This document shows positions 1 through 64,000 of a stretch of 64,000 bases of DNA, piece after piece. The position numbers and the translations under genes are program-made. How positions within the stretch are numbered: the first letter of the stretch is position 1; each line of letters begins with the position of its first letter. Location of the stretch: contig OZ020521.1 in NCBI GenBank assembly GCA_963971425.1, positions 7,209,519-7,273,518 of the forward strand, read 5' to 3'. The DNA is from Bryoerythrophyllum caledonicum (Eukaryota; Streptophyta; Bryopsida; Pottiales; Pottiaceae). Under the pieces are notes generated by a model. It saw only the letters and a program-made list of their open reading frames with translations. It was not told the origin of the DNA and searched no databases.

Positions 1-422
1 AGAAAAGGTGGAAACATGAGGGGTGTTGTACCTTTGGTCTGTCGCTGGACCACACATTATTGATAGAATAATTCATAACATGACGAATCCGCATTCGGGT
101 GAACACGGTACTTGAGGACTGCCGCCCGTCCGTGGTATTCACGGTATTCAATCACCTGTGGTAAGTGGGTACACCTGAGGACTCTGTAACTACTATACAT
201 GGCACAGATTGGGGGGAGCACTTCTGAGTTTTACTCTCATACCCGACTACGAATAAAATTCTAATTCTAGACAGGACCTAGGCTAGAGATTTGCAAATGA
301 ACCATGAGAATAAACTCTAAAGTAGATTGTACAACTACATGTCACCCTACCTACTTCTGGTTAGGTGAATCGTATAGATACAAAGTACAATGAAACTAAG
401 ATCCACGGCGGGTGACGCAGGA
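1..422. other. 3' flank of the RBR gene
   Basis: No open reading frame here resembles a protein I know. On the minus strand the stretch lies directly downstream of the RBR stop codon, so its upper part is probably the RBR 3' untranslated region. I see no clear polyadenylation signal, repeat or RNA gene. Confidence 0.4.
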
Positions 423-3400
423 TTATCTGTCAAATCGAGATCGCTTTGATGGAGACCATGCCCTGGGAATAATAGTGGGATCACCTTTGGACCGAATCGA
501 GTATGAGTTTCCGTTTCCATTGAGAATACTGTTTAAGGTGTTGGCAACCAATGAATCGCTCGCCACAGCTGCTGCTCCAAAGTCTAGCCTCCCCAACCGC
601 CTGCTTTATCATGAACCATGTGGATCAGTGAGAACTCTACGACAAACATGAAAGTCATTTAAATGTGTAAATGGTGCGCAAGACAGTACTCTGACAGAAA
701 CCAGAAGAGGCCATTCTACGGCGCATGAAAAAGGTAAGCAGAGAGATAAAACAAACGTAAGTTCCAGGATATACCAAGACATTAGAACCTGTAGCTGGAC
801 ATAGGTCACATACCTGTTGTTCAACCGATCTTTTGATGGGCTTTGGAAAGCCTGAGTACTCTCCCCAACACATGCATAAAGACTTCGAGTATGTGGAGAC
901 ATGATTGTGTCGACCTGCAATCAGAAATGATTTGCTATGATTCAGTAACCCACCAGATGGATAACAGCTACCCAAGATTTCAAAGACAGCGTCAACCAGG
1001 CACGTCTATCAAACTGCGCTGGACGTTAAGACGTTCAGGTATGTACCTTATTGGATGGCAGCGGAGAGACATAAACATTATGTTCTGCGGACACCTTTTT
1101 GGGAGATATGTCAGGCAGGGAAGGGAAGGCAGAAGGCCTAGGTGAAGCAGGTGCCTGAGCTGCAGCCACAAAATGCCAATGACACAAAATCCATTGTCAA
1201 CCTCAGCCTGGGGACAGACTAGAAGACTTGCCATATTGAGAATCACATCCATTGAACTGAATGACATACTAACGAGTTGGACAAGAATACAGACGAGGTT
1301 ATGCTTCGTCAAACATGACACCTACCTTGACTACTGCAGACTGGGCTTGTTGCAGTTGGTTTAACAGGATAAAGGATCACTCAACAGGCTTCAGACCAGG
1401 CCTCCCAGCTAAAATTTAGAACTCAAGAGAGCCCTGCACTTAAAAGCCTGGTAATGTCAGATGAGGCTCTTGTGGTGATGACATCACTGGAGGGTATTCA
1501 CTTTGCAAGAAGCAGAGGAATCGTGGAGGACACTCAATTGTATTCATGCATCAGGAACTGTTGTCTCAAAAGAGTATCATGGCTTTTGGTATCTCTACCA
1601 ACTTGCAGCTAAATAAACCATCTCACAGGTTTGAAAAATCCCATGAGAGGGAAAAAGTATGGGCACATTTTACAAGCAAAACACCACGTTCGGGACACTT
1701 GCAATGACCTTGGCACAAAGGCTTCTTGGTTGAAGGAATGACCACTGATTCAGAAAGCAGAAAATAAACTGTCTATTAGTGATTTGCAAGGCTAATATGA
1801 ACTTCACGCACCCTGTACCACCCCAACCAGGTCGCTTTACAAGAGCATCAGAAGTGAAATAAAGGACAGCGCTTTGAACCGTACCTTCACACTGGTTTTT
1901 GTCTTCAGAGCTGGCAGCAGTATTATTATTTGGAACTGACAGATCAGCATTTGAACCCAGATGCAGTAGGAAGGACTTTGTTGAAGGAACAAATACTTCA
2001 TTATAAAATCGGATTATATCCCCGCTCTCTTGTCCTGCTTTCTGCATAATGTTGCAGATACGTATTCAGACGATTGATAATAGGAAATATTCAATTCACG
2101 TTTAAGCATTCCTGTACAACCAAGCCCTAGAAGCCGGTCATCGGGTCGACAACAAAAAGATCACATGTGCGTACCTCAGGCTTTGTGACATCCAGAAGAA
2201 CGTTACGGAATAAATACGGCTTGCATTGCGGTTGCTTCCTGTAATGATAAATAATGTCTCGAAAAGTAACGTTTGATTTTCTGACCTGTGGGCTCAGTAG
2301 AACACAACATTCCTTATCAACTACAGAATATGTGCAAGCTCACTATGAAATGACGTCAAGCTCCTCATTAGCATCTATTTAGCAGAAAAAACGGCTGTGA
2401 ATCAGAAAGAAGGAACTAACACAGCAAAATACACACGCAACAATCTCCTTACCTTGCAGATGCCGTAGAGACAGCAGAGAATGACCTGGTCGATGTGCCG
2501 ACTGAAAAATAATACAGTCTCATGATTAAGAGCATGTTGCAAGGCACGGAATACATGCTCCTGAACCTGTTGGGACTGTTGTAAAAGGTCACACAAATTC
2601 CGTATCCGAACAGCGGCCAGCTTCATCACCTGGCAAGAAATTCAAGCAAGTGATGGTACGTGAGTCCTTTTAATTACCGAACATTACTCCTTCAGCAATT
2701 ACTAGGCTATGAACAGACGCCACTCTAAGAGATAATTGAGAGCGCAAGAATCCTTACAGGAAAAGAGTCCACAATGCTAACAACAGCGCTAACAACGGTC
2801 ATTAATGCTAGGTGGGACAAAGAATATCTTAGGGCAAGGACACAAACAGGTGAGCCGATCCCAACATGCTCATCGCCACTAAAATGTCATTGAGAGACTG
2901 GTTCTCAGATGGTCTCTTCTCTCCTGTACAACTAGATCTAGTTGCCGTCATTCCACTAAAGTACTTCCCAAACATTCCAAAATTAAATGACCAGAGACTA
3001 TCAGAATCCCTCGTAATACAAATGTGCTACCTGCGTGTTAACTTGATGTAAGAGGAACATCTCTCCTGACTAAAGCGTAGGTTTTCATGGTTTGGTAACT
3101 CAAATGATGTCAATAGTATCTATTTAATACAGCAGCAACAACAGCCTGCTGAAGCAACAGCTGAGTTTACATGTCTACCTTCTGAAAAAAGACATTGATA
3201 GCAGTCTCCGCACACGTTTCGCCTCCAGCGTGAGGGTTTGGCCTTTGTGGACTGCAGAGTGAATAGTTACCGTAAGAAGAAGATTAGGCCGCAAAAGTGC
3301 GAGGACTAAAACTACATGATCATCAGTATACAAACGTTACACAGATACATAAGTTTAAAAAATACTACCAACCTCAAATTGGAAGGTCGCACGTATTTCT

Positions 3401-6400
3401 GAACAGATACTACCACGACCTAGCAGATGAACCAAAACGTAAAATGAATGAATGAAAGAAAGAAACGCAGAGACTTTAGTTGATCCAGAAGAACACGTAG
3501 ATTTCCTTGATTAAGATGACCTGCCTCTCAGTACTGGATTATGATGAAGAAGCAACCGCACAGCTCTACAATGTATACCGCAGTAGACATAAACAAGCAT
3601 ACCTCGCAAAGGCAGATAAAAGCAGTGGTGGCATTTGACTCCTCTTCGAAGGAGAATTAAATGCAGCAAATGCAGAAGGGCGTCTCCCTGGTGACATGAA
3701 ACGTGAATTCCCAGCTTGTTCTAAACTAACAGCTGTAGCACTTCCATTAACCTTAACAGGTGCAGCTGACGCTTGTTGCGGTGGTGAGGCTGCAGCCTCT
3801 ACTGGTTCTCCTGAATGCAAAAGAGGTCAAAAAGGTCAGTACGGGAAAGAAGTAAATGTCTGAGAACTAAATGGATGTTGAAACCCAAGATATCTAACGA
3901 AAGTAAAGCAATAATAATATAATAGTCCTAGTAAGCAATAAAAAATAGCAACATTAAATCCAAAAGCTGATGCCGAAGATAATACGATGCTTCCACACTG
4001 TTGCAAGAGAACAAATGCCCTTACCTAATGAATCACCAGCCTTAGGACCTCCAACGGGGGCTTCCGCCGAAGCTGATGGAGGGAGATACTGTGATCTGAT
4101 AGCATCTAAACATGGCATGGGATCTGCCATCAAGTTCAAACGATTGATTTCCGACGTAAGCTTCGGCTTCGAAATTATGAGAGAGTCGTACATAGAAGAG
4201 CCCTTCTCCCAAGCCATGCTTTCCAAGATTCTTTCTTCGATAGAGTTTAAATGCCGTTTCAGCTCGCGAGGAAGACTCTCCTCATGCCGAACAAAGTTTT
4301 CAATAACTTTACTCAAATCAAAAGCAGTTATCCCTGTTGGCTCCAATACGGCAGGAAAGGTCATGGTCACAGTTTTGTGACTTGCTAGAACTAATTCAGC
4401 TGAGCACGCAAGCATGCAGCGGTGAAACCGCTCATTAGAGAGAAAAGTAAGGTGGTGGGAGAGTAAACGCTGAGCTTCAGCCTTACAAATGGTCCCAAGG
4501 GCTTTGTAATACAGCTTCAAGGCTTCCAACCTGCGCTGATCAGCCCATAGATTGTCCAAGCTTCCTGTTTCCCTGGCTCCTCGCCAATTTCTTGCCTGAA
4601 ATATGGCCCCTAGTATTACATCAGCTCTATACTTCACATCAGATGCTACGTTACGGTCACCTGATTGAAAGAACTTCTGCAAACCAGGGGAAGGCTCTGC
4701 TGACAGAGGTGCGATAACTGTGCGGAGCCACTTGGCCGTAGTCATTGTGATGCTAACTGGTGTAGGAGGAGGTTTACAGCTGTTAGTAGCTGGTAAACAT
4801 TGACTTTTTGGAGGCGACGAGCAGGGTGAATTGCACGGTGATGAAGGGGATGCAGCTGAGGATACTGCAGGGCCCTGTCCTGGTGAAGATATGGTATCGT
4901 ACTTTCTCTGCCAAAAGTACACAATCTGAAAATTAGAATGGCGTCAACCTACATCTATACTCTCAAAAAGTACTGCACACTTACACATAAACTTAAAAAT
5001 TTTAATCAAAAATAAGGAAAACCCTCTCAGAAGAGTTGGCAAAGAAATGTAAGAATTAAGGTGAACTGCTTCCTCATCTAAAAGAATCAAATATTTATAC
5101 CCAGCTTTATCTATACATTCTTCTGCTTTTGAGGAATAACATGCCAAAGGTAATGACACTAGATGTACGATGTGGCGATAACTGCAAAGTAGAGCGTTAC
5201 CTTCACTCCAGAAACACTTGGCGTACTGCCACTCGACACAGCACCTATTAAACTATCTTCACCATTAATGAACATTCTCTCGTCCAGTTCTCCTCGAGCA
5301 CAATACCATTCACTATAATCCTTCTCCAAGATGAGAAGATTAGACGATATTTTATCATCCCTCATTAAATCCTCATAATATGCTATGCCATCTGCAAAAT
5401 TCCGAATGATTAGAAATATGAAGAAAACCTCAGAATCTTTATAGCTCGAGACAGATGTGGCCAACTGACACTAGACAAAGGTACAAATTAATAATCAAAA
5501 CAATATGAACATAAAACAGCAACAAGCGCACCTGGATTAATCCCAGAAATTTGAGGCCACTCATCGGAACTGATCTTCGTCGGAGTACTTTTCAAAAGGT
5601 CTTCTATCAACTCATTGAGTTTCAAAACCATGCGCAAAACATCCTCCTCTGCGGCATTGTACAGGTAGCAGAGCGATCCAACCAGATAGACCCCTTCTGA
5701 GCTCCTTTTGACTGTTTCCGAAACATACCAACCGTCAGATGGAAGTATCCAGAACCAACAAAATGGGTACATCCTTCTAAAGCAGCAAACTATCACTTTG
5801 ACAACCAGTTAAAGAGGTAGACAGTATACCAAACTTCAATTTGTCGTCGAAGGAAAACCTCCTCCAAGAGAGTGGTGTATGTATGATCAGGACTATCTGC
5901 AGGGATCATGAGTACCAAAGATCAGACACCGAAGAGTAAAGACGATGAAAGCCACAACAACAAATTTAAGAGTTTAAATAGGACATGTAACAACTTTACA
6001 TCAACTATTTCACAACACTGAGAAGAAAATTACAGACGATGCAGCCAGTTGTTAGATTTGTGTAATGTATGAAGGGTTACGTACAATAACAGCCAAGAGC
6101 CCATTGGTGCAAGTGACGAGGTCAGTGAATTGGCTGAGCACGTGCATCCGCAACGCTAGAAAAAGCATCCAACCAAATCGCATGTGGACCGGAGGAGTCG
6201 CATCCTGACTGCCTCCTAAACATAATTCATTGCCACTTCCAGTCTGGGTTTCAGGGAAATTGAAAAGGTGCTGATAAATCCTTTTGTAGTAGCTGCACGC
6301 ATTTTCCGACAGTTTCGCAGCATCAGAATAGTTGAGCAAAACTTAATAAGGTGGATTTTCAAAGTTCTAGCCAGTAGATACGAATTGCTGTAAAAAAAAA

Positions 6401-7973
6401 TTCTTCAACTTTTGCTCAATCATGTCAGCGTGTAATTATGTTAATGCATAGCAACTTACTTGTAGAGGACCATCAAGTGTACAAAATTGGCTTGAACTTC
6501 TTTCACCTGTATGCGCAACCACAACATGATATGTCACCTTTAGTGTGCAACTGAAGCTGGAGAAGAGGCACGACCACGGTGGACTGAAGTCTTAATCAAT
6601 TTTGTACCTGAAGTCGTTTCTCCCAGTCTTCTCCATACAGAGACTTCAGCGTTGGACCAGCCTTCGCAAGGAACTGAGGAAGTTCCTTAAAAAATTCGAC
6701 CACGCTATCAACAACACAATACTCTTAGTACGAATACAGCAGAGTGACAGTTTAGTAACTAAATGTCAGCTTCAGAGCATCTCAGAATGTTTTAACAAAC
6801 AGATTGAGTGAAGCTCAGTGAAAACTAGAAAAAATAAACAAATAGAGTATACATAAAAATATAGAAATCACCGATGAATAAACGTCCTACTGTTCGTATC
6901 TTACCTCAACTTCGTCTCTCGCAGAAGTTGAGAAAAGGTTAAGCCAGATACAGCACTTCCGGATCTATCTCCTTCTCCGGAAACTCCAGGACTTAATCTC
7001 CTCACGACGTAGAGCACACAAGCACCCCACATTCGCTCTGTTTCCTCCACCTATTTACAGAAATACAACAATTCTAACTTAAAAGGCAAATCCATCTAAC
7101 GACGAGTTCAAAAGGATTTGACGTGATTTGCAAATCCATTCTAGGTGTAACCAATCCAAGCGCTGCCTCCAAATGATTCTAAATCGCCAAATCCAAAAGT
7201 AGAGTCCAAGTGCAATGGATTTGGTAGCTTACTGTGCCTGTACCAATAGTGTTTATATTGGCCTTTAAAAGGTACTTGCTTGCTCTGAACAACCGCAGTG
7301 CTTCTTGTGTTGTGCCATCGTCCAGGCTAAGACCAACCTGCAAGTACACATAATCACAAGTTACTGAATTCGGCATATACAAGTTCCAAAGACTTGTCTA
7401 TCTATCATATATCTGTTCTATCTATTATGGAGATTTTGGCCACACAGACAAGGCATCGGTTCTAACGATACCATCCACCTTCAATAATCTGCTTTAAATT
7501 TCATTGTAAAACGCCCAGTTCATATGTAAATAACCTACTAAGTTCGTGTGTTCACCGAATAAATTTGCACTCTAAACATGGTTGTGGTAGCTCAGTGAAG
7601 TAAGAAAAATCCATATCGACACTACGGAGTTAGTCATCGGAAAGAACCTCACCTCGCATCGGCTTCTAAAACGTGATTCTAAAGCCTCCAAGAACTTGTC
7701 TGAGTTACTTTTGGTTCTTGATTTGGTATCAGAACCATTTGTGCTGGGCCCTCCTGTCATCCGTTGTCGAGGTTGGCTAATAGGCTGGGTGTTAGGCTGG
7801 CTCGCAGGTTGGCTGCCAGTATCAATGTCATCGTCGACATTCTCTACCTTGCAAGGCCTTGAAGGAGACCTTCTCTTGGGTTGAGAGTTTTCAGATTTGG
7901 GAGGAGACTGTGCCTCCTTAGTCTCTCTACTCAAAGTATCACCATTTAAATCAATGCCTCGATCTTCTGGCAT
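423..7973 (-). CDS. RBR: Retinoblastoma-related protein (RBR), 18 exons, complete
   Basis: Plant pocket protein that binds E2F/DP factors and LxCxE proteins in the nucleus, restrains the G1/S transition and links the cell cycle to cell fate. Exons from the start: 7973-7653, 7337-7233, 7050-6905, 6704-6608, 6506-6460, 6292-6085, 5896-5830, 5711-5532, 5391-5201, 4907-4025, 3810-3603, 3251-3179, 2629-2453, 2285-2175, 2041-1885, 1159-1047, 914-814, 600-423. All junctions are GT-AG, phases agree, and the sum is 3,363 nt (1,120 residues; Arabidopsis RBR1 has about 1,013). The N-terminal RB domain starts near residue 108 ([16 protein letters not shown]). Pocket A begins near 503 ([16 protein letters not shown]). 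Pocket B spans about 825-950 ([34 protein letters not shown]). The C terminus has [14 protein letters not shown] and [15 protein letters not shown]. Many S/T-P sites fit CDK control. ATG 7973 is the first Met after an in-frame TGA. The leader before the RB domain is SQP-rich and longer than usual. Confidence 0.95.
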
Positions 7974-9850
7974 TTTGGTCAATATATTATTGACTTTCCC
8001 TTCAGATCAGTTGATTGCTGTCCTTATCATATTGGAAACCGTCACCAGCGGCCTTCAACGAAACAAAAGGCCTCGAAATATCGACAAGTAGAGGAGCGAT
8101 CCACCGAATGAAGCCCCAGTCACACTCTTCGAAGTCCCAATTACACTAAAAGCCTTAAACCTGCAAAATAGTAAAAACGTGATTACTGGCCAGGGAATTA
8201 AAAATGAATGATCGTCAAGCTCTCTTAAATGGAGCCACTCAAACAGAAGATCAGTGGCAGAGTGCAGCGTGCACACAACCTATATTAACTACGATTCCAA
8301 GAGCCTTCAAGATAAAAAAAAATGTCACAAATGAAATATCTGGTAAGATATAATTAGAGCACGTTCACAAAATTAACGACATTTTACTGCAAAATCATGA
8401 GAATCCTTGGGCCTTCTTCTTATGAGTTTGCTCCACAGATGATTTGCGAGAACAGCATTGTCATTTGCCCTGGAAACAGTGCTCTCATCCCTTGACGGAT
8501 TCACAATCCAAGAAACAACTCCTGAGGAATAACCAGTGCTTTCAAGTCTATCAGCTCTATAACTCTAGGTTCCATTGCATTCAAGGAAGACATGTGCTAA
8601 TAAATTTGTCACAGACTGCCTATTCACAATGCATTCTCCAAGTTTTCAGAGTTCACATAAAGTCAGGCAGACCTGTTGATTGACCAAAACTACATTTCCG
8701 ACTTCCAAAAAACCATGAGATATTACTTAGTCCAGAAAGTGGAGACGGTCACCCTATCTTGCGCGCATTGGCCTCGCCACTATCAACCAATTGGCGTAAA
8801 CATAGTGAGCTAGTGAAAGGAGTGTCCCGCAGGAGCAAGGCTATAGCAGAAATGAAAGCGTAAAAATATTTAAAAGACATGACCTCAACAACATAGCTGA
8901 TGAAATTGAGCAGCTTCGAGAGTGTCACCAGGCAGACAAGTAACAAAAAGCTTCATCCGCAAAGCAAGATTTGACCAAATCAGATCGAGGAGCCAAACAC
9001 TGTCGTCGAGCAGACATCGAAACTGTCAATAAGGTAGGTCTCATATTAAGAAGATCACCTTCGAACATATCTAACTTTGATTGCACAGCTAACAACACTG
9101 TGCAGCAACACCGCCCCCGCGACCATTGAAGCTTCACCAACACGCTACGCCGTCAAAACAGCCAATTCGATTGCTACAGCGACTCCGCCATTCCGACCAA
9201 TATTCGCTAACACTATGGAGATAAATAAAACGATGCAGGCTCTCCGATCGAGAGCCAAGCTCTAACAACAACACTCTCACACCGATGCTAATACCACAAA
9301 CCGCACGATGTCGCGACCGAAACTCTATCATTCCTTTATTTTTAAACTAAAAAAATAAGCCAAACGAAACGCGGTCTCTGTTCTCAAAGTACTCCTACTT
9401 GCCAAACTTTGAAAACTACGTAAATTGAAAATTGAATACCAGAACACAAATTCAACGAACAGCACTCCAAAACCAAACCGAGTCACTTCCACGACACGCC
9501 GTTTAAAGAAGCGCAATTTCATTTCCTAATCACTCACCGCCACGGCAAACGAATTCTAAACGCAGAATGTTCACAAACCTGCTCCTATTCCACTCCGCAA
9601 TAAACAAAGCTCTTGGCTTGCTCCTCGCCTCACTCCTCCGGTTTGCTCCGCCGGATAATCTCCCCGCTATATGCACGGCGGACTCCGAGACAGCAACAAC
9701 ACGCCGCTCCACTCCAGTGATTCTGCTCCGGATCCAAGGAACTGCGACAGCAGCGCGTTACATTAAGGTAGAGGAGTTATAGCGGTTGCGTTTGCAGTGG
9801 CAGGAGGAGAAATACGAAAGTTGAGAGGGTGAAAATCGCGCCAGAAGAAG
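7974..9850 (-). promoter_or_regulatory. Leader and probable promoter region of RBR
   Basis: This is upstream of the RBR start codon on the minus strand. No reading frame here shows recognisable protein similarity. A more GC-rich stretch at 9540-9850 is a plausible transcription start region. Non-coding 5' exons are possible but I cannot define them. I looked for a consensus E2F site (TTTSSCGC); near 9831-9841 there is only an imperfect one (AAAATCGCGCC), so autoregulation by E2F is not shown. Confidence 0.35.
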
Positions 9851-10039
9851 GCAAGGGAGAGGAAGCGGGGGGAGAGACGAGAAGGAGCCAGAGATGGCGT
9901 TGTGTTGAAGGATTGCAAGCACCGAGAAGTAGCGATGGTGGTGGTTCTCAGAGGCACACTCCAAACGAGCAGGCTGCGAGAGAGACGACGCGGGCCCTGC
10001 CCGGAGTCGCTGCCCCAACAGGAAAGTATTGGTACCCGC

Positions 10040-10850
10040 CGGATCTCTGGTACAAAATCAAGGGAGCAGGACGACCTGTGCGGGGTTGATGCCCGGAGGC
10101 TTGAACCCTAAACCGCGAACAGCTCCCAAATGAGCCGTGACGTCGCCGGCGAGCTTCGGGGGGCTGCCCGGACTTGCGCGGGAAAGACCCGGAGGAGGAT
10201 GATGCCCGGAGGCGCGAAACCCTAAACCGCGAGACGGCCACGAACCCCTTACTTATCATAAACCGACGCTCTGTCAATTCGCGTCTTGAAAGTCGGCAAG
10301 CCCCGAAAGGTAACGGATTAGGGTTATGTAACGATAATAGATACAAGCGTGGCTCAAGGAGAGGTCATCTCACGAACCCGAAACCGCGAGCGGTACGACT
10401 GAGGCAGGACAGTACATAGAACCGTCACTTACCATAAACCGACGTTCTAGTAGAGTTCGCGGCTTGGATGTACCTCAGGGGGAGATACTCGACCTTCTGG
10501 GACACGTAACTGTATTAGGTGCGTTACAGCAAGAGACGAACAACCTCTCCAGCTAACACAAAATAATGGATGAACCCGTCAGCCACCGTAAACCGACGCT
10601 AGTATGATACTCGCAGAGCCTCGCCTCTGGAAGTACGCTGTCAGAAGTGATAACGGATTTACGTCACCCAATGGTTTCAGGAGCCTGTCTCTCGGCCCAG
10701 GTCTGGTCCAGCTCGTGTCTCAAAACCCTAGACCGAGGATCGAACAGTACTCACGTGATATTACTATAATACCCTGGCTATGTCCGTTTGGTACTAAGGC
10801 ACCCTAAATCCGTGAAGCCTGCCGGTTCACCGGGCAGCGAGCGACGGTGG
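10040..10850. repeat. Degenerate tandem repeat, GC-rich, unit about 150-175 bp
   Basis: Three diverged units share the core CGAACCC..CA..cATAAACCGACGCT followed by a tail ending in TCGC. The cores lie near 10242-10285, 10417-10460 and 10570-10615. Upstream, two further copies of the phrase AACCCTAAACCGCGA occur near 10104 and 10219. There is no convincing coding potential. It may be the edge of a satellite or of a transposon terminal region; the unit does not match an RNA gene that I know. Confidence 0.5.
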
Positions 10851-11394
10851 TGTCACTGCGCGGGAAAGGACGGGAGACCTGATACCCGGAACACATACCC
10901 GGGTGTGTTCCCAAGTTTGGAATATGACTGTTCTGCACCGTTCGTCAGCAAGTCCAGGTTTTAGTGGTCATCATGGCTGGCATTTTTGGAACACGTCGGC
11001 AGCCGGGCAGTTCCACTTGGAAAACCTCCCGAGTTGCAATGGACGGGCTGTGAGGGATCTCACATGTCAGGGATCACGGTGTGAAAAGGGGTTCGGGAAC
11101 GTGTTCTTGACGCATCTTAATTGACGTAAAAGTAGGACAACGTAAAACCAACCACTCACTTTTGTAGATTCTTAGAATTCACGGAGGAATTTACATCACT
11201 TGTGAATTTGTTGGTCAATGCATAAATCATGTAAGAATGACCTACATTCCCCTTGTAAAATTTAGGAGCGGTGTAGAAGTGGGTGGTGTAGAAGTGGTTT
11301 GGTTACATCTGAATTTTTTGTCTGGGTGCTACAAGCATAACATTAGTTAGACTATAAGTTGGGGGCTAATAGAGAAGTACTCTAAAAATGATGT

Positions 11395-11600
11395 TATGTG
11401 TATCCGCATCAATTGATATATGAATGCTCTAATTTTTTACTCATAATGAATAATTTTACCAATTGTGTCTACAATGACCCCGCTCTTTGAGCAGTGTAGA
11501 TAATTGTGCTCTCAGTAAAAATATAGCACTTCTAAATCATAGTGTAGATACACTTAATGTTATTTTCAGTGTGTACTAAGATGAATATGAAGAAAATCAA
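11395..11600. repeat. Degenerate foldback MITE copy
   Basis: It contains the arms of the family best seen at 12691-12877: a TTTTTACTC..AATGAAT..TTTACCAA arm near 11433-11462 and an inverted GTGCTCTCAGTAAAAAT arm near 11508-11524, with a TAGTGTAGA end. A further partial arm lies at 11700-11760. The surrounding 11.1-12.6 kb is AT-rich and otherwise featureless. Confidence 0.4.
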
Positions 11601-12690
11601 CTTTTAAAATGATTATAATTGTTGTAGGATGATAATAAACATTCTACTATGCAAATATATATGGTACCACTCTAAATTTGATAATTAGTGTCGGCACATT
11701 ATATGATTTATAAATATAAGTTTCTACTCTAAATGAATATTTTTACCAACCATGTTGATACCTCTTTAACCCTCTCGCACCCAATTCATGTTTCTCCAAA
11801 ACCAAGATATGTGTTGATTTTTCTCTTTCAGGTAACTTTGATGGAAATATAATACCTAATTCTCGTATCCAACCTTACAAAATCGAACTCAAACCATGAC
11901 CTAAACTTTGAGGAAAATTTGCACAACATCAAATTGGTTGATGGAATAGACTATGGTGTTTTAAGTTTCCGTATATTGGTAATGAAAATTATGGACTTTG
12001 GAGGGTATACTACTTTATCCATCAATAAATACTTGCAAGATTTTTTGTACTTTGAATAAATGAAATGCACATGTGCACCAGGTTGATAGCTTTGCATTGA
12101 CATATCACATGTGAAGAAAACACTTATACATGATTATTGATGATTTTTGTACTTTTGTCTACTTGATTGTATTTGAAAATGTTCCAAACTTATACAAATT
12201 ATAACAAAAGTTTTGTATGTCAGGAGAGAGATTAACAATCACAAAAAAATGTAGAATCTCATAAAGACAAATTTCAATCAAAATTTAAGACCAAAATCAT
12301 TTTGCATGTGTATGAAATACAACATAGTACGTGGCATGGTATTCATTGTATTTAACCGTATCTGATGTATTTTGTGTTGTACTTATAGCATTTCCATGAG
12401 TCTTGTAACTCCAAATCATGATGTGATTTTTGTAGAGTATTCATGTAATGTGTGCGTGAATCTGAACTTCAAATTTCACAACTTGATTCCTCATGGATGT
12501 CATGCAAATTGAGATCGAACACATCAAGAGTCCTATTTTGGGTCTCATGAGCTCCAAAGGGTTAAGTAGTATATAAAGTTGTACTCTCAATAAAAATCTT
12601 CATCAAAAGTAAAAAGTTATAGCGCTTTCAAATCATATAGTACCACTACAGTAAACATCAAATTCAGTGTAGCTACACTAAATATCACTT

Positions 12691-12877
12691 TTAGTGTAGC
12701 GCCCAATAAATGACTTGTAAATGCTATAAGTTTTTACTTTAAGTGAATATTTTTACCAACTATGTTTATAATGATCCTTTTTTTTTAGTACTATAGAGAG
12801 TTGTGCTCTTGGTAAAAATTGGCATCAAGAGTAAAAACTTATAGCATTTACAAGTCATTTACTAGGCGCTACACTAA
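12691..12877. mobile_element. Foldback MITE (hairpin element)
   Basis: The left arm starts TTAGTGTAGCGCC and continues AAATGACTTGTAAATGCTAT. The right arm is its near-perfect inverted complement, so almost the whole 187 bp can fold into one hairpin with arms of about 75 bp. Inverted copies of parts of the arm also occur at 12575-12640, which suggests nested insertions. There is no coding capacity. Related copies lie at 11395-11600 and 21547-21735. Confidence 0.65.
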
Positions 12878-13218
12878 ATGCGATGTTTAGTGTACTTCTA
12901 TTCACAAAAGAATGATAGAATAATATCATGTTGACAGGTGGACTTCCACAAGAGTCTACATCAACTAACTTTCTCCGTCAAACACTTGGATATTCACTTC
13001 ATGAAGACCATCTAAGTAGAAAATACAAGTAACCAATATTTAGTTGAGGCTTGAGACGTGCGCCATTGGTGATAAATGATTGGTGGAAGGTAGCGTCACC
13101 ATGAAGACTGTCCCTTTGAGCATGTCTCCTCGATGACATTCACTAAGTACATCCACCAGAATCACATTTCGTCCTAAAATTGTACACAACTGGAGCTGCC
13201 CGTCACATGCTGATGTAA

Positions 13219-13648
13219 GAGCATCTCCACCCGCACCGCCTTCCCACCCATGCTAGGCCGGGAGATGGCGGGGTGAAGACGCAAACGGGGTGTTGATGCC
13301 GAGCAACGTTTCCGACCGCGATCGGGTAGAGTTTAGATGCACACACTAGCTTATCAGAAACCAACGCCACGCGATAGTTTCGTATTTGCCCGCCCTGCTT
13401 GCAAGATTCTCCGTCCATCCTTCGTGCAATTATTCCCCCGTCACGCCACATTTCATCTTCACAGTCTGCTTAGCCTTCCAATACTTATCACTGCCATGCC
13501 AAACGAACTGATACGACGTCTAATCGTTTTTTTGCTAGCGGCCACCTCATCGAGGGCGGCGTGCCAGGCTGTACGGCGGAGGTCACCGTAACAAGGGCAC
13601 GCTAGTCGGGCATTTCTATTGGGGCCCCATGCTTTGGTAGAGATGCTC
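13219..13648. mobile_element. PIF/Harbinger-like MITE, 430 bp
   Basis: The ends are inverted: GAGCATCTCCACC on the left and GGTAGAGATGCTC on the right. Each is flanked directly by TAA (13216-13218 and 13649-13651). A 3-bp TNA target duplication with GAGCATCTCC-type ends is typical of plant PIF/Harbinger and Tourist elements. The interior is GC-richer than its surroundings and has no recognisable transposase, so it is non-autonomous. Confidence 0.7.
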
Positions 13649-13651
13649 TAA

Positions 13652-16600
13652 GTGGAATTTTTGGTGCAAACCTTGTAAATTAGTTGACCTGAAGGTCACA
13701 ATTGACAAAAAAACATTCTAGAACTAGCTTGACTATTAATTTTTTATAAACATCAATTTTCAAATTGGTAAAAAAATGGGTTTTAAGGAACATCTGTTTT
13801 GCCAAACTTCTATTTTTAGATATAAATAATTATTTGGCACTGCAGTGCCAAATCTGACCCTCAAATACAATTCTCACGTAGAATGTGCAGCCGTAACTTC
13901 TTTTTTGGAAGAAGTGTTTAAAAAAGTGTTGGCTCATAATTTGTTGTAGATGGAATTTGATTTTCTTGTAGAGTTACCTAAAATTCCTTGACTATTTCTT
14001 GCCAAGAACATAAGAAGAAGAACGCCGATTCTCGATGGGGACTAGGGTGAATAAAGTGTATGTTCGTTCCACCACTAAGACCGTGCCCACCAGGCAAGGA
14101 TCAAATGGATGCAGCACCGGGACTTCTCGGGACGTCATCCATCCCACTACTACTCCGGCCCAAAGGCGCTTAACTTCAGAGTTTTGATGGGATCTGGTGT
14201 AGTAGCCTTGGTATGACCGCATCACGCCAAGAACACTTCAAAATTGCTCATTCCAAAGCATCGAAGAGCGGAAAATGAAAAATGAAGTCTTCATTTCCAT
14301 CTCCAACACTTGGATCTTAATCTATACTTCTACACCTACATGCTCACAAACTTGACCATACGGATTGAAAGAGTAGCGTACAAAGTCAAGATTTTTTCTT
14401 CTTTCTTCCCATAGTTTAATGGATCAACAAACTTTGATTTCACTTGGTGTTAAACTTTGATTTCTAAGCCTCATACCATTATGATGTACGTTATGTTAGC
14501 TCCTTGTACACTAAATTTTTAAGGTAGAAAAGAAGTGAAGCATTTCCAATTAAATTAAATAATGAAAAGAGGTCCAAAGATTATTAAAAAAATCTAAATT
14601 CTAATAAATTCATACATGTGTGCAGTAGAAATTCAAATGGCCTAAATTAAAGTTCATGCTTCTTCTTGAGGCCAAAAAAATAAGGGATCTCTAATCTTTA
14701 TGAGTCATCCTGGAGTGAAACTTTCACACTACGGAAGGTTGTTTTGTTTTTGTTTTTGTTTTGTTTCGAATATCTTGTATAAAAAATCTCAAATTTGAGA
14801 ATGGGTTGATGCAAAAGTTTTGGAAGTTGCCCGACATGCCCGCCCTCGGCAAATTTGTTTGACATGGCATGACTTTGTTCCTTTTGGTCTGATGATCCCA
14901 CATCTTGGCCTGGCAGCTTCCTCTTCACGCAACAATGACTACCAAGTCACAACCTCATACATTTGTCATCGGGAAAGGTTGACCTCTTTTCTAGAAGGAC
15001 GCACACAATATTCCGGACCACGTGGCGCTGACTGGATGGTATGTTTTCCATACACTTTGATATAATATCCTAAGCATGGGTAGGATCGGCAAAATGATTA
15101 GAGTTGTGCATATCTCATGATCATGGAAGATGTATGGAAATTTTGAAGTTACTTCTGTGGTTTAAACACATTCGTTCATGTATTATTCAAGTTCCCTTTT
15201 TAATGCCATGTGTAAAAAAATATATGATCAATATACTACTATGTATTGAAGTACGAAGGAGCTGAGACTGGTAGCATGGTCGTCACGAATTGAAAAAAAT
15301 ATATATTGAAAAAGAAGGTAGTTTGTTATTAAAAAAAATGTATGATTATTTTTCTTTTTGAAAGGACAATTCACTAGAAATGAGCTTCAAATGCCTTTAA
15401 AAGATAAACACCATCAGAAATGACTACTTTGTATTATCCTTGAAATTTTCCAATTTTTATTGTTTGTTTTCCTGACCCTGCTATGACCCATTCTAGAACC
15501 TATTTTCAGTAATTTAAGGAAGAGTGTACGGAGGTTAAAAATTGACCTCTTAATTCTCCATAAGCCTGCTTCACATAAGGTAAGCCTCCCCATAACCAAC
15601 AAAAACCCATAGCCAACGCCTGTAAAATTGGGGTATATCCAACCCTCTTCCATCCCATTACCACCAACTCAGCTCCAAATTGAGGTTTGCTATTAGTCAA
15701 GACCCTTACTTTTGGTCGTTGGTTATGGGGGATACCTACTGCTAGCCACCCACTAAACATGGCTGCACAGTTTGAAAATTCATAACTAAATCAATTTTCA
15801 TCAAAAAAATCACTTGGGTTGGAATTGTAATTCTATTGGCTGTCACTGGAAGACAATAGTATAATTATCTCCTCTCTCCATATATGCACGTTCCTTAACT
15901 TGTCGGTCTTAAGGGGGCTTACCTTACACACAACCAAACAGGAAGCTCAAACAACATAAAACAACACAACCAGAAAAAAAAAAAAAGGCCCAAATAGCCG
16001 GCAAACACGACAAACCCAAAATGAAATTCTCACCACACTGATTTTGGTATTTAGTGTTGCACTACATTTAATGTTATAACCTCTCTTCACCACATAACTC
16101 TTGTTACATTTCTCAAGAAAAACAGTGTTACACTTCAACCACAAGATCTTCCTTTATCACTTTTTGTACACTTTGTAATATTCTGTTATTTCTCAACTTT
16201 ATAAATGATCTTTTCAGTACATTTCTCTGCATTTAGTATTGTAACATTATCGATGTTGTTGACATACAATGTTAGGGTTCGTAATTAGTGTACGGTACAC
16301 TAAATACCAGAACTAGTGTAGCAAAAAAGCGGGAAAACAATCTCGAAGAGAAAATGGCGGGAAAAAAAGCTGGAGAAAGGACATGAAAATAAAAAAGCGG
16401 GAAAAAGCACGATTTAAAACTAAAGCGATTTAAAACTCCGCGAAAGGGAACGGGAAGGCAACCGCCATTGCTTAGTTGGAACCCAACTGTAGCTTGCTGG
16501 GGAAGCCCCTGACAGCCTGCAGTGACTGTAACGTGCTCCGGTATTTGTGCTGAGGCTACTACGGTGCCTGCCATTGTACGCATCCTTTGTCGGGACCGGC

Positions 16601-18840
16601 GTTCCCGTGGGTTCCCGTGGGTTCCCGGCTCGGAAGTTGGACGAACGAAGAATTGTGGACGGACGGAGAATGTTCACTGGCGGTTTGCCCTTTGAATGAA
16701 GTGGTTTTTCTTTGGAGATGGCTTTCATGGTACAGTTTTTGAACCCTTCACTCTCTTATGCAATGCCGTATACATGGCATTTTCTACCAAAAAAACCCTA
16801 AGGCTTTTCTTATATGTAGTAATTGAACCCCTGACTATGTTGATGGAAATTTTTGACGGTTGGTTTTATCCTTTTAGGGATGACATGCACAGAGGTGGTC
16901 TTTTTTGGAAGTAATCTACGAACAGTTTTACCAATAGTTCATTGCTGTGAGATCTGCAAATTGCGGAAGTTTGGGTGGATAAGTGCGCTTCCGACAATGT
17001 AATGAGACACTAAGCCGCGGTTTGACGGATTCACATATTTGATGCTAGCTGAGCGGTAGTTCCACCGTATTTCCACATAGGCAATGCTCTCTCGATTTTG
17101 TGGTTGTGGTAGGTGGGTCATCCGCATACGATAGATGTGGACTAGTTTTTGCGACCCACATGAGGGATCCCATATCAAACCATTGACGCTTGCAAGGAAA
17201 AGTGTATGCGCCGCGCAAAGATACATTGTCATCCTTAAATGGTTAAATATAGCATTTAGGTGCATGTGCTTTAATACGGTGGCGACATACGGATTTATTA
17301 GACTAAGATGGGGACTGAGACCACAGTACAGTATTATGGTATCACATATCAGTGGGATTGTGTGAAGGCGCTTGCTTGGACTATTCCTTGGTGTTACTCG
17401 AAAATGTCTCGTAGTACTGCATTGATTTGCTAATGAGAGGTGTTACATCCAGGTCTAGTATAATATTAAAACGGACTTTTTTCGACTTCGCCCTTAGTAC
17501 CGCTGATTGATTGTAACATGTTATCATGCATGATCAGGAAGAAACACGAGGCTTGGCGTACACTTGTATTTGAAAAAGACCTGAAACCAATGTTTAGTAC
17601 CAACCTTGATGACCAAAAAGAACTTGCCATATTCCAAATGTTTGATTTCACTGGCATGTAAATGAGGGCAAATTCCACCCCACAGTGTACGGTGTTGTAA
17701 ACCATTATTCTAAGCAACTTGCGGACAACATTTTGTACATTTAGGATGTATGTTAAACTGGATATCATGTACTGTAAATCAATCGTTGCAAGTAGGAGAA
17801 CAATTTTCAATTCTTGAACTTAAGGTATCTGCATTCCACAATTTGGGTCGCCCTACACTCACAAGGCAGAAGTTGAAATTCACCTCCACAGCTGATACTC
17901 ATCCTTCCACTTGCCCATGATAAAACATATGGGATACACAAGCAACCATGATCATGTGGGAAAAATACATAATTCATAAGGTGGGAAATGATTATGTGGA
18001 AAAATACATGATTTACAAGGTGGCAATGATTTCCCTCTTCCCATTTTACAAAAATGGGAAGAGAGAAAACATTGCCACTTTGAAAATCTTTGTATTTTAC
18101 TGAAATGAAAAACTTTTACAACTGGGAAAATGTATAACTTATACAATTGGGGAAATGTATGATTTTACAAGGTGACATGGAAAAGGATGTTGGCAATGAC
18201 TTCCCCTTCCCGTTTTACAATGTGAAGAGGGAAATTGTAATACTTTTACAACCAAGTGCAACGTTATCCTACAAGTTTCCTTTGTGGTAAACATATTCTT
18301 ACAAGGTGGAAATTTATTGGAGGTGGTAACGCCTTTTAATAGGATTACCACTTCTGGCAACTATCCTGTCCTTGTGCAACCCATCCCATGCATGACCAAG
18401 AAACAAAAAGCTGATCTAAATCCTATATCCTGAACCCCAAACCCAAATTCGTTCGGTAGAACTATTTTTTTGCGCAACCTGGACAAGGTAGATAAAAAGC
18501 TTTTTGAGCCAGGAAAGAATGGTCGTAGTAGCATTGTTCTCGGAATTAACTAAAACGTCTAACGAGAAGCAGGAGTGCTCCTAACTTTCAGAGCTCTGCA
18601 TGTGAGCTCTGTTCGGGACGATAAGTATGTGTGGGTATGGAACAAGCTGTGTTAGTGTCCTATCTAAGTATAAAATGCAGGAATAAGCAACAGAAGCACA
18701 AGTCTCTGCAGCTATGATTTCAGTGAAAGCCTATTAGATCCTAGCGATCTATTTTGGAAGATCGGTACAGTCTCTTATCAACTGCAGGTGGATGAAACTA
18801 ACGTTTAGAACATGACAAAAGCCACGGGTTACTAATGACT
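13652..18840. other. Intergenic DNA without recognisable genes
   Basis: AT-rich DNA. Visible structures are an exact 13-bp inverted pair CCCCATAACCAAC near 15588-15600 and 15718-15730 (possible small MITE), a near-palindrome TTAGTGTACGGTACACTAA near 16288-16306, and three short GTTCCCGTGG-type repeats at 16600-16630. Degenerate GTGGGAAAAATACAT-like repeats run from 17955 to 18330. The segment near 14045-14080 (GAATAAAGTGTATGTTCGTT) recurs at 48008-48040. The reading frames here are short and show no similarity I recognise. Confidence 0.45.
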
Positions 18841-18902
18841 TGGAGGCGCTCGCGGTCCAGTCTTTGGGTTTGGACGCAGAAGATCGCCATGTGCTCACAA
18901 AA

Positions 18903-19214
18903 TCACTCCAAATCCTCCCAGCGCGCGTTGCCGAGGTAGTCGCAGACGGCGACGGCTAGGGGGAACTTTGCCTTGAAGTCTGCCATGTTGACGTTGTCGC
19001 GGAGGTGGGTGATCATTCTCGTCACGAACCGGAGGTTTGCCTTGTACGCCAAGCGGTGCAGGTCGGCTTCGGTGCGCAGCGCTTGGTTCCGAACACGCCG
19101 CCTGAGGAATCGCTTCGGTACAGCCATCGATGTATCTCTTCGTGCATGTCCAGTTACGTCGACGATGTTAAACAGACAGTGATTATCGTCCGTCGACACT
19201 GTGTCTTTACGCAC
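18903..19214 (-). CDS. Unrecognised protein fragment, related to 21300-21530
   Basis: An open frame of 103 residues, or 74 if it starts at the internal MAVPKRF, in a GC-rich island inside AT-rich DNA. It contains MADFKAKFPLAVAVCDYLGN and ends WEDLE. A second, damaged copy at 21300-21530 on the same strand keeps AKFP.AVAV.DYLG and LDRE.L in the same order, so the sequence was once protein coding and duplicated. A third piece (MAEFKRWF) is at 20890-20920. I do not recognise the family. It may be an old gene remnant or part of a mobile element. Confidence 0.35.
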   Translation of the reverse strand: MRKDTVSTDDNHCLFNIVDVTGHARRDTSMAVPKRFLRRRVRNQALRTEADLHRLAYKANLRFVTRMITHLRDNVNMADFKAKFPLAVAVCDYLGNARWEDLE

Positions 19215-20820
19215 GTGGTGAGTCCGACATGAATCATTTCACACAAAAATTCTAACAAGCTAATGGATCCATGACTAGACAGATAAAAAGCTAAGGTTCA
19301 AGCAGGGTGATTAAGAAGAAAAGACTAGAGTTTTCCATGACGTAGATCTCTCTGTGACTTAGACAACGTGCATGTGCCACGCACACGTTTGAAGGAGGTG
19401 GAAGTGGACTTTCAAGTACTACTGATTTTTCAGACGATGGTGCTCTGAATGGCCTTGCATTGCCTCCTTTCAACTTGATTTTGTTTGGAGCGCCCATAGC
19501 GCTCACGAGGTTCATCCACTTTGGCAAACTGCCGAGGCGATGCTGTATGCTTAACTTAGTGATTGAGCTATGCAGAGCTCAGTCATCTCATGCATTCTGG
19601 CTTCATCCACTTTCAAATTGGCCTACCAATGAGACTAGTCAATTCATTTGACTCATTTCACAGAAACCACTTTAGCAATACTATTATTAATACGAGAAAT
19701 TTGATTTAAAGCACGCCATTAGGCATGTGTTGACGGACAGGCAGTGACTATCTATGTCTGTCTATCCGCATGTCTCCCTGATAAGCTCCATGTCTATCAT
19801 GGTTGTAAACGAAGCATACAAAAGTGTTATAAAAAAAGTTTATCCGAATTTGGCATTTCATCCATTGATTACAAGTAGTATCATAAGCTGTAACAGAATG
19901 TAATTACAATCGGCTCCCTCTACAACTCCGTATGTCTTTCCATCATCTACATCTACCGAGTCTACCCCTCATATCTACCACAAGAATAGATAGTTGCCTT
20001 TAGAACAACATCTGGGCTGTAAAGTGAGCTCTTTGTAATTTATTCTTTATGAACTAGTGGGTATATAACTTTATTATTATTTTTATTTTTCAAGGCTAAA
20101 ATGTTACAAAAAGGGCTTGGAGACTTTTAATTTGAGGAATAAACTTAGGAACGGGACACATCCGTCTGTTACATGCAACTGAAGGCCTGTCTGTCAATGT
20201 TGGCAATGTCCCTAACTAATCCCATCGATGACGTACCCATGCATTTTGATCCATCTCACATAATTTATATTTTGTATCTGCTAACGCCGTATTCGTCTAC
20301 TGTAGTCTTTTCCACAAATTTGGGACTTGAACATTCTTTATGTATCAAAACATAGCTCAGTCTCAATTGAACATACGTGAGGTTTATTCAAATCACCGTA
20401 CTAGTTTAGATAAGACTAATATTCTATTTTGAGATGGAATGAACAACAAAATTTTGCAAGGCTCAAATTTGAGGAAAATTTGCGAAATATCAACGACAAT
20501 ATATGGCCTACTATGCGATTGACACAAATATTCAAGGTTGATACTGAGGCGTTCATCTTGTGAAATGGGCACCAAAACAACCAACAATGAATATTATCAT
20601 TAGAAGAATCAGCAACAACTTTCTATTGTATTCTTGACGTGCATGGGCACTGTTACCGCCACCAAATTCCATGCATGATCGGCCAGTTCACCGAAAGAGG
20701 TACTTCTCACACAAAATCACCAACTCAATTGTCAAATTCAATTGTAACTTTCTTCGCCGCTAGCGGACGGCTTGAACCTGGTGTTGTGAGGGTGCTGCAA
20801 CGTCCACAAGACCCACCGCA
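19215..20820. other. Intergenic DNA, no gene seen
   Basis: AT-rich DNA with only short unsupported reading frames. I see no structured repeat or RNA gene here. Confidence 0.4.
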
Positions 20821-20824
20821 TCTC

Positions 20825-21530
20825 CTAGCCCCACTTCATCCTCTGCCCGACGTCAAGTACGTAGAGATTATAAATTAGCCACAGTGTCGACTTGTAGTGG
20901 AACCACCGCTTGAACTCCGCCATGGACCGCGCGTTCCGAATCGCTGTGTGCGCTCTGCCTCGCGGTGCCCGGAGACGCGGAGAATCCAGTCTCATAGCCG
21001 AGGAGGTGAGGGTCCAACTCCTCTCGATGCACCTGGTGGATTCATACGAGAACAGTGTAAAAAAATCAGAACTGACGTGTGTGGTTAGGTACATGAGATA
21101 GTGAAAGTAATCTAACGTGGAGGTCAAGAGCTTCAAAGCTTCACTGCTTTGTGAATGAGTACACCATCTTTTAGTTCGGGAAATCGACCGTATAAACAAA
21201 GCTGTGAATATCGCCCTGTCAATGTGTCGAACGTCACCGATGACGTGACATTGAACGTATCAATAAATTAATAAACACTAACAACTTACCTCGAGGTGCT
21301 CGCGATCCAGTTTCCGGAGGACGATTGAGACCCATGCGGAACCGCGCCAGCTCTTCCCAGCCCCGTGGCCGAGGTAGTCCTGGACTGCCACCGCCTACGG
21401 GAACTTGGCCTCCTAGGCCACCATGTCATCGCCAAGGCGGGCGACGCGGGCGACGTAATTGTGGAGGTCGGTCTAGTGCAACAGGCAGTAAACCTCGGCT
21501 ACAACTTCGGCTTCAGTGGATAACTTGAAT
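20825..21530 (-). pseudogene. Damaged copy of the 18.9-kb unknown coding sequence
   Basis: On the minus strand 21300-21530 reads TEAEVV..., DLHNYVARVARLGDD, AKFP*AVAVQDYLG and LRKLDREHLE, parallel to TEADLH..., NLRFVTRMITHLRDN, AKFPLAVAVCDYLG and QRLDRERLQ in the copy at 18.84-19.2 kb. It is broken by at least three stop codons. The nearby GC-rich block at 20880-21060 may be a further displaced piece. The function is unknown. Confidence 0.4.
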
Positions 21531-21546
21531 GATTTCCAAGTTGATA

Positions 21547-21735
21547 TATAGTAAATGACTTGTAAATACTATAAGTTTTTACTCTTGATGAATCTTTTTA
21601 CCAACTATGTTTACAATGATTCTCCTCTTTAGATAGTTTAAATAGTTATACTCTAGTAAAATCCACATGAAAAGGAAAAAGTTAAAGCATTAGTATGTCA
21701 TTTACTGTGCTTAACACTAAATACCAACTTTAGTG
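21547..21735. mobile_element. Foldback MITE, second copy of the 12.7-kb family
   Basis: The left arm has GTAAATGACTTGTAAATACT then AAGTTTTTACTC. The right arm carries the inverted AAAAAGTTAAAGCATTAGTA then TGTCATTTAC. The arms are more diverged than in the copy at 12.7 kb. There is no coding capacity. Confidence 0.5.
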
Positions 21736-22389
21736 TACTGATATAGTACTGCTGCAATTGTTGTGCTACACAGTACATACGGAGTATTGGGTGGACTACA
21801 TCGGTATTAAATAACGACCACTTGATGCAGATTTGATGAGCGACCACTTTTGAATGAATAACAACCACTTGATACTATCGTTCTTCATTCAAAAGTGTTG
21901 CTCTTCACTCACTAAATGTCGCTCTTCGCTCACTGAAAATCGGAAAAGCATTTACTATTTTTTTTTGGGGTCCTTTGTGACCTAACTGACTCCCCGCTCA
22001 GAAAATCCTCAAAATAGTAAATGAAAAACGACAGGGTTCGTTGTAGTGAGAACTCTATCAATATTGATCGGGCAACGTGATTGCAGCATTACTCATCACT
22101 TGACGTAGTATGACGCACTATGCTTGGCATACTGCAAGATTACTTAGAAAGCCAATATTTGAGTGCTTAATGCACGCCGAAACTATCAGCTTGCGTCAGT
22201 GCTAATTGTTGGAAATTACTACCTATTAACAGGGAATTTCGACATATCGTATGCACTGGAGAGGATCGAATGGAGGTTCGAATGGAGGTCACATTAGGGC
22301 ACTGAAGTACACATGACGAGGTAGAAAGGTGTATGAGGAGGCGGCCAGCGGAGTGTGGAGTATTCTGAATTCTACTCAAGGCGATCGCT

Positions 22390-22540
22390 ATGGCAGAGAC
22401 GAAGATGGATAACTATGAGATCATGCTACAAGTTGGACGCGGGGCGTTCGGGATCGGCAATCCTCGTCAATCACAAGCATGAAAAGAAAGAGGCTGTCGA
22501 GTTTATCGAAGTTCCCTTTGATGGACTTGTACCGAGTTAA
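22390..22540 (+). pseudogene. NEK-type Ser/Thr kinase N-terminal fragment
   Basis: The first frame reads MDNYEIMLQVGRGAFG, the glycine-rich loop start of plant NEK kinases. After one extra base near 22453 the next frame continues SAILVNHKHEKKE, which is the following beta-strand region of the same family. The catalytic Lys region, HRD and DFG motifs are absent, and the frame then ends in unrelated residues. It is therefore a short captured or residual exon, not a working kinase. It lies about 90 bp from a D-glycerate 3-kinase fragment in the same orientation. Confidence 0.65.
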
Positions 22541-22626
22541 TTTGCGGGTAAGTAAGGTAGATAGTGGTGCCCAGCGATTTAGGGTGAAGAAGTGAGGTTG
22601 ATTTTGTGGGCCTTGGTTGAATCAAT

Positions 22627-22887
22627 AGGCCGCTGGTGAAGAAGATAGGGTTTACAGGAAAAGACGTTACGCAGCGGATTGACGAGTGGCTGGCGCTCGA
22701 AGTGAAGCTCTCGCACCAACTGCGGTTTGATGAGTTCGGGCTCTCGCACTCTGAGAAAGTTCGCATCTACCATTACTATGTGTTTCTGTGGTGCAAGCGT
22801 GAGCTGGAGATTCACACGTCCAAGTTCAAGAAGGGCAAAGAAGTGCCTGCATTGGTGGTATCTTCTAGGAATGCATTAGGGTTGTAG
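22627..22887 (+). pseudogene. D-glycerate 3-kinase (GLYK) fragment
   Basis: About 87 codons match the region before the P-loop of chloroplast D-glycerate 3-kinase, the last enzyme of photorespiration: PLVKKIGFTGKDVTQRIDEW, VRIYHYYVFLWC and HTSKFKKGKEVPALV. The usual YHYYIPVFLWC lacks two residues. The ATP-binding loop (GFSAPQGCGKTT) that should follow is missing, and the frame closes soon after. A displaced DFV codon run lies just upstream at about 22601-22609. This is a fragment, possibly transduplicated, and cannot be catalytic. Confidence 0.75.
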
Positions 22888-23334
22888 CAGAAATGTCTCA
22901 GCTTCTGGAAGCAGATTCTGAACTCGGTGGATGATGTTGGTTAAGAAAATTCTGATCACTTTCTGTGTTGTCTGGAATTAGTGCTCCGCAGGGCCGTGGC
23001 AAAACGTAGAAAGTATATTCCCTTGAGTACCTTTTCAATTCTGTTGACAGGTGATTCTCTCTCTTTCACAGGTTTCTATGAGGCTACAATAGGGAGAATT
23101 TTGTTACTTTGATTTTGTCTCCCTTAATGGATGCGACAGTTGAGTGGTCTCTATCTCACCTTTACTCTCATCACCTTCATCACCTTTACTCTCATGTTAT
23201 ATACATGATCGGTGACTCTGCATATTTGATTGTTCAGGTGCTGGTGTGCACCGATAAGATGATGAACGGCACTCTGAATGAAGCCAGATCTTTCCCATTG
23301 TCGTCCGTGTTTTTCATGGCACAATACCACTTAT

Positions 23335-23405
23335 GATGGCAGATGGCACAATACCAGTTAAGATGGCAGATGGCACAATACCAGGTAAGATGCACAATAC
23401 CAGTT
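23335..23405 (+). repeat. Short tandem repeat, unit about 27 bp
   Basis: Three imperfect copies of a unit with the core GGCACAATACCA, joined by GTTAAGATGGCAGAT. It lies between the GLYK fragment and the Tc1-like element. Confidence 0.6.
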
Positions 23406-23696
23406 GAAACTCTTCTTCAGGTATGAATTATGTTATGTTGTTTTTGGTTCTCTCGCAGGCGGCCACCGATTTGCTTCTTGTCAGGATTGAGTGCGGAAGA
23501 ACTCGTGATTGTCGTACGTGTTTTTCCCGAAAGCTGGTATAATTCTTGTGGTTTTTTGTGTGACTAGAAAAATCCTTTGAATTCCTCTGAGGTAGTATGT
23601 CACTAATTCGTTAAAACTATAAACTAAAAATGACCGCAAGATGATGTTATTTCCTTTTGTCTAAAAGCAAAAGTGTGATGTATTGATTAACAATTA

Positions 23697-24716
23697 TTGG
23701 ACTGTGCAGGTTGCACCTGTGAACAAAAACTTGGCAGCATAGACTTCACAGCATCGGATGGACTCAGAGTGCGCAAGGTTGCCCAACAAGTTGGCGTTAG
23801 TGTTGCAACGGCAAGTCAGATAACGAGGAAGAAGTTGCCAAAGCGCGTTGCTTGTCGTGTTGGTCGCCCCGCGCTTCCATTAGACAATAAACTAAAGATT
23901 TTGCACGACATCACGTGTGGCAATTGTGTTATAGCTGTTGATGTTGTAGCAAACTTAGCTCGAGATGCTAATATTGTAGTTAGTGCCAAGGCAGTGTACA
24001 GGGGTCTCAAGGAAGGTGGGCTACAAGTTGCTCCAAACATGCAAAAGCCACTCTTGTCCAAGAAGCATTGTCAAGCGCCTATGGACTTCGCCAACACCCA
24101 CAAGGATTGGACGGTGAGGGATTGGAGGAGGGCAGTGTGAATGGACGAGATGAAGATTAATTGTCTTTGTTCACATGAGCAGTCTTGGTGTTGGTAACGG
24201 CAAGGAGAAGGACTAGCAAATTGCACTTCTCAAGCCACAGTGAAACACGGTGGTGGTTCGCTCATGACATGGAGTTGCATGATTGCTCAAGGCATAGACC
24301 ACCTCACCAATATTGTAGGAACGATGGATGTAGACTTGTATTGCAAATTCTACATAACAAACTCATGCCCCCTCCTTTGATCAATATAATTTGGATGTTG
24401 AACATGTCATATTCCAACAAGACAATGATCCGAAGCACACTTCCTGAAAGGTGAAGGCATGCTTAGAAGAACTTGGCTTGTAAGTAATGAAATGGCTAAC
24501 ACAATCTCCAAACCTGAACCCAATAGAACATTTGTGGGAGCATCTCAAACGTTGTTTAAATGCATATTTGAATCATCCGAGTGGGATGTTGCAATTGTGG
24601 GAGAGGGTGGACAAAGAATGGAACAACATCAGTATAGAAGTGATCCTCACTCTTACAGATAGCATGCCACGCCGTGTATACACTCTTTTAAAAGGCAAAA
24701 GATGGCCCAACTAAAT
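23697..24716 (+). pseudogene. Tc1-like transposase (DD34E), decayed
   Basis: Tc1/mariner transposases cut and paste DNA between TA dinucleotides. The reading frame shows N-terminal helix-turn-helix residues (VRKVAQQVGVSVATASQ), a GRP AT-hook-like motif, LSKKHCQAPMDFANTHKDWT, and DE in place of WSDE as the first catalytic Asp region. Later come GGGSLMTWSCM, QQDNDPKHTS with the second Asp, and SPNLNPIEHLW with the catalytic Glu, ending in DSMPRRVYTLLKGK. Counted in the sequence, 34 residues separate the second Asp from the Glu. Damage: stops at 24138 and about 24196, a frameshift near 24375, then TGA and TAA between the second Asp and the Glu. I could not find terminal inverted repeats. Plant mariner-like elements are usually DD39D, so a DD34E Tc1 copy is unusual here. 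Confidence 0.85.
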
Positions 24717-26152
24717 ATTGATAGTCAGGGCCAAAATTGTTTCAAAGTTTTGTCTCTAATGAAAGCCACTTTTTTAATTCCCTTGGGATCCAATTGTCCC
24801 ATATCTTACACCATGTCTTCCAAAACATGCAACAATCTTTCATTCCAAAATTTAGCTTTATTGACCCATTATAACAGCTATAGAAGAAAAAGAGTCACAA
24901 TAGTCTTACTAGAAATCAATTTGTGGAGTTGGAAAATAGTTCACCAAGTTTTGATTTCTAAAGGCCTTAATGTCCATAAAGATTTCTTTTGCATATTGAT
25001 CAGATTCCTATGATGTCAACGTTGAGTGTTACTTTCTAGGTTATTTTGATGGTGGGAAATACTATTAGCTTTTTGAAAACATTTTTTTTACACATAAGAT
25101 TTTTGACGAGAAATTATGGTATTTAAATTAGTTTTTTGATTAAAGCGGGTGCTTTGAGTAGCCATGCTAAGCTCTCTACTAATTTTTCAAAATTTCTAAT
25201 CAAGTAATCAATATAACTTTCTTTGAGATTTTACAAAGAGAAACCTTTTCATAAGGGCAAAACTTATCTCCAGAAGAGTCAAAGTGTCTAGGTACATCAT
25301 TAATAATCATTTTCATTCTTCCATATCTATCAATTTGAGATTCATGGTTCAACAAGACCTCTCTTCCTTCCTTCTCTAAAACGGCTAAAACTTTTTCTAA
25401 CGTGAGTCTTGCGACCAGCAAGTTCATGTATACATAATTGAAGGATTCTAGTTGAGCGACCACCAAGCTCTTCCACTGATTTAATAGCTAGCATAAGTGA
25501 GAAGATAATTTAATAGCTAGTATGAGTGAGAAAAGAGTAGTGTCATAAATGAAAAGAGGGGTACAATACAAATGACTCAACTAAAGTTTGTGGTTGGTAT
25601 TCAGTTATGGCTGTGTTTGTAACATAATTGGTGGTATTCAGTACCATCGATCGGCACTTTCTATATGCAAATTCTAAATGCAAATTTCTTGATATCATTC
25701 TGTACTCCAAATAGGCTCTCTTGCAACAGATGCAACAAGCATCTTCAAAGCATCTGAAAATACTCTCAAACCTTAACACCTAACAAAATCTCCCAAACCA
25801 GCAAATCTCAGCAGCAGGGCACCTCTATAACCACAAAGTAAGGTCAAAGCAGAGCCTAATCACGACGATGTTTCTTCTACTGTCTAAAGTGCTCTCTGAG
25901 AGCTAAATTCTGATACTCACATCTCACAGACAGAGCTTCACAAGCAAAGTGATAAAACCCTACTCTAAATGCAGCTTATCAGGACATTGATGGGAACTGA
26001 GGTTATGTGACATCAAACCAGAGCCTAACACATGATGCCGGCTCTTCTACTCTCTGTTGTTTAAGTATATATAGCAATGTACAAGGCTGTCAAGAAACCC
26101 TACCCTAATTGGCATGATCTGGACAAAGGTGGGAGGTGAGGGATGTGCGTAC
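24717..26152. other. Intergenic DNA with one half of a direct repeat
   Basis: No gene seen. The segment 25356-25520 is repeated in the same orientation and diverged at 26467-26600 (shared GCTAAAACT..TTCTAAC..TGAGT and TTCTAGTTGAG.GACCACC). A short duplication, TTTAATAGCTAG, lies at 25479-25520. Confidence 0.45.
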
Positions 26153-27046
26153 TCATCGAGCCCTCTTGGAGTGCGAGGACAGGAGCTTGGGCAGGCTGAA
26201 CCCGCCCAACCCTGAGGTGGAGTGGCGGCGCTTGTGAAGGCTTGCTGCTCTTCCGGGCGACCTCCCGAACATGCTGGGTGACTTGGCGACTCTGGCCGGG
26301 GATTTCGTCACCAGCTCCGGGTGCAGGAAATACTCACCGTCATCCTCATGTTCAACCCTGACAAAAGAACTTACAGTTAGTAGAGATATATATATATATA
26401 TATATATATGAAAAGTGAGGCAAAAATACCGTCAGTTTTGATGGTCAAAGGTGGCTACAACATGACCTCTCCTTCTTCCTTCTTGTAGGCAGCTAAAACT
26501 ATTTCTAACCTGAGTTTGGAGACCATTCGCTCTTCCACGCTTAATTAAAGAATTCTAGTTGAGAGACCACCTAGCGTTTCCATTGATCTAATAGCTACAA
26601 TTTAGAGCAAGGAAAGAGTAGTGTTATGTATCAATAGAGGGTATCTTTAGGTGACTTTACATATAACTCTAGTATGTAAGAGATAACCTCCTGTGAGAAC
26701 CGGAAGTTGCAGATTAAGTACTGTAAAAACTACCATGTGTGTTGGCAGTACCAAACGAGGACCAACAAACACCATGAATGCCTAATCAAACTCACAGCAG
26801 GTATCTTTACTTTGGTGTAAGATAAATTGATATGCTAATTTGGTTGAGATATTAGGAAACAGAAAGGTGTGACCTTCAACGTCGGTGTGTTCGACTTCTC
26901 ATTCAACTATTGTTTAGGCTCTTTTACCTGTCCTCGAGAATGTCATGCAGGGACAAGGGCACCAGCTCTGGCTGCGGCTTCCGCACCTGCTGCGGCTTCT
27001 TGAACGTCTTCCATAGGAACGGCAGCAACCCTGAGTAACTCTCCAT
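26153..27046 (-). CDS. Small basic protein, 107 residues, two exons, unknown function
   Basis: Exon 1 is 27046-26928 and exon 2 is 26357-26153. The junction AG|GTAAAAG ... TTTTGTCAG|GG joins phase 2 to phase 2 exactly, and the 324-nt sum is in frame. The protein begins MESYSGLLPFLWKTFKKP. It has an acidic middle (HEDDGEYFLHPEL) and a basic, Ser-Pro-rich tail with three KSP/RSP motifs, then KRRHSTSGLGGFSLPKLLSS and KRAR at the end. I see no signal peptide or membrane helix. The KRR and KRAR clusters could direct it to the nucleus (inference). The intron carries an (AT)n tract and one copy of a dispersed repeat. I do not recognise the family. Clean splicing and biased composition support a real gene; additional 5' exons are possible. 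Confidence 0.65.
26386..26409. repeat. (AT)n microsatellite in the intron
   Basis: About 12 AT units inside the intron of the 107-residue protein gene. Confidence 0.9.
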
Positions 27047-27059
27047 CTTGCTCCCCAGA

Positions 27060-27860
27060 TTCAAATGCACTCACGGATTCCAACGGGGCTCATCCTTGGG
27101 CCAGGCTAGGAACTTATCCTGCCCCTAATCTCACATGATCCTCTCAAAACTTCAACTGAATTCCTAATCATGTAACACGAAGGCACCAGAACTGTCGGAA
27201 AGAAATGCAACGTAGCGTTAGAATCAAAGATTAAACTCTAGAGACACGACACAGACTCAGACTCGAAAAATTACCTGCCCCTGGTCATCATTCAATCCAC
27301 AAGTCCACCGATTCATCCCAATCATGGAACATGACCAAGGCACCAGAACTCATGCCGCTCATCAACTCGACGTAACAGAAAATCTAATCAAACGGTGGTC
27401 CACAAAAGAAGACTCAAGCAGCTCCAGAAAAAGTCAGGTTGCCTCAAGCACCCGGCGCCTTAAAAACCTCAAAACCCTGGTCGAAATTCCTCCCCAAAAT
27501 CCACTAAGTCATCCATGACCAATTCCTAATCACCAAGGCACCAAATCTGTCAGAAAGAAGTTACAGAAAGACCAACACGAAGAAGATCAATCTTACCAAG
27601 CAACCGACTCGTTGAGGCCGCGAGAATTCACTCCAGAAATTCAATCTTCACAGATAATTGTGCAACTTCAGAAAACTAGCGACTTGAAGAAAATTCTAGA
27701 GTAAAAGGCGGTACGGAACCAGGCTTGAGTTTAATGTCATCAGCAACTAGAAAGAACACACATCAGGAAATTCAGAGGCCAAACGGTGATATCTGAGGCT
27801 CCAGACCCCGAAAGCATACAAAAGTCTATAAAGTGGCAACCATGAGGAGACTCCAGACCT
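27060..27860. other. Upstream region of the small gene with a thrice-repeated phrase
   Basis: Three imperfect copies of AAGGCACCAGAACT, two of them preceded by AATTCCTAATCA-like sequence, occur near 27180, 27338 and 27533. On the minus strand a plausible donor site (GGGGCAG|GTAATT, near 27271) could belong to a leader intron of the small gene. No other gene is seen. Confidence 0.35.
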
Positions 27861-27880
27861 TGGGATCCAGACCTCATGGC

Positions 27881-27990
27881 TTGGAATCAGTCATCGTCAC
27901 GGTGCCGAGCGCTTCGCAGACGCTTGTCAACATTTTCAACGTGAAGGACTTCCTCAACACTACTAGCAACCCTGTCGCCCCTCACTTACT
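27881..27990 (+). pseudogene. CDC73-like fragment (PAF1 complex subunit)
   Basis: The frame reads VIVTVPSASQTLVNIFNVKD, then FL, which resembles the conserved IIIVPSASQTLINIYNVKEF segment at the start of the C-terminal domain of plant CDC73. After FL the similarity ends and a stop follows at about 28001. It is too short to act and looks like a captured or leftover exon piece. Such a short match could be coincidental, hence the moderate confidence. Confidence 0.45.
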
Positions 27991-28288
27991 ATTTGAAGCA
28001 TTTTAGAAGTTGAAGAGTCAGTCGGGTCACAAAAGACAAGAAAAAGTTTCCGCTCCAGGGTTTCTTGTAGTGGAAAGACGGCGTCTACGTCAAGGTCAAC
28101 GCTATGGCGAAGAAGGTGCGGTTTTCTCTGAAAGACTTGATAATGTTTCAATTGTGTGTGGTTTCTGTTCAGTTCTTCGTCTACTCATGTTAGGACTGTT
28201 GCATATTTGCACAAGAGAGCTACAGAAATGACGTTGGAAGTGTTGAAAGTGCTATTCTCAGTCTTTTTTTTGTGACCCATGTTGAGAA

Positions 28289-28474
28289 TGTTGGAGAAAC
28301 AAACCATATCGTTTGACCTCACTACACTATAAATCATGACCTATACAGTTACACTGTAGCAACACTGCTGCTACTTGTCAATTAGGTTTAGTTCGGTCAA
28401 GCCGTTATCTCTCTGTATATATTGTGGCACATTGCCTCTGCAATATAAGCAACTTACATCGTAGTGTTTCAACA
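28289..28474 (+). repeat. 5' LTR of copia-1
   Basis: It begins TGTTGGAGAAAC and ends TTTCAACA, directly followed by the primer-binding site TGGTATCAGAGC. It contains TATATATTG as a possible promoter TATA element at about 28416-28424. Confidence 0.92.
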
Positions 28475-28703
28475 TGGTATCAGAGCTAGGTAGTAGGAGT
28501 AACAAGTGAGCAATGCTCCTTGGAGGAGATCTAGATGTATGAGACTTAGATCAAACAAGTGCATCTTACTTCTTGTGGAGATCTAGAGTGCAGGAGAAGA
28601 GATTCAGAAGGTAAAACATAGTAGAGAGAAGTGAGCGCTGCTCCTTATATGAAACTTAGATATAGAAACTCAGATTCAGATCTAGATCTAGAAATTGAGA
28701 AAG

Positions 28704-29756
28704 ATGGCTGAAAGTAGTAGCAGTAGAAGCAACAACTATGAAGTTAGTGAATCCAACAAACTTTTAGGACCACAGAATTACAATGTATGGCAAACTAAGA
28801 TGACAACGATTCTAAAGAGAGAGGGCCTTTGGCCACTTGTGGAGATAGTACATAGCTTAGCCTCATACCCAATTACTATTGGAGGTGTAGCATATGGAGA
28901 GACGAAGTTACTAGAAGCTAAACAACGTGCACAAACAGGACTTACAATGTCTCTAGGGGACAACTTGCTTGGAGCAGCCAATCAACACGAAGACCCTACA
29001 GAGACATGGAACATGCTCAAGTCAATGTTTTCAGCTGGAGATCAGTAGCAGATCTAGATGCTCACAAACAGGTTGTATGGAATGTCCATGCGAGAAGGTG
29101 AAGATATCAATGCCTACCTCACTGAAGCCATGGATCTGCGAAACCAACTGAGGGGTTATGGAGAAGAGATACCTGACAAGACACTAATCAACCTTGTTCT
29201 CAACGGTCTACCTCAGAGCTACAAAATGATCAAACAAGGTATCACCTATCTCATCAATCCTACTTTTCATGTTGTAATGGGAAAACTCCTCACAGAAACA
29301 CAGAGAAAGAGCCTATGGGATCAAAAACGTGGCCAAGACGAAGCTCTATCAGTACAGTTTCAGAGACATGGAGGAGGACGCGGCGGTAACCAACAAGGAG
29401 GAGGCTGGGGTCGCACGATGCATGCACGTGGGTGGACTCCCAATAACGGTTACTTCTCTGGCAGAGGCTACCGTCANNNNNNNNNNNNNNNNNNNNNNNN
29501 NNNNNNNNNNNNNNNNNNNNNNNNNNNNNNNNNNNNNNNNNNNNNNNNNNNNNNNNNNNNNNNNNNNNNNNNNNNNNNNNNNNNNNNNNNNNNNNNNNNN
29601 NNNNNNNNNNNNNNNNNNNNNNNNNNNNNNNNNNNNNNNNNNNNNNNNNNNNNNNNNNNNNNNNNNNNNNNNNNNNGGACTCCCAATAACGGTTACTTCT
29701 CTGGCAGAGGCTACCGTCAAGGAGGATTTTTAATGGTCATGGGAACGGCCCCATGA
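28704..29756 (+). pseudogene. copia-1 gag, broken
   Basis: The frame starts MAESSSSRSNNYEVSESNKL with the typical LLGPQNYNVWQTKM start of a plant copia Gag. In-frame TAG codons at 29046 and 29055 interrupt SAGDQ.QI.MLTNRLYG, where family members have sense codons. The Gly/Arg-rich tail (GGGRGGNQQGGGWGR) runs into the N gap. The last 43 bases before the gap are repeated exactly after it. Confidence 0.85.
29477..29676. other. Assembly gap, 200 N
   Basis: A run of 200 N, probably a placeholder length. The 43 bases ending at 29476 (from GGACTCCCAATAACGG to GGCTACCGTCA) recur directly after it at 29677-29719, so the gap may hide a tandem repeat or be an assembly artefact. Confidence 0.98.
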
Positions 29757-32700
29757 CGGCGCACAGGGCAAGTGGCGCGAGGCCGCGCCCGATGAACAGC
29801 GGCGGCTGGATAGGAGGCGGCGGCCCGGTCAGAGGCGGTGGCTGTGGCTCCCTCCCCCCGACGGCGGCCAAGTCCAGCCAGGCGGCCAGCTCCTGCCTGG
29901 TGGCGAGCTCCTGTCTGGTAGCCAGGGCCAGCGAAGCCTTGGTCCAGGACCAGGGCTAGGACTAGCCAGGCCAGGGGTTATGACCTGGCCCGAACTTCCT
30001 CAACCCACAAACTTTTATACAGCTGGGGTTTATGATTCCCAGCAGGGAATGCCAAGAGCGAGGCAAATCATATGCTACACTTGTAGAACACCAAGACATA
30101 TTTCAAGATTTTGCCCTCATGGAAATTATTCCACCGTTAACTATGTTGAGGATTTCTATGACCCCTATGTTGAGGATGGGACTTATGTAGACAATGGTTG
30201 GTCCGCCGAGGCTAATTTAGCAGAGTATCAAGACTCTACATGGTTTATGGATTCCGGTGCAAGCCACAATGTTATGGGGAACTATGAAAACTTACAACAT
30301 ATTGATGCAAGCTCACATGGGCAAAATGTAACAACTGCTGACGGTAATGCCCACCGCATAGCAGTTGTGGGATCATCCAGTCTTCAAACTGGAACTCACC
30401 CTGATGGAATAAATTTGGATCATATTTTGTATGTGCCGGCGTTAAAAAGAAACTATCTGTGGGCTCATTAGCTGATCAAGGTCATACTATAGTTTTTTTG
30501 GCAATCAATGTCTTATTCTTGATCAATACAAATCTACTGTTGCCATTGGACATCAAAATTTGACCAACGGACTCTATCAATTCACCAACATAAGGAATGA
30601 AGCTATGGTGAATTCTGTAGTCTCTGAATCAACTATGCATTTATGGCACAAGCGATTTGGACATCTCAACTATGCTAGTCTTCAACATTGTGCAAACGCA
30701 CAACGAGTTCAAGGATTACCTACATTTCCAACTCTTAGAAGTGTTTGTGGAGATTGTATGCAGGTAGACAATGTCGTGAGCGTTTTTCAAAAATCTCCAT
30801 CAACAACTACTCAGGTACTCCAACTCATTCATTCTGATGTAATTGGACCAATTCGGACACCTTCTCTTAGTGAGTCTCAATACTTTGTAGCCTTCACTGA
30901 TGATTATTCTCGGAAAAGTTTTGTATACTTCATGCGACACAAGAGTGAAACCCTTCAGAAATTTATTGAATTTAAAGCAAGAGTTGAAAATGAGACGGGC
31001 AGAAGAATAGTGACACTACGATCTGATCAAGAGGGGGAATATTTATCTCATGAATTTGACTCCTATCTTCTCAATCAAGGAATTCAACGGCAACTCACAA
31101 TTGCATTAACACCACAACAAAATGGTGTGAGTGAACGACGGAATAAAACTATTGTCGAAAAAGCGAGATCCATGGCCGTTGCATGTCATCTTTCTGGATT
31201 TCTATGGACAGAGGCAATGAATACAGCGAATTATCTTGTCAACATGAGTCCTACACGCACAAATCAAGGTATGACATCCGACCAAAAGTTTTACAATGTC
31301 AAACCTCTGTTTCACACCTAAAGATCTTTGGATCTTTGGCATATGTTCATATCCCTGACATCAAACGAACCAAACTTGATAGTAAAACTATCAAGTGTAT
31401 CTTTCTAGGATACGACACCGAGAGCAAAGGATATAGGTTGTATGATCCGCAATCAAAGAAAATCCACAAGAGTAGAGATGTAGTCTTTGACGAAACACAA
31501 GTAGGCTATGAAATTGTCAAAACCAATGTTCCCATCCAAGACAATCCATTCACTGACAATTTATTTCCTACACCAACGCCAATCTCTCCCCCTACCACTC
31601 CATCTGCACCCGATTTACCAGATCTACCCATAGTACCTCAACCCACTACACCTCAAGCTCCACTAGCAAATCCCATAGCCGAACCACCAATTCCTCCTCC
31701 ACGAAGATATCCACTTCGTAAACGTAGACCAAGCACCACGTTTAGAGACACCTATCTTTTATCTGCAGAAACCGGCACTTTCATAGAACCACAAAATTTT
31801 ACAGAGGCTATCAAACATCCAGGTTGGAAAAATGCTATCCAACAAGAAATAGATTCTATTCGGGAAAATCACACCTGGAAAATGGTTGGTCTTCCAAAAG
31901 GCAAGAAACCTATCTCCGCCAAATGGATTTTCAAAGCTAAACAGGGCCTTAATGGTACAACAGACAAACTCAAGGCTCGTCTAGTTGCTCGTGGGTTCGA
32001 GCAACAAGAAGGCATTGACTTCTTCGAAACCTTTGCCCCAGTTGTTCGATGGTCCATTGTTCGCGGTATAGTTGCCTTAGCCGCACAGAAGAAATGGGAC
32101 ATTCAACACTTAGATGTTAAAACGGCCTTTCTAAACGGAAAAATCGATGAGGATGTTTATATGACTCTACCTCCTGGTTTTGAATCTGATCTTCAACATT
32201 CTGGTCAAGTTTGCAAGCTTCAACGAGCACTGTATGGCCTTCGGCAAGCTCCTCGTGCATGGTATGGTGAAATTGACAAATATCTTCAAAACCAAGGTCT
32301 CACTAAAAGTAAAGAGGAGTCCAATCTCTATTTTTCCATTCGCAATGGTAAATATACGATTATTCTCCTTTATGTGGATGACATTCTCATTACAGGCAAT
32401 GATATCTCACATATCAAACGCCTTCGTGTCAAACTAGAATCCAGATTCAAAATGACAAATCTGGGTCTTGCTCAACTTTACCTTGGTGCCGAATTCTATT
32501 ATAGCATTGACGGTATCTACCTTCATCAACGCACGTATATTAAGCGCCTCCTTGAACGCTATGGCATGCAGGATTGTAACCCGTTGTCTACTCCTATGAA
32601 TCCCAAACTTAAACTCTGCAAAGACACGAACAAAAACCCTATTGACAAACTTACATATCAAAGTCTTGTTGGGGGACTTCTTTACGCAACCATAACACGA

Positions 32701-33342
32701 TGGGACATTTAGTATGCCGTCGGATGTGTCTCCCGATATATGAGCAATCCACAGCAAGTTCATCTTACAGCTGCTAAAAACATTCTTGTTTACCTCAAAG
32801 GGACTCTTGAGTATGGCATTTTTTATCCCCCACACGGTGATGCACATCAAAGGGACTTCTGTTTTTACGGATGCCGATTGGGCGGGGAAAAGTGATACTA
32901 GACGCTCAACTTCTGGAATTTTATATAAAATCGGCTCCTCTCCCGTGGCATGGTCCAGTAAATTACAACCCACGTTGGCACTATCTTCTACTGAAGCGAG
33001 TATCGCGTGTTATCTGAGGCAGCTCGAAATATCACCTATTTTCGACGACTTTTAACCGAACTTCAAATTGGAACCAAGGAGCCTACCCCTATCTTTTGTG
33101 ACATTCTGAGTAGTATCAAGTTTGTTCGGAACCCGGTGATGCATCAACGCACTAAACACATTGAACTTGAACATCTCTACATTCGCGAAAGATATGAGGA
33201 CGGCACTATTGTTATTTCATATGTTCCCACCAAATTACAACAAGCCGACATTTTGACCAAATCATTAGAACCAGGTCCTTTTATTGATAATAGAAATCTT
33301 GCAGGTCTTCGACAAGTTCCATCAAGCATCTCTCAAAATTAG
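29757..33342 (+). pseudogene. copia-1 pol region, broken
   Basis: Domains in order: CCHC zinc knuckle (CYTCRTPRHISRFC, 30073-30114); protease WFMDSGASHNV (about 30241); GAG-pre-integrase LWHKRFGHLNY (about 30642); integrase with HSDVIGP, LRSDQEGE and NGVSERRNKT as the D, D, E regions (30820-31160); reverse transcriptase with LYVDDILITGND (about 32370); and RNase H FTDADWAGKSDTRRS (about 32870). Frame changes fall near 30470-30560, 31320, 32720 and 33010, with a TAG after RWDI at 32710. A GC-rich stretch at 29750-29960 between gag and the knuckle is unusual for this AT-rich element. Confidence 0.92.
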
Positions 33343-33429
33343 TCTTTGGCCTAAGGGAACCTATTTCATTTCGCTCCCACACTCCTACAAACGTTTTTTT
33401 TCTCTCTCACAATCTGGTTTGAGAGGGGG

Positions 33430-33615
33430 TGTTGGAGAAACAAACCATATCGTTTGACCTCTCACTACACTGTAAATCATGACCTATACAGTTACACTGT
33501 AGCAACACTGCTGCTACTTGTCAATTAGGTTTAGGACGGTCAAGCCGTCATCTCTCTCTATATATTGTGGCACATTGCCTCTGCAATATAAGCAACTTAC
33601 ATCATAGTGTTTCAA
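33430..33615 (+). repeat. 3' LTR of copia-1
   Basis: It begins TGTTGGAGAAAC after a polypurine tract and ends TTTCAA. It differs from the 5' copy by CTCTC for CTC, several transitions and GGA for GTT near 33532. The expected final CA is replaced by TT. Confidence 0.9.
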
Positions 33616-34423
33616 TTGGCCAAAGAGACATATTTGGCTTATGGTAGATTTTATGAAAGACTTACTCGTAAGCTGTCATTTCATGATTTCATATTTGATA
33701 GAAAGTGTGATAGCTCTTTCGACATGATGGTCGAAGCTTGGTGCTGAATAATCCTCCTTGATTTATGGGAGCTGGCTCTTGGATTCAGGCTCCAGGCAGT
33801 TTGTATAGATTTTTGCTTCTGACAAGCATTGAATGCTTGGACAAATCATTTGAAGGGTTTGGTGAATGTTTTCAGGGTCTGGGGTTTCAGAATGGCGTTG
33901 TTATTTTGCCAATTTCGTTCATGGAGGTTTTTGTCGGGGTTGAAGGTCTTGTCTGCGTTGGAGAACACATATCAGATGTACGCACTATACAACAGATCCT
34001 GTTCAGGTACAGTAGTGGAAAGATTTGTCCCTCCATCCGATGAACCCAACTCTTCCCTAACGTACAAACAAGATGGAAGAAGAAGAAGAAGTTGGAGAAA
34101 GTATATAAAAATCTTTGAAAATCTTCATAGAAGTTGTGGACCTTTGTACTTGATTCATTTTTACTGCATTTGGAAAAGATTATTTTCCCCTAATCCTGAT
34201 TCCAGAGTAGAGATACTCGCTATTCTACATGGTTTGTGTAGTAATTTGCATATGTGAACAACCTTTCTTTCAAGATTCTTGGTGTTCTATGTTACAGTGA
34301 TGCTTAGTTCTACATTGCCTTTCGGATTGCCTAGTATACACTCTTTGTTGCCTGTGGGATATCAAACAGTGGAAGTGATTGATGGAGAGGAACCAAAATT
34401 CATTTGTGAGCAGGATGCCTTAG
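33616..34423. other. Short intergenic stretch between copia-1 and the hydrolase gene
   Basis: No convincing gene. Reading frames on the plus strand up to 34257 are unsupported. The part nearest 34423 is probably the hydrolase 3' untranslated region on the minus strand. Confidence 0.4.
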
Positions 34424-36186
34424 TTATCTTGAGGTCTTCAAGAAGTTGCTCAGGATGCGGTTGAAAGACGCGGGATTTTCGATTTGAGGGAAGTGACCAC
34501 ACTTGTTCATCACCACCAGGTCTGTCGCATTGCCCAAGTGCCTGTTCCACATGCAATAGCAAGCATATCAATATCATGCGCAGAAAGATGTCCACGATCA
34601 TGACTCTAGTCACGTCGAACGTGATAAAAAAACAGTGAGATGCAAGTGTACCTGATATTCCACACATCCACGCACGTTAGACACCGTGACATGCTTTGGA
34701 ATTTAGCAAAAATAATTAATGGGCAGTAAAAGCAATACCCTCCTGTAGCTAGATTGCATGTATTTTCCATGCGTCATGGAAAAAGCTCACTTACACTTTT
34801 AACTTCAGAGCTGAATCCAGGCCGGTGATTTGGTCCTCGGCACCCCAAATTATTAAATTCCTCTCCTGGAATGCAGGCGGAAACAAATCAGTCAAACGTT
34901 ACAAACTCGACAGGGCGTACTAAATTCCTGATACATTTCTGCAGCAGATTTCTAAGGTTTCAATAACGCATATCTTGTTCCATTACAGTACTGAGTCAGA
35001 AAACACATATCATTAAAGCAATTCCCTCTACCGAAATTCTCACTCGAACCCAACGAGAATTCCAGCAGACAGGTTCTAAGGAAGGAACAGATACCTGTGT
35101 CAATTGTGGAAGAGGAGCTCCTATTTTGCCGCAAACCATTTTACTCAACAACTCAACCTTCTCGTGACGATGCTCATCGACGAAAGCCTACAAAATGCAA
35201 AAAAGAGGAGATTCCGTTAATTTCTTCAATTCCATTGCACGTCCACTCCCTGTTGACAACCCTACAGAAGCATTCCTCCAAAATTGACTCGGAGTTCCAG
35301 GAATTACACACATCCAAGAACTCATTGCAGATGAACTTCGGAAGCCTGTGAACGCGCCTGTGCGTGGCCACCGACGCGAAGTTCCGCAATCCCGTCACCG
35401 TGGTCGGCAACAGCAGCTCCGTAATGTGATCGTACTCGAACTCCGCCAGCAGCGGCTTCTGCGACCCCGGCGTCATGTGCGTCCCGGCCGCAACGAACAC
35501 GACTCTCGTGACCAGCTTCGGGTACAGATGCGCCATCCAGAACGCTACAATTCCGCCGTAGCCTGCTCCCACTACCGTCACCTGCAATCAACCACGCCGT
35601 CACTTCAACGACAAGTTCGTTCTCCAACAACAAGTTCATCGCCAAGAACGAGTTCGTCTGCAACAAAGAATTCCCCTCCAACAACAAATTCCTCTCCCAC
35701 AACAAATCCCTCTCCATTGTCACAAAAGATTCTTCATCCCCTGCTCTAAAAAACCCCGCTCCCGTCTCGCACCTCGTTGAAAACCTCGAGCGCGTGCAGC
35801 ATCTTCACCATGCACTCGGCCTGGAACGCCTCCGACCGCTCCTCCCGCGTCGTCTCTGACGCGCCGAAGAACACCAGATCCGGCACGTAGCAATTAAACT
35901 CCTTCGCGAACGCACCGATCTGCTTCTCCCAGGTCAAGCTCCCGTCCGCGGCGAAGTCGTGCAGAAACAGCACCGCCGGCTTGTCCGCCCCCCCCGCCGA
36001 CCACACACCACGCTCCGGCTCCCCGCCCGGCACCCAGCACCGCACCACGGTGGCGCCATTGTCCACCTCCACCCGCCCCGCCCGCAACCCCTGCGCCCTG
36101 AACTGCTCCCTCACGTAGCTCACCTTCATCGCCACCGCGTTCAAGCCAAAAGAACACGACGACGACGAGCGCTTCCCCTTCGCCAT
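34424..36186 (-). CDS. Alpha/beta-hydrolase-fold protein, Ser-to-Gly at the nucleophile
   Basis: Five exons: 36186-35773, 35581-35312, 35187-35095, 34865-34795 and 34541-34424. All are GT-AG, the phases agree, and the 966 nt encode 321 residues. The protein follows a plant hydrolase family often annotated as 2-hydroxy-6-oxononadienedioate-hydrolase-like: VRCWVPGG, AVLFLHDFAADGSLTWEKQI (oxyanion strand), YVPDLVFFGASETTREERSE and QAECMVKML. The nucleophile elbow is VVGAGYGG at residues 141-148, where family members have G-x-S-Y-G-G; residue 145 is Gly (codon GGC). The acid Asp270 (WGAEDQI) and base His299 (NKCGHFPQIENP) are kept. The start MAKGKRSSSS is chosen because upstream codons look like leader. 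It has no membrane helix or evident signal peptide. It may be a non-catalytic or binding protein, but this is inferred from one residue. Confidence 0.88.
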
Positions 36187-36716
36187 CTTTCGTCTCCTCC
36201 CAAGCTTACAAAGATTCCGAGCTTGTGTGCGTGTGCAAGTTGTGAGGTGAGAGTGCGGCTGCGCGGATTTATGTGCAGAGGGGGCTTTACGTGATCTGTG
36301 TCTGTGAGGGAAGGTTCCGATGAAGCGATTCGCGGTGGCTTTGTTTGATTGCTGGACATGATAAATAATCCGGATGCTGATCAGGACGAGGCTCAGTCGC
36401 AATCCGAAATTCTTTCACCAACCTGATGATTCGTGGAGGCGTATATTATTCTCACGTTTTTCATGCTTAGTGGAGTCCAAGTGCTCACGTTTCTTACGCT
36501 AAGTTCACCGTGTAAGATGTCGCTAAAATAAGTTGCCGGCTTTTCTCCCAAGGACAAGATCCACACCGTCGTCATGGCACCGGCATGCATGAACCCTCAC
36601 TTAGCTACAAGTTGCCTGCCACCTCAGCCTCCCTTGATCTCTAGAGGAAACCAATATAGTACTGGAATACACCTAGAGAGTGCATGGCAGGATTTTCGTT
36701 TTTGGTCGTGATGTGA

Positions 36717-37269
36717 GGGCCGCTTCACACTATGCCCAAGTCGAGTGACCGTCCGTCAAAATGAGTGGCCAAACTATGGCGAGAGGCCAAACTTTTTTGC
36801 CAAAAAAATACATTAAGTAATATAGATTGAAGGTTTGGCCGGTTGTGGTGTGAAGCCCCAAAGGCCAAGTCCAAAGTCCAAACCCCATATCATTACGCCA
36901 AAAAAAATCAGCCCAAAAAAATCAGCCCATAAAAATCAATCAAAAAAATCAGCCAGAAAAAATCAGCCCAAAATTTTTTGACTCTTGCATCTAACGGTCT
37001 AGATCTTGTCAGCTTTGGATTATTTTAATAAAAAAAATCGATGGACTCTTGATTGTAGTTTGGGTCGGCTAAATTGGGCGACCCAAGTTTTGCTCGAGAG
37101 GCCATCGCTTTGGCACCAAAATAGCCCAGAAGTGTTGCTATGTAGGACGACAGCCTTTGGAGTTTGGGCACAAGTGTGAAGGCACAAAGTCCGGACTTTG
37201 GCCATTCTAGCAATCTCATTGATGGAAATCGACAGCCACTCGACTTGGCCACCAAGTGTGAAGCGGCCC
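36717..37269. mobile_element. PIF/Harbinger-like MITE, 553 bp
   Basis: The ends GGGCCGCTTCACACT and its inverted complement (AGTGTGAAGCGGCCC) are each flanked by TGA (36714-36716 and 37270-37272), a TNA-type target duplication. CAAGTCGAGTG also recurs inverted inside both ends. Five degenerate copies of AAAAAAATCAGCCCA lie at 36897-36972. There is no transposase. It sits about 530 bp upstream of the hydrolase start codon. Confidence 0.7.
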
Positions 37270-37272
37270 TGA

Positions 37273-38190
37273 GTGTTTTCTGCCGGGCCTAGCGCCATCC
37301 ACTCACTGGGCCGAGTGCCGTTGCGGAGGTTCTTTCCATACTCACTGTGTCGGTTGCCCAGATGCTCGTTTGGCGCGCCTCCAGTGCGGATGCTCTAAGT
37401 GAGTCTTTGACTTTAGTCATGTAGATTCTTGCGCTGGAGAAAGCTTTACAATTGAACTGGGAGAAAACTTTGAAGTTGCTCAGTGGAGAAAGCTTGGTGA
37501 ACTCGATGAAATCGTTGATTCTTCCGTGGAGAGCTACACTAAACAGTGGATGTAAGGTAGAGGCACCAGATTCCGATCACTTATGCCAGTTGGGGACTCA
37601 AATGACATTGTATTTCAAAAACTTTTATGTATAAAGATGCGGAATTAGGAATGAAACTCAACAAATATTTTTTCAAATTTAATCTCAAAGATTTGCAATC
37701 GATATAGAATTTAGAAGCCCAAAAACCACCAGAGCCTATAATCAAACTATAGAGTAGGTGAGATTTGGTGCCCTCCTTTGCCCAATGCCAATCGGCCTTG
37801 TTTGACTATTGAAGCAAGGCTACCAATGAGAGCTCAATTGAAGTAGAGCAACTTAAAATTGCACACTTCATGACCCAATGCCGATAGTGACTGGAGTTTT
37901 CAGATTTTGAGCTATCGATTTTGGGTTGCTTCATGCACCATTTCATGCATTTACCATTTTCATGCACCATTCCATGCATAATCTATTGATTGGAATTGGG
38001 TGCCTCTACCTTAGTGTGGATACATATTTGATGTGGATCACCCGCACTAATTTGCATCAAGCACATGCATGTCAAAATCTGATTGGCTATTTGATTTCAA
38101 GCAAGTGTGTTTCGTCGTCGATTGGATGTAAATTTCCATTCAATGTAGAAACTCAAACTACTTTGGTCCACACTATATGCAGTGTTTAGT
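37273..38190. other. Intergenic DNA, no gene seen
   Basis: It includes GCGGATGCTCTAAGTGAG near 37387-37404, which resembles the right end of a GAGCATC-type MITE whose left partner I could not find. An extra inverted MITE end (CACTATATGCAGTGTTTAGT) lies at 38171-38190, next to the following element. Confidence 0.35.
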
Positions 38191-38194
38191 ATAC

Positions 38195-38582
38195 TATACC
38201 AAACAATGAATATAGTGTGGATTCATTGGTGACGTGGGTGAAAAATGATGTGGACCACATCATTTTTGGTTTTGGAACACAATTGATGTGGACACATTTC
38301 AACATGTGTCATGCCATTCTTTGCCACCTCACTGCCACTCACTACCAAATATCTTCCACACCTTGTTGCCTGCCGCCACCTCACCAACCCTTGCCGCCAC
38401 CTCTCAATAATCCACATTGATTTTGTGTCAACAATTTTGAAACATCCCATACTAATTTATAAGGAACATGGTTTGATGTGGATTAATAATAGAGGTGGGC
38501 CATTGTAATTTGTGTGGACTAGAATTAGTGTAGGTATTTTTGAAATAGTCCAGTCCACACTATATGCAGTGTTTGGTGTAGC
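38195..38582 (+). mobile_element. MITE, about 388 bp, copy 1
   Basis: The ends are inverted: ACCAAACAATGAATATAGTG then TGGATT on the left, and the complement of ACCAAACACTGCATATAGTG then TGGACT on the right. The interior carries GCCGCCACCTC repeats, TTGATGTGGACACATTTCAA and AATAATCCACATTGATTTTG. A second copy of the whole unit lies inverted at 46945-47329. There is no coding capacity. Confidence 0.7.
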
Positions 38583-38756
38583 TGAGTCAAAAATTGGATG
38601 AAAACTTCAAAGTTACTCACTAGAGAGAGCTTTATAAAGAGGTTGATAAATACTTTGAAGTCTTCATCCAGTTCATAAAGCTTTCATAGAGGAAAACTTA
38701 AATCATGCCACACTCTCGTAGTTTGATGAGCTGACGCACATTTTTGAGCATGACAT

Positions 38757-40002
38757 TAGAGTTTTTCTCAAAGTCTGAGTTTTAAAGGGTGGCTACCTTG
38801 TGTCAGCCAAAAAGACCCGGTGCAACATCCTTTAAGGACCTTCTGTCTTTCTCTATTCATCAAAGCAGTGTGAGATTTAAATACGACAATATTTGCAAGG
38901 TGAAAGTTCTCACCCTCCATATTTTATGGGCCATGCGCATGGAACAAGCTAAAAATTAATAATGTGAAGTCACCAATGTCACCTTGCATCTTTGTTTGGA
39001 CGGTGACTGTGCCTAGATGATTAACCCTGTAGCATGTTGGTTGGTTGACAAAGGACCATAATTCATGGAATAAACCCCAAAGTTAACCAAACCACCATGT
39101 TTCTCAAAAACAAGTGGACTTTCAAGTGTACAACCCCTATTAGCGTTTTGGGGTGACAGTCAGTGTTTAAACCCCGAGTACTTTGAGGAAAACTCCAATG
39201 TGACATCATGATAGACTGGAGTAATCCTGAAAGTACTCGGGGTTTAAACCATAATTGTCACCCCAAAATCTGACAGGGATTTGAGTTTTCCTGAAAGTCA
39301 CCAAAATACACTGGATAAGTACCCCATATCTTAGGGTCTTATCTTAGTAACCCGGACCACATGCACATGGTGTCTTGCCCTGGGAAAGATTTGGGGGAAC
39401 TATTGGTCAACCCTGTGAGAACTTAGGGTACTATGGGAGAGCTTTAGCTTGCATGGGTAGGGCCCGAGAACATTTATTGCAAAGCATTTCATTGGTGCAG
39501 AAAAAGGTGATATGAAATTTCCTCATGCTCTTTTTCTTTCCGTTTATACATCTCATACTCTCTGGCACCATATTCCTCTTGACTTGCCCATTCGGGAAGC
39601 ACTTTCAGGAAAACTCTATTGTACGCCTGAAAGTCCACTTGTTTTTTAGAAACATGGTGGTTTGGTTAACTCTGGGGTTTATTCCATAAATTATGGTCCT
39701 TTGTCAGCCAACCAACATGCTTACAGGGTTAATCATCTAGGCACAATCACCGTCCAAACATAGATGCAAGGTGGCATTGATGACTCCGAATTACTAATTT
39801 GGTTACATTAGCCGGTTCCTTGCGCGTGGCCCATAAATATGCAGGGTGAGAATTTTCACCCTGCAAATATTGCCGTAATTAAATCTCACCCTGTTTTGGT
39901 AAATAGAGAAAGACACAAGGTCCTTAAAGGATGTTGCACTGGGTCTTTTTGGCTGACACAAGGTAGCCACCCTTTAAAACTCAGACTTTCAGGAAAACTC
40001 TA
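38757..40002. mobile_element. Long-inverted-repeat (foldback) element, 1.25 kb
   Basis: The outer ends TAGAGTTTTTCTCAAAGTCT and the inverted complement of AGACTTTCAGGAAAACTCTA open into arms of nearly 400 bp each (38757-39130 against 39620-40002). The arms share the phrases TTTAAAGGGTGGCTACCTTG, AACATCCTTTAAGGACCTT and AACCAAACCACCATGTTTCT. A second, inner inverted pair sits in the middle: GTTTAAACCCCGAGTACTTT (about 39167) and its complement (about 39229), plus TTTTGGGGTGAC and GTCACCCCAAAA. It encodes nothing I can recognise. The long arms suggest a Mutator-like or foldback non-autonomous element. Confidence 0.75.
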
Positions 40003-40216
40003 CTGTACCAACTTAGTTGCACGGCTATTTCATTAGGGATGGTTTGGAACATAACTGTAGTTAGACACACATGACAACCATATGGAGTTTCATCTTCCAT
40101 AAATGGTCCTTAAAAGTTCAAGCCACACTAGTTTCATGGTAAAATCTGCTTTGGTTCCTAAGCAAACCATTTGTTACCCTCTTCTAATTTACCTTTTTAA
40201 CCATATTATTACCACG

Positions 40217-40330
40217 ATGTTCCCATTGCATTCCCAATGAGTTCCCATGTTGTTCCCTAGAGTTCCTCACTGTGTTCCCAAATGTGTTCCCCGAGCGTTC
40301 CCCGTCGGTCCCTATGCGTTCCCAACGCGT
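40217..40330 (+). repeat. GTTCCC minisatellite
   Basis: About ten irregular units of 9-15 bp, each with TTCCC or GTTCCC followed by a variable AT/GC spacer. A related short GTTCCCGTGG array occurs at 16600-16630. Confidence 0.6.
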
Positions 40331-40558
40331 TTACACTGGGAACCAATTAAATTTAAACTTTTAAAATTTTATCCAAATTTACCTTGAGTGGGGCCAATCA
40401 CCAATCATTCGGCCCCCAACCCACACACATGTGCATGAGCTTAATGTGGGGTGTATGTCCTTGACCAGAGGGCTGATAGCCTGATACTTCACTCTGTTAC
40501 AGTCCCATGATATAGAAACATGGTAAGTGTTTCTGTTTTGAAGATGAGTCGTACTTTC

Positions 40559-40806
40559 TGTTAAGGTAGAGACTTGAGCATGACGAAGTCTAATGCACGA
40601 GGGATGTGTCTGGCTTGGTTAGGCCAGGTTTATATACTGAAGGTTACTACGTGGTGGGTGGTAACCATTGATTACATCTCTAACCACCTTGGTGAGTGGT
40701 TGGTTAATGAGTGTATCGGTGGTAGGTGAGGTAGTTAGGCTCTTAACTACTGACTAATAAATGATGAACCCTGGAGTAGCTAGAGGAATCTCGTGCTATC
40801 TCAACA
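40559..40806 (-). repeat. 3' LTR of copia-2
   Basis: 248 bp, TG...CA ends in both orientations, preceded by CTTTC. It matches the copy at 45495-45742 throughout. Confidence 0.95.
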
Positions 40807-40875
40807 CTCCTCCTCGAATGATATGCTTCCTCGTTAAAAAACTACCGTGTGCTACGGAGAAAAAGAGTGAAGTTA

Positions 40876-43800
40876 TCATTCGGCTCCTAATTCTATAAGG
40901 GTTCGCATACCAGCTATCTTGATCAGCTTGCGATGTTGGTGAGCTGGTAGAGCCTTCGTGAGCATATCAGCGATATTCTCAGCTGATGCGACCTTCCTTG
41001 CTTGGATTTGCTTTGCTGCGATGAGGTCCTGTGTGTAGCTGAACAAATGTGGGCTGATGTGCTTTACCCGATCGGCTTTGATGAAGCCTGAGGATACTTG
41101 TTCGATGCATGCCGCATTGTCTTCGAAAATTGTGATGGGCTCCTCCTTGATCGGTATTCCGCTCATCTGAGAGATGGCGTGATGCATTGTTTGTAACCAA
41201 ACCGCCTCCCGGGACGCCTCGTGAAATGCTAAAAGCTCGGCATGGTTTGTTGACGTCGCGGTGATGGTCTGCTTCGTTGATCTCCAGGAAATGGGTGCTC
41301 CATTTTTGGTGAAGATGTAGCCCGTCTGTGACTTCCCGTTCGTTGGGTCAGTCTTAAAACCGGCATCTGCGTAGCCAGTGATGCTGCTGATAGTGTTCTT
41401 GCGGTAGTGAAGTCCGAGGTCCTCCGTGCCGCGAAGATAGCGGAGAAGGTGCTTGACGCCGCGCCAATGTCGTTCCGTTGGTTTTTGGTTGTGGCGAGCT
41501 AATACGCTGACTGCAAATGCGATGTCCGGGCGTGTGTTGGTGGCGAGGTATAATAGTGCTCCCACGGCCGCCAAGTACTTACTTCTGTCAAGCTCCTCCT
41601 CGTCTTCTTCGGCAGGACGATAAGGGTCATCTTCAGTTTTGCTCTTTCCAATCATCGGAGCGGAGAGTGCGTTTGCATCGGCCATGTTGAATATACTCAA
41701 CAATTTCTTCACATACGTCTGCTGGTGGAGTAACAAACTCCCATCTGCAAAGTGCTTGATTTGGAGACCAAGACAGTATGTTGTTCGGCCTAAAACTTTC
41801 ATCTCAAACTTGTTAGTAAGCATCTTTTCTACTTGTTTACTCAATGCTAATGTCCCTATAGAGTTAAGGTCATCAACATAGACCGCTAGAATAACAAATC
41901 CTGTTGTATCTTTCAGGACAAAGACACATGGTAGTGCCGGGTGATTCGTGAACCCTTGGGATAGGAGAAAAGATTTCAGGTGATGATACCATGCGCGCCC
42001 CGCTTGCTTAAGTCCATATAGGGCTTTTTGGATTTTTAATCCGGAGAATCTCCCATGTACTGGTGGGGTTTGGTTTGTAATAAAATCAGGGGGCGGCTTA
42101 ATATGAATATCGGTATCGAGGTCACCGTACAAGTAGGCAGTGACAACATCTAGGAGTTGAGTCTCGAGTGATAATTGAACAGCTAGGCTGAGGAGATATC
42201 TAAAAGATGTGCTATCCATAACCGGTGAGTAAGTTTGTTCAAAGTCTATCCCCGGTTTCTGTGTGTAACCTTGAGCAACTAATCGAACCTTAAATCTGAG
42301 TGCATTCCCTTGTTCGTCTCTCTTGCGGGTAAAAATCAACTTGTGGCCTATGGGTTTGTCTATTAGGTCATTCACAAGCGGCCCAAATACACCGCGTTTT
42401 CTAAGCGAGTTATACTCTGCATTTATGGCTTTTTCCCAATGGGGCCAGTCAATGCTTTTCTGAGCTTGTACTAACGAGGTTGGATCTGTATCTATGGTTG
42501 CTAGGCTAGATAGAAACGTTGTGACATCATCCCATGGTGTGTGGTGATAGGTAAGGCTGGTGTGTAGCATCGTACGTGCCCTGGGGCGAGGGGTAGGGTT
42601 CAGTTTCCTTTTCTTAGCGGGCTCGGGAGGGGCAGGATTTCCCGATCCAGGAACTGGACTTCTAATGATACGAGGGCCGGAATGAAATCCATCTGGGATT
42701 TTATCCGCCAGGTTCTGAAGATTGATTAACTTCCTCACCTCGGAATCGGCTAATGCTGTACGCGGATCAGGGTTCAATGTAAGCGTCTCTATGGTTTTAA
42801 AATTTAATTTTGAGTGATCCGCCTTGGACTGTGAGCTAGGGAATTTGTTTTCTACGAATCTACAATTTTGAAATCGGGCTTTGTGTATGTCGTCACTATG
42901 CGGTAGTTTGTACCTAATGACGCTCGGGGAATCATACCCGAGGTATGTCCCTCGTTGCCGGTGGGGTGTGACTATTTTCTGCTTTGGTTCAGGTACCGGG
43001 ATCCACACCTCACATCCGAATGTCCTGAGGTGTGCTATGTGGGGGGTTCTACCTGAAGCCATCTCCAAAGGTGACTGGGTCAATAACAGGGTAGGTCTGA
43101 GACGTAATAGAACAGTTGCGTGAAGGACAGCATGTCCCCAAAAACTGGGTGCTAAGTTTGCGTGTATCAAGAGAGGTCTAACTATGAGCTGAACTTTCTT
43201 GATGTACGCTTCGGCTAATCCATTCTGGGAATGCTCATAAGGAGCCGAATAGGTCAATTCTATTCCTGACGCGACACAGAAATCCTCAAAGGCCTGGGAT
43301 TTGAATTCCATGGCATTATCCATGCGGAGGAAACATACGTGGTTATCGGGAAAGTGGTTTCTAAACCGGATAAGCATCGCTAGGGTTTTCGGGAACACCA
43401 TGTTCCGTGTCGTAAGTAGTGACACCTCAGCATGTCGTCCAGAAGCATCGACAAGAACAAAGAAATACTGAAACTGACCTGATTTGGGAGTGATTGGTCC
43501 GCATATGTCGCCGTGCAAGCGATGTAGCGGAGCTGGCATCTCGGTCGGGAGTCGCCATCTTGACGGTTGGCGTATGAGTTTGCCTTGTATGCACGCCGCG
43601 CACTCCTCGACCCGCTCAGCATCACTTGTACATAGGTCGTGACCAATGAGTGTTGGAACCATTTTCCTCATCATGGTAGTCCCAGGGTGTCCCAGCCGGC
43701 GATGCCAGAGATCTGCCTTGGCGCTCGTGGTCATGAATGACATTTGGACACCCTCCAGGGGTAGGCGTGGGGAATCTTGTCCACCACCCTCTTCCTCACC

Positions 43801-45243
43801 TTTGCAGGCGGGGCTAGGTATAGTTCCCATTAAGGGTAACTCATACAGGCCGTTGTCTCCCGCATGTGCGGTGGCGAGGAGTCTCTGCCCTCGCCTGAGC
43901 TCCAGAACCTCTTCATCATTCCCCACCGCAGTGGAGACGTGGATACGATTGGCCCTAAGGTCTCGGTAGCTGATCAGGCTCCGAGGGGCATCCGGGGCGT
44001 ACATTGCCTTTTCACAGGTGAGGGGGGCTCCCCCGGGCAAGACTATGTTTGCCCGGCCCTCGCGAAACTTAAGAGTCCGCTTGCCTGCTATTGTGACTAT
44101 GTCACATGTTTGCCACGGCTCATTTCGAGTTCCAAACTCGAAGAATGCCTGGTCTTGGAGTATCGTATGGGTGGACGCACTATCAAGCAAAGCTATTCTC
44201 GTTTTGCTTGCAGGTGACCCATAGTGGACCATATAGTTTTCAGGATCCAACCCATGAAGTGTAAGAGAGGGGGCATCAAGGGTATGTGTTTCCCTTTTTC
44301 CATCTCTTAGTGACTTCAACTCTCGATACATGTCAACTATGTACTGAGACGCTCTACACTCCTTGACAAAGTGCCCTTGACGACCGCACTTATGACATGA
44401 TCCCTTCAATACCTTGCTCGATGACTGTGACGAGCTAGACGACTTGTCAAGTCTGGGTTTGTACCTGGGGTTTCGGTTTGAATGATTCCATTCATGTTTT
44501 GGGCGCCATTCTCCCTTGCTCTTCCTCCGTGGTGCCTCCGAAGCGTGAGTTTCCCTGTTGAGATTGCCTGATTTTGGTGGCGGAGTTGGCATAGAGTTCG
44601 ACTGCTTCCCTTCCTTCATTTCGGTCGCGTGTATCTCCTTGGCGGGGCGTGCTTCGGCATTCTTCAACAACATCTGCTGCTGCTTTTCCGCGAGGAGAAG
44701 ATAAGACATAAGCTCTGAGTGTTGGGTGAACTTCATATTGCGGTACTGCTGCGCTAGAATTGCACAAGCTGGTGGGAAGGTTGAGAGCGTCTTATCTATC
44801 ATGTCAATGTCGGTGATGGTGTCGCCGCATAGCCTGAGTTGCGCCACGATTCGATGGAGTTCCGAGTTGAAGGCGAGAAAGTTCGGGAAATCGAGGACTC
44901 TGAGGCTGATCCAATCGCTGCGTGCTTGTGGCAAGAAGATGGTCTCCTCATGTTTGAAGCGTGCCTCTAATGCTGTCCACAGTTCCGCCGGGTTTTCCAC
45001 CTGGATGTACTGTTGACGTAAAGATGCATCGAGGTGTCTTCGCAGTATCAGTAAGGTTTTCCACCTGTACAGCGCTGGGATCTCATTTTCAGGCTCTGTC
45101 TCCAACGTCGCGTCCAGTTCTTCTGCGCAAAGGTACGTCCACATGTCCACGTTCCAGCCGAGGTAGTTCGACCCGTCCGGTTCAAGAGGATCGAAGAAGA
45201 GCGGCTGTATGCGGGTGTCCCGTGTGCGAGCGTGTGTCGCCAT
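40876..45243 (-). CDS. copia-2 Gag-Pol polyprotein, 1,455 residues
   Basis: One open frame with all Ty1/copia domains in order: Gag (residues about 1-270), CCHC zinc knuckle CHKCGRQGHFVKEC (about 285), and protease LLDSASTHTIL (about 355), a DSAS variant of the usual DSGA. Next come GAG-pre-integrase LWHRRLGHPG (about 515) and integrase with LHGDICGP, LRMDNAMEF and SQNGLAEAYIKK as the D, D, E regions. Reverse transcriptase includes RLVAQGYTQKPGIDFEQTYS and VYVDDLNSIG, and RNase H includes GYADAGFKTDPTNGKSQTGY and FEDNAACIEQV. There is no stop or frameshift. The start ATG lies 252 bp inside the 5' LTR, and the stop lies 69 bp before the 3' LTR. Gag and Pol are translated as one frame, as is usual in plant copia elements. 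Confidence 0.96.
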   Translation of the reverse strand: MATHARTRDTRIQPLFFDPLEPDGSNYLGWNVDMWTYLCAEELDATLETEPENEIPALYRWKTLLILRRHLDASLRQQYIQVENPAELWTALEARFKHEETIFLPQARSDWISLRVLDFPNFLAFNSELHRIVAQLRLCGDTITDIDMIDKTLSTFPPACAILAQQYRNMKFTQHSELMSYLLLAEKQQQMLLKNAEARPAKEIHATEMKEGKQSNSMPTPPPKSGNLNRETHASEAPRRKSKGEWRPKHEWNHSNRNPRYKPRLDKSSSSSQSSSKVLKGSCHKCGRQGHFVKECRASQYIVDMYRELKSLRDGKRETHTLDAPSLTLHGLDPENYMVHYGSPASKTRIALLDSASTHTILQDQAFFEFGTRNEPWQTCDIVTIAGKRTLKFREGRANIVLPGGAPLTCEKAMYAPDAPRSLISYRDLRANRIHVSTAVGNDEEVLELRRGQRLLATAHAGDNGLYELPLMGTIPSPACKGEEEGGGQDSPRLPLEGVQMSFMTTSAKADLWHRRLGHPGTTMMRKMVPTLIGHDLCTSDAERVEECAACIQGKLIRQPSRWRLPTEMPAPLHRLHGDICGPITPKSGQFQYFFVLVDASGRHAEVSLLTTRNMVFPKTLAMLIRFRNHFPDNHVCFLRMDNAMEFKSQAFEDFCVASGIELTYSAPYEHSQNGLAEAYIKKVQLIVRPLLIHANLAPSFWGHAVLHATVLLRLRPTLLLTQSPLEMASGRTPHIAHLRTFGCEVWIPVPEPKQKIVTPHRQRGTYLGYDSPSVIRYKLPHSDDIHKARFQNCRFVENKFPSSQSKADHSKLNFKTIETLTLNPDPRTALADSEVRKLINLQNLADKIPDGFHSGPRIIRSPVPGSGNPAPPEPAKKRKLNPTPRPRARTMLHTSLTYHHTPWDDVTTFLSSLATIDTDPTSLVQAQKSIDWPHWEKAINAEYNSLRKRGVFGPLVNDLIDKPIGHKLIFTRKRDEQGNALRFKVRLVAQGYTQKPGIDFEQTYSPVMDSTSFRYLLSLAVQLSLETQLLDVVTAYLYGDLDTDIHIKPPPDFITNQTPPVHGRFSGLKIQKALYGLKQAGRAWYHHLKSFLLSQGFTNHPALPCVFVLKDTTGFVILAVYVDDLNSIGTLALSKQVEKMLTNKFEMKVLGRTTYCLGLQIKHFADGSLLLHQQTYVKKLLSIFNMADANALSAPMIGKSKTEDDPYRPAEEDEEELDRSKYLAAVGALLYLATNTRPDIAFAVSVLARHNQKPTERHWRGVKHLLRYLRGTEDLGLHYRKNTISSITGYADAGFKTDPTNGKSQTGYIFTKNGAPISWRSTKQTITATSTNHAELLAFHEASREAVWLQTMHHAISQMSGIPIKEEPITIFEDNAACIEQVSSGFIKADRVKHISPHLFSYTQDLIAAKQIQARKVASAENIADMLTKALPAHQHRKLIKIAGMRTLIELGAE

Positions 45244-45481
45244 GACTGTGATCTCTATCTTTTATAATTCTAGTTGGTTGCCCTGATTTGTATCCGACAC
45301 CCTTCCCCTAATACCCGTAAGCGCAAATCTGACCTCTACCCGAAGGTGTGTATATGTGAGTCAAAACTGTGCAAGGTCTGAGCTATGGATGAGAAAGATT
45401 GTGGACACACAAAAAAAATCAGAGTAAAAGAAAAAAAATGAATTAACAATGAAAGAAAAAAATCAGGGTATCGAGCAAAAA

Positions 45482-45494
45482 CGTGCTGATAACG
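45482..45494 (-). other. copia-2 primer-binding region
   Basis: In element orientation CGTTATCAGCACG follows the 5' LTR directly. A TTATCAGCACG-type site at this position is common in plant copia elements. I did not assign the tRNA. Confidence 0.6.
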
Positions 45495-45742
45495 TGTTAA
45501 GGTAGAGACTTGAGCATGACGAAGTCTAATGCACGAGGGATGTGTCTGGCTTGGTTAGGCCAGGTTTATATACTGAAGGTTACTACGTGGTGGGTGGTAA
45601 CCATTGATTACATCTCTAACCACCTTGGTGAGTGGTTGGTTAATGAGTGTATCGGTGGTAGGTGAGGTAGTTAGGCTCTTAACTACTGACTAATAAATGA
45701 TGAACCCTGGAGTAGCTAGAGGAATCTCGTGCTATCTCAACA
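45495..45742 (-). repeat. 5' LTR of copia-2
   Basis: 248 bp, the same sequence as the copy at 40559-40806, followed on the plus strand by the CTTTC target duplication. Confidence 0.95.
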
Positions 45743-45936
45743 CTTTCTAGGTGATAAGTGAATATTGTGTCAATGCAATTTATTTTTTTACATTAAGGCA
45801 CCACCGAACTTTATTTTAGACTCCATGAGAAGAAGTGGCAATTGAGTTTGGATACACTACATTAAAAATTCTGATTAGAATTGTATAGCAATAAGTGTCA
45901 CAAGACGTGACACTATTCATCTGCATTATCGAGGGT

Positions 45937-46022
45937 ATCAATATATGTCACATAAGAATAACTCATTGAACCAAGCAATATCAATATATGTCACATAAGA
46001 ATAACTCATTGAACCAAGCAAT
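45937..46022. repeat. Exact tandem duplication, 2 x 43 bp
   Basis: A 43-bp unit beginning ATCAATATATGTCACATAAG is present twice head to tail without a mismatch. It lies in AT-rich intergenic DNA with scattered TTTAGTGTTG-like MITE arms (45850-46680). Confidence 0.85.
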
Positions 46023-46345
46023 ACATTATTGTCACCAAATTAGTGTTGGTAATGTAAGTACCTTAGTTGATAATTACAATTGAGTAAGACAATTAAAATT
46101 TGTGATACTATTTATCATTTTTAGTGTAATAGAAAGATGGTTTGAAACTACCATTAAGTATACCAACTTTACTAATAATGATGTTTAGTTCCCAACACTA
46201 ATTATGAAACACAACTCTAAATGTAAACTACGCATTTAGTGTTGTGAAAGTTAATGCCAAGTGCAACAATACTTGTCAAGTGCAGTAAATGATGTAATAC
46301 AAAAAAAATCTTATTGACATTTAGTGTAGGGTAATGATTGTATAC

Positions 46346-46349
<4 letters not shown>

Positions 46350-46395
<46 letters not shown>
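46350..46395. repeat. (AT)n microsatellite
   Basis: About 22 uninterrupted AT units. Confidence 0.95.
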
Positions 46396-46399
<4 letters not shown>

Positions 46400-46944
46400 T
46401 CATATATAGTATATATTGAGGGCATATTAATGCATATCATGTATTATACAACATAAATTGCGTTCATTTGGTATATGCCATAGTATGTATACAATTAATA
46501 CCCTACAAGGAAGTAAATGCCAACAAGTAATGTTTTATATTGCTTCACTTGTTACAGTTGATAAATACCGTTGTACTTGGCATTTACTTCCACAACACTA
46601 TATGTGTAGTTTATATGTGCGGTTCATAATTAGTGTTGGGAACACTAAACATCATTTTCCGTGTCATGGAGTGATAGAAATATTTGTATAGTGTTTTTTG
46701 TCATTTTAAGCCCTGCTTGTGATTGGTGCACGACGGTCATTGTAGAAAATTCAGTGTAACAGATTTGTTGTCACCCATGCATACAAAGAGATTGGTTTTG
46801 ATCAAACTCAAAGGGCATTCGAAAATGTACGGTTAGATCCTGGGTGTCACATTGGACCTCCATGCAGCACTGGTTGGTAGTTGGTGGTTTGTACTTGGGA
46901 ATGTCAAACAAGCAATTTGGGTCAAAAATAAGCTCTCCATGTAG

Positions 46945-47329
46945 TACACCAAACACTGCATATCCTGCGGACTAGACCATTTCAAAGTACCTACACAAAT
47001 TCCAGTACACGCAAATGACAGTGGTCCACCTCAATTCTCAATCCACATCAAATCATGCTCCTCATAAAATAATGTAGGATTTTTCAAAATTGTTGAAACA
47101 AAATTAATGTGGATTATTGAGAGGTGGCGGTGACCAATGGTGAGGCGGCGGCAAGCGATGAGGAGTGGAAGATATTTTGGTAGTGAGAGGCGGTGTGGTG
47201 GCAAAGAATGGCATGATACATGCTGAAATGTGCCCACATCAATTGTGTTCCAAAACCAAAATTGATGTGGTGCACATCAATTTCACCAACATTACCAATG
47301 AATCCATACTACATTCAATGTTTGGTGTA
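46945..47329 (-). mobile_element. MITE, about 385 bp, copy 2 (inverted relative to 38.2 kb)
   Basis: It starts TACACCAAACACTGCATATC and ends TTCAATGTTTGGTGTA. The interior matches the copy at 38195-38582 in reverse complement, including AATCCACATCAAATCATG, GGATTATTGAGAGGTGGCGG and ACATCAATTGTGTTCCAAAA. It is non-coding. Confidence 0.7.
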
Positions 47330-50127
47330 ATGTATCATGCTCAACGCTTTTTAATCGTTTGCTAGATTTGGTTGTGGTCACTAGTAGAACTTTGCACTAA
47401 TTTATTAGAAAACCCACGTTCGACAGCAATGCTTGTTTGCAAAAAACCTTTTTGCCAGAAAAAAATGCCCTTATCATGCTAGTAGTATCAAAAGAGGATA
47501 TAAGAACTGGAGGGCCATGTGAATAAAGAGACCGCCAGTCATTTTAGGACACTACTAGTCTCATCCTACTGGTGCATATTTAAAAACATAAAGAAGTGCC
47601 AAAAGCATAGAAGACAGCCCTTTTGACTGCACCTTTGACAAAGAAAGTGATTTAAATCATTTGCATTCATCTGCAATGCGTCTATGGACTCCTTTGACGG
47701 ACCGAGGTTTTTGACTTGAGAAACGAACATGATGCAATAGCTGCTGAAGTACTGCCATGGATCATGTGTGGTACTGTAAAGGCATTGTTACAGGTTGCCA
47801 TCCTGAAGGCATTGAGTCATGGTTCCCAGTCAACCTTGAAAACAAACTTGTTCAGGGTTTCACAAACTCTGTGCTTGAGTTCGGGCTGTCAACTGAGACT
47901 TCGACCCAAAAGAACTATGGACCATGTGCTTTAAAGATTATTTTGTTATAGGGTAGCAACTTGGAACTTGAAGAAGAAGAACATTGGTCTCCGAAGGAGG
48001 CCGGCGTGAATAAAGTGTCTGTTCGTTCCACTACTCATGGAACTTGACATGATGTAGTGAACCTTGAATGCAAGGTTGTTCAAGATTTTCATTAATAGTT
48101 TTTCAAACGGTAACTTAACCTTTGCTGGTCTTGCGTCCTTGGCCTGGGTGACATGAGAGAAACTATCAATCCTTTATGCCAGCACAACAACTGCGCTTAG
48201 GGTTTCTGATTTAGCGTTAAAGTTTAGGGTCTAGGGTTTACCAGCACAACACCAATTGCTGGTGGAGAGCGTGGGCACATGCATCAACAAATGTGCTTAG
48301 GATTTCGGGTTAAGGAGCAGAAGAATAACTTCCTCAGACTGCATTGGCCTCAACATCAATAAACTATGCTTAGGGTTTAGGGCTTGAGGTTTAGAGCTCA
48401 GGGTTCAAGAGCTTGTGGCTATGGGGACGCATACCGTAGTACCGGTAGTTGTAGAACCCGTAAATCTATTTTGTTGTGCGGATATATGCCTTGTTGCTCT
48501 GCCGTGGATTTCAGGGTTTAGGTACAATCTTCCCCATCTACTGAACTCTAAACCCTGAACCTAAATTTAGACTATACGAATATTCCAGGATTAAACAGTT
48601 CTAATGGTTTGATCGTATCACCAAAATGTGATTTGAATGAAAAGAGTGAACTCTTCGCCAACTGGGACCCGCTTAGGATCTCACGAAAGGTTGCAAACCC
48701 TTTGCGTAAGAAATGGATTTGGACTAAAACTGGGGCACTTTGGGCACGATACCTTAGGCAATTCTAATTGTTGGTGGCTTGCCGACTCCTACATCCACTC
48801 CATGTAGGCTGCCAACGTGCGCTCTGAAGCTGTTCTAAGGAACATCCTAGTAGAGCCTTTACAATACTACCTTGTCTTAGATATTAAGGAGCTTCTAATG
48901 GCAAAACATCATGGTTGTATTGGTTTCAATAAAAAAATTAAGATACATCGATAGTCTTCTGAGTTGTATCTCCTATCAATCCTTGAATTCTGCAAAGCAA
49001 ACTTTGGTGTGTCTTTCTTGTCTACCCCCAAGGTGTCAAACACGTAGATGTACCTTGATTGTTTGCTCAAAGTATACTCCACCTTAGGCTGAGACTACAT
49101 GGCTCTAGAATATTCAACATATTGTCATCATTTAACCCAAATAGATCCCAAAACAAAGCAACAAGATATGCCGGTAAAGAGGCTTGCTTGTCTTTTTTGA
49201 GACAAGACTATGATAGTTGGTATAGGCAATAGATGCTAGTGAACAAAATACTCTTCTTGTAGATGACTAGCTAGTCTAAAATGTACTAAATGACCTCTAC
49301 AATGCTCTTCATGCAGTGCACTATCTCTTAGATTGGAAGCCGGTACTTCCGGCATGAAGCCATATATAATAGGAGTCCTTGTCCCCTAGTTGAGACGGTT
49401 TTTGGAATTTGGACTTTGCCTGTAGAACTATTGTTGTGCTTATCCTTGTGAAAGACAAATACAAGTTTTTTCTAGAAGATTAAGCCTATCAAAAGTATGG
49501 AGAGGTCATTTCTAAAAACCTTGAGGAACATGAGACGCTAAGGAATTTATCTTCCTTGAGAGGTGATGCCCCACCTTAAATAACATGTCAACATGGTTAG
49601 CTCTAGCTCTTGGCATCCGCTTGGTGTTTCTAGACTTTCTCCTCAAAAAATTCGTAATTAAGATGACAATTTACTGTAATACGTTGTTTCCAATCATCTT
49701 AGTTTGTATATTTTGTTTTTCAATTTTGTAACACTTGCATGTCCAATGTGACTGTGGCTTCTGTCTTACATCTTAGAATATTGCGGTCCTCCACTATTGG
49801 AGGCCTGCCAACAAGTTCACACTACATTCCAATGTTGTAGAATAACAAGAGTTTTTGTTCCGTTGTTTTGGGGATCTTCATTCCATTTCAAATGCTTGCA
49901 CGTTCTTCCATCTCCTATTCAAAAATCTATTGTCCTTTGTACAATGGCCTTCTTTGCTATGTGAATCCTTGCATCCCAACCTGCACGTTCAACCTCTACG
50001 AGAAATGTTGTGTGGAGGCTTGGGCCTCAAAGCTTTTCCAAATGCTATAATCCCGCTTCAAAGTGTGACTTGCATAGTCTTTGTTAGTAATAATTAAAGT
50101 GGCTTCATGATTGCGCCACAGTATTAG
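47330..50127. other. Intergenic DNA with a telomere-like stretch
   Basis: No gene seen. Near 48008-48040 the phrase GTGAATAAAGTGTCTGTTCG is shared with 14045-14080. Scattered degenerate copies of TTTAGGG/CTAGGGTTT occur at 48190-48570. Reading frames are short, and at 47716-47951 none is supported by similarity that I recognise. Confidence 0.45.
48190..48570 (+). repeat. Degenerate telomere-like (TTTAGGG) motifs
   Basis: At least eight TTTAGGG-like units are dispersed over about 380 bp, for example AGTTTAGGGTCTAGGGTTTA, GCTTAGGGTTTAGGGCTTGA, and the opposite orientation CTAAACCCTGAACCTAAA. It is interspersed with ordinary sequence, so it is at most an old interstitial telomere-like tract. 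Confidence 0.45.
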
Positions 50128-50159
50128 AACACGTAATTAAGCAATTATGCACTTAGCCA
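50128..50159 (+). repeat. Left terminal inverted repeat of the 12.8-kb element
   Basis: It begins AACACGTAATTAAGC and ends GCACTTAGCCA. The right end has C for T at position 7 and G for A at position 28. It is followed by AAGTGCAC, so the sub-end GCACTT..AAGTGC is itself palindromic. Confidence 0.75.
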
Positions 50160-50727
50160 AGTGCACTGGTTGCTGGTAGAAAGCCGCAAGTTATTTGCTC
50201 ATAACTTTTTTTTAAATAAAAATTTGGCGAAAGTTTACTATGTTTTTTGTCAAATTTTTTTGGTGTTTGTCGTGTCATACCTTGGCATCTTCATGTTCAT
50301 ATCAGTAATATATTTTTTACATTTGCTACCTTTTTTTAGAAAATATATGATTTCAAATCTATTTTACAAATCCTGCTACAAAATTATAATCATATGTCCA
50401 AAGAGATTATAAATTTGTTATGAGTTATTATAGGATTTTAGAGTAGTGCACTACAAATACAATGTGTAAGAGATACAAAAATATATATGCAATTTCCTAA
50501 GACAGTGTAAAGTACCTCACTGTATTTTATAATGCAAAAACAAATATAATCAAGCAATTCCACACTATTGCTGAGGAATTCTAAAATCAAACTTATGACA
50601 TATGGACCACCCAATATATAAATATATACCACCCACCGAACGATAGACACATCTTAAACTGCATTATACTAACGTACTTGCCACCTAAACTGCGTGCATG
50701 CTCTACTATAGTATATAGCTCCAGGGC

Positions 50728-53700
50728 TCAGAGCTCATCTTCTGGCGGAACGACTCCCTCCATGTATCCAATGGCGCTACCTACCATAGCGGACAGTTCA
50801 TGATCCTGCACTGGACGATCTCCCACATCTTCGATGCCAATGGACGCACACTCAACATATCGGTAATTGCTAGGAACACCCTCCCGCATATGCCTTACGC
50901 TATCTTCATTGTAGAAAAAGCCATCCTCTGGATTGAAGGACATCTCTTGCTCTGATGAGAAGGCCCTCTGAAATGCAATGATGTCCTCGGATACGCTAGA
51001 TCTTGGAACGGAAGGCAAACCTGGTCCGGTATCACTTTGAGTACCTCCAAACGTCTCTTGTGTCTCCGATATTGGCTCTGATTGAAAAGACATGGAAGGC
51101 TGTCGAATCCTCCTCGGCACCGAAAAAATTCCAATGAGTTCAAATTCTTCTTCCTCCATCTCCAGCCTAAGACCATCAAATGTACGCCCTCCTCCTGTCC
51201 CTGCCGCCAATCTAACATCTACTACACCGGTATCTTGCATCCTCTCTGTAGGTGTTGCAGACGTCTCCCCAGAAGTACCTCCCACCGTCCGCTGCGTTGA
51301 TGGAATCCTCTCTCTTGGAGGAGACTGGTTCACTCCATCTTCATCGGAATCGGAACCACTGCGAGATGAGAAATCTTCAGTGGTACCTGAACGTGGCAAT
51401 CTCTCATGTAAACCACCTCCATCCTCATTGTCGTCTTCATTCCTCACTGCACCAACCGCCTCTTCGGTCCCATGTACGATGTTGCAACAAATACTTCTTC
51501 CACCAGTCCTGACCAACAGTTGTCCTTGGAAATTGTCAGACAACTCATTGTACAAAAATGAAACTCTGTCTGTACAATTGTCAATGATGAAAACCTTAGA
51601 TCCCTCAAAATCTCCTTCAAGGATCGTGGAAATGGCCGTAGATATGTTACACGCCACTAAATCCAACCACGGGGCAAGTATGAGCCCACTAGTCTTGCCA
51701 GCTCTGATGGAGATCTCTCAAGTGAATCAACTTCAGAGGGTTGGCGTGCCTCATTCCAGTGATCTAAGAAAACAAGACGAAGTGGAACGTCTCCAAAAAC
51801 ATACTTCAGGCCAGGAGATGTACCCACAGGGTGCTGCATACAAATCACAACATCGCCAATCGGTTGTACTACTTGCTCCAAACGCCCATTCTCTATAAAA
51901 TCGAGAGCATAGGGATTAACCGAGTTCGGATCAAATGCCCAACATCCACGTTGCATAGTACATCCTTCTGGAAGCTACACTTTCGTGAAAAATTCTTCGT
52001 TGGCATACATGGCCGCTGGTAATAAGAAGATGACGTTCCATCGTTCAATATTTGCCATCCATAATGTAAGCTGTGCAAAAGCTGCGGATAACTGGGCGTC
52101 TCTTCAATGACCATCTCCATGCCTACCACCGCCACGTCGACAATCAATCACCCACAAACATGGTTTCCCCAACTCTATGTAGTCGGTGCGGAATAATCCT
52201 CTTCTACACCGAAGCGGAAGAAGATTCTTTGTGCCGTTCTCGCCTGGCCTCTTGAATTCCATCTGCCATTCCCAATTAGCAGTAGCCAATCCTTCCACAT
52301 CCACGGATAGTCCAATGTATCCACGCTCCCCTGCTGCAATGTCACCATAATGAAACCTGATGGAAGGGGGGATGAGGTAGCCTATGTCTTCTTGTTTAGA
52401 GACCTTCCCCCGCATAGGAGCAATCCAAGCTTTTTTTGTAATAGCATTCAAAAGCTTTCCAAAGGTATCAAGTTATGCGTTACTCCTTGGAAAATACTTC
52501 CCTATACGGATACAAAAGAAGTCCTTCATGGAATTAGGTGTACTTTCATTGTTCTCCACCATCAACCAACGGATGGAATTCATCACAACTTCTCGTCTCT
52601 GATATCGGTTAACCACACCGGCAATCGTACGAGGATGTGGATTCTTGTCTTTTACACCGTCGAAGTAGTATGCTTGACGAGGTCTTACTCCATCTTCCGT
52701 CACCGACTTCGCTACAACAGACTTTGTGAACTGAAGATAATATGGAGTCGGAACCCTACTTAACGGCCTCAACCAATTCTGAGTCATCTCCTTTCTTGAT
52801 TGTACGTCCACATTTAGATCCAGCTCTTTCTTCCTCGCCTTGTCCTTCCACTTGTCCTCTTCCTCCTTGCTATAAAAGAGAATGTCGTCTTTGTAGTCCT
52901 TGCATACTTGAATGATAGCTTCGAAGCAGTCATTGCTCGGATTCCATGCATGATTGGTCAGATCCTCCATGTTTTTGGTCAACCTCTTCACTATGACAAC
53001 TCCATCCCCCTTGGGCAACTTATGCACTGCATTTGCCGCACTCACCAAAGCAACAGCTATGCGTGCATCGTCCGCATGTAGTGTGCTATCAGGCCTCCCG
53101 TATAGATCCAAAATCTGACGGATCTTCCTCAAATCCTCCTCCATGGTAAATTATGAATGTTTCTGGAACTCCGCCACGTTGATCCGCGCAGACTTCTCAA
53201 TGTAAAAGCGACGATCATCATACACCACAAAAGACGCCTCCCGCCGCTCGAACGTGTCTAGGTACTCATTTAATGGCATAGTACCATCTCACCACTGCTG
53301 CTGTGCTAACTTATAAGCTGCTATTATGTGTTGCCCATCTACCGGTTCCCAAATGATATGATCTTGAGGCCAAGAATACTGAGATCCCATGGCACCCTCT
53401 GCAGAAGCACTCCCGTGTACAATGAACATGCGGTCAAACTCTCGTGCGGTTCCTACCAACGAAAATGGAAACTCCTCCTTCTCAACGACACCATCATTGG
53501 TGGTAGTATGCACGATGTATCTGATCGGTCGAAGTACCAATCTATTCACCCGAGTTGCGGATTCTAGGTCTCTTAAGCGGTTAAATACTTCTCTGACCCT
53601 CTTATGTGATAAAACCAAGTGCTTCGTTTCCAGATTCTCCACAGAGACAATGCGGTCTATACGTGCCTTAAACACAAAATTCTCCGACACTGATCCTTTC

Positions 53701-54689
53701 GCAATCTCCTCTGTTGTAGGCACTGGTGCTTTTAAATTCATTGAAGTTGGAACATCCTGTGGTATCTCCGCATTGTCTTCAAAATCCTCTGGAACACTGT
53801 CTAGAAGGTTGTGAAAATCTTCTTCCTCCGGCGCCATGGCTAATAAATCAGCTAAATCTCCCGGTGTAGATGTAGGGGCCCTACGATGACCATCAGACGT
53901 CCTGAGCTCTGACTTAGGAACTCTGCCATCGGATCTTACACTTCTCCCAAACAACCTCCTCGCGCTTGGATCCAAACTTGATGGGCCTTCTCTTGAACCA
54001 GAAGCTACATCACTGTCAACACGCCGTGGCCTCTTTGTAAGACGTCTACTCGTTAATGGAGGATTCGGTAATGTTTGTACCTCAGAAACTGTGGTGGAAT
54101 GTTGGCCTCCATTTCCCCTCCCCCCCTCTAGTGCTCGCCAATCCAATTGCAACGGCTCAGCAAGAATTCGATAAACTTCTGTTTCTTCCGGTTCCGCTGG
54201 TGGGGCTTGAGTTGTCGCACGTGATGGGTCCCTCTTCCGAAATGCCTCATATCTAATATGTTCCTCCATAATCTTCTTAGCCTTCAGCACCATCTTCGGT
54301 GATAACGCTAAACAGGCTAAGACGTTATTGTGTCTAGCAGTACGTACCGCAAGAGAGATGTTCATCCAAAATGTTTGCAATGATTTGAGGAATTTCATTT
54401 GACCTGGATTTTGAAGAAGATTCAAAGAGACAGGTGCAAGAAGCAACTTTTTCGAAAGAGAAGTCTTCACCTCCGATTGACCTGGACCCACTGCGCAAGT
54501 AACGTATACCATATCATCACGTCGAAGAGTGATTGCCTGAATTTTGCCAAAACTCTTCCCCAACGCCGATGTACGCTTCCCCAGCTCAAATGGATAATCC
54601 GTCATCCACAAGAAGGCGTTCGACTCATCCACTTCCGCGATCCACCAGCCGTGGCTCTCCCAGATTCTGTCAATATTTGGTGGTGCCAT
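50728..54689 (-). pseudogene. Large unrecognised coding sequence, decayed (left gene)
   Basis: From ATG 54689 (MAPPNIDRIWESHGWWIAEV) one frame runs to about 52150 with only three stops (TGA near 53291, TAA near 53156, TAA near 52475). The codons around each stop continue the same protein. Frame changes near 52145, 51955 and 51660 then link VDVAVVGMEMVIEETPSYPQ, GCWAFDPNSVNPYALDFIEN and CNISTAISTILEGDFEGSKV to an acidic, Ser/Gly-rich tail ending GYMEGVVPPEDEL. The full product would be about 1,350 residues. The middle has a basic, low-complexity part (SRRLTKRPRRVDSD). I see no helicase, nuclease, zinc-finger or membrane motif. An upstream in-frame ATG at 54773 exists, but the sequence between the two ATGs looks non-coding. 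Possibly an accessory protein of the element (inference). Introns at some breaks are an alternative to frameshifts. Confidence 0.6.
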
Positions 54690-54767
54690 AATGCAACACT
54701 CAAAAAACTTGTATATCATTACAAAACGATAGTCACTATTAGTATGAATAAGAATTTTTGAACCACC

Positions 54768-55530
54768 ACTCATTGCACAATTTTTTTGAACATCCTACAC
54801 CCCTTGTCTACCTCTAAAAACTTTTGTACTACAGAAGATCTAAATCCAATACCATTGTGTTAAGCATGTTGTTAGTTCTTTGGTGAAATAGCATATTAAT
54901 CCAAGTCAATTATTTTCACATATTGTCACACATTTTCGGCCAAGGTACCAAAAAAACTTCTACCTTTCCACATAAATATTTGAGATCTTCGTATGATTCA
55001 CTTTTGATTTTTCCTATGGCATTATGTGATGTAAACCTTCTAATTGACCATTTGGATTCTCATTTAAAACAATATCAAGTTCACAAAAAAATATAACGTG
55101 AATTGAGAATTATTGAACCTCCACTCATTGCACAATTTTTTTGAATATGCTACACTCCTTGTCTACCTCTCAAAAAATTTGCACTACACAAGATCTAAAT
55201 CCAATACCATCGTGTTAAGCATTTTGTTCGTCTTTGGTGAAATAGCACATTAATCCAAGTCAATTATTTTCACATATTGTCACACATTTTCGGCCAAGGT
55301 ACCAAAAAACTTATACCTTTCCACATAAATCTTTGAGATCTTTGTTCGATTCACTTTTGATTTTTCCTACGGCAATATGTGATGTAAACCTTCTTATTGA
55401 CCATTTGGATTCTCATTTAAAACAATATCGAGTTCACAAAAAAATATAACGTGAATTGAGAATTATTGAACCTCCACTCATTGCACATTTTTTTTGAATA
55501 TGCTACACCCCTTGTCTACCTCTAAAAATT
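54768..55530. repeat. Tandem duplication, units of 356 and 352 bp plus a partial third
   Basis: Units start ACTCATTGCACAATTTTTTT at 54768, 55124 and 55476. Units 1 and 2 are about 90 percent alike over their full length (shared ATCTAAATCCAATACCAT, TTTTCGGCCAAGGTACC, ATTGACCATTTGGATTCTCA). The third keeps only about 55 bp. The array starts at the 5' end of the left gene and may be its promoter or leader region. Confidence 0.85.
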
Positions 55531-55800
55531 AGTATGTAGCAAACTAACATCATGCTGAATATTATGGTAATTTTTTGAGACCCTTTGAAATGCCAATATT
55601 GGACACCAATTGAGGTCAAAGTCTGCTGATCCATAAAACGCAGGGATGAAAATGAGCCTTTTCTCTACTTCAAACATTAAAATCTTTCAATCCGTGCGGA
55701 AAACTTTATGAAATTTTGTGAGTATATTACTTAATAAGTCATTATTGAGATCCTACGGTTAAAACTATCAAAAAAACTTAATTTTTTTTCCTTGCAATTG
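54870..55800. repeat. Diverged direct repeat, copy A
   Basis: It shares a long stretch with 58310-58860 in the same orientation. Shared phrases in order: ATTTTCACA(C/T)ATTGTCAC, GGCCAAGGTAC / GGGCAAGGTAC, ATTGACCATTTGGATT, CTACCTCTAAAAATT, CTAACATCATGCT, GTCAAAGTCTGCTGATCCA and CTTCAAACA. Copy A additionally contains the 352-bp tandem duplication. Confidence 0.7.
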
Positions 55801-56039
55801 CACTAAAACAAGTATTTATAAAGATTTTTGGTTTAGATATTCTTTACATCATTTTTGGACCAAGGAACTTCGAGTATCAATATCGAGGGTATACTACTAG
55901 GGTATGACTAACTGGGCACCTTAACCGGTTATCAACCATGGTGTCTATTTCGGGTATCAATTTAGGGTTTCGAATTAGGGTTTCGAATTCAGGGTATCAA
56001 TCCGGATATCAATGTGTTGCACCTTTGGATAGTCTTACG

Positions 56040-56770
56040 AGAGGTGTGCGCACGCACACCCCCAGTAGTAGTTGTGAGGGAGGCTGTGAGTGTGAGAGAG
56101 TGGGTTTGGAGGAGGGAGAGGCTTGTGAAAGGCTTGTGGGATTGTGAGAGATGGGCTTGTGAGGGCGGAGGGTGGGGAGAGAAGAGTTGTGAGGGAGAGG
56201 AATGAATGGGAGGTGTGACGAAGAGAAAATGTGGGCGGCTAGGGTTTGGTACACACAAGGAGGATAGGGCGCGGGAGGAGAGAGGAGAGATGGAGATGAG
56301 AGGAGAGATGGAGGTGATAGTACGGGAGGGGAGGGAATTTAAAAAATAAAAATAAAAAACGTGCCTGGGGCAGGCCCCTAAGGCAAGCCCTGAGGCAAGC
56401 CGCGCCCTCGAGGCCGGCCGCGGGCCTGCGCCAGGCCGTGCCTGCGCCTGCGCAATACTTGGGCGCATAATTTGGGCTTCGCATCGCGCGCCTTCACTAG
56501 CACAATGCGCCAGGCCATCGCGCGCGCTTGTGGCCTGCGCCATCACACTTGCATCTCCTTGCTCTCCGTTTACTAGGCTGTGCAAAGTTTGAAGTTGCGC
56601 GCGCAAGGTTCTTCGTCAATGTTGCGCAACCAGCAGCACCTTGCGCGAGGCCGTTCAACGTTCAAAAAGCACCTTCACAGAGTTTGGGTTTTTAGACCTC
56701 GACTATTTTTGGATATGGTTGGTGGAGGAGCACCTGCAGTTGGAGGTGTGTGCGCGCACACCTCCAATCT
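56040..56770. promoter_or_regulatory. GC- and purine-rich island bounded by palindromes
   Basis: The left boundary is GGTGTGCG-CA-CGCACACC (56043-56060). The right boundary is TTGGAGGTGTG with an 11-bp inverted arm around TGCGCG (56740-56767). In between, 56070-56330 is strongly purine-rich on the plus strand (AGAGAG, GGGAGG), and 56360-56560 is GC-rich with GCCTGCGCC and GCGCGC clusters. It lies between the two divergent genes, so a shared promoter is plausible but not shown. It could also be a separate insertion. Confidence 0.4.
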
Positions 56771-56790
56771 ACGCGAACTCCATGGCAACG

Positions 56791-56890
56791 GCGGCTAGGA
56801 TTTGGTTGCTGCAGCTAGGGTTTTGTTGTGGCAGCTAGGGTTTGGTTGCGGCGGCTAGGATTTGGTTGCGGCGGCTAGGATTCAGGTAGT
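56791..56890 (+). repeat. 20-bp tandem repeat, about 4.5 units
   Basis: Units of exactly 20 bp with the consensus GCGGCTAGGATTTGGTTGCG. Variation is mostly G/A at positions 3 and 10. Confidence 0.9.
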
Positions 56891-56899
56891 GCGCTCATG

Positions 56900-58300
56900 T
56901 GCTATACTCAGGATTTAGTGCCATTCTACGAGCTACTCACTTCAGTTTTGTGTGGTTTTTGAGTCAGTATTTGAGTATTACAAAAACTGCACTTTCTAGT
57001 TGTTGACTGCTATCTTGTGTAAACATTAAACCTTTGTTGATTTTGCAGTTTAAATTGTACTCAAGTTCAAGTCCTCATTTGTGTGCTCCTATATTGGTAC
57101 TGCTCACTATCGTAACTCTAACTGACCTTAATCCTCATGAATCTAACCCTGGAATTCCCTCATCTTCAGAATTGAAACAAAGCCAGAAGCTTACCAAATT
57201 CGCCAAAATCTCCTTGATGTGCAAATGTCCTTCAATCTACACAGTACACACAAAGTTGATAGAAATTAGCAAATGAAGAAAAATGCACATGGCCTTCAGG
57301 TTTCGATTGCAAGAGAGTTCACCTTAGAAATTGGGAAGAGAAGAGACTTCTAGATTTGCATAGAAACCTTATATTCATGTTGGAACCTTGTGCCCCAAGT
57401 TTATTAGTCAAAGTTTGACTTTAGAACTTTTTACATTTTGCTTTGTTTCTCCTTATGTTTAAACTATTTACATATTATATTAATATTTTGAGCTATATGT
57501 AATACGAAGATGCTTAGGAGTTTTATCACATAATGTACCATATAAATTTTATGCATGTGTTGCAAGTAAAGTGGGAAGGGTTGAAAAACATGTTCAACAA
57601 TGACGAAATGGTGATTTAATGTTGAACGCCATCAAGCACCAGTGCGTGTACCACTAACACCTGTAACGTATTTTGAGGTAAACATTTATTTTAACACAAG
57701 TTTAAGATTGATTGTTGATTGATCTTCTGTACTATGTTGTTTGTAGAATAACCTTTATGTGGACGTACAAACCTTTTTTTTATTAGCGATTGTAACAAGA
57801 TCCTATGGTGTTAGTAATAGCAAGTAGACAACATGGTTCATTTTCTCCCCTAGGTTCAATGGATTCTCTTCGTTTCAGTTCACTTAGATTCAAAAGATTG
57901 CATCAGACATGATGTAGATTCATTATTATCATGTCAGAAATGATATTAGTTATATTTTATACCAATGTTTAGGGATTCAAAAGAGGTGTAGCATATTTAA
58001 CCCTAAATGATCAAGTGACAAAAATGGGCTTCTTGAAAGTTCGGTCAGGTTCCTATGGTGTCAATTTCTAACATTCCTCTTTGAAAATTTTACTATAGAA
58101 AGGCATTACCAAGACTTTAGTGGGAAAACAATTTTTTTACCTAAATTGGACATTTGATCAAAAAGTTTTAACGTTTTGAATTTCAAATGGGTAGAGCGGG
58201 CAAGTCGGGCATGTCCAAAAAGTTTTGCTAGGACACTCTGTTGAATGTGAGATTTTCAGTAATCGTAAGTAATATTATTTTCCTTCATGTTATCAAAATA
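56900..58300. other. Central non-coding part of the 12.8-kb element
   Basis: AT-rich, with only short unsupported reading frames. It could contain leader introns of the right gene. No motif is recognised. Confidence 0.35.
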
Positions 58301-58309
58301 AGTTCTCGT

Positions 58310-58860
58310 ATTTAGTGATAAATAACATATCAACCTAAGTCAAACATTTTCACACATTGTCACTCATTGTTGGGCAAGGTACTAAAAAAACTTTTTGTTT
58401 TCCAAATAAAACCTAGATATCTTTTCATTTTTGACTTTTTATTTTTTCCACAACAATATGTGGTGTAAACCTTCTTATTGACCATTTGGATTACCAATCT
58501 ATAACATATTATGTTCACAAAAAATTACAATGTGAATTAACAAATTTCAAACTTCCACTCCTTGCACAATTGTTTTGAATATGCTACACCCGTTCTCTAC
58601 CTCTAAAAATTGGTGTACAAGGAACTAACATCATGCTTAACAAGATGGTTGTGGATTTAGACCTTGTGTAGTGCAAAAATTAGACACCAAGTGAAGTCAA
58701 AGTCTGCTGATCCACTGCACGCAGGGAAGTATATGAACCATATGCTTGACTTCAAACACTATAATCATTCAATCCGAATGGTCAAAGTTTATGATTTTTT
58801 TTTTATGTATTACTTAATATGTCTTAATTGGGATCCTATGGTCAATGTTAGAAATAAAAT
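58310..58860. repeat. Diverged direct repeat, copy B
   Basis: Counterpart of 54870-55800 in the same orientation, without the tandem duplication. It lies directly upstream of the right gene, whereas copy A lies upstream of the left gene in the opposite sense. Confidence 0.7.
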
Positions 58861-59167
58861 CTTTTGTTTCCTTATTTGTTCATTGCACTGGAATTCAACA
58901 ATTTTGAAGTGTTTTTGATGTAACATTGTCATTGTACCTTTAGGGATAAAGACTCCGTGCAAGGAGTTCATGCTCTACAAATTCTTATTTTTTTCATTTC
59001 AATGGTGTTTTATCAAAAGGTCCAATATCATCATCATATTTTGAACAGTAAATATGTGTTTAGAAACATTTCTTTTATCAGATGAATGGTGCTTTGAAGG
59101 TTAACAATTAGTACATGTATTTTGACTAATGTGCAGCCATAATGTTTCTATTTTTTCAATAGTGATA

Positions 59168-62100
59168 ATGGAGAGCCACACGATTCAGACTTCTTTGATA
59201 CGGCCACACATCCAAAGGGATAATATGCATTCCAATAGCTCTGTGGAGGCTCAATTAGTACGAGCAGCACGTGCAAGGCAAATTCAACAGAGATCTGTTG
59301 GGATCATGACATCTGAATTAGATACAGCCGTAGAATTGCTCTCTGAGAGAAGAGATGTGGTGGGCTTAGCAACCAAGGAGCATGCATTTAAAAGTGGCAT
59401 GGAATTGGATGGATCAAAGTTGTTCCCATTCGAGGTGGCAGTGCATATCAGTAGGGTAGATGATGCATTGCATTGGACCGGAGAAATTGTAGGAGAACGC
59501 CTTGGCATGTGTGTGGGCTTGATCATTCGTTGGCATCGGTCTTTGCTACGTGTAATGGATGTAGAACCTGATATCACAGGTGTCCATGGTGACATTGGAT
59601 CACGGATAGCGCCTACACAAGTGATGGCCCCAAAATTTGATTTTCCTGAGTTCATCAACACACCAGGATCCACCGAGAGGTCTCGACGCAGTAGTCATGC
59701 TTCAAACGCCATAGATGAAAATTCCTTGTTTTCCCAATCTACTCTCTCAAACATTCGAGATTTGCCCCATGTAGATGGATTTGCTTATGTTCGACCAACA
59801 CGTCGTCCCTATTCTATGCAAAATAGGAGAAGGAGAGATTCAAGAGAGCCATCATTGACAGAAGCTGCATCAGCTAAGGTATCGCTTAGAAGCATGCAAA
59901 TTGCAATGGCACAAGGAGGATGCAAACGCAATCGTTTGAGGGACGTTCCAGCAAGGTATCTATTGGACAAGCGATATAATGCACGGGCTAATGAGTTTTT
60001 AGTACGAAGTACGTGGATGAGACAAATGCTAGTTTCATTTTACACAAGGACAGAAGGAACTCGTCGAGACAAGTTTATAACAAAGTTAGATGGAAAACAA
60101 GTTTACAATGCTTGCTACGCTCTTGGGGTTGGATATTCACAGAGGCGCTTTAAGCAATTGAAGAAGGACTGTCTAATATATGGAAGAGTGACATCAATTC
60201 ACGGCAATACCCTTTCAGATTCGATTAGAGAAAGCACTAGAATGTCTGCAGCAGATGCTTGCTTTAAATCGTTTGTCGATAAAGCTGGTTGTCATCAATC
60301 TCATCGTTGTATTCGCCGTAAGAGTGACAACGAAGTGGTGCCTCTCATTCTCCTTCCTATGAATACAACCAAATTTGATGTATTCAATTACGTGAACGAG
60401 GAGGTCAAGAGAACTTGTAATGAGGAAACCATTTCTATGAGTTCGTTCCAGAGGATGTGGCGCATCAAGTATCCCCACATTCAGGTACCTCCATTCTCGA
60501 GATTCTCAAAGTGTTATCATTGTTGGGAGTATAAATGTGCCATGGAAAGAACCACCAATGCGGATGCAAGATTAAAGATAAAGGAGTTGTTTATGTTGCA
60601 TTTGCGCAACCAGATGGAAGAACGTAGGCATTATTGGATATTCAAGAGGTCGTGTTGTATTATCCCTAAGTTGCACATGTGCATTATAGCGGATGGCATG
60701 GACCATTGTACCGAGGATGCGGCAGACTGTGAAGAACATTGAACATCGGTTTGTGAAGACCCATTTGTATGGTGCTCTTGTACATGGGATTGGTTTATAT
60801 TGCGACGTGTGGTTTGGGGCTCACCACAAACACGATAGCAACTAAGTCGTGAGTACATTGTTGTACGTGATAGGAGATGTATTGCGGAGGAAGGGGTTTT
60901 TGCCACCAACATTGCGAATCCAGGCGGACAACTGCGCACGTGAGAACAAAAACATTTATATGTTTGCTCCATGTGCTACATTGGTGGGATTGGGGTTTTT
61001 TCAGGAAGTAGAACTATCTTTTCTCATAGTCGGCCATACACACGAAGATATTGATCAACGCTTCAGTTGTATATCAAATACATTGAAGAGGTCGGACGTG
61101 GATTCGTTGAAGGAAATGATGAGTCTTATAGAACAAGGAACATCCCCTACGGAGGCATTTGTTAGCGCGCGGCTGCTAGAGAATGTATGGGATTGGAAAA
61201 TGTTCATATCTCCTCACTTATTGACAGGTCAGGATTCATTGGTGGGCATAACATTTCCGCACCACATGCGATTCTATATAGACAATCGAGAAGGGACTCG
61301 TGAGGTTCGAGTACAACACAAGCATTATTGCAAGGATCCATGGGGACCGGAGGCAGGGACGTAAACTTTGAGGTCGTTGCCAAGTAGGGATGAGCGACCA
61401 TCGTTTGCGGAAGTATTTGGAACGGACGAACGGGAGTTGAAGGCCTTGGATGACTTCATTGTATATAAACAAAGGTGCATTCAAAGGTTGGAGCATGAGG
61501 ACAAGAATCGTGAGGCAAAAATAGAGGCTGAAAGATTGAAACTCTATTTAGCTGAATTTTCACACAAAGACCATAGCAATGAGCATCGTTCCTCACCGTT
61601 TTGGCCTTCAGAGTTCTCCATCATCGGACCTACAGAGAGTGCATCTTTGGATGTAATGGATGGTGCAAGTGAAGAAAATCGCGAGGTACATGTCGTAGAG
61701 CAGGTAGTGGCGATGCTTCCAAATGCCGAGGCTCGAGGATACTTTGGTCCTCGTAGAGGAAGACCCTCTAATCAAGCATTGCGTAGGGCACAACGAACAG
61801 AGCGCAACTATGTTGAGGAAAGAGCCGAAGAAGGAGCAATGTATGAAGGTAGTCACGACCCATTTCCACCATTTAATCGACAATCTGATATCTGTTGTGT
61901 ACAATTTGTAGCCTTGAGTGTTGATCGAGCAGAGATAGAAGGCGGTGTTATATTCTATGTCGGGAAAGTGATTGAGGAAGGAAAAAACCGATGAAGACTT
62001 AAGATAAAGGTTTGTTGGTATTGGCCCATCATCCAAATTGGGGTTGTTGATGGACATGGGTCTTCTGCACAGCGGTATGCAAATTGCATGGACTCATTCT

Positions 62101-62348
62101 GGGAGCCATCTGGGGAGAGCCATAGTTGGGTAGAGAAAGATGCATGCATTTTTTCATGGGTAGACACATCGGAAAGAACGATGCCAGGGGCCAGTGGGTG
62201 GAGAAAGCGCAATGTATTTGGAGTGCAGGTTGAAAGCAGGATTTGCATTCTTCAATCGGCAAAGGCTCACATACTACAATATATTGCAATGCAAACCGAA
62301 GCTATCGATGACGACCGTTTGCAAGCAGCCCTCAATTCTATGGAGTAG
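59168..62348 (+). pseudogene. DUF7869-like protein, decayed (right gene)
   Basis: From ATG 59168 (MESHTIQTSLIRPHIQRDNM) one frame runs to about 60725. A frameshift then moves to a second frame that stays coherent to 62348 across three stops (TAA about 60841, TAA 61362, TGA 61992). The N-terminal half is basic. A Cys/His cluster (CYHCWEYKC, about 60510) precedes the core. The core reads CIIADGMDH (Asp codon 60692), HRFVKTHLYGALVHG, LRIQADNCARENKN (Asp codon 60927) and VGHTHEDIDQRFSCIS (61032-61075). That order matches the DUF7869 domain found in many eukaryotic repeat-like proteins and looks like an RNase H-fold D-D-D/E arrangement. The C terminus (VALSVDRAEIEGGVIFYVGK...KVCWYWP) resembles the small barrel often seen at the end of such proteins. 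I infer a transposase-like role; it is not proven for this family. Confidence 0.75.
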
Positions 62349-62890
62349 ATAGTGCGCCTTTTTGAGAGTATACTAGTTGTGTATGGTAATTGATATATAG
62401 TGTATGTGTAAGAGTAGTATATTCTAAAGGTGATGTAAGACGTTATGTCATTAATCCTATAGAGGAAAGGTAATTTTACTATTGGTGCTAAGTCCATTTG
62501 TAGAAGAATCTGTATTTGGTTTCCACCATTGTATGCATTATGTACTACGTAGAATATCTTTTAATCAACTGCCAACCCTAGCATAATGTATGTTTTTTTG
62601 TGATTATGCCTGTTTGTATATCCTACAATCCTTCAAATCTATCTTTGAAATATTGTGAAATTATATTAAATACACATTTATCTAGTATTAACGAAGGGCC
62701 ACCAAAAATTAGTTGAAAATGCCAAAAAATCGCTTCCAATATTAACAACCATGATTGTATGTAATATTGTTGCAGAAGCTCAATTTTTTTTCCTTTGAAA
62801 AACATTTTTTTTTTTGTTTTTTTTTGCAATTTTGCTATTTTGCCACTTTTGTTCGCAATGGCCGCCGTTGTACCCAAGTGCACTTTTAAA
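62349..62890. other. 3' non-coding end of the 12.8-kb element
   Basis: AT-rich, with long A/T homopolymer tracts at 62785-62826. A comparable T-rich tract lies just inside the left end at 50205-50260. No gene is seen. Confidence 0.45.
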
Positions 62891-62922
62891 TGGCCAAGTG
62901 CATAATTGCTTAATTGCGTGTT
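62891..62922 (-). repeat. Right terminal inverted repeat of the 12.8-kb element
   Basis: The complement begins AACACGCAATTAAGC and ends GCACTTGGCCA, 30/32 identical to the left end. Just inside it, TTTAA separates it from AAGTGCAC, which follows directly in the left end. Confidence 0.75.
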
Positions 62923-64000
62923 ATGTGTGCTAAATTAGGGTATGGTAGTAGAAGCCATCGGGATGCAGTTGCAGGGAATGGCAATTTGGCATTGAAATAT
63001 GCGTAGTGAAGGGACGTGCAGAGTCTGTGGACGATGATGAGGGTACACAAATTTAGATCAAAGTGAGAAGATTGTGCCAAAACCAACAAGGAGGTGTGCA
63101 CTAGAGGATCAAGGGGAGAGCAAGAAGGTAATTGACAACAAAGATTGTGCAAATCGGAGGCGTTGGACGTGGTCAGGGAGCAGCGCACAAGAGTTAGGCA
63201 TGTGCGCACGACGACACTACACGCGTTCAAAAACAATAAAGAGATTGTAGAGCAAAGAAATCAAGTGGAAGAGGGCGATGGCTGCAGCCACCCAAGAGCA
63301 CGACAATTTTGTAAGAAGTGACAAGATGATTATGTGGTAGCTACAAAGGCGCCAAAGGCAACGGGGAAGGCGCATGCAGGAGCTCTGGGCTAGGATTACA
63401 ACCTCGGTTGTTTTTTCTTTTCTCTTTCCTAATTATTTTGTATGATTGTAACTCTAAGTGAGCTTTGGAGGTTTTGGAGGTCTACCACTGTGGGGAGAAG
63501 TGTTGGATAGCTGTAGGTGGGTGTGATTTTATGTTTGTGAAGCCTTGGACTCTGCAAGTTCAATGTGAGGTGTGTGAGTAAGAAGCTGTTACGTGAGTAG
63601 GAAAGAAGAAGTGAATTTGAACCAGAAATGCTCTTGTTGGTCTCAGTTTTATTTTGAAGTTGTGTGTATATATTTTTGCGAGAGAGGGCTGCTATGGAGA
63701 GAGGCAACGTCGGTGGGGCTGACTGGAAGGGTTTTTGGATCTAAACGTCCTCAGACACCAAACTTATCTCCACTATTCATGGCCCTTTCCACAGAACATG
63801 CAAATGTGAGGAATAGGGTTAAGTTCATGGACTGTAGAAAAATAGACATTGTGAAGCAAAGAAGGGTGCATCACAGAAGTTACAAATTGGGCACCTTGAG
63901 ACCCTGACATAACTAGAGCAAAAGAGCCATTTGTATTGGATAGAGCAGAGCAAAGCAAGGTTTTTCTCCACTTCATAACAACATCCAACACCTCTCATCT
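62923..64000. other. Flanking DNA, no gene recognised
   Basis: Several short reading frames on both strands, up to 108 residues, none with recognisable similarity. The end of the window may cut a gene that continues beyond 64000. Confidence 0.35.

Follow-up and report, generated by a model that had tools for sequence, protein, structure and literature searches.

Structure of the element

The window, the 64-kb stretch of DNA analyzed here (C9:7209519-7273518 of the host assembly), contains at positions 50128-62922 an element with inverted ends that encloses two long, divergent coding sequences, both broken. The left terminal inverted repeat (TIR; 50128..50159, plus strand) is 32 bp long and is followed by the left-type subterminal sequence (GCCAAGTGCACT); the right repeat (62891..62922, minus strand) carries the right-type subterminal sequence (GCCATTTAAAAGTGCA). 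The arms are 94% complementary (30/32), as the initial annotation had stated, and are separated by 12,731 bases. When the window was searched for the 32-mer with two free positions and up to three mismatches, the two arms were the only sites; the mean across 100 shuffles was 0.00. The pair of decayed genes described between these ends is likewise present. The left gene (50728..54719, minus strand) has no known domain, and the right gene (59168..62348, plus strand) encodes a DUF7869 protein; the limits of both were taken from comparison with a copy in which the frames are open. Directly upstream of the left gene, repeat comparison revealed two to three tandem copies of a repeat of about 354 bp (54751..55603), and a diverged copy (76-77% identity) lies upstream of the right gene (58311..58684). 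The number of these repeats seems to vary between the ten fetched copies aligned. The bases flanking the window copy (TTAG and ATGT) do not form a target-site duplication. As both genes are broken and the duplication is missing, this copy looks dead.

The DUF7869 motifs attributed to the right gene were located and are backed by a match to the Pfam profile PF25273 (DUF7869) with an E-value of 2e-42. The matching core piece (60846..61361, plus strand) includes the motifs QADN, with its Asp codon at 60927-60929, and HTHEDID (61035-61055). The codon of the first predicted catalytic Asp, within DGMD, lies at 60692..60694 on the plus strand; in the structural model of a relative, strand 1 ends with the corresponding Asp. 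ADGMD and QADN/HTHEDID are read in different frames, separated by one frame change and one stop. A sub-threshold match to RRM_8 on a window piece (E 0.033) was discarded.

Several other features were recorded in the window. Inverted arms of about 300 bp (83-92%) surround about 8.4 kb at 38242-47283; inside this region are a folded-back repeat (38753-40006) and a Copia-type element (40559-45744) with a 1,461-aa open frame and 250-bp direct repeats reported as 100% identical. A second Copia-type element (28318-33615) has 96% identical repeats and a 200-base run of N at 29477-29676. These elements and the open frames fit the initial annotation's view that the host is a plant. There are also a single 5S rRNA match and a SNORA72-like match on the minus strand (14106-14224 and 17944-18078), and an imperfect palindrome of 86 bp with a 49-bp loop at 12674-12894.

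Copy number, target-site duplications and empty sites

The TIR pattern is abundant in the host genome. A search of the assembly (437 Mb, 894 contigs) with up to three mismatches returned 929 forward and 959 reverse sites (1,888 in total), and the reversed control returned 0. From 100 listed sites, on C1 and C2 only, we picked pairs of plus and minus ends. Each of the ten long pairs that we fetched (12,496-13,592 bp) is flanked by a perfect 4-bp duplication (CATC, TAAG, TGAT, ATAT, CCTA, CTTA, ATTG, TATG, CATT and TTTC). In alignments, which contain some gaps, all ten cover both genes of the window copy, and they are about 88-93% identical to it in long aligned segments. Further copies with both genes between the same ends had been predicted, as had a target duplication of fixed length. 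Among ten additional pairs (2.2-14.4 kb), the 4-bp duplication is perfect in seven and retains three of four bases in three, which brings the 20 pairs beyond the window copy to 17 perfect duplications and three with three of four bases. Read by eye, the subterminal sequences of every additional pair comprise a left-like and a right-like one, in some cases as variants. Eight of the ten are shorter (2.2-7.1 kb) and retain one end of each type, as would be expected of deletion derivatives. The initial annotation would have abandoned its reading if the ends occurred without the genes. The long pairs enclose both genes, and at most the shorter pairs could represent such a case.

Empty sites were also found, within the host genome. 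The flanks of one copy (L035/L036) were joined with a single CTTA, and all 40 listed matches (the best 40 scored of 3,248 candidates; 92-93% identity) run through the junction. In the three junctions that were read, CTTA occurs once and the alignment is gapless (3/3). The second copy tested (L041/L042) sits in a repeat of the kind found inside other copies; once joined, its flanks align to that repeat without a gap across the junction, for example over 429 bp at 81% in L043. For a third (L043/L044), there was no junction-spanning site; besides the copy's own two flanks, matches were one-sided only. The element is a transposon. The contrary reading, that the gene pair is immobile, was spread by segmental duplication and has its ends by chance, could draw on the missing duplication of the window copy and on one second-family pair with inverted flanks, but is practically impossible given the fixed 4-bp duplications at differing target sequences and the 1,888 ends against a control of 0, and is refuted by the empty sites.

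The two genes and their pairing

In one of the ten fetched copies (L033/L034) both frames are uninterrupted, with 1,341 aa for the left protein and 1,066 aa for the right, stop to stop. Both partners are also open at other places, for example C11:12218702-12226729 and C9:18433986-18441796. The right protein of the open copy matches PF25273 with an E-value of 7.7e-51 (172.8 bits, compared with a curated cut-off of 26). Across the genome, the 150 DUF7869 hits scored, the best of 3,611 first-look candidates, are all above the Pfam cut-off; 70 lie in frames of 1,040 aa or more, and 66 of these have no flagged stop (hand count). For the left protein, 29 of 86 scored hits (the best of 1,276 first-look candidates) are in stop-free frames of 1,249-1,371 aa, stop to stop. 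Left-gene blocks identical in protein to that of L034 occur at four other places in the genome, which suggests recent spread. A DUF7869 hit lies within 15 kb for 35 of 86 left hits in one listing and for 51 of 150 in another, always in divergent orientation; these counts are lower bounds, as both lists hold the best-scored hits only (in the case of DUF7869, the 150 best). At C8:4437376-4443710, two left-gene matches 3.4 kb apart face away from each other; none of the 150 DUF7869 hits listed lies between them.

By profile, the right protein belongs to DUF7869, a Pfam family without an assigned function that probably has the entry number IPR057191. The protein matches no transposase family in Pfam, NCBIfam or PHROGs, and neither its core nor the whole protein matches the PDB by sequence. 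PF25273 was absent from 14 control genomes. Searches of viral contigs confirmed no DUF7869 relatives and returned no match to the motif pattern or the TIR pattern; two weak matches of phage records, in a tail protein (E 0.09), were rejected. The right protein has a sub-threshold match to phrog_13117 (E 0.25; unknown function), and relatives have such matches to PBECR2 (E 0.19) and DUF3208 (E 0.13); all were discarded. Distant eukaryote-like relatives retain DGM, QxD and GHTHxDID. Three eukaryote-like contigs filed under Bacteroidetes MAGs (L074, L075, L076), on which the DUF7869 genes are apparently split by introns, are probably misbinned.

A second DUF7869 family

Seven DUF7869 cores fetched by their genomic place are 61-74% identical to the first-family core (59-71% in a longer alignment). 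Comparison of two copies of one lineage (71-74%) defined the right end of this second family as AACATGGAATTCGCTAAATATGCACTTGGCCA, which is clearly related to the end of the window element. With up to three mismatches, it occurs 65 + 71 = 136 times in the host genome and 0 times in the control. Nine pairs were compiled: seven have perfect 4-bp duplications, one has three of four bases, and one has no duplication and inverted flanks. A listed DUF7869 hit lies within three of the nine, on C3, C6 and C14 (about 16.7-17.3 kb), and all three have perfect duplications (AAAT, CAAT and TAAT). In the C14 copy (16.7 kb), no left-gene homologue was found in three pieces totalling 3.7 kb (L095-L097), where left-like matches were at chance level only. 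The two-gene make-up is therefore established for the first family only. The initial annotation had cast the left protein as partner of the DUF7869 protein; this agrees with the divergent pairing in the first family and did not extend to the 3.7 kb of one second-family copy.

In comparisons between lineages, 25 of 28 pairs have near-saturated synonymous change (pS 0.76-0.96, pN 0.11-0.30), and the three close pairs have dN/dS of 0.34-0.41. This substitution pattern is as expected if the protein is under constraint. Two side observations concern the surroundings of this family. The flanks of the pair at C3:28589990-28600810 are mutually reverse-complementary, which suggests an inverted duplication, and an apparent remnant of a Tc1/mariner-type transposase was read by eye past the end of one copy (L072).

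Modelled fold and predicted active site

In a moderate-confidence model, the DUF7869 core of a distant relative follows the order of the RNase H fold; its last helix is at low confidence. The conserved acids in this model sit where DDD/E transposases have theirs. In the structure check proposed at the outset, the fold order and the positions of the acids fit at moderate confidence, with the last helix poorly modelled. In the right protein (P0002), the second acid is residue 594 and the Glu of HTHEDID is residue 633, 39 residues apart. IS21 IstA and retroviral integrases resemble the DUF7869 model in the fold order of the core, with 7-12% identity to it in structural alignments; a search of solved structures by sequence returned no match to the core. 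IstA is the only transposase proper among the best 50 matches listed in the fold search, a result with no bearing on other transposases. Taken as a whole, the element suggests DUF7869 as the putative cutting-and-joining part of a transposase.

Comparison with known superfamilies

The element could conceivably, though this is unlikely, belong as a very divergent member to a superfamily already described (for example Sola, Chapaev/CMC, Ginger, Kolobok or KDZ). Sola and Chapaev likewise make 4-bp duplications. The literature also describes 4-bp duplications for Ginger1/2 (PMC2836005) and Kolobok (PMC9587614), and lengths that can exceed 10 kb for KDZ, EnSpm and Sola-1 elements (PMC12477816). Against such membership, neither protein matches a transposase family in the three databases, the duplications are neither TTAA nor CCGG, and the ends are AACACG/AACATG rather than TGTNR or CAC. 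Ginger1 and Ginger2 come close in combining TIRs with a 4-bp duplication and a DDE transposase (PMC2836005), the type of enzyme predicted here, but their ends are TGTNR. Their transposases are integrase-like; here no integrase profile is listed at E-values up to 10, in a search whose filters drop most weak matches, and there is a second large gene. Kolobok duplicates TTAA only and has a C/DxxH motif (PMC9587614). That motif is absent from the right protein, and TTAA, for which both Kolobok and piggyBac are specific, accounts for 0 of the 24 perfect duplications here (17 of 20 first-family pairs, seven of nine second-family pairs).

The residues between the second and third acids point the same way. 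Published definitions place C(2)C and H(3-4)H there in CACTA/EnSpm-Mirage-Chapaev-Transib (PMC12730594) and C/DxxH in hAT, MuDR, P, Kolobok and Dada (PMC10045372, PMC9587614); reading by eye, neither signature is present in residues 594-633 of the right protein. Zisupton differs in its 8-bp duplication, compared with 4 bp here, and EnSpm and Harbinger make 3-bp duplications (PMC12730594). Extra genes, as in this element, are noted for maize MuDR, plant CACTA and PIF/Harbinger (PMC9033089). Neither protein here has a profile match to the transposases of those superfamilies. The usual duplication lengths of CACTA/EnSpm, MuDR and PIF/Harbinger also differ from 4 bp. Within the literature searched, which lay outside Repbase and preprints, no paper names DUF7869, PF25273, IPR057191 or HTHEDID, and neither a new superfamily nor a 4-bp plant element of matching kind was recognized among the papers listed. 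The element probably represents an undescribed superfamily of a known kind.

A quite unlikely alternative accepts a real transposon and exchanges the roles of its proteins: the left protein would be the transposase, and DUF7869 would have an RNase H fold but act as an accessory nuclease or as a regulator. Of the two proteins, the left one is larger, and no domain or transposase family was recognized in it in Pfam, NCBIfam or PHROGs; searches of the PDB by sequence and of viral contigs likewise returned no match, and a fold predicted from its single sequence (pLDDT 34) was discarded. It is DUF7869, however, that has conserved acids in RNase H order. In the second family, moreover, DUF7869 lies between homologous ends, with perfect duplications in 3/3 of the pairs that enclose a listed hit, and one copy has no left gene in 3.7 kb.

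Interpretation and significance

We consider it likely that the element is a TIR DNA transposon, about 12.5-13.6 kb long with a divergent gene pair, in which the DUF7869 protein serves as a DDD/E transposase. The inverted ends, the 4-bp duplication, the unoccupied sites, the high copy number, the open copy and the divergent pairing are observed; the role of the DUF7869 protein is inferred. With less assurance, we lean towards an undescribed superfamily that has DUF7869 as its catalytic domain and occurs in several eukaryotic groups; it would include at least two families in this genome, the larger with an unrecognized partner protein of about 1,340 residues.

The mechanism we propose takes the DUF7869 protein to be a DDD/E transposase with an RNase H fold that binds the 32-bp ends and the subterminal GTGCACTTGG repeats and cuts at the AACACG tips. 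The cut tips would be joined to target strands staggered by 4 bp, and repair would produce the 4-bp duplication. DNA binding may fall to the N-terminal third and the CxxC stretch of the protein. Its partner would be the left protein of about 1,340 aa, whose role is probably in DNA binding or regulation, by analogy with other two-gene transposons of plants. The 354-bp repeats of the upstream region that both genes share probably serve as regulatory or binding sites.

If correct, this would bring a further superfamily to plants, for which a 2022 review (PMC9033089) lists six of the TIR type. Unlike the bare Pfam family, the DUF7869 of this element is linked to a mobile unit, its ends and its target duplication. 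A family without an assigned function thereby gains a mobile context and a predicted active site, which makes its role directly testable. The same reading, if true, would explain the multicopy DUF7869 genes of this genome, which annotators could mask as transposons instead of counting as genes.
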